This document shows, piece by piece, positions 1 to 64,000 of a stretch of DNA of 64,000 bases; within the stretch, counting starts at the first letter, position 1; each line of letters starts with the position of its first letter. The position numbers and the translations under genes were made by a program. Origin of the DNA: an uncultured Alphaproteobacteria bacterium (lineage in GTDB: Bacteria > Pseudomonadota > Alphaproteobacteria > Micropepsales > Micropepsaceae); contig CAIOFO010000010.1 of NCBI GenBank assembly GCA_903857685.1, positions 1 through 64,000 of the forward strand, in the 5' to 3' direction. The notes under the pieces were generated by a model. It did not search any database. It worked only from the letters and a program-made list of their open reading frames with translations, and was not told where the DNA came from.

Positions 1-663
1 ATCGTGGGCTCGACAGCCAATGATCTGGGCACCGATCTGCCCATTCGCAAAGCCACCACGGTTGCCGAATACCAGGCCGCGGCGCAGCAGATGTTTGGCG
101 ACAGGGCCAAGGAATTCCTGGCGCTGTATCCGGCCAAGACCGATGCACAGGTGCATGCGGCGGCGGAGCAGGCCAGCGAGGAATATGGTCTTGGCCTGGG
201 CGCCCGCAACTGGGCACGGTATCAGACCCAGACCGGCAAGCAGCCTGCCTACCTCTATCTCTATAGCCGGGTGCAGCCCTATGCGCCGGGCGTAACGTTT
301 GCCGACCATGATCCCAAGACGGCAGGCGCCTATCACATGTCCGACACGCCCTATTGGCTTCAGACCCAGGACGCTTTCAACATGTTCCGCACCACCCGCA
401 ACTGGACGCCCTATGACCGCGACTTGGCTGACAAGATGTCGGACATTTTCGTCAATTTCGCCAAGAGCGGCGATCCGTCGGCGCCGGGCGTGAAATTGCT
501 GAAATATGATCCGCGCCGGGAACAGCGGGTCGAGTTCGGCGACAGCATCCATGTCGTGACGATGAACATCAAGGGCATGGATTTTCTCACTGTCACCCCC
601 GTGGTACCCAGGCCGCGTCCAGCGCAGACCGCCAACACAACGCCGTCCAGCCCGACATTCTGA
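1..663 (+). CDS. Carboxylesterase type B, C-terminal part (gene starts before the window)
   Basis: This is the C-terminal third of an alpha/beta-hydrolase of the type B carboxylesterase family, which hydrolyses esters or lactones. The reading frame is open from base 1, so the start, oxyanion hole and nucleophilic Ser lie upstream. The motif GAYHMSDTPYW near residue 110 carries the catalytic His in the usual family setting, followed by the conserved DLADKMSDIFVNFAKSGDPS segment that closes the fold. The stop is followed after 2 bases by the oxidoreductase gene, so the two are probably co-transcribed. An esterase at the head of a catabolic locus could release an acid from an ester conjugate. 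That role is inference; the family call is firm. Confidence 0.85.
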   Translation: MVGSTANDLGTDLPIRKATTVAEYQAAAQQMFGDRAKEFLALYPAKTDAQVHAAAEQASEEYGLGLGARNWARYQTQTGKQPAYLYLYSRVQPYAPGVTFADHDPKTAGAYHMSDTPYWLQTQDAFNMFRTTRNWTPYDRDLADKMSDIFVNFAKSGDPSAPGVKLLKYDPRREQRVEFGDSIHVVTMNIKGMDFLTVTPVVPRPRPAQTANTTPSSPTF

Positions 664-665
664 AG

Positions 666-1697
666 ATGGTGGAAAATGTCCGCTGGGGCATCCTGGGAAC
701 GTCCGCGATCGCAACGAAGCGGGTAATTCCGGCGATGCAGCAAAGCGCGCTGGTGACGGTGCTGGGCATTGCCTCGCGCGACCTGGATAAAGCACGCTGG
801 ACGGCCGATGCTGCCGGCATTGCGCGCGCCTATGGCTCCTACGAAGCGCTGCTCGCGGACCCCGAGATCGAAGCGGTCTATATTCCCCGGCCCAACACCT
901 TGCATCTGGAATGGAGCCTGAAGGCGCTGGAGCGCGGCAAGCATGTTCTTTGCGAAAAGCCGCTCGCCATGAATGCCGCGGAGGCGGAAGTATTGGCCCA
1001 AGCGGCGGCGCGCTCCGGACTGGTGGTGGAAGAGGGCTTTGCCTTCGTCAACCACCCGCAATGGGACTTCCTGCAAGCGACCATCGCCAGCAGGCAAATC
1101 GGCACGGTCAGGTCGGTTCATGTCCTGCTGGCCTATAACAATTTCAATCCCGCCGACTTGCGCAACAATCCCGCCGAGGGGGGCGGCGCGCTGTATGATA
1201 TCGGCTGTTATGCCATCAAGGCCTGCCGCCTGATTTTCAAGGATGAGCCGATCCGGGTCACCGGGTTGTTCGACATGGATCCCAATTTCGGGACGGACCG
1301 GCTGACCAGCGCCTTGCTGCAATTTCCCCAGGGCCATGGCACGATCACGGTATCCACCCAGGCGGGCCCCGATACCGGCGGCACGCATCAGCAGCTGGGC
1401 ATATTGGGCAGCCGGGGCTGGCTCTCGGCCGACTTTCCCTTCTCGCATTCCACGCCGTCTGCCTGTCACGTCGCGCTGGGCGACGGCAGCGCATTGGGCG
1501 GACTGCCGACCCGTGTTTACCCGTTCCCCGTGGTCAACCAGTATCAGTTGCAAGCCGAACGCTTCTCCCGGCTGGTCCGTGGACTTCCCGCCCGCGCCTG
1601 GCCGCTGTCGCATGCCGAGGGCAATATGCGTGTCCTGGATGCGTTGTTTCGTTCACAGGCCTCGAAAAGCTGGGAAATGGTGTCCTTGCCGGCATAG
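666..1697 (+). CDS. Gfo/Idh/MocA family oxidoreductase
   Basis: This 343-residue NAD(P)-dependent oxidoreductase has an N-terminal Rossmann domain (GILGTSAIA near residue 9) and the family motif CEKPLAM near residue 97, whose Lys contacts substrate. The C-terminal alpha/beta domain has YDIGCYAI where many relatives have DxGxH. That variant is common in dihydrodiol or xylose-dehydrogenase-like members. Such enzymes oxidise or reduce hydroxyls on sugars, inositols or other cyclic polyols. The start ATG lies 2 bases after the esterase stop. The substrate cannot be read from sequence. Next to TIM-barrel isomerases and a PQQ dehydrogenase, a cyclic polyol or keto-sugar is plausible. Confidence 0.85.
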   Translation: MVENVRWGILGTSAIATKRVIPAMQQSALVTVLGIASRDLDKARWTADAAGIARAYGSYEALLADPEIEAVYIPRPNTLHLEWSLKALERGKHVLCEKPLAMNAAEAEVLAQAAARSGLVVEEGFAFVNHPQWDFLQATIASRQIGTVRSVHVLLAYNNFNPADLRNNPAEGGGALYDIGCYAIKACRLIFKDEPIRVTGLFDMDPNFGTDRLTSALLQFPQGHGTITVSTQAGPDTGGTHQQLGILGSRGWLSADFPFSHSTPSACHVALGDGSALGGLPTRVYPFPVVNQYQLQAERFSRLVRGLPARAWPLSHAEGNMRVLDALFRSQASKSWEMVSLPA

Positions 1698-1775
1698 GGG
1701 CGCTGCCGGCCAATTGGGGGTTCGTGGTTGGAAGAATTCTGCTAAATTGCGTTGTGGCCGCAACTGGAGAAAGCC

Positions 1776-2363
1776 ATGTTACGACACGCCCTGACATTCA
1801 TTGGTTTGGCGAGCACTTTCTTTCCGGCTTGCGCCATCGCGCAAGCGGTCCTTGACCGGTCCGGTCCCGGCCAGGACTGTTACCAGGCGACGCTTCTGGA
1901 ACCCACGCCGCTTCACAATCAGCAGGCCATTTCCGTTTGCGACAAGGCCGTGAATGAAGTGGAGGGCGGCAACAATCGCGCTGCGATCTTGGTGAACCGC
2001 GCGGATATTCGTCTGCGGCTCAGTGACTATCAGGGGGCGGTGGACGATTCAGAACAGGGAATTGCCCTCAATCCGCAGATTGCTGTCGCCTACCTCAATC
2101 GCGGCGCCGGCCTGATCGGCCTGAAGCGCTACGCCGAGGCCATCCCCTCGCTCGATAAGGCGATCGCAATGGGCACCAGCCGGCCGCAACTGGCCTACTT
2201 CAACCGCGGAATTGCGAAAGAAGCGCTTGGCGATATCGCGAGTGCCTATCATGACTACAAGATGGCATTCGACCTTGATCCGAAATTCCGTCTCGCCAGC
2301 GATCAGGTTTCCCGCTTCCGCGTCATAACCCGTGAAGATTCCGCGGCTCCGTCCGCCCAATAG
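1776..2363 (+). CDS. Secreted TPR-repeat protein
   Basis: The ATG at 1776 is preceded by a ggaga ribosome site, which is better than the upstream TTG at 1752. The 195-residue product starts with a signal peptide (hydrophobic core TFIGLASTFFPACAIAQA) and continues with about three tetratricopeptide repeats (AILVNRADIRLRLSDYQGAV, AYLNRGAGLIGLKRYAEAI, AYFNRGIAKEALGDIASAY). It is probably a periplasmic scaffold without enzymatic function. Its 3' end overlaps the convergent isomerase gene by 61 bases. No specific partner can be named. Confidence 0.75.
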   Translation: MLRHALTFIGLASTFFPACAIAQAVLDRSGPGQDCYQATLLEPTPLHNQQAISVCDKAVNEVEGGNNRAAILVNRADIRLRLSDYQGAVDDSEQGIALNPQIAVAYLNRGAGLIGLKRYAEAIPSLDKAIAMGTSRPQLAYFNRGIAKEALGDIASAYHDYKMAFDLDPKFRLASDQVSRFRVITREDSAAPSAQ

Positions 2364-3127
2364 CGCCTGAGAAAAGTCTGGCTCCGGCGCATTTCGTCAA
2401 CGGGAATTGCGGCCATGCATTCAACTGAAACAGTTCCCGTATAGCCGCCTTCTTCCAGAAAGCGGAAAAAGCTGCCATAATTATAGGCGCCGGTGCCCGG
2501 GTTGAGACGGCCGCTGTCAGCCAACTGCACATGCGTGATCCAATCGGCATAGGTCCTGACTTCGGACAACGGCTCCCGTTCCTCGTCCATGTGGTAGAAA
2601 TCCGCCATAACGCGAATTTCCGGCCGGTTCACCATTCGGGCGTAGCGCACAGCTTCGGCCAGGCTGGTAATGATATTGGCCTCATTGCGATTTTGCGCTT
2701 CGATGCCGATGGTGATTCCGCTGCCCTGAAAGGCATCGGCAACCCAATGGTAGTTTTCCAGAATCTGTTCCTCGGCACGGACGCGGGAATAGCCATCAGC
2801 GACATTGCGCGACCAGGCGCTGCCCAGCACGGCGGACTGCGCGCCTGCGTGCTGCATCAATTCGGCAGCGCGGGCCAAATAGCTTTTGATGCGCGGCGCG
2901 TCCACGGCATCGCCGACAATGCGGAAATCCGGAGGATAGAACCAGTTGAATACGGTCAGCGGGATGGGCGCCGTGGCGACGGACCGCTTGGCCGCAGCCA
3001 GGCTGGCATCGCCCTGCAGGCCGAAGCTGGCCAACGGAACTTCCAGGAAGTCATAGCCTGCTTCATTGACTTGCACCGCCTGGTTCAGGGCCGCGCACCA
3101 TCCCAGTTTTCGCACCGGCTGCTTCAA
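2303..3127 (-). CDS. Sugar phosphate isomerase/epimerase-like TIM-barrel protein
   Basis: This protein belongs to the xylose-isomerase-like/AP-endonuclease-2 TIM-barrel superfamily, which includes epimerases, isomerases and dehydratases of keto-sugars and cyclic polyols. A complete metal site is visible: Glu in TIGIEAQNRNE, Asp and His in VMADFYHMDEE, His/Gln in THVQLADSG and Glu in VSVECM. The frame is open back to an ATG at 3193, but that would overlap the upstream dehydrogenase. Family members begin close to KLGWCAALNQ, so a TTG at 3127 or GTG at 3115 just after the upstream stop is more likely. It lies directly downstream of the PQQ dehydrogenase on the same strand and is probably cotranscribed. 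The exact reaction is unknown. Confidence 0.8.
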   Translation of the reverse strand: MKQPVRKLGWCAALNQAVQVNEAGYDFLEVPLASFGLQGDASLAAAKRSVATAPIPLTVFNWFYPPDFRIVGDAVDAPRIKSYLARAAELMQHAGAQSAVLGSAWSRNVADGYSRVRAEEQILENYHWVADAFQGSGITIGIEAQNRNEANIITSLAEAVRYARMVNRPEIRVMADFYHMDEEREPLSEVRTYADWITHVQLADSGRLNPGTGAYNYGSFFRFLEEGGYTGTVSVECMAAIPVDEMRRSQTFLRRYWADGAAESSRVMTRKRET

Positions 3128-3137
3128 TTTTGCACGT

Positions 3138-5408
3138 TTAGTTCTGCGGTCCCCGTGCCGTCGAAAGATAGTCCTGCATCTGGGTGATCTCATCTTCCGA
3201 GGCGGCCATGCCGAGCGCGGTCATGGCATCGATCAGGGAAGCCCATTGGCTGCGGGTATGGCGTTGGCTGGCCACGATGGAAATGTCGTGGCACTGGCTG
3301 CAAATGCGCACGGTGATGTCATGACCCGGTCCCGGCGGCATCCCGCCGGAAGGAATAGGACCGCTTGGCACCGCGGACCGCGTGGGCGCCGGGGCCGGAG
3401 CGCCGGCAGGCGCGGGCGACGCCATGGTGACGATCGTGGGCCCGGAATCGACGGCAAATGCGGTCAGTGAGTCATCGGCCAGCGGCGCTTCGGAAAACCC
3501 GCCGCCGGTTGTCACCACGGCCACATACTGTTTGCCATCCTTGCCTTCATAGGAGCTGGGCACGGAAATGGCAGAGGCGCCCATCTTCTGAGTCCAGACT
3601 TCCTTGCCGGTTTTCGCGTCGAAGGCACGGAAGCGTGCATCGTCGGTGGCGCCGATAAATACCAGGTCCCCTGCCGTGGCGATGGAGCCGCCCAGGCTTG
3701 GCCGGCCGGTGTTCTTCTTGTCGTCGGGCAGGGAATCGGTGACCCCCAGAGGCACGGTCCAGGCAATATCGCCGGTGTTGACGTTCACCGCGGTCAGCGA
3801 ACCCCAAGGCGGCTGATTGCACATCATGTTGGAGACCGGATCCTTGAAGCGGCCGCCATTGGGCATGTCGGTGTAAGGCACATTGGGATCGGCGAAGCGA
3901 CCCGGCGGCCCGCCGGCCGCGGCAGGGCTCGCAGGCCGGTTCTGAAAACCCTGTACTTGGCCGAGATCGTTGGTGTTGACGAAAAGATATCCAAGGGTGG
4001 GATCAAATGACGTGCCGCCCCAGTTTGCGCCGCCAATCGTTCCGGGGAACTGCACCCGCAGGCGATTGTAAGTCACCGGGACAAACGGGCCGTCCATTCG
4101 CAGATTGTTGTCGGCAATGAATTTGCGGCAATAGGCTTCCAGTTCCGGCGTCACGGTGGCGACGTCCGCCAGGCTCATGCTCATGCGCCCCAGGGGCTGG
4201 GGTTTCAGCGGGAAGGGCTGGGTGGGCCAGGCCTGCTCCAGGGGTGTGTCACTTTTGGGTACCGCCCGCTCTTCCACGCCGTAAATCGGCTTTCCCGTGA
4301 CGCGGTCGAGCAGGAAGAGAAGGGTTGTCTTGTTGATCACCGCGACCGCGGGAATCGCCTTGCCGTCATGCTTGACGTCTATCAGGGCAGGCGGCGCCTC
4401 CAGGTCGTAATCCCAGATGTCGTGATGCACGTCCTGGAAATGCCAGAGATACTTCCCCGTGCTGGCATCCACGGCGACCAGTGAACTGTCGAACAGATTG
4501 GCGCCCGCCCGGTCGCCGCCAAAGCGGTCGCTGGCAGGCGCGCCGAAGGGCAGATAGACGATTCCCCGCTTACTATCCACGGTCATGAACCCCCAGACAT
4601 TGGTGCCTGAGCGGCCCTTCCAGCTGTCGCCGCCCCAGGTGTCATGAAAGCGTTCGCCGGGCCGCGGCACCGAATGAAAAGTCCAGATCAATTTGCCGGT
4701 AATCACGTCCCAGCCGCGCACATCTCCCGCCGAGCCCAGGGTTGGCGCTTCCTGCGTGCGGCCGCCGGTAATGACGATGTTCTTGTAAATGACCGGGGGT
4801 GAAGAATAGCCGTCATTGGCGTTGGGGAAGCCGTTCAAGATTTCCGCTGTATTGGTGTTGAGTATCCCGTTTTCCCCAAAACCGGCGGCGGGTATGCCGG
4901 TCTTGGCATCCAGCGCGATCAGCTTGCCGTCGCTGGTGCCGAATATGATGCGGGGGGGATAGCCGGAAGAACCGGGCCAATATTCGACGCCGCGGGTCGC
5001 GGGCTGGCTGTTGCCGGACAGGTTATAGACCCAGACTTCCTTTCCCGAGATGGGGTCCAGCGCCACGACGCGATGATAGGGTGTCGTGATGTAGAGAATG
5101 CCGCCGATCACCAGGGGCGTGGCTTCGGATTCCGCAAATCGGGCGGGTGGGCCGCCGCGGCCCGCGGGATTGAAGCCCTGCTCCACGGCCGCGCCGGCCG
5201 GCTTCATGTGATAGACCCATGCCGGACTCAGCCGCGCAACATTGGCCGGCGTAATCTGGGTGAGGGGCGAAAAGCGCATGCCGCCCTCGTCATGCCCGTA
5301 GGTCGGCCATTCCCGCGATGCCGCCTGGGATTGCGCCTGGCCGCGCGCTCCATTGCCCAGCGCCACCAACGCTGTCGCCATCATCAGACCAAGTGCCAAG
5401 CGCTTCAT
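3138..5408 (-). CDS. Periplasmic PQQ-dependent dehydrogenase with C-terminal heme c domain
   Basis: This 756-residue quinoprotein belongs to the glucose/quinate/shikimate branch of PQQ dehydrogenases. A signal peptide (MKRLALGLMMATALVALG, then GARGQA) is followed by an eight-bladed propeller with repeated W-docking motifs (KEVWVYNLSG, GKLIWTFHSV, GKYLWHFQDVHHDIWDYD, KEVWTQKMG). A Pro/Ala-rich linker near residues 660-690 leads to a short cytochrome-like tail with one CSQCH heme motif. It lacks the five N-terminal membrane helices of classical quinate or glucose dehydrogenases, so it is soluble and passes electrons through its own heme. The substrate is unproven. The QsuD-like and dehydroquinase genes nearby make a hydroaromatic acid or cyclic polyol plausible. 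An operator-like site lies about 50 bases upstream. Confidence 0.88.
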   Translation of the reverse strand: MKRLALGLMMATALVALGNGARGQAQSQAASREWPTYGHDEGGMRFSPLTQITPANVARLSPAWVYHMKPAGAAVEQGFNPAGRGGPPARFAESEATPLVIGGILYITTPYHRVVALDPISGKEVWVYNLSGNSQPATRGVEYWPGSSGYPPRIIFGTSDGKLIALDAKTGIPAAGFGENGILNTNTAEILNGFPNANDGYSSPPVIYKNIVITGGRTQEAPTLGSAGDVRGWDVITGKLIWTFHSVPRPGERFHDTWGGDSWKGRSGTNVWGFMTVDSKRGIVYLPFGAPASDRFGGDRAGANLFDSSLVAVDASTGKYLWHFQDVHHDIWDYDLEAPPALIDVKHDGKAIPAVAVINKTTLLFLLDRVTGKPIYGVEERAVPKSDTPLEQAWPTQPFPLKPQPLGRMSMSLADVATVTPELEAYCRKFIADNNLRMDGPFVPVTYNRLRVQFPGTIGGANWGGTSFDPTLGYLFVNTNDLGQVQGFQNRPASPAAAGGPPGRFADPNVPYTDMPNGGRFKDPVSNMMCNQPPWGSLTAVNVNTGDIAWTVPLGVTDSLPDDKKNTGRPSLGGSIATAGDLVFIGATDDARFRAFDAKTGKEVWTQKMGASAISVPSSYEGKDGKQYVAVVTTGGGFSEAPLADDSLTAFAVDSGPTIVTMASPAPAGAPAPAPTRSAVPSGPIPSGGMPPGPGHDITVRICSQCHDISIVASQRHTRSQWASLIDAMTALGMAASEDEITQMQDYLSTARGPQN

Positions 5409-5456
5409 ACGCGTCCACCCTGTTATTTTTCGAAAGTCATGTCGCGCTCTTTACAT

Positions 5457-5470
5457 TAACTAGGTCGTAC
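5457..5470 (+). promoter_or_regulatory. Operator-like site D, upstream of the PQQ dehydrogenase
   Basis: The word TAACTAGGTCGTAC matches 12 of 14 positions of the best copy TAACTAGTTAGTAC (13668-13681). The following ATTC is shared with the copy at 15289. It lies about 50 bases before the dehydrogenase start on the minus strand, in a 205-base divergent intergenic region that also holds a second, inverted copy. Binding by the local TetR protein is inference. Confidence 0.6.
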
Positions 5471-5595
5471 ATTCCAGCTGGGCGATCTTCATTCGGTTGG
5501 GAGGTGCCGGAGGAAGGTCCACTGCCGCAAAGGCGCAGAAAACCCCGTTTTCCGGGCTCCGAGAGTGGTCCTGTCAAAAACAACTCGACCTGTAC

Positions 5596-5609
5596 GTACC
5601 GTTTAGTTA
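5596..5609 (-). promoter_or_regulatory. Operator-like site E, upstream of the second isomerase
   Basis: Read on the minus strand this is TAACTAAACGGTAC, with both half sites TAACTA and GTAC kept and the middle four bases changed (10 of 14 matches). It is the most degenerate copy together with the one at 8621. It sits a few bases before the ATG at 5614 and overlaps a possible -10 (TAATAT, 5607-5612), a position suited to repression. Confidence 0.45.
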
Positions 5610-5613
5610 ATAT

Positions 5614-6453
5614 ATGAACGGCGCGATGATTGGAACATGTGTGTTGCCAAAACAGTTATTTTCCCTGGCGCATCTTACCGTGATGAACTGTCCGCCGCCG
5701 GAGATGACTTACCTGGCGGCGCGGGCGGGTTATGATTTTGTCAGCCTGCGCATCATTCCGATGGGGCTGCCGGGCGAGCCGCGCTATGAACTGTCCAAAG
5801 ACAGGGCCATGTTCCGGCAGACCAGGGCTGCGCTGGCCGAAACCGGCTTGCAATTGCTGGATATCGAGCTGGCGCGAATATTGAGCGGCGTGGATGTGAA
5901 GACCTATGTTCCCGCCATGGAAGTCGCGGTTGAGCTGGGGTGCCATCACTTGATCACCAGCGGCTGGTCTGCGGATCAAAGCCTGGTGCTCGACAAATTT
6001 TCCGAGCTTTGCGACCTGGCATTGCCGCTGGGCGTGACAGTGAATTTTGAACCAGTCGCCTTTGCTGATTTTGCCAGCCTGGCTTCGGTTTACGCCATTG
6101 TAAAAACCGCGGGGCGCCCCAATGGCGGCGTGCTGATCGATGCACTGCACTTTGCGCTCACCGGCACGAAGATTGCCGAATTGGCGGAAATTCCCGCCGG
6201 ACGCTTCCATCTGGCGCAACTTTGTGACGCCCGCTTGCCGCCGGGCGCCAGCCATGACGAGGAACTGGCCATCGCACGGGGCAAGAGGCTCTATCTGGGC
6301 GAGGGGGATATTGACGTTGCCGCGATTGCGGCCGGGCTGCCGCATATTCCATTTTCGCTGGAGATGCCCAACGCCGAGCGAGCCAAGAGCCTGGGCTATG
6401 AGGAATATGCCCGTCTCTGCCTGGCCGGTGCACGGCAATATTTCGGTGGTTGA
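5614..6453 (+). CDS. TIM-barrel isomerase/dehydratase-like protein, candidate 3-dehydroshikimate dehydratase
   Basis: This 279-residue xylose-isomerase-like TIM-barrel protein carries a complete divalent-metal site: Glu146 (VNFEPVAF), Asp176 and His179 (GVLIDALHF), Gln202 (HLAQLCD) and Glu250 (FSLEMPN). It is first in a unit with a quinate/shikimate-type dehydrogenase and a type II dehydroquinase. The fungal QutC/AsbF/QuiC dehydroshikimate dehydratases belong to the same fold, so that activity is a reasonable hypothesis, but an isomerase or epimerase is equally possible. No clear ribosome site precedes the ATG at 5614. The ATG at 5629 would lie close to the start of a transcript from the TAATAT box, so the true start is uncertain. 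Confidence 0.75.
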   Translation: MNGAMIGTCVLPKQLFSLAHLTVMNCPPPEMTYLAARAGYDFVSLRIIPMGLPGEPRYELSKDRAMFRQTRAALAETGLQLLDIELARILSGVDVKTYVPAMEVAVELGCHHLITSGWSADQSLVLDKFSELCDLALPLGVTVNFEPVAFADFASLASVYAIVKTAGRPNGGVLIDALHFALTGTKIAELAEIPAGRFHLAQLCDARLPPGASHDEELAIARGKRLYLGEGDIDVAAIAAGLPHIPFSLEMPNAERAKSLGYEEYARLCLAGARQYFGG

Positions 6454-6502
6454 AGCGCCCGCCATTACCGCCATAATCGACCACGCGTCAGGAACGAGCT
6501 CT

Positions 6503-7348
6503 ATGCAACAATTGTCGAGTGCAAAATTGAAGGTTGGCTTGATGGGCGAGGGCATCCAGTCCTCGCGCAGCCCATCGCTGCACATGGGCGAGGCGCAGGC
6601 GCTGGGTCTCAACCTCGACTATGAGCTGATTGACTTCGACAACATTCCGGGCGGCCACGCCATGTTCGAGAGCGTGCTGGCCGACCGCCAAAAACGGGGC
6701 TATCTGGGGGTGAATGTCACCCATCCCTTCAAGCAAACCGTGGTGGGTCTGCTGGATGAATTGTCGCCGGACGCCGCGGAAATGGGCTCGGTCAATACCG
6801 TTGTGTTCCGGAATGGACGCCGCATGGGCTTCAACACGGACTGGTCCGGTTACGCTGAGGCTTTCCGGCGGGAATTTTCCGATGTCGGCCTGGCACGTGT
6901 CGTCCAGCTGGGCGCCGGCGGAGCCGGAGTTGCCGTCGCCTATGCCCTACTGAAGCTGGGCACCGGACACCTTGTGCTGTTCGATCTGGACCAGGAGCGT
7001 GGACGCGCCGCTGTCGGCGCTCTGGCAAAGCTATTTCCCGGTCGGGTTTACCTGGGTGCCGATCTTGCGGCGGAAATCGCTTCCGCAGACGGTCTGGTCA
7101 ATTGCACGCCGGTCGGCATGGCGAAATATCCGGGGCTGCCGCTTCCGGAGGCCCTGCTACGCCCCTCACTCTGGGTTTCGGATGTCGTCTATTTCCCGCT
7201 GGAAACCGAACTGCTGAAAAAGGCCAGGGCGCTGGGGGCGCGGACGCTCAATGGCAGCGGCATGAACATCTTCCAGGGCGCCCAGGCATTTGCGCTCTTC
7301 ACCGGCGTACAGCCGGATCAGGAACGCATGCTGGCCAGATTTTCCTGA
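6503..7348 (+). CDS. Quinate/shikimate dehydrogenase, QsuD-like
   Basis: This 281-residue member of the shikimate dehydrogenase family catalyses NAD(P)-linked oxidation of a hydroaromatic hydroxyl. The catalytic pair Lys77 (NVTHPFKQ) and Asp113 (GFNTDWSGY) and the Rossmann motif GAGGAG (137-142) are present. The N-terminal substrate loop reads GEGIQSSRSPSLHM, not the biosynthetic GxPIxHSxSP. The C-terminus (DVVYFPLETELLKKARALGA) resembles catabolic quinate/shikimate dehydrogenases of the Corynebacterium QsuD type, as I recall them. The start ATG has ggaacgag upstream. Neighbouring dehydroquinase and catabolic context favour quinate/shikimate-like breakdown over aromatic amino acid biosynthesis. 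Confidence 0.85.
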   Translation: MQQLSSAKLKVGLMGEGIQSSRSPSLHMGEAQALGLNLDYELIDFDNIPGGHAMFESVLADRQKRGYLGVNVTHPFKQTVVGLLDELSPDAAEMGSVNTVVFRNGRRMGFNTDWSGYAEAFRREFSDVGLARVVQLGAGGAGVAVAYALLKLGTGHLVLFDLDQERGRAAVGALAKLFPGRVYLGADLAAEIASADGLVNCTPVGMAKYPGLPLPEALLRPSLWVSDVVYFPLETELLKKARALGARTLNGSGMNIFQGAQAFALFTGVQPDQERMLARFS

Positions 7349-7433
7349 CCTAGAATAAGCTCGCCTCGGCGCGCCAATAACCATTAAAGTGAGGCCGCCC
7401 GCAGGGCATGCGGTTTCAAGGATGGGGGTATCG

Positions 7434-7886
7434 GTGAAAAATATTCTGGTCTTGCATGGCGTCAATCTCAACATGTTCGGCAAGCGCGATCCGGCCGTCT
7501 ATGGGACCATGACCCTGGCGCAGATCGACGAGCAACTGGTCGCGCTGGGCAAGGAGTTGAACGTCGCCGTCACCACGTTTCAGAGCAATCTGGAAGGCGA
7601 AATGTGCAGTCGAATTCACCAGGCATTTCTGGACAAGATTGACGCCATCGTGATCAACGCGGGAGCCTGGACCCATTACAGCTACGCCCTGGGCGATGCG
7701 ATCGAATTGTTCAAGAACGGGGTCGTCGTCGAGGTGCACATGTCCAATGTCCACGCCCGCGACCCGTTCCGGCATTTTTCCGTCATGGCCAACTACGTCA
7801 AAGGTCAAATATGCGGCTTTGGCCCGGACAGCTATCTTCTTGGCTTGAGAGCGGCGGTAAACATCCTGGCGCGCGCCGGAACGTGA
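7434..7886 (+). CDS. aroQ: Type II 3-dehydroquinate dehydratase
   Basis: This 150-residue type II dehydroquinase interconverts 3-dehydroquinate and 3-dehydroshikimate. Family residues are visible: Asn11/Asn13 in GVNLN, Arg18, Tyr23 (AVYGTMTL), the QSNLEGEM segment, INAGAWTHYSYAL, Glu100/His102 in VEVHMSN, and Arg109/Arg113 in RDPFRH. The usual NGPNLN is HGVNLN here, a small divergence. A GTG at 7434 with AAGGA upstream gives the normal family length; longer starts at 7422 (ATG) or 7389 (GTG) are possible. It follows the QsuD-like gene by 85 bases. In Corynebacterium and Pseudomonas the same step feeds quinate catabolism. Confidence 0.9.
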   Translation: MKNILVLHGVNLNMFGKRDPAVYGTMTLAQIDEQLVALGKELNVAVTTFQSNLEGEMCSRIHQAFLDKIDAIVINAGAWTHYSYALGDAIELFKNGVVVEVHMSNVHARDPFRHFSVMANYVKGQICGFGPDSYLLGLRAAVNILARAGT

Positions 7887-7889
7887 ACG

Positions 7890-8372
7890 CTACTTGACGC
7901 GGTCGACCTTGAAGATGGCGCTCATGGAATTCAGTCTCAGGTCGTAGCTGTGCCAGAAACCCTTTGAAATCGTGACGCGGTTGACGCCCTTCTTGAATTG
8001 GGCGGTTTCGTCGTCCGCATCGTTCTGTTTCCAGACCTGGCCGTTATCGAGTTCGATGGTGAAGCGTCCATCGGACGACACACTGTAGCGGACGACGCCT
8101 GCCGTGAGCTTGCCGTTGCGGGGAAGGGGTGGTGCGACCGCCGCTTGCGGTCGCGGCGGCGGAGCGGCGCCGAATTCCGGATAGCGCGAAGTGGGTGCAG
8201 GCGCCGGCTGATTGGTTCGCGCATTGTCGTAACAGGCCAAGCGCCGCGCCGCATCGGAGATGGCGCCGCACTGCGCAAAGGCGCGGTCGGCATTGCCGCC
8301 CGCAATTTGTGCCATCACTTGCGGCGTCGAGAGCGCCAGCAAGGACAGACTCACCAACAAAAACTTTTTCAT
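7890..8372 (-). CDS. Secreted protein of unknown function, Pro-rich linker
   Basis: This 160-residue exported protein starts at the ATG at 8372 (GGAG upstream) and has a signal peptide (KKFLLVSLSLLALSTPQVMA). A short Cys-containing segment follows (FAQCGAISDAARRLACYDN), similar to small periplasmic proteins annotated as type VI secretion-associated or DUF-type. Next come a Pro/Ala-rich linker (residues about 55-90) and a beta-rich C-terminal domain (RYSVSSDGRFTIELDNGQVW) like those that assay residue modification in secreted lipoproteins. No enzyme motif is seen. It is convergent with the dehydroquinase, 3 bases apart. Confidence 0.65.
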   Translation of the reverse strand: MKKFLLVSLSLLALSTPQVMAQIAGGNADRAFAQCGAISDAARRLACYDNARTNQPAPAPTSRYPEFGAAPPPRPQAAVAPPLPRNGKLTAGVVRYSVSSDGRFTIELDNGQVWKQNDADDETAQFKKGVNRVTISKGFWHSYDLRLNSMSAIFKVDRVK

Positions 8373-8768
8373 CGCAGAGCTCCACACCAAACGCATTTTG
8401 TCCCAACAGACGCCAGAAGACAGGCCGTGAACCTCCTGGTCAATCTCAGTATCGCTTCACAATATCATATTGCAGTGCAACATTCGCCGCAAAGAACCCT
8501 GCATTTCCGCAACTTTTGTGCCTCCCTGAAGAAGCGCGTGGCAAAAAAGTCGCGTGCGGCATGCGAACGTCCGATAGTCGGTTGACGGCTTCATGACCGC
8601 CATGCGACATACCACTGTACCATCTAGTTAGTTATAAATCGCATAGACGATTAAAACTGGTACGGGAGGCGGCCTTGAGCAAAAAAACAACGACTGCCGA
8701 ACCGTGCGAATTGACGTGCAACACGTCCGTTTGACCTTCGTTAAAACCGCTCAATAAGGGGGAAGCCC
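8373..8768. other. Divergent intergenic region before the TonB receptor
   Basis: These 396 bases separate the divergent secreted-protein gene and the TonB receptor gene. The only structured element seen is the operator-like word at 8621-8634, followed by an AT-rich stretch (TTATAAATCGCATAGACGATTAAAA) from 8631. A purine-rich ribosome site (aagggggaa) precedes the receptor start. No convincing short gene, hairpin terminator or RNA gene was found. Confidence 0.5.
8621..8634 (+). promoter_or_regulatory. Operator-like site C, upstream of the TonB receptor
   Basis: CATCTAGTTAGTTA keeps the contiguous core CTAGTTAGT (8624-8632) found in the copies at 13668 and 15289, but lacks the outer GTAC. It lies about 135 bases before the TonB receptor start, next to an AT-rich promoter-like stretch. 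Confidence 0.5.
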
Positions 8769-11714
8769 ATGAATAATTCCAACCAGACCTTGCGTTCAAA
8801 AAGATTCTCAACCCGTTTCCTGCAGGGATCTGCCGTTATCGGGCTTGCCGCCATGTGGGCGACCGCGGCGTTGGCCCAGACCACCGTCGCTGACAACCAA
8901 ATCGAAAGCGTGGTGGTCACGGGCACCGCCATTCGCGGCATCGCCGCGCCGGTCGGCGACAGCGTCATCACCGTCGATCGCGACAGCATTGAAGCCACGG
9001 CCTCCATGACGGTCCAGCAGCTTCTGAGTTCGGTGCCTTCGGTCACCGGCTTCGGCAATTCGGGGCAGGGCTCCTTCGGCAGCGCCGACGGGTCGGGCAC
9101 TTCAGCGCCGACTATTCACAGCCTTGGCGCCAGCGCGTCAAACAGCACCCTGATTTTAGTGGATGACCACCGCATTCCGCTCAGCGGCCTGGCGCACTCC
9201 CTCGCCGACCCCAGCACCATTCCCACCATTGCCCTGCAGCGCGTCGAAGTCCTGCCGGACGGCGCTTCGTCGATTTACGGCAGCGACGCGGTCGCCGGCG
9301 TGCTCAACTTTATCACCCGCAAGAATTATCAGGGCGCGGAAACCGACATCGAGTATGGCAGCGGCCTCGAATACCACCAGTTTTCCGTAAGCCAGATTAT
9401 CGGCACATCGTGGGACCATGGATCGGTCATGGCGGCGTACAGCTATGCCTCCAACAGCCAGCTTGCCGGCAATTCCCGCTATTTCGTCAACGACAACCAG
9501 ACCTTCCGCGGTCTTTCGAACCTGGGCAACTTCTTCACCTATCCGGCTTCAGTCGCGGCGACCAGCACGGGCACGATCTATCCTTCTCCCTACAGTGCGG
9601 CGACCGGTGTGCCGAACGCCACAACCAGTGCATTCGCCGGACAGACCCGCTATGCGGCATTGCTCCCGTCGGAAAACCGCAACACGGCATTTGTCTCCAT
9701 TCATGAAAACCTGAACGACTGGCTTACCCTGTCATCGGACCTGAACTGGTCCAATCGCATCGACGACCAGGTCGTCTCGCGCGGCACCGTCACGGCGACC
9801 GTGTTCGGCCCGGGCAGCGGCAAGAACGGCCAGATCAATCCCTTTTATGTCGCGGTCCCCGGTTCCGCCACCGGCACCGAGACGGTGCGGGTGGATTTCA
9901 ATCCGCTGCTCGGCACCGGCGCAAACACAAAGTTCGGCACGCAGGTTCAATCAGCCACGGCCGATTTGGATGCCAAGCTCGGCGGCGACTGGATTGCTTC
10001 GATCGACACGGTATTCGGCAGCACCGCCAGCTTTACCCGTTCCCTGGGTATCGTATGCGCATCGTGCGTCTATGAAGCCCTGAACGGCACCACCAACTCC
10101 AGCGGCAGCCTGACCACCAGTTCCACCCCTGTGGTGCTGGGCACGACGAACCTCACGACGCGGTCGCCGCTTACCATCGCCAACGCCCTCAACGTCTGGG
10201 GCACGGCCGGTTCGGCGCTTGCCTCCGGCGCCGTCACGAGCGCCGCTGTTCTGGCGCAGCTGACGGACAACAACAATCTGCAGCAGACATCGCAGAACAT
10301 GAATGACGTCAATATCAAGGCGGGCGGCACGGTGTTCAATGACGGCGCCGGTGACGTGAAGACGTCGTTCGGCGTCGAGTATCGCAATTACGGCATTACC
10401 CAATTCAATATTGCCAACGGGTCGTCCGGTCCGTCCTCCACCAATTCGACCATCTTCGAGGCAAAGTTCGGCCGTTCCCTCTATGCCGTCTATGCCGAGG
10501 TCCTGGTGCCGGTGATCAGTCCGGATGCGGGCGTGCCGCTGGTCCAGTCCCTCGATTTGGACGTTTCGGGCCGCTACGATCACTACAACGATGTCGGCGG
10601 CACCCAGAATCCCAAGGTTGGCGTCAACTGGGATATCGTGGACGGCCTGAAGGGGCGTGCATCCTACGGCAGTTCGTTCGTTGCCCCCGCGCTGACCAGC
10701 ACCGGCGGCATCGCCGGCCTGACCACTGAATCCGCCATCACCTACGGCACCGGTACCGGCGGACCGGCGACGGTTCCGGCGGGCTATGTCAATAGCGGCG
10801 GCGGCAATTCCACCGAAGTTGCCGGCTTCTGCGCGGCGGGTTGCACCATCGGCAACTCGACCAACCAGGGTGTCACTGTTTCGGGGCCCGGCGGCAGAAC
10901 CGTCAAGCCGGAAACTGCTGTCACCTATTCGGCCGGCTTCGACATCAACGCCGGAAAATTCTGGAAGGTATTGGACGGCCTGTCGGCCAATGTGACGTAT
11001 TGGCAGGCCAAGTATGTGGGCGCCATCACCTCACCGGTCATGACCCTGGATACCCAGATCACGGCGCTGAACAAAAACCTGATCATCAATCCGTCGGACG
11101 CCCAGATTGCTGCTGCATATGCCAGTGGCGTACGCGTCAGCGCGGTGCCCTCGGGTCCGATCACCTTCCTGCAATATTATACCCAGCAGAACGCCTTCAA
11201 CCTCTGGGCGAACGGCATCGACTTTGCGGTCAATTACGGTTTCACCCCTTATGAAAATTGGGGCGATTTCGACGTTTCGGTGGATGGCAGCCAGAAGCTG
11301 CGCTTCGACCAGCAGGGCGGTGGCTTCGGCGGCGCGATTGTCAGCAACCTCAACAAGAACGCCAACACAACCTTCAGCTCGCTGGCCTTTACGGGACGCG
11401 CCAGCCTTGGCTGGCATCTGGATCCGTTCACGGCATCCATCGCCTTGAATTATGCCGAGTCCTACTACCAGCCGACCACCACGACACCCTTCACCGGCTA
11501 CTACAAGGTGCCGGCCAATCTCAACGTTGATGTGAATGTGGCGGCCAATCTGCCCAGCGACCTTCCTTACCTTTCGGGCACGCAGATCTACGTCTCCAGC
11601 AAGAATGTCTTCAATGAGTCTCCGCCGCCTTACAATGTCGCGGCGGGCTATGACACTTCCGACGCAAGTCCGCTGGGACGTTTGGTGATGTTCGGCCTTC
11701 GCAAGAAGTGGTGA
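8769..11714 (+). CDS. TonB-dependent outer-membrane receptor
   Basis: This 981-residue TonB-dependent transporter would bring a large or scarce ligand across the outer membrane. A long signal peptide ends in ATAALAQ. The TonB-box region is close to IESVVVTGTAIRG (residues 45-57), and the plug domain contains LILVDDHRIPLSG, VEVLPDGASSIYGSDAVAGV and NFITRK. The rest is a Ser/Thr/Gly-rich barrel ending in an aromatic residue (FGLRKKW). The sub-type with IRG after the TonB box is common in alphaproteobacterial receptors for carbohydrates and plant-derived molecules. A strong terminator follows, and a tetR gene lies just downstream, a frequent pairing. The ligand is unknown. Confidence 0.93.
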   Translation: MNNSNQTLRSKRFSTRFLQGSAVIGLAAMWATAALAQTTVADNQIESVVVTGTAIRGIAAPVGDSVITVDRDSIEATASMTVQQLLSSVPSVTGFGNSGQGSFGSADGSGTSAPTIHSLGASASNSTLILVDDHRIPLSGLAHSLADPSTIPTIALQRVEVLPDGASSIYGSDAVAGVLNFITRKNYQGAETDIEYGSGLEYHQFSVSQIIGTSWDHGSVMAAYSYASNSQLAGNSRYFVNDNQTFRGLSNLGNFFTYPASVAATSTGTIYPSPYSAATGVPNATTSAFAGQTRYAALLPSENRNTAFVSIHENLNDWLTLSSDLNWSNRIDDQVVSRGTVTATVFGPGSGKNGQINPFYVAVPGSATGTETVRVDFNPLLGTGANTKFGTQVQSATADLDAKLGGDWIASIDTVFGSTASFTRSLGIVCASCVYEALNGTTNSSGSLTTSSTPVVLGTTNLTTRSPLTIANALNVWGTAGSALASGAVTSAAVLAQLTDNNNLQQTSQNMNDVNIKAGGTVFNDGAGDVKTSFGVEYRNYGITQFNIANGSSGPSSTNSTIFEAKFGRSLYAVYAEVLVPVISPDAGVPLVQSLDLDVSGRYDHYNDVGGTQNPKVGVNWDIVDGLKGRASYGSSFVAPALTSTGGIAGLTTESAITYGTGTGGPATVPAGYVNSGGGNSTEVAGFCAAGCTIGNSTNQGVTVSGPGGRTVKPETAVTYSAGFDINAGKFWKVLDGLSANVTYWQAKYVGAITSPVMTLDTQITALNKNLIINPSDAQIAAAYASGVRVSAVPSGPITFLQYYTQQNAFNLWANGIDFAVNYGFTPYENWGDFDVSVDGSQKLRFDQQGGGFGGAIVSNLNKNANTTFSSLAFTGRASLGWHLDPFTASIALNYAESYYQPTTTTPFTGYYKVPANLNVDVNVAANLPSDLPYLSGTQIYVSSKNVFNESPPPYNVAAGYDTSDASPLGRLVMFGLRKKW

Positions 11715-11807
11715 AAACATAAGCGCCCGTTACAGGGCGGCGATTCGAATACTGGCCGCGCCGCCGCGGCTGACATGTCCCTGACCCCCTATGGGGAGTT
11801 ACCTGAA

Positions 11808-11839
11808 GCGCCGTGCGAGATTCGCACGGCGCTTTTTTT
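11808..11839 (+). terminator. Rho-independent terminator after the TonB receptor
   Basis: The arms GCGCCGTGCGA (11808-11818) and TCGCACGGCGC (11822-11832) are perfectly complementary over 11 bp around the loop GAT. Seven T residues follow at 11833-11839. It lies 94 bases after the receptor stop and before the tetR start, so it separates the two transcripts. Confidence 0.9.
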
Positions 11840-11916
11840 GGATTTTTAGTTCGGTAGCGACCCAAAAACACTTGACTGATGGATCGTCAGCAGACTCAAT
11901 CGTGAGAGAGGAGGGC

Positions 11917-12564
11917 ATGGTGGCAAAGCGGGTTCCAAAGCGCACGTCCCGGGCGAAAGACCCGGAACGGACCAAAAGCAACATCATTGATGTGGCGACA
12001 GCCGAATTCGCAGAACGCGGATTGTCTGGCGCGCGTGTGGACCGCATCGCCGAGCGGACTCAGACCAGCAAGAGAATGTTGTACTACTATTTTGGAGACA
12101 AAGAGGGCCTCTATCGCGCCGTACTGCTTTCCTATTATGAGCGACTTCGGTCATCCGAGACCGCCCTGGATCTCACGCATCAGGCGCCGTTGGCAGCTCT
12201 GAGGGCGCTTGTCGAATTCACCTTCGACTATCATATGAAGCATGCGTCCATTGTGCGCCTTGTCATGGTGGAAAACATTCACAAGGGCCGGCATGTCGCC
12301 AAGCTGCCATCGGTGACACCCATCAATTCCACAATTCTGGATTCGATGGCCGACATCATCCGGCGCGGGGCTGAGCAAGGGGTGTTGCGTGCTGAATTGA
12401 ACGCGTTCGATCTTTACACAACCATAGCGGCGCTGTGCTTTTTCAATGTTTCGAACCGCTATACGTTTCGGGCGATATTCCGCCACGACATGGGCGATTC
12501 CAAGGAAGCCGCCAAGCGCCGAATCTCAATATGGGATGTCGTGCATCGCTATGTCAGGACCTGA
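11917..12564 (+). CDS. TetR/AcrR family transcriptional regulator
   Basis: This 215-residue regulator has the TetR N-terminal helix-turn-helix (residues about 20-65: IIDVATAEFAERGLSGARVD, then TSKRMLYYYFGDKEGLY). The all-helical C-terminal domain probably binds a ligand and forms the dimer; it includes a segment typical of the TetR_C group with NIHKGRHV. The start is set by the strong agaggaggg site before the ATG at 11917. It is the only regulator inside the catabolic locus and so the first candidate to bind the palindromic words upstream of five neighbouring promoters. No such word precedes its own start. Confidence 0.88.
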   Translation: MVAKRVPKRTSRAKDPERTKSNIIDVATAEFAERGLSGARVDRIAERTQTSKRMLYYYFGDKEGLYRAVLLSYYERLRSSETALDLTHQAPLAALRALVEFTFDYHMKHASIVRLVMVENIHKGRHVAKLPSVTPINSTILDSMADIIRRGAEQGVLRAELNAFDLYTTIAALCFFNVSNRYTFRAIFRHDMGDSKEAAKRRISIWDVVHRYVRT

Positions 12565-12579
12565 CGGCAGGGCAGGGGA

Positions 12580-13587
12580 TTACCGGCAGAAAGGTTCGGC
12601 GCCCATCGCCGATTTGATTCCGCCCACGATCAGTTTCTGGAATTCCGTTGCACCGGCGAATTCGCTGTCACTGGCCGCGAAATCGCCCGCATCGTGTCCC
12701 AGCGTCGTAAGCCAGGCCTTGCCGCCGTCATAATATTGGCACCAGGCCACCGGATGAAAATCGCCATGGCCAGGATCGCGGCCGACGACCGATTGCGCGG
12801 GAGGGATGAACCCAGCCGGCGGGACCCCGCGCGACAGCCGCGGTTCCTGCTCGGGGCTGACCGGTTTCCAGGATTTTTCGTCCACGGTGGCGAGGAAGCG
12901 GACATGGGTCGGGAAGGGGATCAAGTTGTACCATTCATCCGTGAAGCCCCAGCGTGCCGGCTGACCCAGCGTGGAGGCATCCTTGGCATCCTGGATCACA
13001 ACGTCGCCGCTGCGCTCCGGGCCGTGATCGTAATAATTGGCCCCGCCTAACAACCCTTCATAATAGGGCCAATTGTAGAGGGTGCCGAAGGCATTGTGGA
13101 TGCCAACAAAGCCGCCGCCCGCGCGCATATATTGCCGAAGCGCCGTCTTGGCATCGTCATCCAGCGCATCGCGCGATGTGGAAAAGAAGATGACAGCATT
13201 ATAGGCGTTCAACCGCGAAAGCACTTTTACGTCTTCCGTATAGTCCAGTTGGATGCCGTTCGCGGTCATCAGTTTCTGCATTTCGCGCTGGACAACATTA
13301 TCGCTGTTCAAAGGGGGATTGAGGCCGGCCGCCAGGGCCGTACCCAGGTCGGCATGGCGCGGTCCGGCAGTATGGGTGAACAGCAACACCCGGTATTGGG
13401 TGGGTTTGGGGCGCGGCCAGTCATGGAAGCATTTGGGATCCGTACCGCGGCAAACGCCGTAATCCATGTCTCCCAGATTCTGATTGAGAGGGCCGCCGGG
13501 GACACTTTGGGCGAATGCGCCAGAGTTGGGCGCGACAAGCGCCGAGAGCAGCAATGCTGCAGATATCACCCTGATTGGCCTGTTCAT
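12580..13587 (-). CDS. Exported ThuA-domain protein
   Basis: This 335-residue protein has a signal peptide (VISAALLLSALVAPNSGAFA) and a ThuA glutamine-amidotransferase-like fold: YRVLLFTHTAGPRHADLG, then AVIFFSTSRDALDDDAKTAL, GGGFVGIHNAFGT and WLTTLGHDAGDF. ThuA proteins are linked to trehalose and other sugar utilisation, but their chemistry is poorly defined. The ATG at 13587 has GGGGAGG upstream and fits the signal peptide better than the ATG at 13620. It diverges from the MFS carrier, with the best operator-like palindrome between them, and ends 16 bases from the convergent tetR gene. Confidence 0.82.
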   Translation of the reverse strand: MNRPIRVISAALLLSALVAPNSGAFAQSVPGGPLNQNLGDMDYGVCRGTDPKCFHDWPRPKPTQYRVLLFTHTAGPRHADLGTALAAGLNPPLNSDNVVQREMQKLMTANGIQLDYTEDVKVLSRLNAYNAVIFFSTSRDALDDDAKTALRQYMRAGGGFVGIHNAFGTLYNWPYYEGLLGGANYYDHGPERSGDVVIQDAKDASTLGQPARWGFTDEWYNLIPFPTHVRFLATVDEKSWKPVSPEQEPRLSRGVPPAGFIPPAQSVVGRDPGHGDFHPVAWCQYYDGGKAWLTTLGHDAGDFAASDSEFAGATEFQKLIVGGIKSAMGAEPFCR

Positions 13588-13660
13588 TTGAACCTCCCCG
13601 ATGCTTGGTTTTTGAGCCACAATATAGTCATTTTGACAGGGCTTTTGGCCCTTTGAAAGA

Positions 13661-13691
13661 TTGACACTAACTAGTTAGTACGGTGTATTTT
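13661..13691 (+). promoter_or_regulatory. Promoter with embedded palindromic operator, site A
   Basis: A TTGACA -35 hexamer (13661-13666) and TATTTT-like -10 (13686-13691; TGTATT at 13684 gives a 17-base spacer) flank the perfect 14-base palindrome ACTAACTAGTTAGT (13666-13679), followed by AC. The palindrome fills the spacer, the classic place for a steric repressor. It faces the MFS gene and lies about 80 bases upstream of the divergent thuA-like gene. Confidence 0.6.
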
Positions 13692-13868
13692 ACCTCAATA
13701 AACAGGGCTTTGGTGCAAAAAACCAGCCCCAGGAAACGTCTTGTTTTTCACATCCGCGGGGGGCCCGTTCCGCCCAGCCTTGCTGCCCCTGGCAGCGCAG
13801 ATGATGATCGAAAAAATGCGCGGTGCAAAACGCGGTTTCGTAACGATGGTTTGAAGGGGGATGTCGCG

Positions 13869-15176
13869 ATGAACGGGGAGAATTCTGTAGCCTTGAAGGC
13901 CGGCGGCCGCAGCCACACGCGGCTGATCATTTTGGCACTCGTCACTGTCGCAACCCTCATCAACTATCTGGACCGCACCGTCATGGGGATCGCTGGCCCC
14001 CTGATTGCCCACGACCTTGCCATAGGTCCGGCGGTTATGGGCCTGGTGTTTTCCGCCTTTTCCTGGAGCTATGCCCTGGCGCAGATCCCCGGCGGGGTTT
14101 TTCTGGACCGTTTCGGCACGCGCACAACCTATTCGCTTTCACTGCTGCTGTGGTCCTGCGTCACGGCATTGCTGGGCTTCGCGTCGGTTGTGGGCTGGCT
14201 CATCGGATGCCTGTTGGGTCTTGGCGTGTTTGAGGCGCCCTGCTATCCCGCTAACAGCCGTATCCTGAGCATCTGGTTTCCCCAGCAGGAACGCGCCAGC
14301 GCCACGGGGGTTTACTCCGTCGGCCAATATGCCGGCCTGGCGCTTTTCAGCCCGGTTCTGTTCTGGATCACGGGAAATTTCGGCTGGCGCGCGCTGTTCT
14401 TCTGCGTGGGGGCGGTGGGTATTCTGTTCAGCGCCATCATGTATCTGGCCTATCGCGATCCCGACAAAAGCCGGCTGGTCAATCAGGCCGAGCTCGATCA
14501 CATCGCTGCGGGGGGCGGCCTGGGCCAAAAAGGCGCGCGCATGAATTTTTCCTGGCGCAATGTCCGCCAGCTGCTGCGACACAGACAGATCGTGGGCGCA
14601 TCCCTGGGCCAATTCTGCAGCAATTCCACCCTGGTGTTCTTCCTCACCTGGTTTCCGACCTATTTGGCAACCGAGCGGCACATGAGCTGGATCAAGTCCG
14701 GATTTTCCGCGGTCCTTCCCTATTTGGCGGCGTCCATCGGGGTTTTGATGGGCGGAATTTTTTCGGATTTCCTCCTGCGCCGTACCGGCTCTGCCAACAT
14801 TGCGCGCAAAATACCGATCGTCACCGGCCTTCTGATGGCGTCGACCATCGTTAGCGCCAATTACATCTCGGACAATGCCGTGGTCATTGCAGTGATGTCG
14901 TTTGCCTTTTTCGGCCAGGGCATGTGCAATCTGGGATGGACCGTGATCGCCGACATCGCGCCCAAGAAACTGATGGGACTGACCGGCGGGTTGTTCAATT
15001 TCTGCGCCAACCTGGCGGGAATTTGCACGCCGCTGGTGGTCGGTTTTCTGGTGAGCGCCACCGGATCCTTCTTTGGCGGATTGGCCTATATCGCCACCTT
15101 GGCGCTTCTGGGAGTGGTTTGTTATGTCGTAATTCTGGGCGATATTCACCGGCTGGATATTGAACTACCCGATTGA
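13869..15176 (+). CDS. MFS transporter, anion:cation symporter type
   Basis: This 435-residue major facilitator protein has about twelve membrane segments and the opening LITLINYLDRTVMGIAGPLI-like signature of the ACS family (hexuronate, galactarate, phthalate and sulfoacetate carriers). Also visible are SWSYALAQIPGGVFLDRFGT (loop 2-3) and ANSRILSIWFPQQERASATG. It would bring a carboxylate across the inner membrane by cation symport. The ATG at 13869 with gaaggggga upstream is preferred over the long N-terminal extension from 13683. The downstream acylating dehydrogenase gene starts 301 bases later with its own operator-like site. The acid transported is probably the cluster's substrate; its identity is unknown. 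Confidence 0.85.
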   Translation: MNGENSVALKAGGRSHTRLIILALVTVATLINYLDRTVMGIAGPLIAHDLAIGPAVMGLVFSAFSWSYALAQIPGGVFLDRFGTRTTYSLSLLLWSCVTALLGFASVVGWLIGCLLGLGVFEAPCYPANSRILSIWFPQQERASATGVYSVGQYAGLALFSPVLFWITGNFGWRALFFCVGAVGILFSAIMYLAYRDPDKSRLVNQAELDHIAAGGGLGQKGARMNFSWRNVRQLLRHRQIVGASLGQFCSNSTLVFFLTWFPTYLATERHMSWIKSGFSAVLPYLAASIGVLMGGIFSDFLLRRTGSANIARKIPIVTGLLMASTIVSANYISDNAVVIAVMSFAFFGQGMCNLGWTVIADIAPKKLMGLTGGLFNFCANLAGICTPLVVGFLVSATGSFFGGLAYIATLALLGVVCYVVILGDIHRLDIELPD

Positions 15177-15477
15177 CCGACGGCCCCGGCCGACTGCTCC
15201 GTAAGTAACTGATATATATACATAATTACACAAACCAGCGCGCCCTGCCTTCGGCAAAAAACGTTGTGGCTTTGGTGCATTCGCTAATATACTAGTTAGT
15301 ACATTCTGCCGAGAGCAGAAGGTCGCTTCATCGGGCAGGGGAAGAGAAGGAACAGCATGGCGCACGCCCCGAAACGCCATGCTTCTCACCGGCCCGGCTG
15401 CCACGCGCGCCCGATCGCACGCGGCCGACGGAACCGGACTGCCGCAATCTAATCAGGACATTTCGCAGGAGTTGGTT
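15177..15477. other. Intergenic promoter region before the CoA/ThDP operon
   Basis: These 301 bases hold an AT-rich tract (TGATATATATACATAATTA, near 15207-15225), a candidate -10 TAATAT at 15285-15290 and the operator-like word at 15289-15302. Downstream is an unexplained leader of about 170 bases. A ribosome site gcaggag precedes the ATG at 15478. No hairpin with a T tract, riboswitch or short gene was convincing. Confidence 0.45.
15289..15302 (+). promoter_or_regulatory. Operator-like site B, upstream of the CoA/ThDP operon
   Basis: ATACTAGTTAGTAC contains the 12-base word ACTAGTTAGTAC (15291-15302), identical to the one at 13670-13681. The following ATTC is shared with the copy at 5457. 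It overlaps or directly follows a possible -10 box, about 180 bases before the acylating aldehyde dehydrogenase start. Confidence 0.6.
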
Positions 15478-16887
15478 ATGGCGCCCCGAACAATCACCGA
15501 CGAGGAAAAACAGATCGTCAAGGATCTGGTGGCGCGTGCGCGCATCGCGATGAAGCAGATTGCCGATTACGACCAGGCCAAGGTTGACCGGTTGATTCAG
15601 GCGGTGTGCTGGGCGCTCTCAAATGAAAAAACCTTCACCCGGCTCTCCAACATGGGGGTCGACGAAAGCGGCTTGGGCGACCGCGCCGGGCGTCCCAACA
15701 AGCGTTTCAAGCTGCACGGCATCCTGCGCGATGCGCTACGCGCCAAGTCGATGGGCATTGTGGAAGAAGACCATGCCAAGGGAATCGTCAAATATGCCAA
15801 ACCGGTTGGCGTCATTGCCAGCCTGGTTCCGGTTACCAATGCCGGTCATACCGAAGTCGGCAACGGCATTTACTCCCTGAAGTGCAAGAACGCGATTATT
15901 TTCGCGCCGCATCCGGCCGGCAAGAAAACCAGCATCGAGGCGGTGCGCATCATGCGAGAGACCGTCAAGAAGCTGGGCTGTCCGGAAGACGTGTTCCAGA
16001 TCATCGAAAAACCCTCCATCCCGTTGGCGCAGGAGTTGATGGCGCAGTGCGATCTGACGATCGCCACCGGAGGCCAGCAGATGGTCCGCGCCGCCTATTC
16101 ATCGGGCAAGCCCGCCTATGGCGTGGGGGCGGGCAACGCCACCATGGTGATCGACGAGACTGCCGATATAGACATCGCCGCGAAAAATACCCGCATTTCC
16201 AAAACGTCCGACAACGGTTCGGGCTGCTCGGCCGACGGCAATCTGCTGGTGGATTCGCGCATCTTTGACCGGTTTTTGGACGCGCTGCAAAAGGAAGGCG
16301 GCTATCTGGTTACGCCCGACGAAAAGAAACTTCTGCAGAAAGCGATGTGGGACGAGGAAAATCACCGCACCGCCAATACCATCGCTCGCCCCGCAAAGGT
16401 CATTGCTGAAATTGCGGGCTTCAAGATTTCCGAAGGCAAGAGCTTCCTGATCGTGCCGGAATCCCATATCGGAAAAGAATATCTGTTCTCTTCCGAGAAA
16501 TTGTCTCCGGTGCTGTCCATCATCAAATATGAAGGCTTCGACGAAGCCCTGACGAAGGTCGAGCAGATTTACGAAGTTGGCGGCAGGGGCCATTCCTGCG
16601 GCATCTATTCCCACGATGACAACCATATTCATCGCCTGGCGTTGCTGGCGCCCGTCAGCCGCATGATGGTTCGCCAGCCCCAATCCAAAGCCAATGCCGG
16701 CGCCTGGGACAATGGCATGCCGATGACCTCGTCCATGGGTTGCGGCATCTGGGGCGGCAATATCACTAATGAGAATGTCAATGTCAGGCACTATATGCAG
16801 CTGACCTGGGTCAGCCGTCCCATCCCCGAAGATCGTCCGTCGGAACAGCAATTGTTCGGCGAATTCTACAACACTGAAACCCCTTGA
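15478..16887 (+). CDS. CoA-acylating aldehyde dehydrogenase
   Basis: This 469-residue aldehyde dehydrogenase belongs to the acylating EutE/AdhE/SauS group, which converts an aldehyde, NAD(P)+ and CoA to an acyl-CoA or the reverse. The catalytic Cys250 lies in KTSDNGSGCSADG, the group's usual position. The segment KYAKPVGVIASLVPVTNAGH is the nucleotide-binding entry, and there is no general-base Glu in an ELGG motif, as expected for this group. Its closest recalled relatives are sulfoacetaldehyde dehydrogenases (acylating), but no sulfonate genes are nearby. The start ATG is preceded by gcaggag. It is first of six head-to-tail genes. Substrate candidates are small aldehydes such as glyoxylate, malonate semialdehyde or glycolaldehyde; this is not decidable here. 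Confidence 0.85.
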   Translation: MAPRTITDEEKQIVKDLVARARIAMKQIADYDQAKVDRLIQAVCWALSNEKTFTRLSNMGVDESGLGDRAGRPNKRFKLHGILRDALRAKSMGIVEEDHAKGIVKYAKPVGVIASLVPVTNAGHTEVGNGIYSLKCKNAIIFAPHPAGKKTSIEAVRIMRETVKKLGCPEDVFQIIEKPSIPLAQELMAQCDLTIATGGQQMVRAAYSSGKPAYGVGAGNATMVIDETADIDIAAKNTRISKTSDNGSGCSADGNLLVDSRIFDRFLDALQKEGGYLVTPDEKKLLQKAMWDEENHRTANTIARPAKVIAEIAGFKISEGKSFLIVPESHIGKEYLFSSEKLSPVLSIIKYEGFDEALTKVEQIYEVGGRGHSCGIYSHDDNHIHRLALLAPVSRMMVRQPQSKANAGAWDNGMPMTSSMGCGIWGGNITNENVNVRHYMQLTWVSRPIPEDRPSEQQLFGEFYNTETP

Positions 16888-16893
16888 TATCCC

Positions 16894-18378
16894 ATGGCGG
16901 AGAATTTCAAACGTTACGGCCATTATATCGGGGGCAAGGAAGTTCCTCCGGCGGACGGCGTTTATTTTCCGACAGAAGATCCCTACACCGGCAAAGCCTG
17001 GGCGGAAATCGCGCGCGGACGTGAAGCGGACGCGAATGCAGCGGTTGCCTCGGCGCACGGGGCCTTTATCGATGGTGCCTGGCCCGCCATGACAGCCACC
17101 GAGCGCGGCAAGTTGCTGCGTAAGGTGGGCGATCTGATCATCGCCAAGGCGGAGCGGCTGGCGGCTATTGAGCGCCGCGACAACGGCAAGCTTGCCGCCG
17201 AAGTCAGCAGGCAGATCCGCTACATGGCGGAATATTTCTATTATTACGCCGGCATGGCCGACAAGATCGAGGGAAAGGTCATCCCGACCGACAAGCATGG
17301 CGTATTCGCCTATACCAAGAATGAACCCAAGGGCGTGGTCGCGATCATCACCCCCTGGAATTCGCCGCTGACCCTGACAAGCTGGAAGCTGGCGCCGGCG
17401 CTGGCGGCGGGCTGCACTGCGGTGGTCAAGCCCTCCGAGTTCACGTCCGCCTCGATGGTGGAATTCGCAGCCTTGTTCAAGGAGGCCGGTTTTCCCGACG
17501 GTGTGGTCAATGTCGTCACCGGCTTCGGCGCCGAAGTCGGTGTGCCATTGGTGTCTCACCCCGATGTCGCGCATGTCGGTTTCACCGGCGGCGAGGCTGC
17601 CGGCATCGCGATCTATCAGCTTGCGGCCAAGGGTCTGAAAACCGTTACGCTGGAGCTGGGCGGCAAATCCCCCAATATCGTGTTCGACGACGCCGATCTC
17701 GACCAGGCCGTCAAAGGCGTGGTTTCGGGCATTTTTGCGGCGGCGGGTCAGACCTGCGTGGCCGGCTCGCGCCTGCTGGTGCAGGAAAACATCCATGACG
17801 AATTTGTGGCCCGGCTGGTGGCTTTTGTGAAAGACGCCAAGCTGGGCGATCCGGGCCTTGCCGAGACGCAGATCGGCCCGATCGCCACACGGCCGCAGTT
17901 CGACAAGATCATGTCCTATATCGCCATCGCCAAGGGCGAGGGCGCCTTATGCGTCCTGGGGGGAAAATCGCGGCCCGATCTGGGCGCCGGCCAGTTCGTC
18001 GAACCCACAATCTTCACCGGTGTCGACAACAAGATGCGCATTGCCCAGGAAGAAGTGTTCGGCCCTGTCCTCAGTGTCATCAAATTCAAGGATGCGGACG
18101 ACGCAATCAAGATCGGCAATGATGTGCTGTATGGCTTGGCCGCCGGCGTCTGGACCAAGAGCCTGGATCGCGCCATGAAGCTGGCTGACAAGCTGCTGGC
18201 GGGCAATATCTGGGTCAACAATTACCGCGCCACCAGCTTCACGTCGCCATTCGGCGGGTTCAAGCGATCGGGCGTTGGCCGGGAATCCGGCACCAATGCG
18301 ATGGACGAATTCTTCGAAGTCAAATGCGTCTGGATCTCGACTGATCTGGACGTCCCCAACCCCTTTATCCGGCGCTAG
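16894..18378 (+). CDS. NAD(P)+-dependent aldehyde dehydrogenase
   Basis: This 494-residue classical aldehyde dehydrogenase has Asn in the TPWNSPL motif, Glu254 (VTLELGGKSPN) as general base and Cys288 (AAGQTCVAGSR) as nucleophile. The C-terminal WVNNYRATSFTSPFGGFKRS segment is complete. It oxidises an aldehyde to a free acid. It begins 6 bases after the acylating dehydrogenase stop, without an obvious ribosome site, and 8 bases separate it from the CoA-transferase. Two aldehyde dehydrogenases of different chemistry in one operon suggest either two aldehyde intermediates or two fates of one aldehyde. Confidence 0.9.
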   Translation: MAENFKRYGHYIGGKEVPPADGVYFPTEDPYTGKAWAEIARGREADANAAVASAHGAFIDGAWPAMTATERGKLLRKVGDLIIAKAERLAAIERRDNGKLAAEVSRQIRYMAEYFYYYAGMADKIEGKVIPTDKHGVFAYTKNEPKGVVAIITPWNSPLTLTSWKLAPALAAGCTAVVKPSEFTSASMVEFAALFKEAGFPDGVVNVVTGFGAEVGVPLVSHPDVAHVGFTGGEAAGIAIYQLAAKGLKTVTLELGGKSPNIVFDDADLDQAVKGVVSGIFAAAGQTCVAGSRLLVQENIHDEFVARLVAFVKDAKLGDPGLAETQIGPIATRPQFDKIMSYIAIAKGEGALCVLGGKSRPDLGAGQFVEPTIFTGVDNKMRIAQEEVFGPVLSVIKFKDADDAIKIGNDVLYGLAAGVWTKSLDRAMKLADKLLAGNIWVNNYRATSFTSPFGGFKRSGVGRESGTNAMDEFFEVKCVWISTDLDVPNPFIRR

Positions 18379-18386
18379 GAGGAACG

Positions 18387-19589
18387 ATGACGGCTCCCCT
18401 TGCCGGAATTCGCGTTATCGATGTCACCAATGTGCTGGCGGGGCCTTTCTGCACCTATCAGCTTGCGTTGCTGGGCGCCGACGTGATCAAGGCGGAAACG
18501 CCGGGCACCGGCGACCTGGCACGCCAGCTTGGCGCCGATCCCAAGCTCAGCAAGATACATATGGGCGCCTCGTTCCTGGCGCAGAATGCGGGCAAGCGGT
18601 CCATCACGATCAATCTGAAATCCGAAGGCGGAAAGGAAATTTTCCGGCGGCTGGTCAAACAGGCGCATGTGGTGGTTGAGAATTTCCGTCCCGGGGTAAT
18701 GGACCGGCTGGGCGTGGGTTATGAGGCCCTGAAAAAAATCAATCCCAAGCTGGTCTATTGCGCCTTGTCGGGTTTTGGCCAGGACGGACCGATGCGGGAT
18801 GCCCCGGCTTATGACCAGATTATCCAGGGGCTGTCGGGCGCCATGAGCATCACGGGCGACCAGGAGAGCGCCCCGTTGCGCGTGGGTTACCCCGTTTGCG
18901 ACAGCGTCGGCGGGATTACTGCCGCATTCGCCATCGCCGCCGCCCTGGTGGGGCAGGAACGTGGCGGGGAAGGTCGCTTCATCGATGTCGCCATGCTGGA
19001 TTCGACCATCGCCACCATGGGCTGGGTAGTGTCCAACTATCTGATCACCGGCCAGGTGCCCATTCCCATGGGCAACGACAATTTTACCGCCGCGCCGTCC
19101 GGAACCTTCAAGACCGGCGATGGGCTGCTGAATATTTCGGCCAACAAGCAGGAGCAGTTTTTGGCGCTTACCGAAGTAATCGGCCGGGCCAAGCTCGCGG
19201 TCGACCCGCGCTTTTCCGAACGTGAAGCGCGCAAGAAAAATCGTCAGGCACTGACCGATGAAATAGAGCCCGTGCTGGCGACGCGCAGCGCTGCAGAATG
19301 GGAGATCGCCTTCAACAAGGCCGGCATCCCGGCAGGCCGCGTCCTCAGCGTGCCGGAGGCATTGACGCTGCCAAATACCAGGCACCGTAAATTGCTGCGC
19401 ACGGTCGAGGGCACCAAGGGGTTAGACCGGCCGCTCACCGTGATGAATGGTGGCTATATTGTGTCGGATTGCGATGACGCGTCAAAATTGCCGCCACCCG
19501 GGCTGGGCGAGCATACCGAGCAGATCATGGCGGAGCTGGGCTATTCTCCCGCAGAGATCGCGCAAAGCCGAGAGAGCAAAGAGATATGA
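18387..19589 (+). CDS. CaiB/BaiF class III CoA-transferase
   Basis: This 400-residue class III CoA-transferase moves CoA between carboxylic acids through an aspartyl-CoA intermediate. The likely catalytic Asp205 lies in the FIDVAMLDST motif, matching Asp169 of formyl-CoA transferase. The N-terminal IRVIDVTNVLAGPFCTYQLA and the NLKSEGGKEIFRRLVKQAHVV segments are typical. A strong taggagg site precedes the ATG. The stop overlaps the start of the citryl-CoA-lyase-like gene (ATGA), so translation is coupled. That makes it likely that the transferase loads a polycarboxylate with CoA for the lyase. Confidence 0.9.
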   Translation: MTAPLAGIRVIDVTNVLAGPFCTYQLALLGADVIKAETPGTGDLARQLGADPKLSKIHMGASFLAQNAGKRSITINLKSEGGKEIFRRLVKQAHVVVENFRPGVMDRLGVGYEALKKINPKLVYCALSGFGQDGPMRDAPAYDQIIQGLSGAMSITGDQESAPLRVGYPVCDSVGGITAAFAIAAALVGQERGGEGRFIDVAMLDSTIATMGWVVSNYLITGQVPIPMGNDNFTAAPSGTFKTGDGLLNISANKQEQFLALTEVIGRAKLAVDPRFSEREARKKNRQALTDEIEPVLATRSAAEWEIAFNKAGIPAGRVLSVPEALTLPNTRHRKLLRTVEGTKGLDRPLTVMNGGYIVSDCDDASKLPPPGLGEHTEQIMAELGYSPAEIAQSRESKEI

Positions 19590-20419
19590 GCGAAAAAACC
19601 CCCGAAGAATTGCTGGCAGAGGCCAAGGCCTATTGGACCACCAGTATCATCGATATTCATCCCGGCAAGATCGCCATGCGCGGTTATCCGATCCAGGACC
19701 TGATCGGAAAAATCACCTTTCCGCAGATGATCTGGCTGATGCTGCGCGGCGACCTGCCGAACGCAATGCAGGCAAAATTGCTGGACGCCGCCCTGGTGGC
19801 GTCGGTTGATCACGGGCCGCACGCCCCGTCCATTGCCATCGCCCGCATGGCGGCGACGACCGGCGTCGAACTCAACAATGTCATGGCGTCGGCCATCAAT
19901 GTCCTGGGTACCGTGCATGGCGGCGCGGGGCAGGAATGCATGCAGTTGTACGAGATCATTGCTGCAAATCCCAAGTCGGAAAAAGACCTTCCCGGCGCCG
20001 TGGATGATGCGCTGGCCGAGTTTGTCGCGGAGCATGGAAAGATCATCCCGGGTTTCGGTCATCGTTTTCATCCCATTGATCCACGCTGCGCGCCGCTGTT
20101 TGCCCTCATTGACCAGGCCCGCGAGGCCGGTGTGGTAACGGGGCGTTATGCCGTTATCGGCAGGGAGGTCGAAGCGGGCATCAAGCGGCGCAGCGGCAAG
20201 CCCATCCCGATGAACATAGACGGCATTACGGCGGTGATTTTCTGCGAGCTGGGCTTTGCGCCGCCATTGGGGCGCGGTCTTTTCATTCTTTCACGGTCTG
20301 TCGGCATCCTCTCCCATGCCTGGGAAGAGATCAGCCATGGATCGCGCATGAAGGGCCCGATGCCCAAATCCATTCCCTATACCTATGACGGACCAAAAGG
20401 CCCGCGCAAACCCGAATAG
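19586..20419 (+). CDS. Citryl-CoA lyase-like protein (citrate synthase fold)
   Basis: This 277-residue protein resembles the citrate-synthase-like lyase domain of ATP-citrate lyase and the free citryl-CoA lyase subunit. All three catalytic positions are present: His111 (GTVHGGAGQE), His159 (PGFGHRFHP) and Asp212 (NIDGITAV). It is shorter than citrate synthase, fitting a lyase or aldol-type CoA enzyme without the large N-terminal domain. Next to a class III CoA-transferase it probably cleaves, or forms, a 3-hydroxy-acyl-CoA such as citryl-, citramalyl- or malyl-CoA into an oxo acid and an acyl-CoA. Which one is unknown. Confidence 0.83.
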   Translation: MSEKTPEELLAEAKAYWTTSIIDIHPGKIAMRGYPIQDLIGKITFPQMIWLMLRGDLPNAMQAKLLDAALVASVDHGPHAPSIAIARMAATTGVELNNVMASAINVLGTVHGGAGQECMQLYEIIAANPKSEKDLPGAVDDALAEFVAEHGKIIPGFGHRFHPIDPRCAPLFALIDQAREAGVVTGRYAVIGREVEAGIKRRSGKPIPMNIDGITAVIFCELGFAPPLGRGLFILSRSVGILSHAWEEISHGSRMKGPMPKSIPYTYDGPKGPRKPE

Positions 20420-20437
20420 CGAGTTGAGGAGCTTAAG

Positions 20438-22195
20438 ATGCAAGAGTTGGTTTCAAAGCAGCTGGTAAAATACCTGGAAGGGCGCGGCGTCACGCATATT
20501 TTTGGCCTGTGTGGCCATACCAATATCGCGGTCTTGACCGAGATCGGAAAAAGCTCGATCCGCTTCGTCAATTCGCGCCACGAGCAGATCGCGGCGCATG
20601 CCGCCGATGGCTATGCCCGTGTGACGAAAAAGGCCAGCGTCGTGCTCTCCCATCTTGGACCGGGACTGACCAACGCCGCCACCGGCGTCGCGACGGCGGC
20701 GCTGGATTCCATACCGATGGTGGTGATTGCCGGGGACATTCCCAGTCACTATTACGGCAAGAACCCGCATCAGGAAATCAATTTGCACTCGGACGCCGCC
20801 CAGTTCGAGATCTACAAACCTTTTGTAAAGCGCGCATGGCGCGTGGAACGGGCCGATCTGCTGCCCGACATCATCGACAAGGCGTTCCACTTGGCCGAAA
20901 GCGGTCGCCCCGGACCGGTACTGGTATCCGTGCCGATGGATATTTTCTCTGCCAAGATCGACACCGCCCTTTTCGAGCGCATCAAGCCCAATGCAATGTC
21001 CTATGCCAAACCGTCACTGGATGAGACGGTGGCGGAAAAGATCGTCGCCATTCTGCTCGCCGCCAAGAAGCCGCTGATCTATGCCGGCGGCGGCGTCATG
21101 CTGGCGGATGCGAATGCCGAACTGGCGCAATTTGTCGACCGGCTGGGAATTCCCGTGGCGCATTCGCTGATGGGCAAAGGCGTATTGCCGGACGATCATC
21201 CCTTCGTGCTGGGCATGACCGGTTTCTGGGGCACCCAATACATCAATGATTCCTGCCGCACCGCCGACGTCATTCTGGCTTTGGGTACGCGCTTCTGCGA
21301 AGCCGATTGCAGCTCCTTTGACCCGGAATATACCTTTGCCATTCCGCCGACCCGCCTGATTCATATCGACATCGATCCGGCCGAAATCGGCCGCAATTAT
21401 CCGGTCGAGATCGGCGCCGTCGCGGACCTGAAACAGGCGCTGGTGGCGCTCAATCGCATCGCCAAGAAAGCCGCGCCGGACGGGCGGCGCAATGAGCCGC
21501 TGCGCAAGGAAATTGCCGCCTATCGTGCGGAGTTCAAAGCGAGCCGCGCCGAAGCCGAAACATCCAGCCAGTTCCCGATGCGCCCGGAACGCATTCTGGC
21601 GGATGTGCGCGCCGTGCTGCCGCGCGACGCAATCATTACCACCGATGTCGGCTGGAACAAGAACGGCGTGGGACAGCAATTTCCCGTCTACACGCCGGGT
21701 TCGGTCCTGACACCGGGCGGTTATGCCACCATGGGCTTCGGCGCGCCGGCGGCGATCGGCGCCAAAATCGCGGCTCCCGACAAGGTTGTTGTCTCACTGG
21801 TCGGAGACGGCGGTTTTGGGCAGAACCCTGCCTTGCTCGCCACCGCCTTTGAAGAAGACACGGCAGTCGTGTGGATCATCATGAACAACCGCGCCTTTGG
21901 AACCATTGCCGGGCTGCAAAAGGCGCATTACGGCACCACGACAGGCACGGTCTTCGAGAAGAATGGCACGCCCTATTCGCCGGATTTTGCTGCCGTCGCG
22001 AGGGCTTACGGCATAGACGGTGTGCGCATTGAATCGGCGGATCAGTTCAAGCCCGCGCTGGAAGCGGCCATCAAGGCCAATGTGCCATATGTACTGGACG
22101 TGACCATGGAGAATGCGCCGGTTCCCACCTCCGGCCATTGGAACATCATGGATATCTATTCCCCGGGCAGGAAGGTCCACCACGTTTCCACCTGA
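20438..22195 (+). CDS. ThDP-dependent enzyme, acetolactate synthase-like
   Basis: This 585-residue member of the ThDP-dependent 2-oxoacid decarboxylase/carboligase superfamily has three domains. The catalytic Glu49 sits in SRHEQIAAHAADGYAR; the middle domain contains MLADANAELAQFVDRLGIPV; the ThDP/Mg motif is GDGGFGQNPALLATA followed by IIMNN. It decarboxylates or ligates a 2-oxo acid. The sequence does not match sulfoacetaldehyde acetyltransferase, oxalyl-CoA decarboxylase or glyoxylate carboligase closely enough to choose one. The gagg site precedes the ATG by a normal distance. After the lyase gene it could take the released 2-oxo acid to an aldehyde for the two dehydrogenases upstream. 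Confidence 0.85.
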   Translation: MQELVSKQLVKYLEGRGVTHIFGLCGHTNIAVLTEIGKSSIRFVNSRHEQIAAHAADGYARVTKKASVVLSHLGPGLTNAATGVATAALDSIPMVVIAGDIPSHYYGKNPHQEINLHSDAAQFEIYKPFVKRAWRVERADLLPDIIDKAFHLAESGRPGPVLVSVPMDIFSAKIDTALFERIKPNAMSYAKPSLDETVAEKIVAILLAAKKPLIYAGGGVMLADANAELAQFVDRLGIPVAHSLMGKGVLPDDHPFVLGMTGFWGTQYINDSCRTADVILALGTRFCEADCSSFDPEYTFAIPPTRLIHIDIDPAEIGRNYPVEIGAVADLKQALVALNRIAKKAAPDGRRNEPLRKEIAAYRAEFKASRAEAETSSQFPMRPERILADVRAVLPRDAIITTDVGWNKNGVGQQFPVYTPGSVLTPGGYATMGFGAPAAIGAKIAAPDKVVVSLVGDGGFGQNPALLATAFEEDTAVVWIIMNNRAFGTIAGLQKAHYGTTTGTVFEKNGTPYSPDFAAVARAYGIDGVRIESADQFKPALEAAIKANVPYVLDVTMENAPVPTSGHWNIMDIYSPGRKVHHVST

Positions 22196-22244
22196 ATTAG
22201 ACGGGGCCTTTTTCCTTCGGTATAAGGGATCAGGAGATGGCAGT

Positions 22245-24140
22245 ATGCGACGATCCATAGCGACGGTTTCACTCAGCGGCACGCTGGAGGAGAAACTGGA
22301 GTCTGTCGCTGCTGCCGGGTTTGACGCCGTCCACATTTCAGACAGCGATATCCTCTACTATGGGGATACGCCGCATTCCGTGAAAAGCTTGGCTGGCGAC
22401 CTTGGCCTTGCGATCGATGCTTATCAACCGCTGCGTGATCTTGAAGGCTTGGACGATCAGGCTTTTCGCAAGAACCTGGACCGGATCAAGCGCAAATTCG
22501 ACCTGATGGCGGAATTGGGCGCTCCGCTTGCCTTGATATCCGCCTCGACCCTGACGTCAAGTTCGAGCGATCATGAGCGCATTGCCGCGCAACTGCGCAC
22601 GGTCGCGGAATTGGCGGCGCAGCGGGACATCAGGCTGGCATATGGTGCACTGAGCTGGGCGGCCCATATCCGCGACGTGGCGCAGGCCTGGGAAATCGTT
22701 CAGCGTGTCGGCAGCCCCCAGCTTGATCTGTTCATCAACGCCTTTCAGATGTTGGCGACGGGGACAACGTCTCAGAATCTTCGCGAAATCCCGGGTGCCC
22801 GAATTGCAGCCGTCCTGCTCGCGGACGCGCCCCTGGTGACGATCGATCCGGTGAGCAAAAATCGGTTCTACAGCTGCTTTCCGGGCGAAGGGGACCTGGA
22901 CCTGACGGCATTCGTTCAGGCGGTTCTGAAGACAGACTATACCGGAGCGCTCACGCTTGAAGTCTTCAATGAGGCATTTCGCAGTTCTTCTTCCCGCCAG
23001 ATTGCCGATGACGGCATGCGCTCGCTGCGTCTGCTTGAGGAGAATGTGCGGCTTGCGACATCGGGGGATCAGGCGAAGGTCGCATTGTTCGATCCGCCGC
23101 CGCCCGCGAAGGTGTCCGGCGTGGAATTCCTGGAATTTGCCGCTTCCGGCGCGGATGCCGAGGCGCTGGACAGTTGGTTCACCAGCTTTGGTTTTCACAA
23201 GCTGGGCAAGCATCGCAGCAAGAACGTATTTTTGTACCGCAACGGCCGCGTCAACCTGGCGCTGAATTCCGAACCCGACTCATTCGCGCACTCCTATTAC
23301 CTGATGCACGGGCCATCGGTCTGCGCTATCGGCCTGCGTACCGACGATGATCAGCGTGCCCTGTCACGCGCGCTGACGTTTAACGCAACGCGGTATGAAG
23401 GGCGTGTCGGGCCCAACGAGCTCAGTATTCCGGCCATTCGCGGCCTGGACGGCAGCTTGATATATTTCGTCGCTGAGCATGACGCCAAGAATCTCTATGA
23501 AATAGAGTTTGCCATCGAGCCGTCCAAGGACGGCTCGAACGCCTTGCTTGAGGCTGTTGATCATCTGGCGTTGTCGCTCCCCTCCGGCCAGATGGATTCG
23601 CGGGTCTTGTTCTATCGCGCCGTGCTGGGTTTCGAGGCGGATGCAACCTTCCTTCTGGCCGATCCCAACGGATTGGTGAAAAGCCGCGCGGTGTCTTCCC
23701 GGGGACATTCCGTGCGCATCCCGCTCAATACCTCGGTGGGTCAACTTACCGGGACGGCGCGCCAGGTCAGCACGCAAGGCGGGGCGGCCGTTCATCATGT
23801 GGCTTTTGAGTGTGACGATATTTTCGCCACGGTGGCTTCGCTGCGCAAATCGGGCGCCAGGCTGCTCGATATTCCGGCGAATTATTATGAGGACCTGGCG
23901 GCGCGCTTCGATCTGAAAGATGAATTCACCGCCAAATTGAAAAGCGCGCATATCCTTTACGACCGGATCGGCAAGGGCGAATTTCTGCACGTCTACAGCG
24001 AACCTTTTCAGGACCGCTTCTTTTTCGAGTTTGTCCAGCGCACCGACGGATATGACGAATATGGCGCCGCCAACGCTCCGTTCCGCATGGCCGCCATTGC
24101 CCGGCTGCAACGCGCCCGCGACAGACTCAATGTGATGTAA
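22245..24140 (+). CDS. QsuB/QuiC1-like fusion (TIM barrel + HPPD-like VOC) with degenerate dehydratase metal site
   Basis: At 631 residues this has the length and layout of QsuB/QuiC1 3-dehydroshikimate dehydratase: a TIM barrel (1-270, opening RRSIATVSLSGTLEEKLE) and a 4-hydroxyphenylpyruvate-dioxygenase-like VOC part (290-631). The four metal ligands of Pseudomonas QuiC1 are, as I recall, Glu134, Asp165, Gln191 and Glu239. Here the same positions are Gly134, Asn165, Leu191 and Glu239, and the nearby His168 is Gln. The barrel therefore should not bind Mg the normal way. The VOC half keeps its triad His440, His518 and Glu595. The ATG at 22245 has caggag upstream. It may be a dioxygenase-type enzyme or a regulatory relic; it is unlikely to be an ordinary dehydratase. 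Confidence 0.82.
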   Translation: MRRSIATVSLSGTLEEKLESVAAAGFDAVHISDSDILYYGDTPHSVKSLAGDLGLAIDAYQPLRDLEGLDDQAFRKNLDRIKRKFDLMAELGAPLALISASTLTSSSSDHERIAAQLRTVAELAAQRDIRLAYGALSWAAHIRDVAQAWEIVQRVGSPQLDLFINAFQMLATGTTSQNLREIPGARIAAVLLADAPLVTIDPVSKNRFYSCFPGEGDLDLTAFVQAVLKTDYTGALTLEVFNEAFRSSSSRQIADDGMRSLRLLEENVRLATSGDQAKVALFDPPPPAKVSGVEFLEFAASGADAEALDSWFTSFGFHKLGKHRSKNVFLYRNGRVNLALNSEPDSFAHSYYLMHGPSVCAIGLRTDDDQRALSRALTFNATRYEGRVGPNELSIPAIRGLDGSLIYFVAEHDAKNLYEIEFAIEPSKDGSNALLEAVDHLALSLPSGQMDSRVLFYRAVLGFEADATFLLADPNGLVKSRAVSSRGHSVRIPLNTSVGQLTGTARQVSTQGGAAVHHVAFECDDIFATVASLRKSGARLLDIPANYYEDLAARFDLKDEFTAKLKSAHILYDRIGKGEFLHVYSEPFQDRFFFEFVQRTDGYDEYGAANAPFRMAAIARLQRARDRLNVM

Positions 24141-24149
24141 GCCGCCGGG

Positions 24150-24896
24150 TCAGTCGGCGCGGTCCCAGTCATTTGCCGCCGCGATATCCTTTCCGCCGAT
24201 GAGCGGCTGCGGCAGCCGGCCGTAGCGGGGACGGGCGCGGAAATCCTTGTGCAGAAAAAGCGATGTGGCACAACGATACCAGCGCAGCGGCCGGAAATCG
24301 TGAAAATCCACCTGAATCAGGTCCGCCGCGCGCAGCAGGGCGGTGGTGTTGGGATACCAGTCTGCGTTGTCCAGAAGGATGAAGCCGCCGGGCTTCAAGA
24401 GCTTCAAGGCGGCTTTGGCGCAGCGATAACGGCTTGCGCTGGCGTCAACGATCACCGCGTCAAAGCTGCGGCCCAGCGCCGCCATGTCATCGGTGATGCG
24501 TTCCGCCGTGGTGGAACGGATTTCTGCATTCGGAAAGCCGTTGGAATCCAGGATGCGCGCCCATTCCGCATCGGTTTCCAAGGTGACGACGGATTTGGCG
24601 CGCTGACTCCAGAATTCAGTCGAATGGCCGCCGCCGAGTTCCAGCAGGTCGAAAGCCGTCAAATCCAGCCCCATCAGGTATTCGATCAGGCCATAGGACA
24701 TCATCGGAATGACGCGTTCGTCGCCCAGGACGCAGATGCCGGTTTCCAGCGATTTGCGAAAGCCCAGTCCGTGACTGAGAATGTTCAGGGCGGAAGCCTC
24801 GAACATGGCGGCCTCCGGCATTTCCACACAGTCCAGCCGATTGCGGACCTGGTCGCCCGATTGCGCGGTATCCTGGGATGCACGGTTCCAGAACAT
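24150..24896 (-). CDS. Class I SAM-dependent methyltransferase-like protein
   Basis: This 248-residue protein has a Rossmann-like SAM site: DLLELGGGHSTEFW as motif I, VVTLETDAEW with the acidic strand-2 end, FDAVIVDAS as motif II and LKPGGFILLDNADWYP as motif III. The acceptor is unknown. It starts 1 base after the stop of the TPR/2-oxoglutarate oxygenase gene, so the two are co-transcribed and may act on the same target. It converges on the QuiC1-like gene with 9 bases between stops. Confidence 0.75.
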   Translation of the reverse strand: MFWNRASQDTAQSGDQVRNRLDCVEMPEAAMFEASALNILSHGLGFRKSLETGICVLGDERVIPMMSYGLIEYLMGLDLTAFDLLELGGGHSTEFWSQRAKSVVTLETDAEWARILDSNGFPNAEIRSTTAERITDDMAALGRSFDAVIVDASASRYRCAKAALKLLKPGGFILLDNADWYPNTTALLRAADLIQVDFHDFRPLRWYRCATSLFLHKDFRARPRYGRLPQPLIGGKDIAAANDWDRAD

Positions 24897-24897
24897 T

Positions 24898-26757
24898 TTA
24901 AGCTCCTGCCTGCTGGTTTTTCGGAAGAGGAATCGCGTCGAAGGCGATGGTCATTCTGGCCTGATCGGAATGAAAAGGCACGGTGCCGTGCCACAGGAAA
25001 GACGGGAAAAGCACCAGCCGGCCGGGTTTTGGCTGAACGATGCGCCGTATTGTGTCGGCAAACCCCAGATCGGCGGAGGGTTCACCGAATTTGAGCCAGC
25101 CCTGCTTGGTCGTGGCGTCGCCGGCGACGTCTGGAACATCGACATAATAACATGAGCTGATCCAGCCGGTATGAATATGGTTGGTGTGAAAACCGCCATC
25201 TTGCATGCGGGATGACCAGGAGCCGGAAAATCGGAATTGGTCGGTGCGTCTTCCAAGGAAGGGATGGCTTGGGTCGTCTTTCATGCCCTCGATATAGCGG
25301 CCCAGTGCATCGGTAATGCGCCATTTCAATTTATCACGCAGGGCATGGCGGTATTGAAAAATGTCCTCTGGTACGCGCGTGCCGCCGCGCAAAGTCTGGC
25401 TGAAGAATTGCCGTGCGCTTGAATGCAGCGTTTCGAGATGTGTCCGCAGATCGGCGTGAAAGGCGGCAATATCGGAATAGCCCTCCGGCGGATCGAGATC
25501 GAAAATCTGCACGAAACGATCATAGTCATTCAGGAGATCTTCGCGGCTGTCGTTGTTTGCGCGATAGCACAGCCCCAGAACCGCAAGCGCCGCCTGATTG
25601 TGGGGCGACCGGGCGATGGCGCCCTCCACCAGTGTCTGTGCCTTTGGTGAATCGGCCTGGCCGAGCAGGTAGTAGGCAAAGGCGGTTTGCAGGTCCGCAT
25701 CATCCGGACAGGATTTCCGGCCGGTTTCAAAAGCGGCAATGGCGCCGCCATGGTCGCCCAGCGCGCTCATTGCCCGGGCCAGGCCAATATGCGCGGCGGC
25801 GTGGCCGGGCGCGAGTTTCAGGGCTCGCTGATAGTACCCTACGGCATCGCAGGCACGCTCCAATAGCTGTAGTTGGTCGCCCTTGGCCGTGGGTGGAACC
25901 GGCGAGGCCGGTCGCGCCACGATGGCCTGGTCATACGAACGCAGCATCTCCGAATCGCGGTCCGCGCGGTGCAGTAGCTCGTTAAGCAGCAAATGGGTTT
26001 TCAGATCCATCGGATCTTGCGCCAGCACACGGCGGTAAGCCGCTGCCGCGCGTTCCGGGTGATGCAAGTGTTCCAGGACGGTGGCCCGATTTCTTTCCGC
26101 TGCCAGCAGGGCGGGCGTCAGTGCCACGGCGCGGTCGAAATGCGGCAATGCTTCCGCGAAACGTCGCTGAAGCATCTTGGCAAATCCGAGGGAATTTTCC
26201 AGATCGGCGGCCACGTCATTTTCAGCCGGCAACCGCAATCCCGCCGAGAGTATGGCTTCGGCTTGCGGATAGGCTTCCAGTTCGTTCAAGGCTGCGCCCA
26301 AGCCTGCCAGCGCCGGCACGAAGCTGCCATTTCGCGCCAGGATGGCGCGATAGAGTTTTTCGGCATCACGCAACTGGCCGATGGTTCGCAAGGTGCCCGC
26401 CAGCGCCAGTTCGGCATCGGCAAATCCGGCGCGGGCCTGGAGGGCGTTCCGGTAGGCCGATACGGCTGCCGCCGATTCGCCTTTCGCGCGTAACGCATTG
26501 CCCAGGTAGAACAGCGCCATGGGTTGGCCGGGATTGTCTTTCAGCACCTGGGTCAGGATGCTTTCGGCTTCATCAGGCCGGTTTTGCTCCAGTCGCACGA
26601 CGCCCATCAGCATCATCGCCTGCGGCAAGCCGGGCCGCCGCCGCAGGACCTCGGCAAGCAGTTGTTCTGCCGTGCGACTGTCTCCGGCATTGAGATGCTG
26701 GACGGCACGGGACAACAAGCTGGGAGTGTCTTGCTCAGTCTGTTGAGCAGTGTTCAT
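24898..26757 (-). CDS. TPR-repeat protein with C-terminal 2-oxoglutarate/Fe(II) oxygenase domain
   Basis: This 619-residue protein has about ten tetratricopeptide repeats (residues 10-400; for example PMALFYLGNALRAKGESAAA and AHIGLARAMSALGDHGGAIA). A C-terminal oxygenase domain of the 2OG-FeII_Oxy_5 type follows. Likely iron ligands are in GGFHTNHIHTGWISSCYY and in LFPSFLWHGTVPF, with the Arg for 2-oxoglutarate in QARMTIAFD. Such enzymes hydroxylate proteins or small molecules, with TPRs presenting the partner. The ATG at 26757 starts the conserved part; the frame extends to 26841. The paired methyltransferase gene is downstream. Confidence 0.82.
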   Translation of the reverse strand: MNTAQQTEQDTPSLLSRAVQHLNAGDSRTAEQLLAEVLRRRPGLPQAMMLMGVVRLEQNRPDEAESILTQVLKDNPGQPMALFYLGNALRAKGESAAAVSAYRNALQARAGFADAELALAGTLRTIGQLRDAEKLYRAILARNGSFVPALAGLGAALNELEAYPQAEAILSAGLRLPAENDVAADLENSLGFAKMLQRRFAEALPHFDRAVALTPALLAAERNRATVLEHLHHPERAAAAYRRVLAQDPMDLKTHLLLNELLHRADRDSEMLRSYDQAIVARPASPVPPTAKGDQLQLLERACDAVGYYQRALKLAPGHAAAHIGLARAMSALGDHGGAIAAFETGRKSCPDDADLQTAFAYYLLGQADSPKAQTLVEGAIARSPHNQAALAVLGLCYRANNDSREDLLNDYDRFVQIFDLDPPEGYSDIAAFHADLRTHLETLHSSARQFFSQTLRGGTRVPEDIFQYRHALRDKLKWRITDALGRYIEGMKDDPSHPFLGRRTDQFRFSGSWSSRMQDGGFHTNHIHTGWISSCYYVDVPDVAGDATTKQGWLKFGEPSADLGFADTIRRIVQPKPGRLVLFPSFLWHGTVPFHSDQARMTIAFDAIPLPKNQQAGA

Positions 26758-26857
26758 CGCGTTCTGATTTTCGCCTGGTGGAATGGACCAAACGGTACAC
26801 AAGAATGCCGCAGCCGGTAAGCGCCCCAAATAATGTTGCAATAGCGGTCTGCATCAT
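26735..26857 (-). CDS. Possible 40-residue single-span membrane peptide
   Basis: An ORF from an ATG at 26857 encodes a helix TAIATLFGALTGCGILVYRL and a charged tail HSTRRKSERDEH. It lies in the 216-base gap before the MFS gene and runs 23 bases into the TPR/oxygenase gene, from which it is read in another frame on the same strand. The hydrophobic-then-basic layout is like real small membrane proteins, but there is no supporting homology. It may be chance. Confidence 0.2.
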   Translation of the reverse strand: MMQTAIATLFGALTGCGILVYRLVHSTRRKSERDEHCSTD

Positions 26858-26973
26858 GGTGCTATCGTTATCGGCATGGTCTGGATGTTTCCAAATAACC
26901 CATTGTAATATAAACATATTCTATAAATAATCGGTCTTACCGTGCCCACCAATCCTGTTCGCGAGGCGGTGCC

Positions 26974-28242
26974 ATGAACGCAGTCATGCCAACCAAGCTG
27001 AACCGCCAGCAGATCCTGGGGTTCTGGGCGTCATGGTCCGGCTGGATGCTCGATGGCATGGATTCGGTAATCTATGCCCTGGTTCTGAGCCCGGCGCTCA
27101 AGGAATTGCTGCCGCTATCGGGCTTGGCGGGCGGCCCCGCCGACATCGCCTTTGCCGGTTCGATCCTTTTCGCGCTGTTCCTGATGGGCTGGGGCCTGTC
27201 GTTCATCTGGGGGCCGATCGCCGACCGCTTCGGCCGCACCAAATGCCTGGCCGCCTCCATTCTCATTTTTTCCATTTTCACGGGCGCTGCTGCTTTGTCC
27301 CAAAATGTCTGGGAGCTGGGACTGTTCCGTTTCCTGGCGGGCATCGGCATCGGCGGCGAATGGGCAATGGCGGGCACATATATTGCCGAGGCATGGCCGG
27401 AAGACCGGCGCAAGGCAGGCGCCGGTTATCTGCAGACCGGATATTATGCCGGATTCTTTCTTGCCGCTGCGCTCAACTTCACCGTCGGCGCGCGCTATGG
27501 CTGGCGCGCCATGTTCCTGTGCGGCGCCGTGCCGGTGCTGGTGGCATTGTTCACGCTTGTCCGCGTCAAAGAACCGGCCCGTTGGGAAAAATCCCATGCC
27601 AGCACGGCGGGCGCGCCGCTGCGCATGATCTTCAGCGGCGAATATCTCAGCCGCACCATCGTCAATACGCTGCTGGTTTCCATCGCCATTGTTGGATTGT
27701 GGGCGGGCACCGTTTATGAGCCCACGGCCCTGCTGACGCTGGCCAAGAATGCGGGGCTGTCTCCTGTCAGCGGCACACGGCTTGTGTCGCTTGGCACCGC
27801 CATACTTTCCGTCGGCACGATTCTAGGCTGCCTGCTCGCGCCGGTGCTGGCGGAACGCTATGGCCGCAAGAAAACCCTGGCGGGATATTTCATCGGCATG
27901 GCGCTGGCGATCGCGCTGGCCTTTGGTTGGGCCTTTTACCTCCCCGCCGGATTGACGCCCTTCCTCGCGATCCTGTTCTTCCTGGGACTGGCGGGCGGCA
28001 ATTTTGCCATCTTCAGCCTGTGGCTGCCCGAGCAATATACCACCGCGATGCGCGCGACGGCCTTTGCCTTCTGCACATCATTCGGCCGCTTCCTTGGCGC
28101 GGCGGCGAATTTCGCAATTGCCGCCACGATTGCCTGGACCGGGTCGCTGGGCCATGTCATCGCCCTGACTGCGATACCCTTCGTGCTGGGTCTGGCCATC
28201 ATTCCTTTTGCGCTGGAAACCAAAGGGCGCAAGCTGCCTTAA
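26974..28242 (+). CDS. MFS transporter, aromatic acid:H+ symporter-like
   Basis: This 422-residue major facilitator protein has twelve predicted helices. It contains SWSGWMLDGMDSVIYALVL (helix 1, with the acidic residues typical of the AAHS/sialate groups), GPIADRFGRTKCLA (loop 2-3) and GIGIGGEWAMAGTYIAEAWP (helix 4). It would import a carboxylic acid with protons. The ATG at 26974 follows gcgaggcgg. It converges on malonyl-CoA synthetase with a 4-base overlap at the stops; that could link it to malonate or an acid that ends as malonate, but this is only proximity. Confidence 0.85.
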   Translation: MNAVMPTKLNRQQILGFWASWSGWMLDGMDSVIYALVLSPALKELLPLSGLAGGPADIAFAGSILFALFLMGWGLSFIWGPIADRFGRTKCLAASILIFSIFTGAAALSQNVWELGLFRFLAGIGIGGEWAMAGTYIAEAWPEDRRKAGAGYLQTGYYAGFFLAAALNFTVGARYGWRAMFLCGAVPVLVALFTLVRVKEPARWEKSHASTAGAPLRMIFSGEYLSRTIVNTLLVSIAIVGLWAGTVYEPTALLTLAKNAGLSPVSGTRLVSLGTAILSVGTILGCLLAPVLAERYGRKKTLAGYFIGMALAIALAFGWAFYLPAGLTPFLAILFFLGLAGGNFAIFSLWLPEQYTTAMRATAFAFCTSFGRFLGAAANFAIAATIAWTGSLGHVIALTAIPFVLGLAIIPFALETKGRKLP

Positions 28243-29753
28243 GACGTTGGGGCGTACAGACCGCGATATTCGTCCCGCATCAGGTTTTTCTGCACCTTTC
28301 CCATGGTGTTGCGCGGCAATTGCGCCAGGATGATCACCCGCTTGGGCAATTTGAATTTCGCCAGCTGCCCGCTGAGCGCAGCCATGATGCCATCTTCCGT
28401 AAGCTTAATGCCGGTCTTGGCGACGACGAAGGCGGTCACGCCTTCGCCGAAATCCCCGTGCGGCAGACCCACCACCGCCGATTCCTCTACCCCCGGCAGC
28501 GCATCGATCAGGTTCTCGACCTCCTTGGGATAAACATTGAAGCCGCCGGTGATGATGAGGTCCTTGCCGCGCCCGACGATATGGACATAGCCGTCGGCAT
28601 TGACGGTGCCCAGATCGCCGGTGATGAAAAAGCCATCCGGGCGAAACTCGGACGCGGTTTTCTCCGGCATCCGCCAATAGCCGGAAAAGACATTGGGGCC
28701 ACGCACTTCAATCATGCCGATCTCGCCGGGGGCGACGGGCCTGCCGTCTTCGCCGGCAATGCGCAGTTCCACCCCCGGCAATGGCAAACCGACCGAGTCT
28801 GGCAACCGCATTGCCTCATAGGGGTTGGATGTATTCATGTTGGTCTCGGTCATGCCATAGCGTTCCAGGATGGCATGGCCGGTTCGCTGCTGCCATTCGC
28901 GGTGGGTCTCGGCCAAAAGTGGTGCCGAGCCGGAAATGAAAAGCCGGATGCTGCGTGTGCTGTCCCTGTTGAGGCGCGCATCGGACAGAAGCCGGGTATA
29001 GAAAGTCGGGACTCCCATCATCACCGTTGCGCCGGGCAATCCGGCAAACATGGCGTCCAGATTGAATTTCGGCAGGAAGATCATGCTGGCCGATGACAAC
29101 AATGTGGTATTGGTTGCGACGAACAAGCCGTGCGTGTGAAAAATTGGCAGGGCATGCAGCAGGACGTCGCTCTGGGAATAGCGCCAGGCCTGTTTCAGGC
29201 TGCTGGCGTTGGAGAATAGATTGCCGTGCGAGAGCATGGCGCCCTTGGACCGCCCGGTGGTGCCCGATGTATAAAGAATGGCGGCCAGATCGCCCATTGC
29301 CATGGGCGCATCGGAAAATTCGGCGGGCGCGGCCCTTGCCTCCTCCATCAGCGTGCCGGACTGTCCGTCATCGCTGAGAGTGAGGATGCGCTCATCCGGA
29401 AAGAATCCGGCAATCTTTTCGCGGCTCCGGTCCGAACAGACAAAGACGGATGGCTCGGCGTCGCTTGCAAAATAGGCCAATTCTCCCGCGGTATAATCGC
29501 TATTGAGCGGCAAATAGATCGCGCCCAGGCGCAGGCAGGCCAGATACAGGAACAGTCCTTCCGGGGATTTTTCCACTTGCACGGCCACCCGTTCACCCGG
29601 TCCCACGCCGTGGCGCGTCAGCACATGGGCAAAGCGCGCCGCCGCGGCAAAGGCATCGCCATACGACAACGGCGCGCGCCCGGGCGGCAGGATGAAGTTG
29701 CGGTCCAGATCGCTGGCGGCCTGAACGATGCGGGCGTAGAGATTGTCTGCCAT
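28239..29753 (-). CDS. matB: Malonyl-CoA synthetase (AMP-forming)
   Basis: This 504-residue ANL-family acyl-CoA synthetase adenylates an acid and transfers it to CoA. Core motifs are LYTSGTTGRSKGAM (A3), ERYGMTETNMNTSNPYEA (A5), GYVHIVGRGKDLIITGG (A8) and the catalytic Lys in PRNTMGKVQKN (A10). The MTETNMNTSNPY motif and the overall sequence fit MatB enzymes, which make malonyl-CoA from free malonate. The ATG at 29753 begins the conserved region. No malonyl-CoA decarboxylase (matA) is next to it. Methylmalonate or a related dicarboxylate remains possible as substrate. Confidence 0.85.
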   Translation of the reverse strand: MADNLYARIVQAASDLDRNFILPPGRAPLSYGDAFAAAARFAHVLTRHGVGPGERVAVQVEKSPEGLFLYLACLRLGAIYLPLNSDYTAGELAYFASDAEPSVFVCSDRSREKIAGFFPDERILTLSDDGQSGTLMEEARAAPAEFSDAPMAMGDLAAILYTSGTTGRSKGAMLSHGNLFSNASSLKQAWRYSQSDVLLHALPIFHTHGLFVATNTTLLSSASMIFLPKFNLDAMFAGLPGATVMMGVPTFYTRLLSDARLNRDSTRSIRLFISGSAPLLAETHREWQQRTGHAILERYGMTETNMNTSNPYEAMRLPDSVGLPLPGVELRIAGEDGRPVAPGEIGMIEVRGPNVFSGYWRMPEKTASEFRPDGFFITGDLGTVNADGYVHIVGRGKDLIITGGFNVYPKEVENLIDALPGVEESAVVGLPHGDFGEGVTAFVVAKTGIKLTEDGIMAALSGQLAKFKLPKRVIILAQLPRNTMGKVQKNLMRDEYRGLYAPTS

Positions 29754-30010
29754 GGATCCATGCCGTCTCGCTATTGTCTTACTGGCACAGGCCAGCCGGC
29801 CCCTCAAGCTCCGTGCGTGATCGTGGGCGCTTGGGTCTGGAAGATGTAAGCAATCCCATCCCCGGAATATTCTCGCCGGGATCGAAAAACAGGGACTTTA
29901 CGAAGATTTCACCTCGCGAATATGGTTTTTCGGCGCGCAGTCTCCCGACCGGCTTGCTGGCGGGACTGGCGGCGGGAGGTTAAAGTGATTGCGGAAGGGG
30001 TCTGCGTCGG

Positions 30011-31861
30011 ATGACGGAACTGCTGTTGGACGAGGAGATCGCGGCGGCCGAAGCGGCGCAGATCGGAACATGGCTTTGGAAGCACGGCCAATTGCGCCTG
30101 TCCCGGCAAGCCCGCGCCTTGCTGGGCGCCGCATCTCCGGAGATCTCGCACGAAGAATTCCTGGCGCTGGTGGATCCCCAAGACCGCGCCGCCATGCAAA
30201 GCGGGCTGCGTGAGCGCCTGGAACGCGGCGCGATGCACGACATTGATTTCCGCCTGGCTGCCGACGGCGGATGGTGCCGGATGCGCGGCCGCGCCAATGA
30301 CGCCGGTGCAGGCGGCATCGTGCTGGAGATTGGTGACCGGCACCATTCCGTGCGGACCGACGACAGACTGGCCGCCATCGTCACTTCGTCTGATGACGCC
30401 ATCGTGGGCAAAACGCTTGACGGCATGGTGACCGACTGGAACCGCGGCGCGGAAGCTGTCTTCGGCTACTCCGCGGCCGAAATGATCGGAAAATCGCTGG
30501 CCATCCTGTTGCCGCCTGGCCGTGAGAAGGAGGAAGAAAACATCCTGGCGCGGATCCGCAAAGGTCAAAAAATCGACCATTTTGAAACCGTCCGGCGCCG
30601 CAAGGATGGCGAACTCATTGACGTTTCCGTCACGGTGTCGCCCGTCTGGAACCACGAAGGCGCGCTGATCGGCGCCTCGAAGGTGGCTCGCGATATCACA
30701 ACCGCCCGGCGCATCCAGGCCGATCTTATTGAGCGCGAAGCGCATCTACAATCAGTGCTCGATACCGTGCCCGATGCCATGGTGGTGATTGACACGCAAG
30801 GCATCATGCAGTCCTTCAGCGCCACGGCGGAGCGGCAGTTCGGCCACACCGCCGCCGAAGCGGTGGGGCAGAATGTCAGCATGCTGATGCCCGAGCCCTA
30901 TCGCAGCCAGCATGACGGATATATTTCCCGCTACAAGGCGACGGGTGAAAAGCGCATCATCGGCGTTGGCCGGGTGGTCGTCGGATTGCGCAAGGATGGT
31001 TCGACCTTTCCGATGGAATTGTCGGTCGGCGAGGTGCGGGCCGGAGCGCGGCGCCTCTTCACCGGCTTCCTGCGCGACCTTTCCGAGCGGCAGCAAAGCG
31101 CGCAGCGCATGCAGGATCTGCAGGCCGAACTGATTTTCATGTCGCGTTTCACGGCGTTGGGCGAAATGGCCTCGACCCTGGCGCATGAACTGAACCAGCC
31201 ATTGACCGCGGTTGCCAGCTACCTCAACGGCGCGCGGCGGCTCCTGGATGCCGGCAAGCCGGGTGATGCCGCCACGGCGCGCGCCGCCATCGACAACGCC
31301 GCCGCGCAGGCGTTGCGCGCGGGCGAAATCATCAAGCGCTTGCGGGAATTTGTCTCCCGCGGCGAAAGCGAGCGCGAGATCGAGAATCTTGGCAAATTGA
31401 TCGAAGAAGCCGGCGCATTGGCGCTGGTGGGGGCGAAGGAAACCGGCGCGCGCGTGTCCTTCCACCTCGATCCGCAAGCCCATTATGTGCTGGCGGACAA
31501 GATCCAGATTCAGCAGGTTCTGCTCAATCTGATTCGCAATGCGATCGAAGCCATGCAGGAAACCCCGCGCCGCGAACTGACGATTTCCACCAGCCTCCTG
31601 GATCCCGATACGATCGAAATCGTGGTGGCGGACACGGGCCCCGGCTTGGCGCCGGAAGTGATGGCAAAGCTGTTTCAGCCCTTCGTCACCACTAAGCGGC
31701 ATGGGATGGGCGTGGGATTGTCCATTTCGCGGACAATTGTCGAAGCACATGGCGGGCGATTGTCGGCGGAGGCGAACCCGGGCGGGGGCACGATATTCCG
31801 CCTGACGCTGAAAAACGCCAATCCGGAAGATGAGGGGAGCGATGGCATCGATATCGGATAA
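30011..31861 (+). CDS. fixL: Oxygen-sensor histidine kinase FixL
   Basis: This 616-residue soluble kinase lacks membrane spans. A degenerate N-terminal PAS (1-110) is followed by a PAS/PAC pair (about 120-235; [19 protein letters not shown]) and the FixL heme PAS (about 245-370). In the latter, His301 in [12 protein letters not shown] corresponds to the heme ligand and the Arg in IGVGRVVVG to the oxygen-sensing arginine. The phosphorylated His392 is in [13 protein letters not shown], and the ATPase has [20 protein letters not shown] and GMGVGLSIS. It should be active at low oxygen and phosphorylate FixJ, whose gene overlaps its end by 20 bases. The low-oxygen genes 15-30 kb downstream are likely final targets. 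Confidence 0.9.
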
Positions 31862-32465
31862 TGCGGTCGTGCATCTGGTTGATGACGACGAGGAAGTGCG
31901 GCGGGCCCTCGCATTCCTGCTGGGCACGGCGGGCATGGCGGTTCGCGTCTATGAATCGGCAAATATTCTGCTGGACAAGCTCGACGTGACGCAATTTGGC
32001 GTCATCGTCAGTGACGTTCGCATGCCTGGAATAGACGGTATCCAGCTGCTGCAACATCTCAAGCAGAGGAAAGTGAACCTGCCGGTCATCGTCATGACCG
32101 GCCATGCCGATGTGGCCCTGGCGGTGGCGGCGATGAAGGCCGGCGCGGCGGATTTTATTGAAAAGCCTTTTTCCGACGAAGTACTCTTCGGTGCGATCCA
32201 GTCGGCGCTGGAGCGTTACGACCGGCCCGGGCAACTCGATTCCGAGGCTGTGGCCACGGCCCGCGCGCGACTGGCCACTCTGTCCGATCGTGAAAAGCAG
32301 GTGCTGGGCGGCCTTCTTGCCGGCCATCCCAACAAGACAATTGCCTATGACCTGGGTATCAGCCCGCGCACCGTCGAAGTGCACCGCGCCAGCGTCATGA
32401 AGAAGATGGACTCCAATAGCCTGTCCAAGCTGGTGCGAATGACGCTGCAGGCGGGAAATACCTAG
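31842..32465 (+). CDS. fixJ: Response regulator FixJ
   Basis: This 207-residue two-domain regulator has a receiver with DDDEEV and phospho-acceptor Asp58 in [11 protein letters not shown], Lys in IEKPF, and a LuxR/NarL-type helix-turn-helix ([36 protein letters not shown]). In rhizobia FixJ activates fixK and other K-type promoters; here the direct target is not in the window. The ATG at 31842 with gaggggagc upstream is preferred over the ATG at 31830. It overlaps fixL, as usual for coupled two-component genes. Confidence 0.9.
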
Positions 32466-32486
32466 TTTGCGCCGGAACCGGGACGG

Positions 32487-32515
32487 ACAAGCAGGCGTCA
32501 GGCCGCCTTGCTTGA
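32487..32515. terminator. Possible bidirectional hairpin after fixJ
   Basis: ACAAGCAGGCG and CGCCTTGCTTG pair with one bulge around a short loop, between the stops of fixJ and the convergent aminotransferase remnant and overlapping the remnant's end. There is no T tract, so termination is a guess. Confidence 0.3.
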
Positions 32516-32866
32516 CGCAATTGGGTGGGCGGCAAAGTATTCCATCGCCGATCCAACGCCGCTTCCGGTCAGGTTCACGCCGGCCAGACTGAGCCCCATT
32601 TCACACCCGGCCAGCGTGGCAAGCAGGGTCAGGTCATTGCTGCTGCCCAGATGTCCGATGCGGAACATGCGGCCTTTCACCTTGCCCAGTCCCGCGCCCA
32701 GCGAAAGATCAAATCTGCTCAGGATGATCTTGCGCAGTGCGTCGGCATCTATCGAAGCGGGGACAAGCACACCGGTCAGAACAGGCGAATGAAGCTCTGC
32801 ATCGGCGCATTGAATCGGCAGACCCCGTGCATCCACTGCCCCGCGCCTGCCCGCCGCATTCGGCAA
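32498..32866 (-). pseudogene. Remnant of a serine-glyoxylate/alanine-glyoxylate aminotransferase
   Basis: About 115 residues match the C-terminal small domain of class V serine-glyoxylate-type aminotransferases: LTGVLVPASIDADALRKIIL, DLSLGAGLGKVKGRMFRIGH and LLATLAGCEMGLSLAGV. The normal enzyme has about 400 residues. The N-terminal PLP domain, including the Schiff-base Lys, is missing and no related sequence is visible between 32866 and the GntR gene. This looks like a deletion remnant, not a frameshift. It could still be transcribed but cannot bind PLP. Confidence 0.75.
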
Positions 32867-33224
32867 ATATTCGCCACCGCCCCACCACCATTTTAATATG
32901 TGCAGCTCCAGTCCGCTCTCGGTGGGCGGCGCAGGGCGGTGGTGCGAATTTGCACGAATTAGGGCGCTTGCCTGTTTGGCAGGCGGTTATCTTCCCGGCG
33001 GTTAGCAATGCATCTGTCTGGCGCCCCATAGGCGGAAACTTGCCTTCAATCTGCCTGCAGCGAATTGGCAAAAACGTGCTGCGGCTTTGGCGCGGTCCCG
33101 AAAAATGTTATTTAATACCGAGGCGCGATTTTATTGCCCGGTAATCGGACCCGGCGCCAAGCTATCGCCGCTGCTCAGGGTAATCGGACCAAATGGCAGC
33201 AAGCAACTGTTGGAGCTTAGAAAA

Positions 33225-33977
33225 GTGACTGCGACAAAAAAGGTCCATGGCAAGACCCGCAAGGCGCGGAGTGCCAAGGCTGGCAAAGCTACGAACGGCA
33301 AATCGCTGCATGGCGAAATTCTTGCCAAGCTTCGTGATTATGTGGTGGAGGGCGGTCTGCTGAATGGAGAACGCATTCCTGAACGACAACTGTGCGAGTC
33401 ATTCGGCATTTCCCGCACGCCGCTGCGCGAGGCTCTCAAGGTCCTGGCTGCGGAAGGCCTGATTGACCTGCTGCCCAATCGCGGCGCACGGGTGCGCGTT
33501 CTCAGCCGGGTCGAGTTGCGCGAATTGTATGAAGTAATGGGCAGCATGGAAGCCCTGGCAGGCCGCGTGGCCTGTGAAAATATCACCGATGACGAATTGG
33601 CTGAGATAGAGAAGCTGCATCATGAGATGTATGCTTTTTACCTTAGGCGCGATTTGCATGCCTATTTCGACTGCAAGCAGAAAATCCACGAAAAGATCCT
33701 TCTGGTCGCGCGCAACGACCGGCTGGCGAAAACCTGTGCTGCTCTCGCCAACCAGCTGCGCCGTTCGCGCTATTCCGCGAACCTGGAGAACACGCGCGAT
33801 CGCTGGGCGGACGCGATGCGGGAGCATGAAGCCATTCTGGACGCGCTCAATCGGCGTGCCGGAAGCGAGCTCAGCGAGATTTTCTTCAGTCTTCTGCGCA
33901 ATAAGGGGATTGCCGCCATCGCGAAGTTGGATGAAATCATAATGCAGGACGCGGGTGCCGATGCCCGGCGAAGCTGA
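33225..33977 (+). CDS. GntR-family regulator (FadR/FCD type)
   Basis: This 250-residue regulator has a basic N-terminal tail (KTRKARSAKAGKATNGKS), a GntR winged helix (LRDYVVEGGLLNGERIPERQ, SFGISRTPLREALKVLAAEG) and a helical FCD ligand domain with likely metal-site residues (YFDCKQKIHEKIL, MREHEAILDAL). The GTG at 33225 with TTGGAG upstream is the likeliest start; the frame is open to 33087. FCD regulators respond to organic acids. Its target is unknown. It is 9 kb from the catabolic locus and the palindrome seen there is not a typical FadR-type operator, so it is a second-choice regulator for that regulon. Confidence 0.82.
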   Translation: MTATKKVHGKTRKARSAKAGKATNGKSLHGEILAKLRDYVVEGGLLNGERIPERQLCESFGISRTPLREALKVLAAEGLIDLLPNRGARVRVLSRVELRELYEVMGSMEALAGRVACENITDDELAEIEKLHHEMYAFYLRRDLHAYFDCKQKIHEKILLVARNDRLAKTCAALANQLRRSRYSANLENTRDRWADAMREHEAILDALNRRAGSELSEIFFSLLRNKGIAAIAKLDEIIMQDAGADARRS

Positions 33978-34237
33978 AATCAAGACAAAAGACGATATTC
34001 GACGCCACCTTGGCAATCAGCCACGCAGCGACGATCAGGTCCGCGCATACCCACATCGGGGGCGTTGCGGGCTTAAGTGTGCAAGGCCTATATGCTCCAT
34101 ATGGAAATGCTGCCGATTTCGTAACGCAGCCCGGATCGATAATTTTGAGGCGAAGAGACGAAACTTGCGATCGATCAATTTTCAGTCTTCGAAGGAATGG
34201 TAGAGATAGAGGGGAAATTTGCGGCGGCGAGGTGGTT

Positions 34238-34558
34238 ATGCAGGGACCTTTTGCAGAGCGTGAAAGAGGCTATGAGGCCAAATGGGCTCATGACGAGGAA
34301 ATCCACTTCAAGGTACTGGCCAAGCGCAACAATCTGCTGGGGCATTGGGCGGCAGAGACGTTGGGGCTGCAGGATGCCGCGGCCGACGAATATGCCATGG
34401 CGGTGGTTCACGCCGGTCTGGCGGGCAAGAGCGCCGATCCCGTATTTGAGAAAATTCTGCATGATTTCCATGCCGAGGGCATCAATCTTTCGGCGCGGGC
34501 GATCCACCAGAAAATGGAAGAACTTTTCCATGTTGCGAGCCTTGAGGTTGCGGGCTAG
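34238..34558 (+). CDS. F1-ATPase inhibitor zeta subunit-like (DUF1476)
   Basis: This 106-residue protein has the DUF1476/zeta layout: FAERERGYEAKWAHDEEIHF, RNNLLGHWAAETLGL and helices to the end. In Paracoccus the zeta subunit blocks reverse rotation (ATP hydrolysis) of the F1FO ATP synthase through its N-terminal segment. The ATG at 34238 has gcgagg upstream and matches the family start. The family is almost restricted to Alphaproteobacteria, so it helps place the organism. No ATP synthase gene is nearby, as usual. Confidence 0.85.
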   Translation: MQGPFAERERGYEAKWAHDEEIHFKVLAKRNNLLGHWAAETLGLQDAAADEYAMAVVHAGLAGKSADPVFEKILHDFHAEGINLSARAIHQKMEELFHVASLEVAG

Positions 34559-34609
34559 CCTTCCGGCGCGACGCACTGCGGCGCCTCCGGCCTTCTGGAG
34601 AATGCAAAC

Positions 34610-34843
34610 ATGATGGCCGCCGATTCGGGCACTCAGAATCCGGCCGAGGAATTACCGCGTCTGTTCGCCGAGCTGCAACAGGTCTATTTGCGCGCGGCAG
34701 ATGCCCTGCCGGCAAACGGTTTTACGGGCAACTCGGCGGCCGGGCTCTTAAAAGAATCCACGCACGCTTCGGAAATCATTCGGCGCATTCGAAAGGTTCA
34801 CAACCTTGAAGTTCCCTCCGGTCAGGATGCTGGGAAACTTTGA
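34610..34843 (+). CDS. Small hypothetical protein
   Basis: A 77-residue ORF starts at tandem ATGs behind ctggagaatg. It is hydrophilic and helical (LPRLFAELQQVYLRAADALP, ASEIIRRIRKVHNLEV), without membrane span or known motif. It follows the zeta gene by 51 bases on the same strand. I do not recognise it, and expression is not certain. Confidence 0.4.
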   Translation: MMAADSGTQNPAEELPRLFAELQQVYLRAADALPANGFTGNSAAGLLKESTHASEIIRRIRKVHNLEVPSGQDAGKL

Positions 34844-35036
34844 GGCGGTTCGGCTAGGTCCGATCGCATAAGAATGCGATGCGGATTTTTGGCGCAAAAA
34901 TAAAGCCGATGACTGGCCGCTCCCGCGCCGCCGGGGCACATGAAAGCTTTATGCAGTCCGCCCAATTTCCGCATGGATATTTTATGGGGTCCGGACCTAT
35001 CTCTATCGGTGAAGTAGCCAGGTTGGAGACAAAGCC

Positions 35037-35279
35037 ATGGCGCAAATTATTGAGATGGATCCTGACACGCGGTGCTGGTTCCGGAACTGCGGGCAGCAAG
35101 AGGCCGATGAGGGCGACCATGTCTGGCCGGAAGTATCGACCCGCTATTCGCAGGAATATTCCGCGCCCACAGATCTGCAAAATGCCCAGGGACGGGTCCT
35201 GCTGGATGTGGCTGTAATCCTGGCAATTGTCGGGGTTTTGGCCACCGCTGCGGCCTTCCTTGCGCCGACATTGTCATAA
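35037..35279 (+). CDS. Small tail-anchored membrane protein
   Basis: This 80-residue ORF has a good ribosome site (ttggagacaaagcc). A hydrophilic N-terminal part contains two Cys (DTRCWFRNCGQQEADEG) and there is one C-terminal membrane helix (LLDVAVILAIVGVLATAAAF). It could be a tail-anchored protein. No family was recognised. The 193 bases before the kdp operon's first peptide hold only an AT-rich stretch (TTTATGAATTTCTTATTTTT, 35371 on), which could be part of the kdp promoter. Confidence 0.5.
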   Translation: MAQIIEMDPDTRCWFRNCGQQEADEGDHVWPEVSTRYSQEYSAPTDLQNAQGRVLLDVAVILAIVGVLATAAAFLAPTLS

Positions 35280-35472
35280 ATCCGTCGCCGGGCAGCGTTG
35301 TTCTGGATCAATTACAGCCGCGCGCTGCCAGCCCAGCCTAGCCTTGGGCAGCCTCTATCCGAAATTCAGGCCTTTATGAATTTCTTATTTTTTGTCCCCT
35401 CAATGCGTATCGAACCTTTATGCCGCCAAGCCTATTTCAGGACACGCGGCCGCGCCGGAAGATGAGGTTTTC

Positions 35473-35556
35473 ATGCTCGATATTCTGTTCATAGCCATCG
35501 GCCTGGCGTTCCTGGGCGGCGCAATGCTGTACGCCGTCGCCTGCGACCGGATGTGA
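35473..35556 (+). CDS. 27-residue membrane micropeptide upstream of kdpF
   Basis: ATG at 35473 with gatgagg upstream opens a reading frame for MLDILFIAIGLAFLGGAMLY followed by AVACDRM: one hydrophobic helix and a charged end. It stops 7 bases before the kdpF start. KdpF-like peptides are the only known class of this size here, so this may be a second KdpF-like subunit or leader. The small size means coding is supported only by the ribosome site, the helix and the position. Confidence 0.55.
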   Translation: MLDILFIAIGLAFLGGAMLYAVACDRM

Positions 35557-35563
35557 GGACACC

Positions 35564-35653
35564 ATGAGCCTTGATTATACGTTGGGTGCGATCGTCACCC
35601 TCGGACTCCTGATTTATCTGGTTTACGCTTTGATCCGCCCCGAGCGGTTTTAA
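35564..35653 (+). CDS. kdpF: KdpF, small subunit of the potassium-transporting ATPase
   Basis: This 29-residue single-span peptide (MSLDYTLGAIVTLGLLIYLV, ending YALIRPERF) has the typical KdpF end, Y-x-L-x-x-PERF. It stabilises the KdpABC complex in the membrane. A gagg site lies upstream, and kdpA follows after 12 bases. Confidence 0.85.
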   Translation: MSLDYTLGAIVTLGLLIYLVYALIRPERF

Positions 35654-35665
35654 GGAACCGAGCCC

Positions 35666-37393
35666 ATGACAGTGAATGGCTGGCTTCAGATCACGCTTTA
35701 TGTCGTGATCATTATCGCGCTCACAAAGCCGTTTGGCGGCTATATGACCCGCGTCTTCAACGGCGACCGCACGCTTCTGTCGCCGGTTCTTCGCCCGGTG
35801 GAGCGTTTGCTTTACGGCATCAGCGGCGTGGACGAGAAGGAAGACCAGCATTGGCTGGTCTATGCCATCGCCATGCTGGCCTTCACCATGGCGGGCTTTC
35901 TCTCGCTGTATGCGCTGCAGCGGCTGCAGGCCGTCCTGCCTTTCAATCCCCAGGGACAGGCCGCGGTCGGCGAGCATCTGGCCTTCAACACTTCGGTCAG
36001 TTTCGTCACCAATACCAACTGGCAGTCCTACGTTCCCGAAACCACCATGAGCTATCTGGTGCAGATGGCGGGACTGACGGTTCACAATTTCCTTTCCGCC
36101 GCGACCGGCATTGCGCTGGCGGTGGCGCTGATCCGCGGCTTCTCGCGGCGCTCAGCAAGCGGCGTCGGCAATTTCTGGGTCGATGTCACGCGCTGCACGC
36201 TCTACATCCTGCTGCCGGTTTCCATCATCGTCGGCCTGTTCTTCATCTGGCAGGGCATGCCGCAAAATCTCAACGCCTATACCGCCGTGACAACGCTGGA
36301 GGGCGTCAAGCAGGTGATTGCCCAGGGGCCGGTGGCTTCGCAGGAAGTCATCAAGATGTTCGGCACCAATGGCGGCGGCTTCTTCAACACCAATTCGGCC
36401 CATCCTTTTGAGAATCCCAATGCGCTGACCAATCTGGTCCAGATGGTCCTGATCTTCTCGATCGGGGCGGGCCTGACCAACGTGTTCGGCCGCATGGTCG
36501 GCAGCCAGAGGCAGGGCTGGGCGAGCTTCGCGGTCATGGGCCTGCTGTTCCTGGCCGGGGTGGCCACGGTCTATCATTCCGAGGCGCCCGGCAATCCTGC
36601 TTTTGCCGCCATGCAAGTTGACCAGGCGCCCAGCGCGCTTCAGGCCGGCGGCAACATGGAAGGCAAGGATGTCCGTTTCGGCATCGCCAATTCATCGCTT
36701 TTCACCACCGTGACCACCGATGCGTCCTGCGGCGCCGTCAACAACATGCATGACAGTTTGATGCCGCTGGGCGGGCTGGTGCCGATGTTCAACATAATGC
36801 TGGGCGAGATCATCTTCGGCGGCGTCGGCTCCGGCCTTTACGGCATGCTGCTGTTCGCCATCATCGCGGTCTTCGTTGCTGGCCTGATGGTGGGGCGTAC
36901 GCCGGAATATCTGGGTAAGAAGCTGGAATCCAAGGAAGTGAAGATGGCGATGCTCGCCATCCTGGTGCTGCCGCTCTCCATGCTGGGCTTCACGGCGCTG
37001 GCCACGGTGCTGCCCGCTGGCCTGGCGGGGCCGGAAAATGCGGGACCACACGGCTTTTCCGAGATTCTCTATGCCTTTGTCTCGGCCACCGGCAACAATG
37101 GCAGCGCCTTTGCCGGCATCACGGCCAACACGATGTTCTACAATTCCACGCTGGGCCTGGCGATGTTCATCGGCCGCTTTTTGATGATCGTGCCGATGCT
37201 GGCCATCGCCGGATCGCTTGCCGCCAAGAAAATCGTGCCGCCCTCGGCAGGAACCTTTCCCACCGACAGCGGCCTGTTTGTCGGCCTGTTGATCGGCGTG
37301 ATCGTCATCATGGGCGGGCTCATTTTCTTCCCCGCCCTGGCCCTGGGTCCCATCGTCGAGCATTTGGCGATGACCGCAGGCACACTTTATTAA
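35666..37393 (+). CDS. kdpA: KdpA, potassium-translocating subunit of Kdp ATPase
   Basis: This 575-residue membrane protein has ten predicted spans and the four pore-loop segments of the KdpA selectivity filter, including [33 protein letters not shown] and [12 protein letters not shown]. It binds K+ and passes it toward KdpB. Length fits the family (about 560). The start ATG at 35666 follows ttaaggaacc. It is in the order F-A-B-C on one strand. Confidence 0.96.
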
Positions 37394-37412
37394 GCGCCGA
37401 AAGAGGCATTCG

Positions 37413-39527
37413 ATGGATAATTCGAAAAATCGCAATAGCAGCCTGTTTGCCACGATCGGCGATCCCAAGATCCTGATTCCGGCGATCGGCGGCGCCTTTC
37501 GCAAGCTCGACCCGCGCATCATGATCCATAACCCGGTCATGTTCGTGGTCGAGATTGTGGCCACGCTCACCACCATTCTGTTCGTGCGCGATCTGGCCAC
37601 CGGTGTCGCGCATCTGGGCTTCGCATTTCAGATCAATCTCTGGCTTTGGTTCACGGTGCTGTTCGCCAATTTTGCCGAGGCGGTTGCCGAAGGCCGGGGC
37701 AAGGCGCAGGCCGCCTCGCTGCGCCAGACCAAGACGGATGCGATGGCCAAGCTGCTGACGCCCGGCGCGGCAACGACGCAGCCGGTGGCGGCGGCATCGC
37801 TCAAGCCGGGTGATATCGTGCTGGTGGAGGCGGGCGACCTGGTGCCCAGCGATGGCGATGTGATCGAGGGTGTCGCCTCCGTCAATGAATCCGCCATCAC
37901 CGGCGAATCCGCTCCCGTCATCCGGGAAAGCGGCGGCGACCGTTCGGCGGTCACCGGCGGCACCACCGTGATCTCCGACTGGATCAAGGTCCGGATCACG
38001 GCCGGCTACGGCCATACTTTCCTGGACCGCATGATCGCCCTGGTCGAGGGCGCCGAACGCCAGAAAACCCCCAATGAAATCGCCCTCAACATTCTTCTGG
38101 CGGGCCTGACAATTATCTTCGTCATCGTTATTGCAACGATTCCGAGCTTCGCCATTTATGCCGGCGGCAAGATGCCGGTGCTGGTGCTGGTGGCGCTGTT
38201 TGTGACACTCATTCCGACCACCATCGGCGCCCTGCTGTCCGCCATCGGCATCGCCGGCATGGACCGGCTGGTGCGCTTTAACGTGCTGGCGATGTCCGGC
38301 CGGGCGGTGGAAGCGGCGGGCGACGTCGACACGCTTTTGCTCGACAAGACCGGCACCATCACCCTGGGCAATCGCCAGGCGACCGAATTTCATGCCCTGC
38401 CGGGCGTTACGGCGCAGGAACTGGCGGAAGCCGCCCAGATGTCGTCGCTGTCGGACGAAACCCCGGAAGGCCGCTCCGTGGTGGTTCTGGCCAAGGAAAA
38501 ATACGGCATCCGCGGCCGCGAAATGGCGCCGCTGAACGCCAAATTCCTGCCCTTCTCGGCCCATACCCGCATCAGCGGCATCGATTATGAAGGAAGCCAG
38601 ATCCGCAAGGGCGCGGTGGACGCTGTGCTGAATTATGCCCTGACTGCGGCGGGCATGGCCACGGTCCAGGCGCCGGACCGCGCGGCGGCGGTAAAACTTC
38701 TCGGCGCCGACGCCGGCAACGCCTTCATCGCGATTTCCGAACGCGTCGCCAAGTCAGGCGGCACACCGCTGGCGGTGGCAAAGGACGGAAAGCTGCTGGG
38801 AATCATCCAGCTCAAGGACATCATCAAGGGCGGCATCAAGGAGCGTTTTGCCGAATTGCGCCAGATGGGCATCCGCACCGTGATGATCACTGGCGACAAT
38901 GCCCTGACGGCGGCGGCCATCGCGGCGGAATCGGGCGTGGATGACTTCCTGGCCCAGGCGACGCCGGAAACCAAACTCAAGCTGATCCGCGACGAACAGG
39001 CCAAGGGCAAGTTGGTGGCGATGTGCGGTGACGGCACCAATGATGCGCCGGCGCTGGCGCAGGCCGATGTCGGCGTGGCGATGAACACCGGCACAATGGC
39101 GGCCCGCGAAGCCGGCAACATGGTGGACCTGGACAGCGACCCGACCAAGCTGATCGAGATCGTGGAAATCGGCAAGCAGCTCCTCATCACCCGTGGCGCG
39201 CTCACCACCTTCTCGATCGCCAATGACGTCGCCAAGTATTTCGCGATCATTCCGGCAATGTTCCTGGCCTTTTATCCCCAGCTGCAGGCGCTCAATATCA
39301 TGCAGCTCCACACCCCGCAGAGCGCGATCCTGTCGGCCATCATCTTCAATGCGCTGATCATCATCGCCCTGATACCGCTGGCCCTCAAAGGCGTTTCCTA
39401 CCGTCCGGTCGGCGCGGCCAGCATGCTGCGGCGCAATCTCCTGATCTACGGCCTTGGGGGCATCATCGTGCCGTTTGTCGGCATCAAACTGATCGACCTG
39501 GCGGTCACCGCCATCGGTCTTGCGTGA
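37413..39527 (+). CDS. kdpB: KdpB, P-type ATPase subunit of the potassium transporter
   Basis: This 704-residue P-type ATPase has the phosphorylated Asp in [12 protein letters not shown] (about residue 310), the TGES-like [14 protein letters not shown] segment of the actuator, and the hinge [23 protein letters not shown] hydrolysis drives K+ uptake with KdpA. KdpB can also be inhibited by Ser phosphorylation in the TGES loop (Ser present here). It begins 19 bases after kdpA. Confidence 0.96.
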
Positions 39528-39537
39528 GGAACCCGCC

Positions 39538-40149
39538 ATGCTGAAACAAATCCGTCCCGCCCTTTTGATGATCGTGCTGTTCACGATCCTCACCGGCCTG
39601 ATCTATCCGCTGGGAATGACCGGGCTGGGCCAATTGCTGTTTCCGCATCAGGCGGGTGGCAGCCTGATTGAAAAGAACGGCAAGGTGATCGGCTCCGAAC
39701 TGATCGGGCAAAATTTCGCCAGCGCCAAATATTTCCACGGCCGGATATCCACCACATCGGAACCCGACCCCAAGGATGCGACCAAGACCATCGCGGTGCC
39801 CTATGCCGCCGACAATTCCTCGGCGTCCAATCTGGGCCCGACATCCAAGGCGCTGATCGCCCGTGTCAAATCGGACACCGCTACGCTGCACGCCGAAAAC
39901 CCGTCCGCGCCGGTGCCGGTCGATCTGGTCACCAGCTCGGCGAGCGGCCTGGACCCGGACATCACGCCCGCGGCGGCCCTATTCCAGGTGCCCCGTGTGG
40001 CCAAGGCCCGCGGTCTTTCCGAACCGGCTGTCCGCCAGCTGGTCGAGAGCCATGTTTCCGGGCGGCTGCTGGGCCTGATCGGTGAGCCGCATGTCAACGT
40101 CCTGAAACTCAATATGGATCTGGACGCCATGCAAGGCAGCCGCGGCTGA
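39538..40149 (+). CDS. kdpC: KdpC, assembly subunit of Kdp ATPase
   Basis: This 203-residue protein has one N-terminal membrane span ([20 protein letters not shown]) and a periplasmic domain with the family motifs [50 protein letters not shown] and [17 protein letters not shown]. It helps bind ATP with KdpB and stabilises the complex. The ATG at 39538 with gtgagga is the start. Confidence 0.94.
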
Positions 40150-40264
40150 GCTAGTGTGTGGGCACGGTTGAGCGAGTCGCTCTCGGTCGTCCTTCCCCCG
40201 GAGGGGCTTTCGGGGCAAGTTGCATTGACGCGCAGCAACCCATTCGAAAATGAGGATGAGGGCG

Positions 40265-40324
40265 ATGAGTAACTATATCCGGCCTGCCGGCAATGTTCCG
40301 CAAACCGGCCGGTGTGTTTCTTGA
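40265..40324 (+). CDS. Possible 19-residue leader ORF overlapping the SPFH gene start
   Basis: ATG at 40265 has the good ribosome site gaggatgagggcg and encodes MSNYIRPAGNVPQTGRCVS. Its TGA (40322-40324) overlaps the TTG at 40321 that opens the SPFH frame. It may couple translation into the SPFH gene, which lacks its own clear ribosome site. Alternatively a single-base frameshift separates a genuine N-terminus from the rest. Confidence 0.4.
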   Translation: MSNYIRPAGNVPQTGRCVS

Positions 40325-41244
40325 GCGAACCCTGGGGCCAGCCGGGCAACCGGCCGCAGATCAACATCAACAACCTGCCGCGGCATATTAATGTCAACAA
40401 TCTGCCGCGGGGAGCGGCTGGCGCCGGCTTGGCTGTCGTCGTGCTGCTGCTGATCCTGCTTTCCACCTATTTCACCATCGACCAGGGTGAGCGTGGCGTG
40501 ATCCTGCACAACGGCGCCATCGTGGGCGAAGCCGAACCGGGGCTGCATTTCAAGTTGCCGATCATCACCAGCATCGAGAAGATTTCGGTGCAGATTCAAA
40601 AGGAATCTTTTGCCAAGACCGCCGATACCGACGCCCGCATGCAGGCCTATTCCCGCGACCAGCAACCGGCGATCATCGCTCTCTCGGTGAACTATCACGT
40701 CACAGATGCGTCCGCCGTCTATGCCCAGTACGGCTCGCTGGCAGGCATGGAAGCCCGGGTGATCAACCCGAAGGCCTATGAGCAACTGAAGAATGTCTTC
40801 GGCCAGTTCGACGCCGCCGATGCCATCCAGAAACGCGCTTCCCTGAATGCGGAAGTTTATGCCGCGATCCGCGGCGCGGTGCGCGGGCCGGTGGTGATTG
40901 ACAGCGTTCAGATCGAGGACATTTCCTTCTCTCAGCAATACGAAGCCGCCGTCGAAGCGCGCATGCAAGCCATCGTCAAGCAGCAGCAGGCCGAAGCGGA
41001 CAAGCAGAAGCGCATCATAGATGCCGACGCCGCCGCCTATGAAGTGAAGGCGGCGGCGGATGCCCAGGCGCACCAGATCGAGGTGCAGGGCGCCGCCGAG
41101 GCCGGTGCGATCAAGGCGCGTGGCGACGCCCTGCGCGACAATCCCGGTCTGCCGACGCTGGTCGCGGCAGAAAAATGGAACGGGGTGTTGCCGACCACGA
41201 TGGTTCCGGGCAATGCGTTGCCGTTTCTGAACCTCGCGAAATAA
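40321..41244 (+). CDS. SPFH/prohibitin-family membrane protein
   Basis: This protein of about 307 residues has an N-terminal span (AGAGLAVVVLLLILLSTYFT), an SPFH domain (TIDQGERGVILHNGAI, FKLPIITSIEKISVQIQKE) and an Ala/Gln/Glu-rich coiled coil at the C-terminal side (ARMQAIVKQQQAEADKQKRI). Prohibitin-like proteins form ring scaffolds that protect or regulate membrane complexes. It sits between kdpC and kdpD on the same strand, an unusual place that suggests a role for the Kdp complex or its sensor. The start is probably the TTG at 40321 coupled to the leader ORF, or the GTG at 40312. Confidence 0.85.
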   Translation: MSEPWGQPGNRPQININNLPRHINVNNLPRGAAGAGLAVVVLLLILLSTYFTIDQGERGVILHNGAIVGEAEPGLHFKLPIITSIEKISVQIQKESFAKTADTDARMQAYSRDQQPAIIALSVNYHVTDASAVYAQYGSLAGMEARVINPKAYEQLKNVFGQFDAADAIQKRASLNAEVYAAIRGAVRGPVVIDSVQIEDISFSQQYEAAVEARMQAIVKQQQAEADKQKRIIDADAAAYEVKAAADAQAHQIEVQGAAEAGAIKARGDALRDNPGLPTLVAAEKWNGVLPTTMVPGNALPFLNLAK

Positions 41245-41376
41245 AGGCATATGCGCCGCAAGAGGCCGTCAGCCGGGGCGGCAAAGTACAGGGTGGCGGA
41301 ATAAAATGGCAACATGGCTTCATAAATTGGACCTGACGCCATGCACAGCAAGCGGCGGCTGAGCTAATGTTGCGGG

Positions 41377-44082
41377 ATGACTGAGCGAATTTCCCAGGAA
41401 CGTCCCTCACCGGATGCTCTCTTGGAGCAGGCCAGAAAGGAGGGACGCGGCAAGCTCCGCGTTTTTCTGGGCGCCGCTCCGGGCGTGGGCAAGACCTTTG
41501 AAATGCTGACCCAGGGGCGACGCCGGCGGCTGGAAGGCACCGATGTGGTCATTGGTGTGGTGGAAACCCACGGCCGGCAGGAGACCGAAGCCCTGACAAA
41601 GGGCTTTGAGAGCATTCCCAAGAAGCGCGGTCTTTACAAAGGCCGCGTGGTCGCGGAAATGGACCTTGACGCCATTCTCCAGCGCAAACCGGAGCTGGTC
41701 CTGGTGGACGAGCTTGCCCATACCAATGTCGAGGGCAGCCGGCATCCCAAGCGCTACCTCGATGTGGAAGAGATTCTGGATGCCGGCATTGACGTTTTCA
41801 CCACCGTCAACATCCAGCACATCGAAAGCCTGAATGACGTCATTGCCCAGATCACGCGCATCCATGTGCGCGAGACCGTGCCGGACGCCATCCTGGACGA
41901 AGCCGATGAAATCGAGCTGGTCGATCTGACGGCGGAAGACCTGCTCAAGCGGCTTCGTGAAGGCAAGGTTTATGTCAAGGCGCAGGCGGAGAGGGCGCTG
42001 AGCCATTTTTTCTCGCCCGGCAATCTGACGGCATTGCGCGAGCTTGCCCTGCGCCGGGTCGCCCAGCATGTCGACCGCGACATGGTGGACTACATGCAGG
42101 CGCACGCCATCGGCGGTCCATGGCCCGCCAGCGAACGCATCCTGGTCTGCATCAGCGAACAGCCCAGCTCTGCCGAACTGGTGCGCCGTGCGCGCCGCGT
42201 CGCCGACGCCCTGAAGGCGGAATGGACCGCGCTCTATATAGAAAGTGCCCGGCACGCGACCTTGAGCGAGGCTGACAAGGACCGGGTCGCCGATACGCTG
42301 CGGCTGGCGCAGCGCCTCGGTGGCCAGACGGCATCCTTGCCCGGCCGCAATATCGCGGAGGCAATCCTAGCATTCGCCCGCCGGAATAACGTCACCCAGA
42401 TCATCATCGCCAAATCGGACAGGCCGCTATGGTTTGAGCTGCTCCATGGTTCGGTGGTGCGCGATCTTTTCCGCAACAGCGGCGCCATCAGCGTCACCGC
42501 AATCGCCCCGCGCGGCGCGGCGATTCCCGCCAAAAGCGTCAAGACCGCCGTCCGTTCCGAGGGGACCGGCTGGCGCGGATACCTGATCAGCGCGCTGGCC
42601 GTGACCGGCACCATCGGCATCGCCTGGGTTATCAACGCCTTTTCCGCCCAAGCCCTGGGCAGCCTGGGAATGATTTTCCTGGTGCCGGTGCTGATCAGCG
42701 CAGTATTTTTCGGGCGCAGGGTCGCCTTTGTCACCGCGATCCTGAGCGTGATGGCCTATAATTTCTTCTTCCTTCCTCCGCTTTATACTTTCACCATTGC
42801 CGACCCGAACAACTGGCTGTCGTTCGGCGTCCTGCTATTCGTGGGTATTTTTGCAGGCAATCTCGCGGCACGGGTGCGGGTTCAGGCCGATCTTGCGGCT
42901 GCGCGGGCAACCGCCATGACCGAGCTATATCGCTTCACGGGGAAGCTGGCGGGAATTGCCCGCCTCGACGATATCTTGTGGGCTGCCTCCTTTCAGATCG
43001 CATCCATGCTGAAAGCCAATGTGGTGATCCTGTTACCCAACCCCGCGACCAAGAACCCGGAAGTCCGCGCCGGTTATCCACCGGAGGACGAGCTGGACGC
43101 ACAGGACCTTGCCGCGGCGGCCTGGAGCTGGGGCCATGGCCAGCCCGCCGGCCGCCACGCCGAGACCTTGCCCGGCGCCAAGCGGCTATTTCTGCCCATG
43201 CGCACGGGAGAAGGCATTGTCGGCGTCGCCGGTCTGCTGCGCCAGGATGAACGCTCGCTGTTCACGCCGGATGAAAGACGGCTGCTCGATGCCTTGCTGG
43301 ACCAGACGGCGCTGGCCATCGAGCGCTCGACACTGGTCGAACGGGCGGACGAGGCGCAGGTGCTGGCCGAGGCGGACAAGCTGCGGGTGGCAATGCTGAC
43401 GTCACTGTCGCACGATTTGCGCACGCCGCTTGCATCCATACTCGGCGCGGCCACCACGCTGATTGCGGGCCAGAATCTTTACGACGTCAAGCAGACCGGC
43501 GAACTGCTTGACACCATAAGGGAGGAAGCCGAGCGCCTGGACCGCTTTGTCGGCAATCTTCTCGACATGTCGCGGCTGGAGGCGGGCGTTCTGGGCGCCA
43601 AACCGGAAAGCGTAGATGTCACCGATCTGGTGGAAACCGCCACCAAGCGCCTGGCCCGCCGTTTGTCGGGGCACAGGCTGGAATTGAATTTTCCTCCCGA
43701 TATCCCGCTTGTGTCGGCCGACACTCTGCTTCTGGAACAGGCCATCTTCAACCTGTTGGACAATGCGGTAAAATATGCGCCGGCTGGAACCGCCATCCGC
43801 TTGCAGGCGCACCGCATGGAATCCAAGGTCATCCTGACAATCGCGGACGAAGGACCGGGAATTCCTCCGGAGGCGTTGACGCATATCTTCGACAAATTTT
43901 ATCGCGCCAAGGCGGCGGATAGCCGTGTCGCCGGAACAGGGCTGGGCCTGGCGGTGGCGCGCGGTTTTGTGGAGGCCTTCGGGGGCAGCCTGGACGCCGC
44001 CAACCGCGCCGATCGCAGCGGCGCAATCATGACCATTACCCTTCCCATCGCGACCGAACCGGGATCCGCTCATGGCCGCTAA
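41377..44082 (+). CDS. kdpD: KdpD, potassium/turgor sensor histidine kinase
   Basis: This 901-residue sensor has an N-terminal KdpD domain with a Walker-A motif (GAAPGVGKTFEML, near residue 33), a universal-stress-like domain (about 250-370), four close membrane spans (about 395-495), a GAF-like region (about 520-660), then a kinase with phosphorylated His679 in SLSHDLRTPLASI and ATPase motifs NLLDNAVKYAP and DEGPGIPPE. It activates KdpE at low K+ and can be tuned by c-di-AMP in some bacteria through the stress-like domain. It overlaps kdpE by 11 bases. Confidence 0.95.
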   Translation: MTERISQERPSPDALLEQARKEGRGKLRVFLGAAPGVGKTFEMLTQGRRRRLEGTDVVIGVVETHGRQETEALTKGFESIPKKRGLYKGRVVAEMDLDAILQRKPELVLVDELAHTNVEGSRHPKRYLDVEEILDAGIDVFTTVNIQHIESLNDVIAQITRIHVRETVPDAILDEADEIELVDLTAEDLLKRLREGKVYVKAQAERALSHFFSPGNLTALRELALRRVAQHVDRDMVDYMQAHAIGGPWPASERILVCISEQPSSAELVRRARRVADALKAEWTALYIESARHATLSEADKDRVADTLRLAQRLGGQTASLPGRNIAEAILAFARRNNVTQIIIAKSDRPLWFELLHGSVVRDLFRNSGAISVTAIAPRGAAIPAKSVKTAVRSEGTGWRGYLISALAVTGTIGIAWVINAFSAQALGSLGMIFLVPVLISAVFFGRRVAFVTAILSVMAYNFFFLPPLYTFTIADPNNWLSFGVLLFVGIFAGNLAARVRVQADLAAARATAMTELYRFTGKLAGIARLDDILWAASFQIASMLKANVVILLPNPATKNPEVRAGYPPEDELDAQDLAAAAWSWGHGQPAGRHAETLPGAKRLFLPMRTGEGIVGVAGLLRQDERSLFTPDERRLLDALLDQTALAIERSTLVERADEAQVLAEADKLRVAMLTSLSHDLRTPLASILGAATTLIAGQNLYDVKQTGELLDTIREEAERLDRFVGNLLDMSRLEAGVLGAKPESVDVTDLVETATKRLARRLSGHRLELNFPPDIPLVSADTLLLEQAIFNLLDNAVKYAPAGTAIRLQAHRMESKVILTIADEGPGIPPEALTHIFDKFYRAKAADSRVAGTGLGLAVARGFVEAFGGSLDAANRADRSGAIMTITLPIATEPGSAHGR

Positions 44083-44767
44083 ATTGCCCAAGATACTGAT
44101 CGTGGATGACGAACCGCAGATATTGCGGTTCCTTCGCGCCAGCCTGCCGCCTCACGGATATGAGTGTGTCGAGGCCGGTTCGGGTAGCCAGGCCATACGG
44201 ACTTTTGCGGCCGAACGCCCCGACGCGGTCATTCTGGATCTGGGTTTGCCCGATCAGGACGGATTTGCGGTGATCCAGGCCATTCGCGCCAATGCGCTGA
44301 CGCCGATCATCGTGCTATCCGCGCGCAGCGACGTCGAAGGCAAGGTCAGGGCGCTGGAACTTGGCGCGGATGATTATGTCACCAAGCCCTTCGATATGGC
44401 GGAATTGCTGGCCCGCCTGAAAGCGGGATTGCGCCACGGCCTGCAGGCGGTGGGTGAAGCGCCGGTTTTTCGCTCCGGTCCCCTGGCCGTGGACTTGGTC
44501 AATCGCCGGGTCATGCTCGACGACAATGAAGTCCACCTGTCGCCGAAGGAATACAGCCTTCTGCGCTTTCTTGTGGCGCATGCCGGCAAGGTGGTGACGC
44601 ACCATCAGCTTCTGAAGGAAGTGTGGGGTCCGGCCCATGTCGAGGATGTGCAATATCTGCGTGTTCTGATGCGCCAGCTGCGGCAGAAAATCGAACCCGA
44701 TATCGCCGTGGCGCGGCTCCTCGTCACCGAGCCAAGTGTGGGCTATCGCCTGCTCGTCCAGCCATAG
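44072..44767 (+). CDS. kdpE: KdpE, response regulator of the Kdp system
   Basis: This 231-residue OmpR-type regulator has a receiver with DDEPQ and phospho-acceptor Asp56 (VILDLGLPDQDG), Lys in VTKPFDMAELLAR, and a winged-helix domain (LSPKEYSLLRFLVAHAGKVV, VEDVQYLRVLMRQLRQKIE). It should activate the kdp promoter upstream of 35473. It converges on hemA with 3 bases between stops. Confidence 0.95.
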   Translation: MAAKLPKILIVDDEPQILRFLRASLPPHGYECVEAGSGSQAIRTFAAERPDAVILDLGLPDQDGFAVIQAIRANALTPIIVLSARSDVEGKVRALELGADDYVTKPFDMAELLARLKAGLRHGLQAVGEAPVFRSGPLAVDLVNRRVMLDDNEVHLSPKEYSLLRFLVAHAGKVVTHHQLLKEVWGPAHVEDVQYLRVLMRQLRQKIEPDIAVARLLVTEPSVGYRLLVQP

Positions 44768-44770
44768 CCG

Positions 44771-46006
44771 TCAGGCGGCACGCGCCAGCCGATGGGCGTC
44801 CCAGACGATCAGCAAGGCGCCGACCAGCTTCTCCATCATCGCATCGCTATGCACAGGCGAGGGCGTGAAACGCAGTCTTTCGCTGCCTCGCGCCACGGTG
44901 GGGTAATTGATCGGCTGCACATAAATGCCGTGATCCGCCAGCAGCATGTCGGACACCGATTTGCACATTGCCGCATTGCCGACGAACAACGGCACGATGT
45001 GGCTGGGGCTCTCCATCACGGGCAGGCCGGCCTCACGCATCAGGCGTTTGAGACGGGCGGCGCGTTCCTGCAGGCGCTGGCGTTCCGCGTCGCCGGATTT
45101 CAGGTGCCGGATGCTGGCTAGGGCGCCCGCGGCAATCGCCGGCGCCAGGGAGGTGGTGAAGATAAAGCCGGGCGCGAAGGAGCGGATGCAATCCACGATT
45201 TCGGCCGAGGCGGCAATATAACCGCCCATCACGCCGAAAGCCTTGGCCAGGGTTCCTTCCACGATATCGATCCGCGCCATGGCGCCGTCGCGCGCCGCCA
45301 CGCCGGCGCCGCGCGCGCCGTACAAGCCGACGCCATGCACCTCGTCAATATAGGTCATGGCGCCATATTTTTCGGCCAGATCGCAGATCGCGCCCGCCGG
45401 CGAAAAATCCCCGTCCATGGAATAGACCGATTCAAAGGCGATCAGCTTGGGCTGGGCGGGATTGGCGCTTTCCAGCAATTCCTCCAGATGCGCCATGTCA
45501 TTGTGGCGGAAGACGCGCTTGACCGTGCCGCCATGGCGGATGCCTTCAATCATCGAGGAGTGATTTCGCTCATCGGAAAAGACGATCAGCCCCGGCAGCA
45601 ATTTCGCCAGCGTCGCCAGGGTGGCATCGTTGGAAACATAGCCGGAGGTGAAGAGGAGCGCGGCCTCCTTGCCATGCAGATCGGCCAGTTCCTGCTCCAA
45701 CTGGACATGGTAATGCGTCGTGCCGGAGATATTGCGGGTGCCGCCGGACCCGGCGCCCACCGTGTCCACGGCCTCATGCATGGCCGCGAGGACCTTGGGA
45801 TGCTGGCCCATATTGAGATAGTCGTTGCTGCACCAGACCGTTATCGGGCGGCCGCCCGCATCGGCATAAAGCCCCGCCCGGGGAAAGGCGCCGCGTTCGC
45901 GCATGATGTCGGCGAAGACGCGGTAACGGCCCTCGCGCCGCAATGTCGCAAGCGCATCTTGAAAGTGGTTGCGCCAGCCATTCGTCTTGCTCTCGGGAAG
46001 GTTCAT
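44771..46006 (-). CDS. hemA: 5-Aminolevulinate synthase (C4 pathway)
   Basis: This enzyme of about 411 residues condenses glycine and succinyl-CoA to 5-aminolevulinate, with PLP, as first step of heme synthesis. Family signs are [36 protein letters not shown] and the Schiff-base Lys in [13 protein letters not shown]. The ATG at 46006 (AGGACAGGA upstream) is preferred to that at 46072. ALAS of this type marks Alphaproteobacteria among bacteria. It follows hemN by 31 bases and is probably transcribed from the FNR-box promoter upstream of hemN, increasing heme supply under low oxygen. Confidence 0.94.
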
Positions 46007-46037
46007 GGCGTCCTGTCCTTGCCTGTCCATATTGCAA

Positions 46038-47384
46038 CTATACCGAAACGGAATGCCGGACCTGCCCGGCATCGAGATACTGGTCGAAGGCGGCGCAAAC
46101 CAGCCTGACGGCGGACCGCCATTGCGGTTTTACCGTGACTTTCGCGCCCTTGATCGCGACCATTCCCTCTTCTTCGATGGGCGCGAGCCGCCGCAGCGAT
46201 TCGGCGAAAATAACCGGCGTGCGTCCGAACATCGCCGCGACATCGGCTAGGTCGACTTCCAGGTCACACATCAGCCGTTCGATCACATGACGATGCATGC
46301 GGTCATTGTCAGTAAGGGCGATGCCGCGGGCGACGGGAAAATTCCCGGCCTCCAGCGCGCCGCGCCAGGCGGGCACTTGGGGATGGTTCTGCGCATATCC
46401 CTGGGGCAGCGAGCCGATGGCCGATGCGCCAAGCCCGATCAGGATCGGCGCGCTGTCTGTGGTGTAGCCCTGGAAGTTGCGCGAAATGCTGCCATCGGCC
46501 GCGGCACGGGCGAGTGAATCGTGCGACTTGGCGAAATGGTCAAGGCCGATCGCGGCATAGCCATGGGCGCAGAGAATTTCACGGGCTAGCTCGGCCTGCT
46601 GCAGCCTCAGATCCACGCCGGGAAGAAGTTCCACGGGTATCAATGCCTGGTGCTTCTTGAATTGCGGCACATGGGCATAGCCGAAGACGGCAAAACGATC
46701 CGGATTAAGCCAGAGCGCGAAATCCAGTGTCCGCTCCCAGCTGGCCAGGGTCTGGCGGGGAAGGCCATAGATCAGATCCAGGTTGAGGCTGCTGATCCCC
46801 GCCTCCCGCAGCAATTCGATTGCGTGCGCCGTTTCCTCATCGCTCTGGATGCGGTTGATGGCGTGCTGCACCGCCGGATCGCAATCCTGCAGGCCGATGC
46901 TGGCGCGCGTGACGCCGGCGGCCTTGAGGGCCTGTGCCATGGCGTGGTTGAAGCCGCGGGGATCGATTTCAACGGCAAATTCCGCGTCGGGGAGCACATC
47001 GAAATTCTCCCGCAGGGCGTCGTTGAGCCGGGCGATATCGGCGGTGCTGAGCAGGGTGGGCGAGCCGCCGCCCCAGTGGATATGGGACACGGGCCGGCGG
47101 CCGTTCAGCGCCGCCGACACCATGCCGATTTCCTTGAGCAGCATGTCGCAGTAGCTGCGCACCGGCGAATAGGTGTTAACGGCCGTCGTGTTGCAGCCGC
47201 AGAACCAGCAAAGCGTGTCGCAAAATGGAATATGCAGATAAAGCGAAAGAGGGGCGTTCTCGGGCAGCGTCCCAAGCCAGTCCCGATAGCGCGCGGAATT
47301 TATCCCGGCGTGAAAATGCGGCGCCGTGGGGTAACTCGTGTAGCGCGGCACATTGGCCGAAAGCAGTGGTGATGTCTGTTGCAT
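46038..47384 (-). CDS. hemN: Oxygen-independent coproporphyrinogen III oxidase
   Basis: This 448-residue radical-SAM enzyme converts coproporphyrinogen III to protoporphyrinogen IX without oxygen. The [4Fe-4S] motif is [14 protein letters not shown], preceded by [10 protein letters not shown]. The glycine-rich [12 protein letters not shown] and [20 protein letters not shown] are typical of true HemN, not the HemW-like group. The ATG at 47384 has GGGGAG upstream. Two perfect FNR-type boxes lie 49-110 bases upstream, so expression should rise in low oxygen. Confidence 0.94.
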
Positions 47385-47432
47385 GCCGAACTCCCCTGAA
47401 AGGAAGTCAAACAAATTTCGGGGCCAATTGGA

Positions 47433-47446
47433 TTGATCCAGATCAA
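47433..47446. promoter_or_regulatory. FNR/FixK box 1, hemN side
   Basis: TTGATCCAGATCAA is a perfect match to the FNR/FixK consensus TTGAT-N4-ATCAA. It lies 49 bases before the hemN start on the minus strand, in the hemN/ompW-like divergent region. Confidence 0.85.
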
Positions 47447-47480
47447 GACTGAAACCTGCGGCAACACGCCCCAATTCCTC

Positions 47481-47494
47481 TTGATCTGGATCAA
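47481..47494. promoter_or_regulatory. FNR/FixK box 2, OmpW side
   Basis: TTGATCTGGATCAA is a perfect consensus FNR/FixK box. It lies 53 bases before the ompW-like start at 47548, suited to class II activation of that gene, and 34 bases from box 1, which faces hemN. Confidence 0.85.
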
Positions 47495-47547
47495 TCCGTT
47501 CGGAGCGGCAGATGATAGCAAGGACCGGTCAACACAGAGGGTGCTTC

Positions 47548-48183
47548 ATGAAGACGAGAATAGCGTTGTTGTCGGTTTTGTTTTTGACGGGCGCGGCTTT
47601 CTCCGCCGGCGCGCAGACCGATTCGTCGGGGGTGGCAGGGTCCTTCCAGGTCCGCTTGCGCGGCGTGGCGGTGATCCCCGATCCGTCGGCGACCATCACG
47701 ATTTCCGGCAAGAATATCGGCGGCACCACGAAGGTGAGCGATTTCCTCGTTCCGGAAGCAGATCTGACCTATTTCCTGACCGACAATATCGGGGTCGAGG
47801 CGATTGCGGCCGTGACCAAGCACACAATCAGCAACAGCGTCGCGGGACGGATTTCCAGCGTGTGGCTGCTGCCTCCAACGGTGACCGCCCAGTATCATTT
47901 CAATCCCAACGGCACCATTCGTCCCTATGTCGGCGCGGGCATCAATTATACCTTCTTCTACGACCACAACAGCGCGCTTCCGGGCATCACCTTCAAGAAC
48001 AATGTCGGCTTTGCGCTTCAGGCGGGTGCCGATGTGCCGGTCGGCGACGGCCCTTATTTCCTGAACGTGGACGTCAAGAAAATTTTCCTGAAAACCTCCA
48101 TCCAGGCCAGCGGCGGCGCCGTGCAGGCGAAGGCCAGCCTTGATCCCTGGCTGCTGGGTCTGGGCGTGGGTATCCGTTTATAG
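47548..48183 (+). CDS. ompW: OmpW-family outer-membrane protein
   Basis: This 211-residue protein has a signal peptide (RIALLSVLFLTGAAFSAGAQ) and the eight-stranded barrel signature of OmpW: FQVRLRGVAVIPDPSATI, ADLTYFLTDNIGVEAIAAV, TAQYHFNPNGTIRPYVGAGI and LDPWLLGLGVGIRL. OmpW proteins form narrow channels for small hydrophobic compounds and are frequently FNR-controlled. The ATG at 47548 has agaggg upstream. It diverges from hemN across two FNR boxes. Confidence 0.88.
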   Translation: MKTRIALLSVLFLTGAAFSAGAQTDSSGVAGSFQVRLRGVAVIPDPSATITISGKNIGGTTKVSDFLVPEADLTYFLTDNIGVEAIAAVTKHTISNSVAGRISSVWLLPPTVTAQYHFNPNGTIRPYVGAGINYTFFYDHNSALPGITFKNNVGFALQAGADVPVGDGPYFLNVDVKKIFLKTSIQASGGAVQAKASLDPWLLGLGVGIRL

Positions 48184-48205
48184 GATAGGGAGGGAACGCC
48201 AGGAA

Positions 48206-48487
48206 GTGTTGTGCTGCGCACTGATCGCCATATTGCTGTGGCCGCTCGGACTGTTCGCGGTGGATGCACGATCACGCAAGGCCGGCGCGTCCGGCACGCC
48301 CGATTGCTGCCAACCCCGCCGTTGGCCTGTTGCCGCTGCGGCGGGAACGATAGCCGTCATGGCGATTCTTATAGGTATTAGTCCCTATTGGTTTCCTGCG
48401 GGCGCGCGTTCCGCAAATGTGATTTTTCATCACATCTGTTTTTTTGTCGCGCCATCCTCCATCGCCGTGGCGGCGGCGAAGCAATAA
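48206..48487 (+). CDS. Small two-span membrane protein, hypothetical
   Basis: A possible 93-residue protein starts from GTG 48206. It has two hydrophobic segments (LCCALIAILLWPLGLFAV and AAAAGTIAVMAILIGI) separated by a Cys pair (TPDCCQP). The ribosome site aggaa is close. It follows ompW on the same strand, before the cco operon's FNR box. I do not recognise a family; its reality depends on conservation. Confidence 0.4.
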   Translation: MLCCALIAILLWPLGLFAVDARSRKAGASGTPDCCQPRRWPVAAAAGTIAVMAILIGISPYWFPAGARSANVIFHHICFFVAPSSIAVAAAKQ

Positions 48488-48491
48488 CCGG

Positions 48492-48505
48492 TTGATCGCA
48501 ATCAA
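48492..48505. promoter_or_regulatory. FNR/FixK box upstream of ccoN
   Basis: TTGATCGCAATCAA is a perfect TTGAT-N4-ATCAA box, 91 bases before the ccoN start. This is the expected element for low-oxygen induction of a cbb3 oxidase operon. Confidence 0.88.
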
Positions 48506-48596
48506 GGTGAGAGTTTGTCCATCATGCAACAAATATTCAAAGGGATTTCAATGCGCCATGTCATGCCGTTGAAAAATTCAAAGCGCGGGGACCTTC

Positions 48597-50234
48597 ATGC
48601 AAGTGCAAACTGAAACGCCGTGGCGGCTGGATCACATCATCATTCCCCTGATACTTTTTCTGGGGTTTTGCGCCGGCATGGCGGAATGGGCGCGCTCGCC
48701 CGACTGGCGCATGGTCGTCCAGGGCTGGACCTTCGCAGGCTGCATGGCCGTGATCGGCGCCTGGTATATGTGGATGTATTCCGGCCGGGTGCCTGACGAC
48801 GAAAGCGGCCCCTATTGCGACACGGTCGTCAAGGCCGGTGTCGTCGCCGCGATGTTCTGGGGCATTGCCGGCATGCTGGTTGGCGTCATCATCGCGCTGC
48901 AGCTGTCTTTCCCCAACCTGTTCTATTTTCCCGACCTGGCCTGGACGAATTTCGGCCGCCTGCGGCCGCTGCATACGTCGGCGGTGATTTTCGCCTTCGG
49001 CGGAAATGTGCTGATCGCCACCTCTTTTTATGTGGTGCAGCGGACCTGCAAGGCGCGGCTGTGGGGTGGTTCGCTGCCCTGGTTCGTGTTCTGGGGCTAC
49101 AATACCTTCATCCTTCTGGCGGGCACCGGCTATTTGCTGGGAATCACCCAGGCGCGGGAATATGCCGAGCCGGAATGGTATGCCGATATCTGGCTCACCA
49201 TCGTGTGGGTCTGCTACCTGCTGACATTCCTGGGCGCGATCATGAAGCGCAAGGAGCCGCATATCTATGTCGCGAACTGGTTCTATCTCGCCTTCATCGT
49301 GACCATCGCGGTCCTGCATATCGTCAACAATCTGGCGATGCCGGTATCGCTGCTCGGCTCCAAGAGCTACTCGCTGTTTTCGGGCGTCCAGGATGCCCTG
49401 ATCCAGTGGTGGTATGGGCATAACGCAGTCGGCTTCTTCCTGACGGCCGGCTTTCTGGGAATTGTCTATTACTTCATTCCCAAGCGGGCGCAGCGTCCGG
49501 TCTACTCCTACCGCCTCTCCATCATCCATTTTTGGAGTCTGATTTTCATCTATATCTGGGCGGGCCCGCATCATCTTCTCTTCACCGCCCTTCCGGAATG
49601 GGTCCAGACGCTGGGCATGACCTTTTCGATCATTTTGTGGATGCCCAGTTGGGGCGGCATGATCAACGGGCTGATGACCCTGTCGGGTGCCTGGGACAAG
49701 TTGCGCACCGATCCGGTCCTGCGCATGCTGGTGGTCTCGGTGGCGTTCTACGGCATGGCGACCTTTGAAGGTCCGGTCATGTCGATAAAGACCGTCAACG
49801 CGCTTTCGCATTACACCAACTGGACGATCGGGCATGTCCATTCCGGCGCTCTGGGCTGGGTGGGCTATGTCAGTTTCGGCGCGATTTACTGTCTTGTGCC
49901 CTGGCTGTGGAAGAAGAAGCTCTATTCCAACGCCCTGGTGGAATGGCATTTCTGGATTTCGACCCTGGGCATCGTCCTTTACATCACTTCGATGTGGGTT
50001 GCCGGCATCATGCAGGGCCTGATGTGGCGGGCTTATAATGACTACGGCTTCCTGGAATATTCCTTCGTCGAGGTCGTGCAGGCCATGCACCCCTATTACA
50101 TTATCCGCGCCATCGGCGGGGCGATGTACCTGGCGGGCACACTGGTCATGGCCTTCAACCTGTGGCGGACGGTGAGCAACGGCGCTCCGGAAATCTCTCT
50201 TCCCAAAGACATGATCGCGGAGCCTGCCCAATGA
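48597..50234 (+). CDS. ccoN: cbb3-type cytochrome c oxidase subunit I
   Basis: This 545-residue catalytic subunit has twelve or more membrane spans and conserved histidines for the two b hemes and Cu[18 protein letters not shown] (low-spin heme side), [14 protein letters not shown] (His-Tyr/CuB region), [14 protein letters not shown] and [16 protein letters not shown]. It reduces oxygen at very low concentration. The start ATG at 48597 follows gcggggacc. A FixK/FNR box lies upstream. It heads an eight-gene unit. Confidence 0.96.
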
Positions 50235-50959
50235 TCCATGGTTGGTTGGAACGTAACTCAATCCTGCTGCTGATCGGCATCCTGCTCGTGGTCGCCGTCG
50301 GCGGCGCCGTCGAGATCACGCCGCTGTTCTGGGTCAACGGCACCGTCGAGCATATCAACGGCATGCGCCCCTACACGCCGCTGGAGCTGGAAGGCCGCAA
50401 CATCTACACAAGGGAAGGCTGCTATCTGTGCCACAGCCAGCAGATCCGCACCCTGCGCGACGAGGTCGAACGCTATGGCCATTACAGCCTGGCCGCGGAA
50501 AGCGAGTATGATCATCCCTTCCAGTGGGGCTCGGAACGCACCGGTCCCGACCTGGCGCGTGTCGGCGCCAAATATTCCGACGAATGGCACCGGGCGCACC
50601 TGGCCGATCCGCGTTCGGTGGTGCCGGAATCCATCATGCCGCCCTACAAGTTCCTGGCGGAAACGCCGCTGGATTACCGCGACATCCGCGCCATTCTGGA
50701 AGCCAACAGCGATGTCGGCGTGCCTTACAGCAAGGACCAGATCGCCCATGCCAAGGAAGACCTGGAAGCACAGGGAGATCCGAACGCGGAGGGTGTCGGC
50801 GCTTTCCAGAAACGCTATCCCAAGGCGCAGGCGCGCGATTTCGACGGCAATCCGAATCAGATCACGGAAGCCGACGCGCTGATCGCCTATCTGCAAATGC
50901 TGGGTACGCTGGTGGATTTCAAAACCTACCAGGCCGATGCCCCGGAAAACCGGAGATAG
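50231..50959 (+). CDS. ccoO: cbb3-type oxidase subunit II (monoheme cytochrome c)
   Basis: This 242-residue membrane-anchored cytochrome has one N-terminal span ([20 protein letters not shown]) and one heme c motif in [15 protein letters not shown]. Met for the sixth position is in [11 protein letters not shown]. It carries electrons from CcoP to CcoN. Its start overlaps the ccoN stop (ATGA). Confidence 0.95.
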
Positions 50960-50961
50960 CA

Positions 50962-51126
50962 ATGGAAACCTGGACCTTTGATGAAGTTCTGGCCTTCGCC
51001 CAAAGCTGGGGCGCGGTCTATTTCACCCTGATGTTCGTGGTGGTGCTGATTTACGCTTTCTGGCCGAAGAACCAGCCCGGCTTCCAGCGCGCCAAGAACA
51101 TTCCGCTTGATGATGAAGGTGCATGA
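50962..51126 (+). CDS. ccoQ: cbb3-type oxidase subunit CcoQ
   Basis: This 54-residue single-span subunit (GAVYFTLMFVVVLIYAFWP) has the typical end KNIPLDDEGA. It stabilises the cbb3 complex. It starts 2 bases after ccoO and its TGA overlaps the ccoP ATG. Confidence 0.9.
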   Translation: METWTFDEVLAFAQSWGAVYFTLMFVVVLIYAFWPKNQPGFQRAKNIPLDDEGA

Positions 51127-51998
51127 TGTCGGATAAGAAGAATGAGATTGACGATGTTTCCGGTACCGAAACGACCGGTCACGAATGGGACGGCATCAAG
51201 GAACTGAATACGCCGCTGCCGCGCTGGTGGATCGGCATCTTTTATGCCTGCATTGTCTGGGCCATCGGCTACTGGATCGTGATGCCGGCGTGGCCGACCC
51301 TGAACGGCTATACCCATGGCTGGTTCAATCATTCCCAGCGGGATGACGTCATGGCGCAGGTGGGTCTCCTCAAGGCGGCGCGCGCCTCGAAGGAGCGTGA
51401 ACTCAGCAATGCGACCCTGGCGCAGATCCAGTCCAATCCCGAACTGCTGCAATTCGCCCAGGCCGAGGGCAAGTCGGCCTTTGGCGACAATTGCGCGCCT
51501 TGCCATGGCTCCGGCGGCCAGGGCGCTCATGGTTATCCCAATTTGAACGACGACGTCTGGCTGTGGGGCGGTTCGCTGGCTGATATCCAGCACACCATCA
51601 CGGTGGGCGTGCGCTCGACGGCAGCGGAAACCCGCCAGTCGCAAATGCCGTCCTTTGGCCGTGATGCCATGCTCAAGCCGGCGCAGGTCGACGATCTGAC
51701 GGAATATGTCGTTCATCTCTCCGGACGTCCGGCCAATGGAGCGGCGGTGACGCGGGCGACCAAGTTGTTCGCGGACAATTGCGCCATGTGTCACGGGCCC
51801 GAAGGCAAAGGCAACCGGACCATGGGTGCGCCGAATCTCACGGACAATGATTGGCTCTATGGGCCCAGGCGCGAGGATATCCATGACCAGATCTGGAACG
51901 GCCATGGCGGCGTCATGCCGACCTGGGGCGGCCGGTTGACGCCCGAAACTATCAAGGCGCTTGCGGTCTATGTGCACGGCCTTGGCGGCGGTGAATAG
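51123..51998 (+). CDS. ccoP: cbb3-type oxidase diheme subunit III
   Basis: This 291-residue diheme cytochrome c has one N-terminal span (WWIGIFYACIVWAIGYWIVM), after the typical HEWDGIKELNTPLP segment, and two heme motifs, NCAPCHGSGG (about residue 123) and NCAMCHGPEG (about 220). It receives electrons from the bc1 complex or soluble cytochromes. ATG 51123 and ATG 51126 are both possible starts. Confidence 0.95.
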   Translation: MMSDKKNEIDDVSGTETTGHEWDGIKELNTPLPRWWIGIFYACIVWAIGYWIVMPAWPTLNGYTHGWFNHSQRDDVMAQVGLLKAARASKERELSNATLAQIQSNPELLQFAQAEGKSAFGDNCAPCHGSGGQGAHGYPNLNDDVWLWGGSLADIQHTITVGVRSTAAETRQSQMPSFGRDAMLKPAQVDDLTEYVVHLSGRPANGAAVTRATKLFADNCAMCHGPEGKGNRTMGAPNLTDNDWLYGPRREDIHDQIWNGHGGVMPTWGGRLTPETIKALAVYVHGLGGGE

Positions 51999-52009
51999 GC
52001 GATGGCCTC

Positions 52010-53524
52010 ATGACCGCCTTGCCGAATATCGACCTGCGCCAGGCGCAAACCGTCCCGGTGATGGCGGCTGATGGTGTGACGCGGTCGGAGGCCGAGGCCA
52101 GCAACAGCGCGGCGAATCGCAAGCTCTACAAGTCCCGGGTGCCGATCTATCCCAAGGAGATGGACGGTATTTATCGCTACATCAAATGGGCGATGATGGC
52201 CTTCACGCTCAGCATCTATTACCTGGTTCCCTGGCTGCGCTGGGACAGGGGCGCCGGTGCGCCGCACCAGGCCGTCCTGGTCGATATGACCCATGAAAGG
52301 CTCTATTTCTTCTTCATCGAGATCTGGCCGCAGGAAGTCTACTACATCACCGGCCTGCTCATACTTTCGGCGGTAGCGCTGTTCCTGATCAATGCGCTGT
52401 TCGGGCGGTTGTGGTGCGGCTATTCCTGTCCGCAGACCGTCTGGACGGACCTGTTCATCTGGGTCGAAACCAAGATCGAGGGTGACCGCGGCGCCCGCAT
52501 CCGCCTGGCGGCGGAGCCCTGGACCTTGCGGAAAGTCGCCAAGCGCGTCTCCAAGCACGCGATCTGGCTGGGTTTCGCGGTGGCGACCGGCGGCGCCTGG
52601 GTATTCTATTTCAACGACGCTCCGACACTGCTGCACCAACTGATGACCGGAGCTGCGAGCTTCGGCGTCTATTCGGCAATCGCGATACTGGCTTTCACCA
52701 CCTACACGCTGGGCGGCCTGATGCGCGAACAGGTTTGCACTTATATGTGCCCCTGGCCGCGCATCCAGGCGGCGATGACCGACAATGAAGCGCTATCGGT
52801 GACTTATCGCCGTGACCGCGGCGAACCGCGCGGCGCCCACAGGAAAGGTGAGCCCTGGGACAATCGCGGCAGTTGCATTGACTGCAATCAGTGTGTCGCG
52901 GCCTGTCCGATGGGCATTGATATCCGGGATGGCTCCCAGCTCGAATGTATCAATTGCGCCCTATGCGTCGATGCCTGCGATGAAGTCATGCTGCGCATTG
53001 GCCAGCCCAAGGGCCTGATCGCCTTTGATACCGAAGCCAATGTGCTGCGGCGGCTGAAGGGCGACAAGCCCCGCTTCCGCTTCCTGCGCCCGCGCACGAT
53101 GCTTTATTCCGCCATCCTGGTGGTGGTCAGCGCCATCATGCTGTTCAGCCTGGTGGATCGCCGCACCGTGGACCTGGATGTGCTGCGGGACCGCAATCCC
53201 AACTTCGTCACCCTGGCCGATGGCGCAGTGCGCAACGGCTATACCCTCAAGCTGATGAACCGCGACCAGGCTCCGCGCGTGCTGAACCTGGCCGTGTCCG
53301 GCATCGCAGCCCGCGAAATCAATATTATCGGCGTGGGGGTTGTCGTGCCGCCGGTGCCGCTGGGCGTTGATCCCGACAGGGTCCGCACCTTGCGCCTTTT
53401 GATCACCGTGGATCGCAGCCGGGTAAGACCGGGCACGCAGGCAGTGACATTTTCCCTGACTGATCCGGCGCGGGGGGAGACGCGCACCGTCGAAACCGTA
53501 TTCGTATCGGGAGACCAGAAATGA
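52010..53524 (+). CDS. ccoG: CcoG, cytochrome oxidase accessory iron-sulfur protein
   Basis: This 504-residue membrane iron-sulfur protein has five spans, a polyferredoxin part with CIDCNQCVAACPMGIDIRDG and CINCALCVDACDE (about 290-325), and a C-terminal Ig-like domain. In related bacteria CcoG acts as a Cu(II) reductase that supplies Cu(I) for cbb3 assembly. The segment WCGYSCPQTVWTDLF carries a further Cys pair in the membrane part. It begins 11 bases after ccoP. Confidence 0.93.
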   Translation: MTALPNIDLRQAQTVPVMAADGVTRSEAEASNSAANRKLYKSRVPIYPKEMDGIYRYIKWAMMAFTLSIYYLVPWLRWDRGAGAPHQAVLVDMTHERLYFFFIEIWPQEVYYITGLLILSAVALFLINALFGRLWCGYSCPQTVWTDLFIWVETKIEGDRGARIRLAAEPWTLRKVAKRVSKHAIWLGFAVATGGAWVFYFNDAPTLLHQLMTGAASFGVYSAIAILAFTTYTLGGLMREQVCTYMCPWPRIQAAMTDNEALSVTYRRDRGEPRGAHRKGEPWDNRGSCIDCNQCVAACPMGIDIRDGSQLECINCALCVDACDEVMLRIGQPKGLIAFDTEANVLRRLKGDKPRFRFLRPRTMLYSAILVVVSAIMLFSLVDRRTVDLDVLRDRNPNFVTLADGAVRNGYTLKLMNRDQAPRVLNLAVSGIAAREINIIGVGVVVPPVPLGVDPDRVRTLRLLITVDRSRVRPGTQAVTFSLTDPARGETRTVETVFVSGDQK

Positions 53525-54000
53525 CCAGGACACTGACCGGCCGCGGCGTGCTGCTCTGGCTGACCGCCTTTTTCGGCATCATTTTTGCAACCAATTTCTA
53601 TTTCGTCACCGCCGCGATCAAGACTTTCAGCGGCGAAGATGTGGGTGATCCCTATATGCTGGGCGTCGAGTACAACAGCACCCTTGGCCGGCGCGCCGAA
53701 CAGCAGAAGCTGGGCTGGACATCCACCATTTCCGCAGAACGCCTGCCTGGCGGCCCGGTGCGCGTCAGCGTCACCTTGCGCCATGCCGATGGCGCGCCCG
53801 AGACGGATTCGACATTGCAGGGCAGGCTGCGGCATCCCAGCAATGGTGGATTGGACCGCGCCCTGACCTTCAGGCAGACGGCGCCGGGACTCTTCCAGGC
53901 GGATTTGTCGGGCGTAAGCTCGGGCAACTGGGATGTCCTGGTCAACACTCCAGAACAGGACGCGCCCTTTGAGGCAACGCGCCGCGTGTGGCTGCGGTGA
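53521..54000 (+). CDS. ccoH: CcoH/FixH, cbb3 assembly protein
   Basis: This 159-residue membrane protein has one N-terminal span (LLWLTAFFGIIFATNFYFVT) and a FixH domain (SGEDVGDPYMLGVEYN, KLGWTSTISAERLPGG). It helps the oxidase complex assemble late in maturation. The ATG overlaps the ccoG stop, and the 3' end overlaps the ccoI start region. Confidence 0.88.
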   Translation: MTRTLTGRGVLLWLTAFFGIIFATNFYFVTAAIKTFSGEDVGDPYMLGVEYNSTLGRRAEQQKLGWTSTISAERLPGGPVRVSVTLRHADGAPETDSTLQGRLRHPSNGGLDRALTFRQTAPGLFQADLSGVSSGNWDVLVNTPEQDAPFEATRRVWLR

Positions 54001-56174
54001 ACCTGGCGCTTCGCTCGGCCGACATGGCCGATGACCTGTCGCGCCATCTTCTCCCGGGCGACGATGGCAATTGCCAGTTCGAAATTGCGGTCAAGGGCGC
54101 GCGCTGTGCAAATTGCATCGCCAAGATTGAAACCGGAGTCCGCGCCCTAGCTGGCGTGAGCGAAGCTCGCCTCAACCTTTCCACGGGAAAGCTCACCGTC
54201 GGCTGGAAGCGCGGAGCCGCTTCGCCCCATGCCGTGCTGCGCCGGATTCGCGATCTGGGTTACGAGGCCCAGCCCTTCGATGCCGCCGCGACATTGTCCA
54301 GCGGCGAGCAGGAAGGGCGCCTGCTACTGCGCTGCATGGCCATAGCGGGTTTCGGCACCGTATTCATCATGGGTCTTGCCGACGCAGTCTGGTATGGCGG
54401 CGGCGACATGGAAGCGGCCACGCGGCAGAGCCTTTTCTGGCTGGCCGCCGCCGTGGCCATTCCGATAACATTTTATGCCGGCCAGCCCTTTTTCCTCTCG
54501 GCATTTCGCGCCCTGCGCCGCGGCAACGCCAATATGGATGTGCCGATCAGCGCCGCGCTGATCCTGTCGCTGGGCCTCAGTCTCTATCAGACAGTCCAGC
54601 ATGGAACGCACAATTACTTCGATGCCGCGGTGATGCTGACCTTCCTGCTGCTGATCGGCCGCTATCTCGACTACAGGCTCCGCAGCAGGGCGCAGGGCGC
54701 GGCCCGGCACCTTCTGGCCCTGCAATCGCTGTTGGCGCGCCGCATCCGGCCGGATGGCGATCTCGAAACCGTGGCGGCGCGCGACCTGGCGCCCGGCGAC
54801 CGGTTGCTGCTGGCGAGCGGCGACCGCGTACCGGTGAACGCAGTCCTGGAAGAGCATGCCACCGAAGCCGATATGTCCCTGGTCACCGGCGAAAGCATGC
54901 CGCAACCTTTCGCTCCCGGCGAGGCGATCTATGCCGGAGCTGTCATCACAGGCGCGCCTGCGATCCTGCGCGCCACCGCGCGGGTCGAGGATTCGCTGGT
55001 CGCCGACCTGGCGCGGCTGCTGGAAGCCGGACAGCAATCGCGCAGCCTCTATGTCAAGCTGGCGGACCGCGCCGCCCGCGCCTATGTGCCGCTGGTCTGC
55101 GGCCTGGCGCTTGCGGTCTTCGTCGGCTGGCTGGGCATGGGCGCCTCCATCGCGGTCGCCGCGACCAACGCCATCACCGTGCTGATCATCACCTGTCCCT
55201 GCGCCCTGGGCCTTGCCGTTCCCGCGGTGCAGATCGTGGCGACCGGCCGGCTGTTCCAGCGCGGCGTCTTCGTCAAATCCGGTGACGCCTTGGAGCGGCT
55301 GGCGGAAATCGACCTGGCGGTGTTCGACAAGACGGGCACCCTGACAACCGGTGTCCCGGCACTGCGCAATGCGGCGGATGTTTCCCCCGCCATCCTGGAG
55401 CAGGCCGCCCAACTGGCGCGGGCAAGCCGGCATCCGCTGGCCCAGGCGCTGGCGGCAGCGGCGGGTCCGGGGCCGGTGGCGCCGGGCGTGCGCGAAACCA
55501 TCGGCATGGGACTCGAAACGGCCGATTCGGCCCGCAAACTGGGCAATGCCGCCTGGTGCGGCCTGGATCCCGGCGCACACAAGGGCGGCATGTGGTTCTG
55601 CCGCGATGGCGCGGCGCCCGTTCATTTTGTCTTTCATGAAACCATCCGGCCCGAGGCCGGCGCCGTGGTTGCGGCGCTGCTGAGACGCGGAATCTCCGTC
55701 GAGATGCTGAGCGGCGATCACCCGATGGCTGCCGCGGAAATCGCAGCGCGCGCCGGAATCGCGCAATGGCACGCTGGCGTCGGCGCGCGGGAGAAAGCGG
55801 CGCGCCTGCAGGCGTTGAAGGCGGAAGGCCGGCATGTGCTGATGGTGGGAGACGGCATCAATGACGCCGCCGCCATGGGTCTGGCGCATGTTTCGATCGC
55901 GCCAGGCTCCGCCGCAGATGTCAGCCAGCAGGCGTCAGACATGGTGCTGCGCGGCCAGGACTTGACGCCGCTGGTGGAGGCGCTGGACGTCGCGCGCAAG
56001 GCGCGCCGGCTGGTGCTGCAGAATTTTGCGCTCGCCCTTCTTTACAATCTCACCGCCATCCCCCTGGCGGCCCTGGGCTTCGTCACGCCCCTGATCGCGG
56101 CGGCCACCATGGCTGGCTCCTCCCTGCTGGTCACGCTCAATGCGCTGCGCCTGAGCCTTGCGGGCAAACCATGA
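53997..56174 (+). CDS. ccoI: CcoI/FixI, copper-exporting P-type ATPase for cbb3 assembly
   Basis: This P-type ATPase of about 725 residues has an N-terminal heavy-metal domain with GARCANCIAKIE, eight spans, the intramembrane metal motif CPC in IITCPCALGLAVP (about residue 399), phosphorylated Asp in DKTGTLTTGVP and hinge GDGINDAAAM. It delivers copper to the periplasm for the CuB centre. The start is probably GTG 53997, overlapping the ccoH stop; GTG 53988 and ATG 54024 are alternatives. Confidence 0.93.
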   Translation: MNLALRSADMADDLSRHLLPGDDGNCQFEIAVKGARCANCIAKIETGVRALAGVSEARLNLSTGKLTVGWKRGAASPHAVLRRIRDLGYEAQPFDAAATLSSGEQEGRLLLRCMAIAGFGTVFIMGLADAVWYGGGDMEAATRQSLFWLAAAVAIPITFYAGQPFFLSAFRALRRGNANMDVPISAALILSLGLSLYQTVQHGTHNYFDAAVMLTFLLLIGRYLDYRLRSRAQGAARHLLALQSLLARRIRPDGDLETVAARDLAPGDRLLLASGDRVPVNAVLEEHATEADMSLVTGESMPQPFAPGEAIYAGAVITGAPAILRATARVEDSLVADLARLLEAGQQSRSLYVKLADRAARAYVPLVCGLALAVFVGWLGMGASIAVAATNAITVLIITCPCALGLAVPAVQIVATGRLFQRGVFVKSGDALERLAEIDLAVFDKTGTLTTGVPALRNAADVSPAILEQAAQLARASRHPLAQALAAAAGPGPVAPGVRETIGMGLETADSARKLGNAAWCGLDPGAHKGGMWFCRDGAAPVHFVFHETIRPEAGAVVAALLRRGISVEMLSGDHPMAAAEIAARAGIAQWHAGVGAREKAARLQALKAEGRHVLMVGDGINDAAAMGLAHVSIAPGSAADVSQQASDMVLRGQDLTPLVEALDVARKARRLVLQNFALALLYNLTAIPLAALGFVTPLIAAATMAGSSLLVTLNALRLSLAGKP

Positions 56175-56314
56175 GCGGCGTTGCGCTCATCATTGCCTCC
56201 GCTCTCGGCGTGGGCCTGACCGCGCTGGCGGTGCTGCTATGGGCCCTGAATTCGGGGCAATATGACGACCCGGACGGCGCTGCGGAACGCATCCTTCTCG
56301 ACGACGGTGATTGA
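56171..56314 (+). CDS. ccoS: CcoS, cbb3 maturation protein
   Basis: This 47-residue single-span protein (ALIIASALGVGLTALAVLLW) ends with the CcoS signature SGQYDDPDGAAERIL. It is needed for heme and copper insertion in cbb3 oxidase. The ATG overlaps the ccoI stop. Confidence 0.9.
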   Translation: MSGVALIIASALGVGLTALAVLLWALNSGQYDDPDGAAERILLDDGD

Positions 56315-56332
56315 CGGCTGCCGCCCGGCGCG

Positions 56333-56346
56333 TTGATCGGGATCAA
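56333..56346. promoter_or_regulatory. FNR/FixK box upstream of the ion-channel gene
   Basis: TTGATCGGGATCAA is a perfect consensus box starting 19 bases after the ccoS stop and 60 bases before the channel gene start at 56393. It suggests that the channel has its own low-oxygen promoter. Confidence 0.85.
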
Positions 56347-56392
56347 GGTTCATTGTTCCTTGCCCAGGCAATATCAGAATTTGGGAAAACGC

Positions 56393-56824
56393 ATGTTGCA
56401 GAACCTGGTGGCCGGAACGAGCCTCGTGGCGTTGTCGGTGCTGATACATACTGCCGGGCTGATCCTGATAGGCAGCGCCACGCCTTCATTTGCCCGCAGG
56501 CTTGGCCTGCAAAATCACAATATCGGCAGGACCCTGGTGATGACCGCCACTGTACTGGGAATTCTCGGCATTTTGACGGTCGAGGTGTGGAGCTGGGCGC
56601 TCGCTTACGCCTGGTTTCACACCACGGCCAGTTTTGCGGATGCGCTCTATCTTTCCACGTCGATGTTCTCGACCATCGGCTATGGGCCGATCAACTTCGA
56701 TCCGCATTGGAGGCTCATGACCGCGCTGGAAGGCATAAACGGCTTTCTGCTGATCGGTTGGTCCACCGCGTTCCTGGTGCGGGCCTCGACCCGTCATGGG
56801 CCGTTCCGCAAGGATCATTTCTGA
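56393..56824 (+). CDS. Small ion-channel-like membrane protein
   Basis: This 143-residue protein has about four hydrophobic segments and a pore-loop-like region ALYLSTSMFSTIGYGPINFD followed by a helix (LEGINGFLLIGWSTAFLV), as in the two-helix Ion_trans_2 potassium-channel module. The filter reads TIGYGP, not TVGYGD, so selectivity for K+ is not assured. The ATG at 56393 with gggaaaac is preferred to the upstream ATG at 56333, which lies inside the FNR box. Preceded by its own FNR box, it lies between ccoS and a cytochrome gene. Confidence 0.72.
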   Translation: MLQNLVAGTSLVALSVLIHTAGLILIGSATPSFARRLGLQNHNIGRTLVMTATVLGILGILTVEVWSWALAYAWFHTTASFADALYLSTSMFSTIGYGPINFDPHWRLMTALEGINGFLLIGWSTAFLVRASTRHGPFRKDHF

Positions 56825-56867
56825 ACCGCCTGGCCAACCGGACCCTGTGGACCGGGCGAAGAACGGC

Positions 56868-56881
56868 TTGACCTGGATCAA
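56868..56881. promoter_or_regulatory. FNR/FixK-type box upstream of the diheme cytochrome
   Basis: TTGACCTGGATCAA differs by one base from TTGAT-N4-ATCAA and fits the wider FNR consensus with TTGAC. It lies 72 bases before the cytochrome start at 56953. Confidence 0.75.
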
Positions 56882-56952
56882 GGCGCAGCCGCCCGTGCGG
56901 TTCACAGTATGGCTGGCTGGTCCTAGGGCCGGTATCCATTTGGGGTTTTGCC

Positions 56953-57546
56953 ATGAACAAATCGCATTTTCCGGTAATTGCCGTTTGCGTGGTCCTTTTG
57001 TGGACCGGTGCCGCCATGGCGCAGCCCGCCAAACCGTCCCAGGCCGCCGGCTGCGAAAGTTGCCATGGCGCGGGGGGCGACAGCCAGAAGGCCGACACCC
57101 CGCGGCTGAACGGCCAGCAAAGCGGTTACCTGCTCACCAGACTGAAGGAATTCCTCGATCCCACGCGCGGCACGCCGCATGCCAACAAGATGATGTGGGA
57201 AAACGCCACCACGATCAGCGCCAATGACGCGGCGGCGCTGGCGGATTATTTCCGCCGCCTGGCGCCGCCGCGGCGCTCGGGCATAGGAGCGCAGGCCGAA
57301 GCGGGCCGCAGGATCTTCCGTCAAGGTGCCGGTCCGGCCATTGCCGCCTGCGCCACCTGTCATGGACAAGATGGCGAGGGAACAGGCGGCACGCCACGCA
57401 TTGCCGGACAGCACAAGGACTATGTTATGCAACAGCTTCAGGCCTTCATGCTGACCGCGCGCGTCGGCACGCCGATGAACCATCACGCCTGGGACATGAC
57501 GGAAGAGCAGATGCAGCAGTTGGCGGCCTATTTGTCCAACAACTAG
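56953..57546 (+). CDS. Periplasmic diheme cytochrome c (c4-like)
   Basis: This 197-residue protein has a signal peptide (VIAVCVVLLWTGAAMAQ) and two similar cytochrome c domains with heme motifs GCESCHGAGG and ACATCHGQDG. Candidate sixth-ligand Met residues are ANKMMWEN and TPMNHHAW. The two-domain layout resembles cytochrome c4, a donor to cbb3 oxidases. With a low-oxygen box upstream it is a likely electron donor to CcoP. Confidence 0.88.
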   Translation: MNKSHFPVIAVCVVLLWTGAAMAQPAKPSQAAGCESCHGAGGDSQKADTPRLNGQQSGYLLTRLKEFLDPTRGTPHANKMMWENATTISANDAAALADYFRRLAPPRRSGIGAQAEAGRRIFRQGAGPAIAACATCHGQDGEGTGGTPRIAGQHKDYVMQQLQAFMLTARVGTPMNHHAWDMTEEQMQQLAAYLSNN

Positions 57547-57569
57547 TTTTTCAGCGTCGGGAGGTTGCG

Positions 57570-58166
57570 ATGAATGACTTGCGCCTTGCCCTGGTTTTCG
57601 CCGCCGGTCTGCTGATTTGCCAACCGGGCTATGCACAGCCGGCGAGCCTGCCCATGGATACCCCGGTCAGGATTGCCGGGGTCGAAACCGTCTGCACCGG
57701 GGTAAGCTTGGATGCGCGCGAGAATCCGCTATGGAATTCCTATGCCCTGAAAGTGGAAATCGCGGGCGGTGGGGGCAGATATCTCGGCGGCGAACGCATC
57801 ACCCTGCGCCGCAACGAGGCGGAGCTGGTCTCGGTGATTTGTGATGGCCCGTGGATCCTGTTTCAGCTTCCGCCGGGCCGCTACACGGTCGAGGGCGAAT
57901 TGGCCGGCCAGACGATCTCCTTCACGGCCTTCATCTCGGCGGGCAACCAAGGCCGGATCATATTGCGCTTCCCCGATACGGACAGCGCTGCGCCCCCATA
58001 TGCCATGAATTACAGCGACGAAGCGGCCCAGGCGCTGGGCGTGCACAAGGGGCACGTGGATGTTTTCAATGTCACGCGCGCACCGGATAATGGACTGGCG
58101 CCGAATTTTCGGGGCGGCCTCGACAAAAAAGGCGCCGCAATCCAATTGCAGTGGCCGACCAACTAG
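57570..58166 (+). CDS. Secreted beta-sandwich protein, hypothetical
   Basis: This 198-residue protein has a signal peptide (LRLALVFAAGLLICQPGYAQ) and a beta-rich body that resembles carboxypeptidase-regulatory or Ig-like folds (WILFQLPPGRYTVEGELAGQ). Two Cys (VETVCTGVS, SVICDGPW) may form a disulfide. It follows the cytochrome by 23 bases with gggagg upstream and is probably co-transcribed. Function is not known. Confidence 0.68.
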   Translation: MNDLRLALVFAAGLLICQPGYAQPASLPMDTPVRIAGVETVCTGVSLDARENPLWNSYALKVEIAGGGGRYLGGERITLRRNEAELVSVICDGPWILFQLPPGRYTVEGELAGQTISFTAFISAGNQGRIILRFPDTDSAAPPYAMNYSDEAAQALGVHKGHVDVFNVTRAPDNGLAPNFRGGLDKKGAAIQLQWPTN

Positions 58167-58170
58167 CCGT

Positions 58171-59049
58171 TCACGCCACCAGATCGGCGATGCCGGCGGC
58201 GATGATGCCGCTCACGTCAATTGCGGCGGCCGGCCCAGGAACCGTGTTGGTGGTGACCAGGCCGCAATCCAGGATCGGCTGGGCGCCTTCACTCAATATG
58301 CCATGGATGCCGATCGCTACCGGCGGCAAGGCGCTCAGCGGCCCCAGCAGGCGCATCGCTTCGGCCATGGTGGCGCCGGTTGAAACAATGTCGTCCAGCA
58401 GAACCGGGGTGGCGCCGTCCGGAATCTTCAGATCATGCGGCGACGATTGCACGGTCCGGTCGCCGAGCCTTTGCTTGGACAGGACCGCGAATTCCGCGCC
58501 GCAGGCGCCGGCCACCGCGCCCACCCATTGCCGGCTTTCCGCATCCGGTCCGATCAGGTATGGCCGCAGGACATGAGCCTTGATCCAGTCGGCGATGGCG
58601 GGCCCGGCATGAAAAGCGCGGGCGGGAATGGAATAGATTTCGTCAAGCGACTTGTAGCGGTGCAGATGCGGATCCACCGTCGCCAGCCAGTCGCAAGCAT
58701 GCGAAAGCAGCGCGGCGAAGCTGCGGGATGTCACCGTTTCACCCGGCTGGAAGCTGCGGTCCTGCCGCATATAGCAGAGATAGGGCGCTACCAGACCGAC
58801 CTTGCGCGCGCCCATCTGGCGCGCACCGTCGGCGGCGAAAAGCAGCGGCGCGATCTTTCCGTCCGGCCACGCCAGCGTGCAGACCAGCACGATGCTGCGC
58901 CCGGCAAGGTCATCCTGGAAACGCAGATGGGATTCGCCATCGGGAAAAGCGCTCAGCGCCAGGTTGCCGGTGCTGCCGCCGCACAGCGTTGCCAGTCGCG
59001 ACGCCATCGCCTCATTTCCAGGCAGGGCAATGAAAAGCGGCGCGCTCAT
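58171..59049 (-). CDS. Ribose-phosphate pyrophosphokinase-like protein
   Basis: This 292-residue PRPP synthetase-like protein has the N-terminal FPDGESHLRF segment, APYLCYMRQDRSFQPGE (ATP site), TVDPHLHRYKS and the PRPP loop PVLLDDIVSTGATM. It is shorter and more divergent than housekeeping Prs (about 310). It is last in a three-gene unit, overlapping the phosphorylase stop by 4 bases, and so probably handles ribose phosphate released by it. It may make PRPP or run the reverse reaction; this is open. Confidence 0.85.
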   Translation of the reverse strand: MSAPLFIALPGNEAMASRLATLCGGSTGNLALSAFPDGESHLRFQDDLAGRSIVLVCTLAWPDGKIAPLLFAADGARQMGARKVGLVAPYLCYMRQDRSFQPGETVTSRSFAALLSHACDWLATVDPHLHRYKSLDEIYSIPARAFHAGPAIADWIKAHVLRPYLIGPDAESRQWVGAVAGACGAEFAVLSKQRLGDRTVQSSPHDLKIPDGATPVLLDDIVSTGATMAEAMRLLGPLSALPPVAIGIHGILSEGAQPILDCGLVTTNTVPGPAAAIDVSGIIAAGIADLVA

Positions 59050-60545
59050 GTGACGCCGAAAATGTCAGGATTGGCCTCGGCATAGGAAAGGGCATAGGCG
59101 AGCTCGCCTTCCGCCTCCGCATGCAGGGTGCAAAGCGCTGTCCCGGCCGCGATCTGGTCACCCAGCCGGACGTGCAATTCGATTCCGGCGGCCTTGGCGT
59201 ATGGCGCACCGGCAAGCTTGGCGAGCCGCGCGATGCGGCGATTGTCTATGCTTTCAAGAACGCCGGCATGGCTGGCCGCCAGAGCCCTGCGGTGCCGAGC
59301 CTGTGGCGGAACGCGCATGCCACCTTGCGCCGCGCAGATGCGCTGAAATTTGCTCCAGGCGCGGCCGTCATCCAGCGCCGTGCTGGCCAATATTGTGCCC
59401 TGTCCGGCGGGGGCCTTGCCGCAAAGTTCCAGCAGGCCGCCCGCCAGCGCCAGGGCACGCGCGCGCAGATCCTGCGGCGCATCCGGCCGGCCCTGCAGGA
59501 CCGCCAGCACGTCGCGGGCCTCCAGCGCCGGACCGATGCCGCGGCCGATGGGCTGGTTGCCGTCGCCCTGCATCACCTTGATGCGGATGCCGAAAGCCTC
59601 GGCCACAGCGCTCAGGCCGGCAGTAAGAGAATCAGCCGCCGCGGCGCCGCGGACCTTGGCGGTTGGTCCCACCGGCATGTCAATCACCAGATGGGTGGCG
59701 CCCGCCGCGATTTTCTTGGAGAGAATCGAGGCGATCATCTGGCCTTCGCTGTCGATATCCAGGGCATGTTCGATCCGAATGAGAATATCGTCGGCCGGGC
59801 TGAGCTGCATCGCGCCGCCCCAGACGATGCAGCCGCCTTCCTGCCCGACGACCGCGCGCAATGCCTGTTCATCCAGCGCCACGGGCGCCAGCGTCTCCAT
59901 TGTATCGGCGGTGCCGGCCGGCGAGGTGATGGCGCGCGAGGATGTCTTGGGCATCATCAGCCCCAGGGCGGCGCAGAGCGACACCACGATGGGCGTGGTG
60001 CGGTTTCCCGGCAATCCGCCCACCGAATGCTTGTCGGCGATGACTTGCCCATGCCAATCAAGACGCTTGCCCGCGCCCACCATGGCGCGGGTGAGAAAAC
60101 ATACCTCGTCCTGCGCCAGGGGCTTGGTGGCGCAGGCGGTGATGAAAGAAGTGACCTCCAGGGCGGAATAACGCCCCGCCACGATATCGGGGATGATGCG
60201 CCCGAAAGCCCGTTCGTCCAGCGCATGACCAAAAATCCGGCTTCGCACCAGGCCGAGCGATTCCACCGGCGGCGCATGGCGCGCGGTGATGAGATCGCCC
60301 TCCGCGACGCCCAGCGCCTGCCAGGTGGCGTCGGAAAGCCCGGCTTCGACGCAGTTCAAAAAATCGGATTCCACCTGATAGAGCGTAGCGATGGCGTGCC
60401 GGTCGCCCGCCGAAAGCAGGATGCGATTATGGGAGGTAAAGCCCTCCGAGCGGCAGACCGAGCAGTCCTTGCGCAGGAAGACGACAGTCTCGGCATGGGT
60501 ATCTATGCCCAGCAGGCGTGCCCGCAACCCGTGCGCCCCTGTCAT
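59046..60545 (-). CDS. AMP phosphorylase/thymidine phosphorylase-like enzyme
   Basis: At 499 residues it has the length of archaeal AMP phosphorylases and putative bacterial type 2 thymidine phosphorylases, with an N-terminal extra domain (about 1-85) absent from ordinary DeoA. The phosphate/nucleoside region reads KHSVGGLPGNRTTPIVVSLC and KTSSRAITSPAGTADTME, close to the AMP-phosphorylase pattern. Thymidine phosphorylase has KHSTGGVGD and SGRGLGHTGGT there. It should split a nucleoside 5'-monophosphate, or a nucleoside, with phosphate. Start ATG 60545 overlaps the upstream stop (ATGA). Confidence 0.85.
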   Translation of the reverse strand: MTGAHGLRARLLGIDTHAETVVFLRKDCSVCRSEGFTSHNRILLSAGDRHAIATLYQVESDFLNCVEAGLSDATWQALGVAEGDLITARHAPPVESLGLVRSRIFGHALDERAFGRIIPDIVAGRYSALEVTSFITACATKPLAQDEVCFLTRAMVGAGKRLDWHGQVIADKHSVGGLPGNRTTPIVVSLCAALGLMMPKTSSRAITSPAGTADTMETLAPVALDEQALRAVVGQEGGCIVWGGAMQLSPADDILIRIEHALDIDSEGQMIASILSKKIAAGATHLVIDMPVGPTAKVRGAAAADSLTAGLSAVAEAFGIRIKVMQGDGNQPIGRGIGPALEARDVLAVLQGRPDAPQDLRARALALAGGLLELCGKAPAGQGTILASTALDDGRAWSKFQRICAAQGGMRVPPQARHRRALAASHAGVLESIDNRRIARLAKLAGAPYAKAAGIELHVRLGDQIAAGTALCTLHAEAEGELAYALSYAEANPDIFGVT

Positions 60546-61909
60546 GGAAGAATTACGCTCTGACCATGGTCCGGCACGGCGCAATTCCAGCCGAATTTTT
60601 CTTCCAGCGCATGGCGCAGCCCGTCCGCGCCCTGCGGTTCGCCATGCACGATGAAGGCCGTGCGCGGCGGCGTCTTGAATCCACCGGCCCAGCGCAGCAG
60701 CTCCTCCTGGTCGGCATGGGCTGACAGCATGGACAAATTATGGACTTCGGCGCGAACTGGGATGTACCGGCCATGCATCTTGATGTTCGGGGCGCCCGCG
60801 ACCATGGCGGCGCCGCGCGTGCCGCCGGCCTGGAAGCCGGTGAACAATATCACATTCTTGGGATCGGGGGCGTAATGCTCCAGGTGATGCAGCACCCGTC
60901 CGCCCGTCGCCATGCCGCTGGCGGATATGATCACCTTGGCCATGGCGCTGGCGGTCAGGTCCCTGGATTCCTCTCCGGTGTGGACGTAATGCACATCGCC
61001 ATCCAGCAGCGCCATCCCGGCCGCGTCCAGTTTCTGATCGGCGGCATGACGGCGGAATATGTCCGTTGCGTCGATCGCCATGGGACTGTCGAGGAAAACC
61101 GGCAATAGCTTTGGCAGTTTGCCCGCCGCCTTCAGCCGGCCCAAATGATACAACAGGCATTGCGCCCGCCCAACCGCGAAGGCGGGCACCACCACCGTGC
61201 CGCCGCGATGGACGGTCTTGTTGATAATGCCGGCCAGAACGTCTTCCACGTCGCTGCGGTCATGGCGGCGATCGCCATAGGTCGATTCCATCAGCAGATA
61301 GTCCGCCGGCTCCGGCGTTTCGGGACCGAGCATCAACGGGTCGTCATAGCGACCGATATCGCCGGAGAAGGCGATTGTCTTGCCGTCCCAATCCATCAGC
61401 GCGGAAGCGGCGCCCAGAATATGCCCGGCGCGCATATAGCGCAGCACTGCACCGCCCGGAAGGGTCACATCTTCATGGAATGATACGGGCCTCAGATATT
61501 TGAGCGCCTTGATGGCGTCACCCTCGGTGTAAAGCGGCAGGGCGGGCTTGTGCTTGGAAAATTGATGCCGGTTTGCCTCGGCTGCGTCGCGCTCCTGCAG
61601 ATGGCCGGAATCCGGCAATAGAATGCCGCACAGATCGGCGGTGCCTTCGGTGCAAAAGATCGGCCCGCGAAACCCGTTCTTCACCAGCAGCGGCAGATAG
61701 CCGGAATGGTCGAGATGGGCGTGGGTCAGGACGACCGCCGCAATGCTGGCGGGCGCGACGGGCGGCGGCGCCCAGTTGCGCAGGCGCAGCGCCTTGAAGC
61801 CCTGGAACAGACCGCAATCCACCAGGATGCGTTGGTCCCCGCGCTGCAAAAGATATTTGGAGCCGGTGACGGTACCGGCGCCGCCGAGAAAGGTGAGGTT
61901 AAGGCTCAT
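60542..61909 (-). CDS. Metallo-beta-lactamase/beta-CASP RNase-like protein
   Basis: This 455-residue hydrolase has the zinc motif THAHLDHSGYLP, GHILGAASALMDWDG, FSGDIGRYDDPL and MESTYGDR, with the beta-CASP signs SGMATGGRVLHHL and LSAHADQEELLRW. This is the CPSF73/TTHA0252-like group of RNA-cleaving enzymes. The ATG at 61909 is the only good start. First in a unit with the AMP-phosphorylase-like and PRPP-synthetase-like genes, it may feed RNA-derived nucleotides into them. A FixK-like box is 60 bases upstream. Confidence 0.88.
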   Translation of the reverse strand: MSLNLTFLGGAGTVTGSKYLLQRGDQRILVDCGLFQGFKALRLRNWAPPPVAPASIAAVVLTHAHLDHSGYLPLLVKNGFRGPIFCTEGTADLCGILLPDSGHLQERDAAEANRHQFSKHKPALPLYTEGDAIKALKYLRPVSFHEDVTLPGGAVLRYMRAGHILGAASALMDWDGKTIAFSGDIGRYDDPLMLGPETPEPADYLLMESTYGDRRHDRSDVEDVLAGIINKTVHRGGTVVVPAFAVGRAQCLLYHLGRLKAAGKLPKLLPVFLDSPMAIDATDIFRRHAADQKLDAAGMALLDGDVHYVHTGEESRDLTASAMAKVIISASGMATGGRVLHHLEHYAPDPKNVILFTGFQAGGTRGAAMVAGAPNIKMHGRYIPVRAEVHNLSMLSAHADQEELLRWAGGFKTPPRTAFIVHGEPQGADGLRHALEEKFGWNCAVPDHGQSVILP

Positions 61910-61968
61910 GATCCGCCGGTTTCATAATAAGAGGCACGCCAGACTGCGCCATTGTGGTCGGCGGGCAA

Positions 61969-61982
61969 TTGATCTGGCGCAA
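61969..61982. promoter_or_regulatory. FixK-like box between the RNase and BON genes
   Basis: TTGATCTGGCGCAA fits the looser FixK2 pattern TTG(A/C)-N6-(T/G)CAA but not the strict FNR palindrome. It lies in the 155-base divergent gap, 60 bases from the RNase-like start and 83 from the BON gene start, and could serve either. Confidence 0.5.
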
Positions 61983-62064
61983 AGCCGCCGGGGCCGGGAA
62001 TGGCCCATCCTGCACTTGTGGGCTTGCGGCCGTCCGGCAGTCCCGCAACCCAAAGGAGTGGAAA

Positions 62065-62715
62065 ATGAGCGACATGTTCCTTCGCCAGAGCATCCTCGAC
62101 GAACTGGATTTCGAGCCGAGCGTGAATGCGATCCATATCGGGGTTGCCGTGGACAATGGCGTGGTGATGCTCAGCGGCATGGTTGGCTCCTACGCCGAGA
62201 AGCTGGCGGTTGAGCAGGCGATCCGCCGCGTCAAGGGCGTGACGGCCATCGCCGAGGAAATCAAGGTTCGTTATGCCGAGGACAAGAAGACTTCGGACGC
62301 CGAGATCGCGCAGCGTGCAATCAATATCCTTCACTGGAATGCGGTGGTGCCCAAGGACAGCATTCAGATCAAGGTGCAGGATGGCTGGGTCGCATTATCG
62401 GGAAAGGTGGACTGGCATTATCAGCGCGCCGCCGCCGAAAACGCCGTCCGCAAGCTGTCCGGCGTGGTGGGCGTGGTCAACAGCATCGCGGTCAAGCCGC
62501 AGGTGCATGCCGACGACGTCAAACGCAGGATCGAGGACGCTCTCAAGCGCCATGCCGGCGTGGAGGCGCAGCGCATCAACGTCAATGTGCGCGATGGCGG
62601 CCATGTCACGCTGGACGGTTATGTCCATGACTGGCGCGAGCGTCAGGCCGCCGAATATGCCGCCTGGTCCGCGCCAGGCGTCCAAGGCGTCGAGGATCGC
62701 CTGACAATTTCCTGA
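62065..62715 (+). CDS. Triple BON-domain protein
   Basis: This 216-residue protein has three BON domains in tandem: about 3-70 (IHIGVAVDNGVVMLSGMVGS), 77-145 (IQIKVQDGWVALSGKVDWHY) and 148-216 (INVNVRDGGHVTLDGYVHDW). There is no signal peptide, so it is probably cytoplasmic, unlike OsmY. BON domains bind phospholipids or large ligands; soluble forms occur in stress and low-oxygen regulons. The aaaggag site sets the ATG at 62065. Confidence 0.85.
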   Translation: MSDMFLRQSILDELDFEPSVNAIHIGVAVDNGVVMLSGMVGSYAEKLAVEQAIRRVKGVTAIAEEIKVRYAEDKKTSDAEIAQRAINILHWNAVVPKDSIQIKVQDGWVALSGKVDWHYQRAAAENAVRKLSGVVGVVNSIAVKPQVHADDVKRRIEDALKRHAGVEAQRINVNVRDGGHVTLDGYVHDWRERQAAEYAAWSAPGVQGVEDRLTIS

Positions 62716-62730
62716 CTGGTTTGCGGCCGC

Positions 62731-62755
62731 GGGGCGGAAGCAATCATTCCGCCCC
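62731..62755. terminator. Hairpin between the BON and MgtC-like genes
   Basis: GGGGCGGAA (62731-62739) and TTCCGCCCC (62747-62755) form a perfect 9-bp stem with a 7-base loop between two convergent genes. It has no T tract in either direction, so strong intrinsic termination is not certain. Confidence 0.5.
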
Positions 62756-62758
62756 CGG

Positions 62759-64000
62759 CTAGCCTGCCGGAAAATATGCATGGGCCGCGGCGCCCGCGCC
62801 AAACGCTGCCAAGGCCGACAGGCTCAGCATCATTCCCAGCTTCGGTCCGCCAAATATCAGCGCCAGCACCGATTTTGCCAGTCCATTGGCAGCGGCGGCG
62901 ATCAGGATGGTGGAAACCGCAACAGCGGCCGTCACTCCGGTGCCGGCCAGTTTGGCCATGGAGAGCGTAATCGGGTCCACATCCAGCAGGCCCGATATGC
63001 CGCCCAGGGCAAACAACCCCGAATGGGCCGAAGCCCCTATTTTCGACAGCAGCATGATGATGGCCAGCAGGGCGGTGAGGCGCAGCATCAATCCCAGGTC
63101 AAAGGGGTCCTGCAAGGCCAGCGCATGGTTCTCGACCGTCGCCGCCGCGCGCCAGGCCAAGAACCCCGGTAGCAGCAATATCGCCGCCGCCGCCAGAATG
63201 GACGGCGCCAGCGGCGCAGCCAGGGCAGGCTGGATCAGGATGGCCACCGCCGACATCCGCAGCAGCGAGACAATCCAGGCTGCCAGGATCGCGGCCATGA
63301 CGGCAGGCAGGGCCCCGGCATCACGCCGCACCAGGCGGGCATATGTCCAGGTCACGGTGGTCGAGCTGACGATGCCGCCCAGCAATGCGGCCGAAAGCAG
63401 CCCATTGCGCTCGCCTGCGATCCTGACCGCAATATACCCGGCATAGGAAATCGCGCCGACCAGCACCGTCATCAGCCAGATCTGGTGGGGATTGAGCGCA
63501 TCCCAGGGATCCACCGTGCGGTCCGGCAGCACCGGCAGCAGCACCGCCGTCATCACCAGCAGCATGAGCGCGGCGCGCAGTTCGGTCCATTTCAGATTGC
63601 GCAGGAATTCATGCATCACCCGCCGTTCAGCCAGAATGGCAGCCGAGACCACACCCACGGCCGCCGCCACCGCCAAACTTCCCCTGGCGGCATAGGCCCC
63701 GAGCGCAAATGTCAGCAGTCCTGCCACCAGATCGGTGGCCGAAACGCTGCCTTCCTGCGCGGCGCGGCGCCATTCGAATATGCCAAGGGGAAGGGCAAAA
63801 GCCAGGAAGCTAAGTCCTAGGGCTGTTGTGCCGGCGCCGGAAAACAGGCTGCAAATCGCGCCCAGGATCCCGATCAGCGTGAAGGTGCGAATGCCCGCTA
63901 CGCGCGCGCCATCCCGCGCCTGACGTTCCTGCCAGCCGCGTTCGATTCCGATCAAAAGGCCTATGGCGGCAGCAAGGGCTGCCCGCTGCAGGAGTTCCAG
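62759..64000 (-). CDS. MgtC/SapB- and DUF4010-type membrane protein (start lies beyond the window)
   Basis: The gene is open to base 64000 on the minus strand (reading LELLQRAALAAAIGLLIGIE at the edge), so its N-terminus lies outside. At least 413 residues are present, with the MgtC-like motif GIERGWQERQ and ARVAGIRTFTLIGILGAICS, then about ten more hydrophobic segments of a DUF4010 domain (residues 170 on). Such proteins are predicted membrane proteins of unknown transport or regulatory function. It converges on the BON gene across a hairpin. Confidence 0.82.
   Translation of the reverse strand: MELLQRAALAAAIGLLIGIERGWQERQARDGARVAGIRTFTLIGILGAICSLFSGAGTTALGLSFLAFALPLGIFEWRRAAQEGSVSATDLVAGLLTFALGAYAARGSLAVAAAVGVVSAAILAERRVMHEFLRNLKWTELRAALMLLVMTAVLLPVLPDRTVDPWDALNPHQIWLMTVLVGAISYAGYIAVRIAGERNGLLSAALLGGIVSSTTVTWTYARLVRRDAGALPAVMAAILAAWIVSLLRMSAVAILIQPALAAPLAPSILAAAAILLLPGFLAWRAAATVENHALALQDPFDLGLMLRLTALLAIIMLLSKIGASAHSGLFALGGISGLLDVDPITLSMAKLAGTGVTAAVAVSTILIAAAANGLAKSVLALIFGGPKLGMMLSLSALAAFGAGAAAHAYFPAG

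Follow-up and report, generated by a model that had tools for sequence, protein, structure and literature searches.

A QuiC1-type fusion protein with a presumably defunct dehydratase half and a conserved HPPD-like half in a candidate alternative quinate/shikimate gene cluster

The fusion gene and its neighbours

The window (the whole stretch of DNA that was analysed, 64,000 nucleotides from an uncultured alphaproteobacterium) carries a gene for a QuiC1/QsuB-type fusion protein together with the other genes collected in Table 1. The frame of the fusion is stop-free on translation; an alternative start lies further upstream, at 22113, and homology begins only at M22245. Its N-terminal half (residues ~1-276) holds an AP_endonuc_2 barrel (PF01261, residues 19-262), its C-terminal half (~287-631) an HPPD N-terminal module (PF14696, 287-422) and a VOC module (PF00903, 438-560). 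The closest solved structure is Pseudomonas putida QuiC1 (PDB 5hmq; phmmer, 623 bits over residues 1-625). The top NCBIfam match is QuiC (NF042435, residues 1-627): at 692 bits it lies below the equivalog cut-off of 1200, as do the scores of relatives whose ligands are intact (557-791 bits). The two-domain layout of QuiC1 and of Corynebacterium glutamicum QsuB, a TIM barrel joined to HPPD-like VOC modules, is present at full length, with the same VOC triad, and quinate/shikimate genes nearby are a further common feature. Unlike both proteins, the window fusion has a ThDP/CoA-lyase module and a second, free-standing TIM barrel encoded alongside it.

Table 1. Features of the window (coordinates are window positions)
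Feature	Coordinates	Strand	Remarks
PQQ-dependent dehydrogenase, glucose/quinate/shikimate type	3138..5408	-	C-terminal cytochrome c-like tail
Stand-alone TIM barrel, TIM2	5614..6453	+	complete metal-site pattern E146, D176, Q202, E250; candidate dehydratase
Shikimate/quinate dehydrogenase, AroE-like	6452..7348	+	true start inside open frame; conserved in related clusters
Type II 3-dehydroquinate dehydratase, AroQ	7425..7886	+	
TetR-type regulator	11791..12564	+	orthologues in the clusters of five genomes
MFS transporter	13683..15176	+	conserved in cluster
Acylating aldehyde dehydrogenase-like (ALDH-like), SauS/EutE type	15472..16887	+	478.7 bits to NF047625, cut-off 600
Aldehyde dehydrogenase (ALDH)	16894..18378	+	
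Class III CoA-transferase	18387..19589	+	
Citryl-CoA lyase-like protein	19586..20419	+	NF004864, 425.6 bits, cut-off 261; candidate citryl/homocitryl-CoA lyase
ThDP (TPP)-dependent enzyme	20438..22195	+	ALS-like fold, GHTN motif; candidate C-C cleaving dione hydrolase
QuiC1/QsuB-type fusion	22245..24140	+	631 aa; N half xylose-isomerase-like TIM barrel, C half HPPD-like double VOC

From 15472 onward the genes for the acylating ALDH, ALDH, CoA-transferase, lyase-like protein, ThDP enzyme and fusion follow one another in the same direction, no more than ~50 bp apart; the PQQ dehydrogenase, TIM2, AroE and AroQ genes lie further upstream. The stretch 15472-22195 may constitute a new quinate/shikimate catabolic operon, whose core is found in 13 alphaproteobacterial genomes and partly also on a plasmid of a betaproteobacterium. 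The metal set of TIM2 is of the full xylose-isomerase type, with E146, D176 and E250 invariant in 10 of 10 orthologues, and its profile matches among solved proteins are Lmo2234, IolI, QuiC1 and AsbF. Placed next to AroE and AroQ, TIM2 is the best candidate for the cluster's working dehydratase. In the ThDP enzyme GHTN occupies the place of GHGN in annotated IolD proteins and of GG in the aligned acetolactate-synthase-like proteins.

Beyond the fusion, and convergent with it, lie a methyltransferase-like gene and a TPR protein (24150-26841, minus strand). The same pair also follows the fusion of a related genome, G026 (L031:7047-9699), with 66% and 43% identity to the window's.

The two halves of the fusion compared

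The dehydratase active site of QuiC1 and QsuB consists of R64, L97, E134, L136, D165, H168, Q191, S206, R210 and E239 (PMC7442255). At these ten positions the window protein has R, L, G, L, N, Q, L, N, S and E: four residues are retained and six substituted (E134G, D165N, H168Q, Q191L, S206N, R210S). E239 alone remains of the metal ligands E134, D165, Q191 and E239, and the losses extend to H168, S206 and R210. The initial annotation had read G134, N165, Q168, L191 and E239 by position against Pseudomonas QuiC1, and its numbering proves exact: phmmer aligns the five with E, D, H, Q and E of 5hmq, free of gaps near the ligands. Equally exact is its placing of H440, H518 and E595 in the HPPD-like half, where they align to H, H and E of 5hmq. 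We infer that the window fusion is a QuiC1-type protein which has ceased to act as a 3-dehydroshikimate dehydratase. The sequences thus support what had been proposed for it, a probably dead or altered dehydratase coupled to an apparently intact VOC iron site.

Could the barrel still dehydrate dehydroshikimate with its ligands shifted? The retained E239 would fit such a scheme, but new acidic residues shared by the window's clade occur only at 110 and 255, neither of them a ligand position, and no convincing compensating acid was found in the N half. With six of the ten active-site residues gone as well, a working barrel with displaced ligands is very improbable.

Forty-five sequences were compared: the window protein and P. 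putida QuiC1, a further 39 from loci of the genome collection and four obtained by searching whole genomes. E134, D165, H168, Q191 and E239 are all kept in 41 of 41 relatives outside the window's clade, which comprises four proteins (window, G026, G020, G031) of a single genus. Within that clade E134 has become G, L, L and L, in the same order, and D165 has become N in all four. R64, L97, L136 and E239 are kept throughout, H168 everywhere except in the window protein, and Q191 in two of the other three (G031 has P). The substitutions are conserved in orthologues, then, only in part: the losses of E134 and D165 are clade-wide, while H168Q and Q191L, given that the nearest relatives keep H168, are further steps taken by the window protein. 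Chance or misalignment can be ruled out as the origin of the pattern (the alignment is gap-free around all ligands and the 41 other relatives are conserved), and so can a lone bad gene or a sequencing fault (ten genomes in two clades are affected).

Sites invariant in the canonical proteins have been lost heavily from the N half (17/48 in the window protein, 10/48 in G026, 13/48 in G020) and not at all from the C half (0/25 in each of these); Fisher p for the difference is 0.0003, 0.013 and 0.003, respectively. When canonical proteins are left out one at a time, at most four such N-half sites are lost. (A technical point: the loci were collected with C-half peptide patterns, and residues of these patterns were dropped from the counts to control for collection bias.) Sequence identity is reversed in the same sense. 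Canonical QuiC1 pairs are more alike in the N half than in the C half in 98% of cases; in the window clade the C half is the more alike in every pair (0.63 vs 0.48, 0.60 vs 0.47 and 0.88 vs 0.79), and this also holds for every pair in a second ligand-less clade, described below. The protein had been put forward as a natural inversion that might disclose what the second domain does, and conservation is indeed inverted.

Is the whole gene perhaps vestigial, selection having relaxed after a change of pathway, with the C half "merely" lagging behind? The N half does go on losing conserved sites, and two genomes (G051, G257) have the cluster without the fusion gene. But the C half has given up none of its 25 invariant sites, dN/dS is low in both halves (~0.10 for the N half and 0.07 for the C half between G026 and G020, the two closest relatives), and both the open frame and its position in the cluster have been kept in diverged lineages. 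Wholesale decay of the gene is accordingly quite improbable. The N half, for its part, is not decaying freely; it is still constrained.

The window C half matches HPPD/VOC families and retains the His-His-Glu triad H440/H518/E595. This triad is invariant in 51 of 51 C halves compared, which argues for chemistry of the C half. An identification with HPPD itself was rejected: the score of 190.8 bits is below the TIGR01263 equivalog cut-off of 277, and many residues that are invariant in HPPD differ, as they do in all QuiC1 proteins. HPPD-likeness is shifted weakly between the C halves of ligand-less and other proteins (206 vs 175 bits; p = 0.011, uncorrected for relatedness). A separate HPPD gene was not found in the window's genome, G000, with a full-length query; G020, G026 and G031 have one.

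The dehydratase ligands were lost at least twice

Dehydratase ligands are lost in 10 of 10 QuiC-type fusions from alphaproteobacterial genomes that have the set of TIM2, ThDP enzyme and acylating ALDH (G000, G020, G026, G031, G212, G309, G367, G402, G763 and G676). A C-half tree (51 rows, IQ-TREE; INDEPENDENCE) places these proteins in two clades: the window clade shares a large group with P. putida QuiC1, and the second clade groups with the QuiC proteins of G098/G099. Two changes are forced by well-supported branches, and a single origin appears in 0% of bootstrap trees; some long branches leave details of the tree unsure. Loss of the dehydratase ligands has therefore happened at least twice independently. 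Two such events are few, yet both are in genomes that bear the module.

The six fusions found outside the window's genus (G212, G309, G367, G402, G763, G676) are all ligand-less and all have the VOC triad; that of G309 sits beside the lyase gene, on another contig. Erosion of the barrel has gone further in some of them: most of its active site is deleted or changed in G212, G309 and G367, and Pfam misses the barrel in G367 and scores it below threshold in G212, the VOC half scoring normally in both.

These proteins bear on whether the N half is inert or has instead taken up a new and different catalytic role, metal-free or through what remains of H168, Q191 and E239. An N-half dN/dS of only 0.10 is more constraint than a mere leftover needs and so counts against an inert remnant; the residues kept across the window clade point the same way, as does the recurrence of D165N in both ligand-less clades. 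The other remaining active-site residues differ between the clades, however, the window protein lacks H168 and Q191 too, and the three eroded barrels retain little of an active site, so that a new catalytic role for the N half is unlikely.

Within the genus (G020, G026, G031, G051, G008) identity to the window's proteins is 80-87% for the ThDP enzyme, 82-95% for the acylating ALDH and 66-77% for the lyase, and the clusters mostly also have TIM2, AroE and the PQQ dehydrogenase. ThDP-enzyme orthologues (64-87%) occur in 12 other genomes altogether, and one also on an Azoarcus plasmid. Those outside the genus (64-66%) were found in 6 of 385 genomes of the class and 5 of 398 of the phylum, the window's own counted in both, and the TIM2, acylating ALDH and ThDP genes are mutually adjacent in 7 of 7 out-of-genus genomes. 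Acylating-ALDH orthologues (59-95%) adjoin the TPP gene or lie within the same cluster of related genomes. Some clusters have the acylating ALDH where others have an ALDH with the CoA-transferase; this interchange implies a sequence of aldehyde, acyl-CoA and lyase.

Within the searched flanks of 37 canonical QuiC1 loci there is no ThDP orthologue, CCL, TIM2 or acylating ALDH. Nonomuraea has the ThDP enzyme, lyase and CoA-transferase, with no TIM2 seen nearby, and its QuiC1 keeps all ten residues. Three genomes (G051, G257, G008) have the module without the fusion; the fusion, or its VOC half, is therefore accessory rather than essential to the route.

A possible non-aromatising route and the role of the second half

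The reading we prefer, at a probability of roughly 0.6, is that the first half is dead and the second still serves a function, within an alternative quinate/shikimate cluster. Because another TIM barrel of the cluster has an intact metal site, the first half looks to have been replaced while the second was retained: dehydration may have passed, in this lineage, to the metal-dependent TIM2. The HPPD-like half would have been kept for a metal-dependent function of its own, with the dead barrel as its structural or oligomerising partner. The cluster probably bypasses protocatechuate, and an active dehydratase would then send carbon to a dead end. We offer as support for such a diversion that intradiol (PF00775) and LigB (PF02900) dioxygenases gave no match in G020, G402 and G008 (genomes 93-95% complete). 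The presence of PcaGH-type dioxygenases in several genomes of the second clade counts against the reading.

What might the route be? IolE, IolD/cyclohexanedione hydrolase and citryl-CoA lyase are established enzyme classes for the chemistry it would need. 1) Quinate would be oxidised to 3-dehydroquinate. 2) TIM2 would remove the C5 hydroxyl in the manner of IolE, yielding 1-hydroxy-3,4-dioxocyclohexane carboxylate, a 3,4-dione that could not aromatise unless the C1 hydroxyl were also lost. 3) The ThDP enzyme would open the ring between the carbonyls, like IolD or cyclohexanedione hydrolase, to homocitrate semialdehyde. 4) The acylating ALDH, or ALDH plus CoA-transferase, would form homocitryl-CoA. 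5) The citryl-CoA lyase-like protein would release acetyl-CoA and 2-oxoglutarate. The proposal is carbon-balanced exactly (C7 to C2 + C5). Signs in its favour are the GHTN motif of the ThDP enzyme, the interchange of the acylating ALDH with ALDH plus CoA-transferase, and the gene run on an Aminobacter plasmid described below. Taken alone, this exact route from quinate to acetyl-CoA and 2-oxoglutarate is given somewhat less than an even chance on present analysis. The fuller proposition is held tentatively, at rather less than even odds: a quinate/shikimate route not previously described, non-aromatising and O2-independent, beside which the QuiC1 fusion, having lost its dehydratase on two occasions, persists on account of its VOC half. 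Searches of the literature that combined quinate with homocitrate or with citryl-CoA lyase, or homocitryl-CoA with lyase, gave nothing relevant, most subscription journals lying outside the search.

The cluster shares with IolE (a TIM-barrel dehydratase) and IolD (a ThDP trihydroxycyclohexanedione hydrolase) the hallmark of a metal-site TIM barrel adjoining a ThDP enzyme with a GHxN motif. The pairing, on a keto-cyclitol, is analogous, but the ThDP enzyme is only ~25-28% identical to IolD, and the presumed substrate is a carboxylated cyclitol.

Alternatively, the protocatechuate route might have been kept, with TIM2 as a new dehydroshikimate dehydratase and the VOC half of the fusion as the missing ring-cleaving dioxygenase. 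The meta-cleavage product (e.g., 4-carboxy-4-hydroxy-2-oxoadipate) would then pass by ThDP-dependent decarboxylation to citrate semialdehyde, and on through citryl-CoA to acetyl-CoA and oxaloacetate. Retention of a dioxygenase-like VOC half would be explained and the lyase would become a true citryl-CoA lyase; the TIM2 profile does match the dehydratases QuiC1 and AsbF, and G051, which is without the fusion, has a strong LigB match. Yet the dehydrogenase, lactonase and hydratase that would be required are not recognised in the clusters, and the set occurs without the VOC fusion in G257 and G051. QsuB, moreover, left protocatechuate unchanged, although MgCl2 but no iron is listed for that assay (PMC7442255). 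A retained protocatechuate route is unlikely on balance.

The role of the HPPD-like domain in QuiC1 and QsuB is unknown, and a need for it in assembly has been proposed for QsuB (PMC7442255). Since the VOC half persists whether or not the dehydratase works, either its substrate should be one that both routes share or the half should serve assembly. If catalytic, it would act at the level of dehydroquinate/dehydroshikimate or on a by-product, a compound in common with the classical route, because classical QuiC1 proteins keep the VOC half as well. The dehydratase may mask activity of the second domain in assays of QuiC1 and QsuB; nature has supplied, in the ligand-less fusions, forms expected to be active in the second half alone, so that the role of this domain can be put to a direct test. 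Quinate and shikimate are abundant in plants, and the neighbouring genes hint at a possibly new pathway for their breakdown in which no aromatic ring is made.

Related gene runs are found on plasmids. Azoarcus sp. KH32C plasmid pAZKH (NC_020548.1, 601390-608904; L135:23391-30905) has an operon-like run of aroD, aroE, ThDP enzyme, lyase, CoA-transferase, TIM barrel and VOC ("4-HPPD") genes. The ThDP enzyme is 72%, the citryl-CoA lyase 67% and the CoA-transferase 67.5% identical to the window's; the counterparts of the two QuiC1 halves, in contrast, are separate short genes, and the VOC gene is shorter, its second His apparently absent. Plasmid pUSP3 of Aminobacter sp. MSH1 (L155:5052-11206) has a Gfo/Idh dehydrogenase, a TIM barrel, a ThDP enzyme (40% identical to the window's) and an ALDH in a row; this run resembles another iol-like cyclitol operon.
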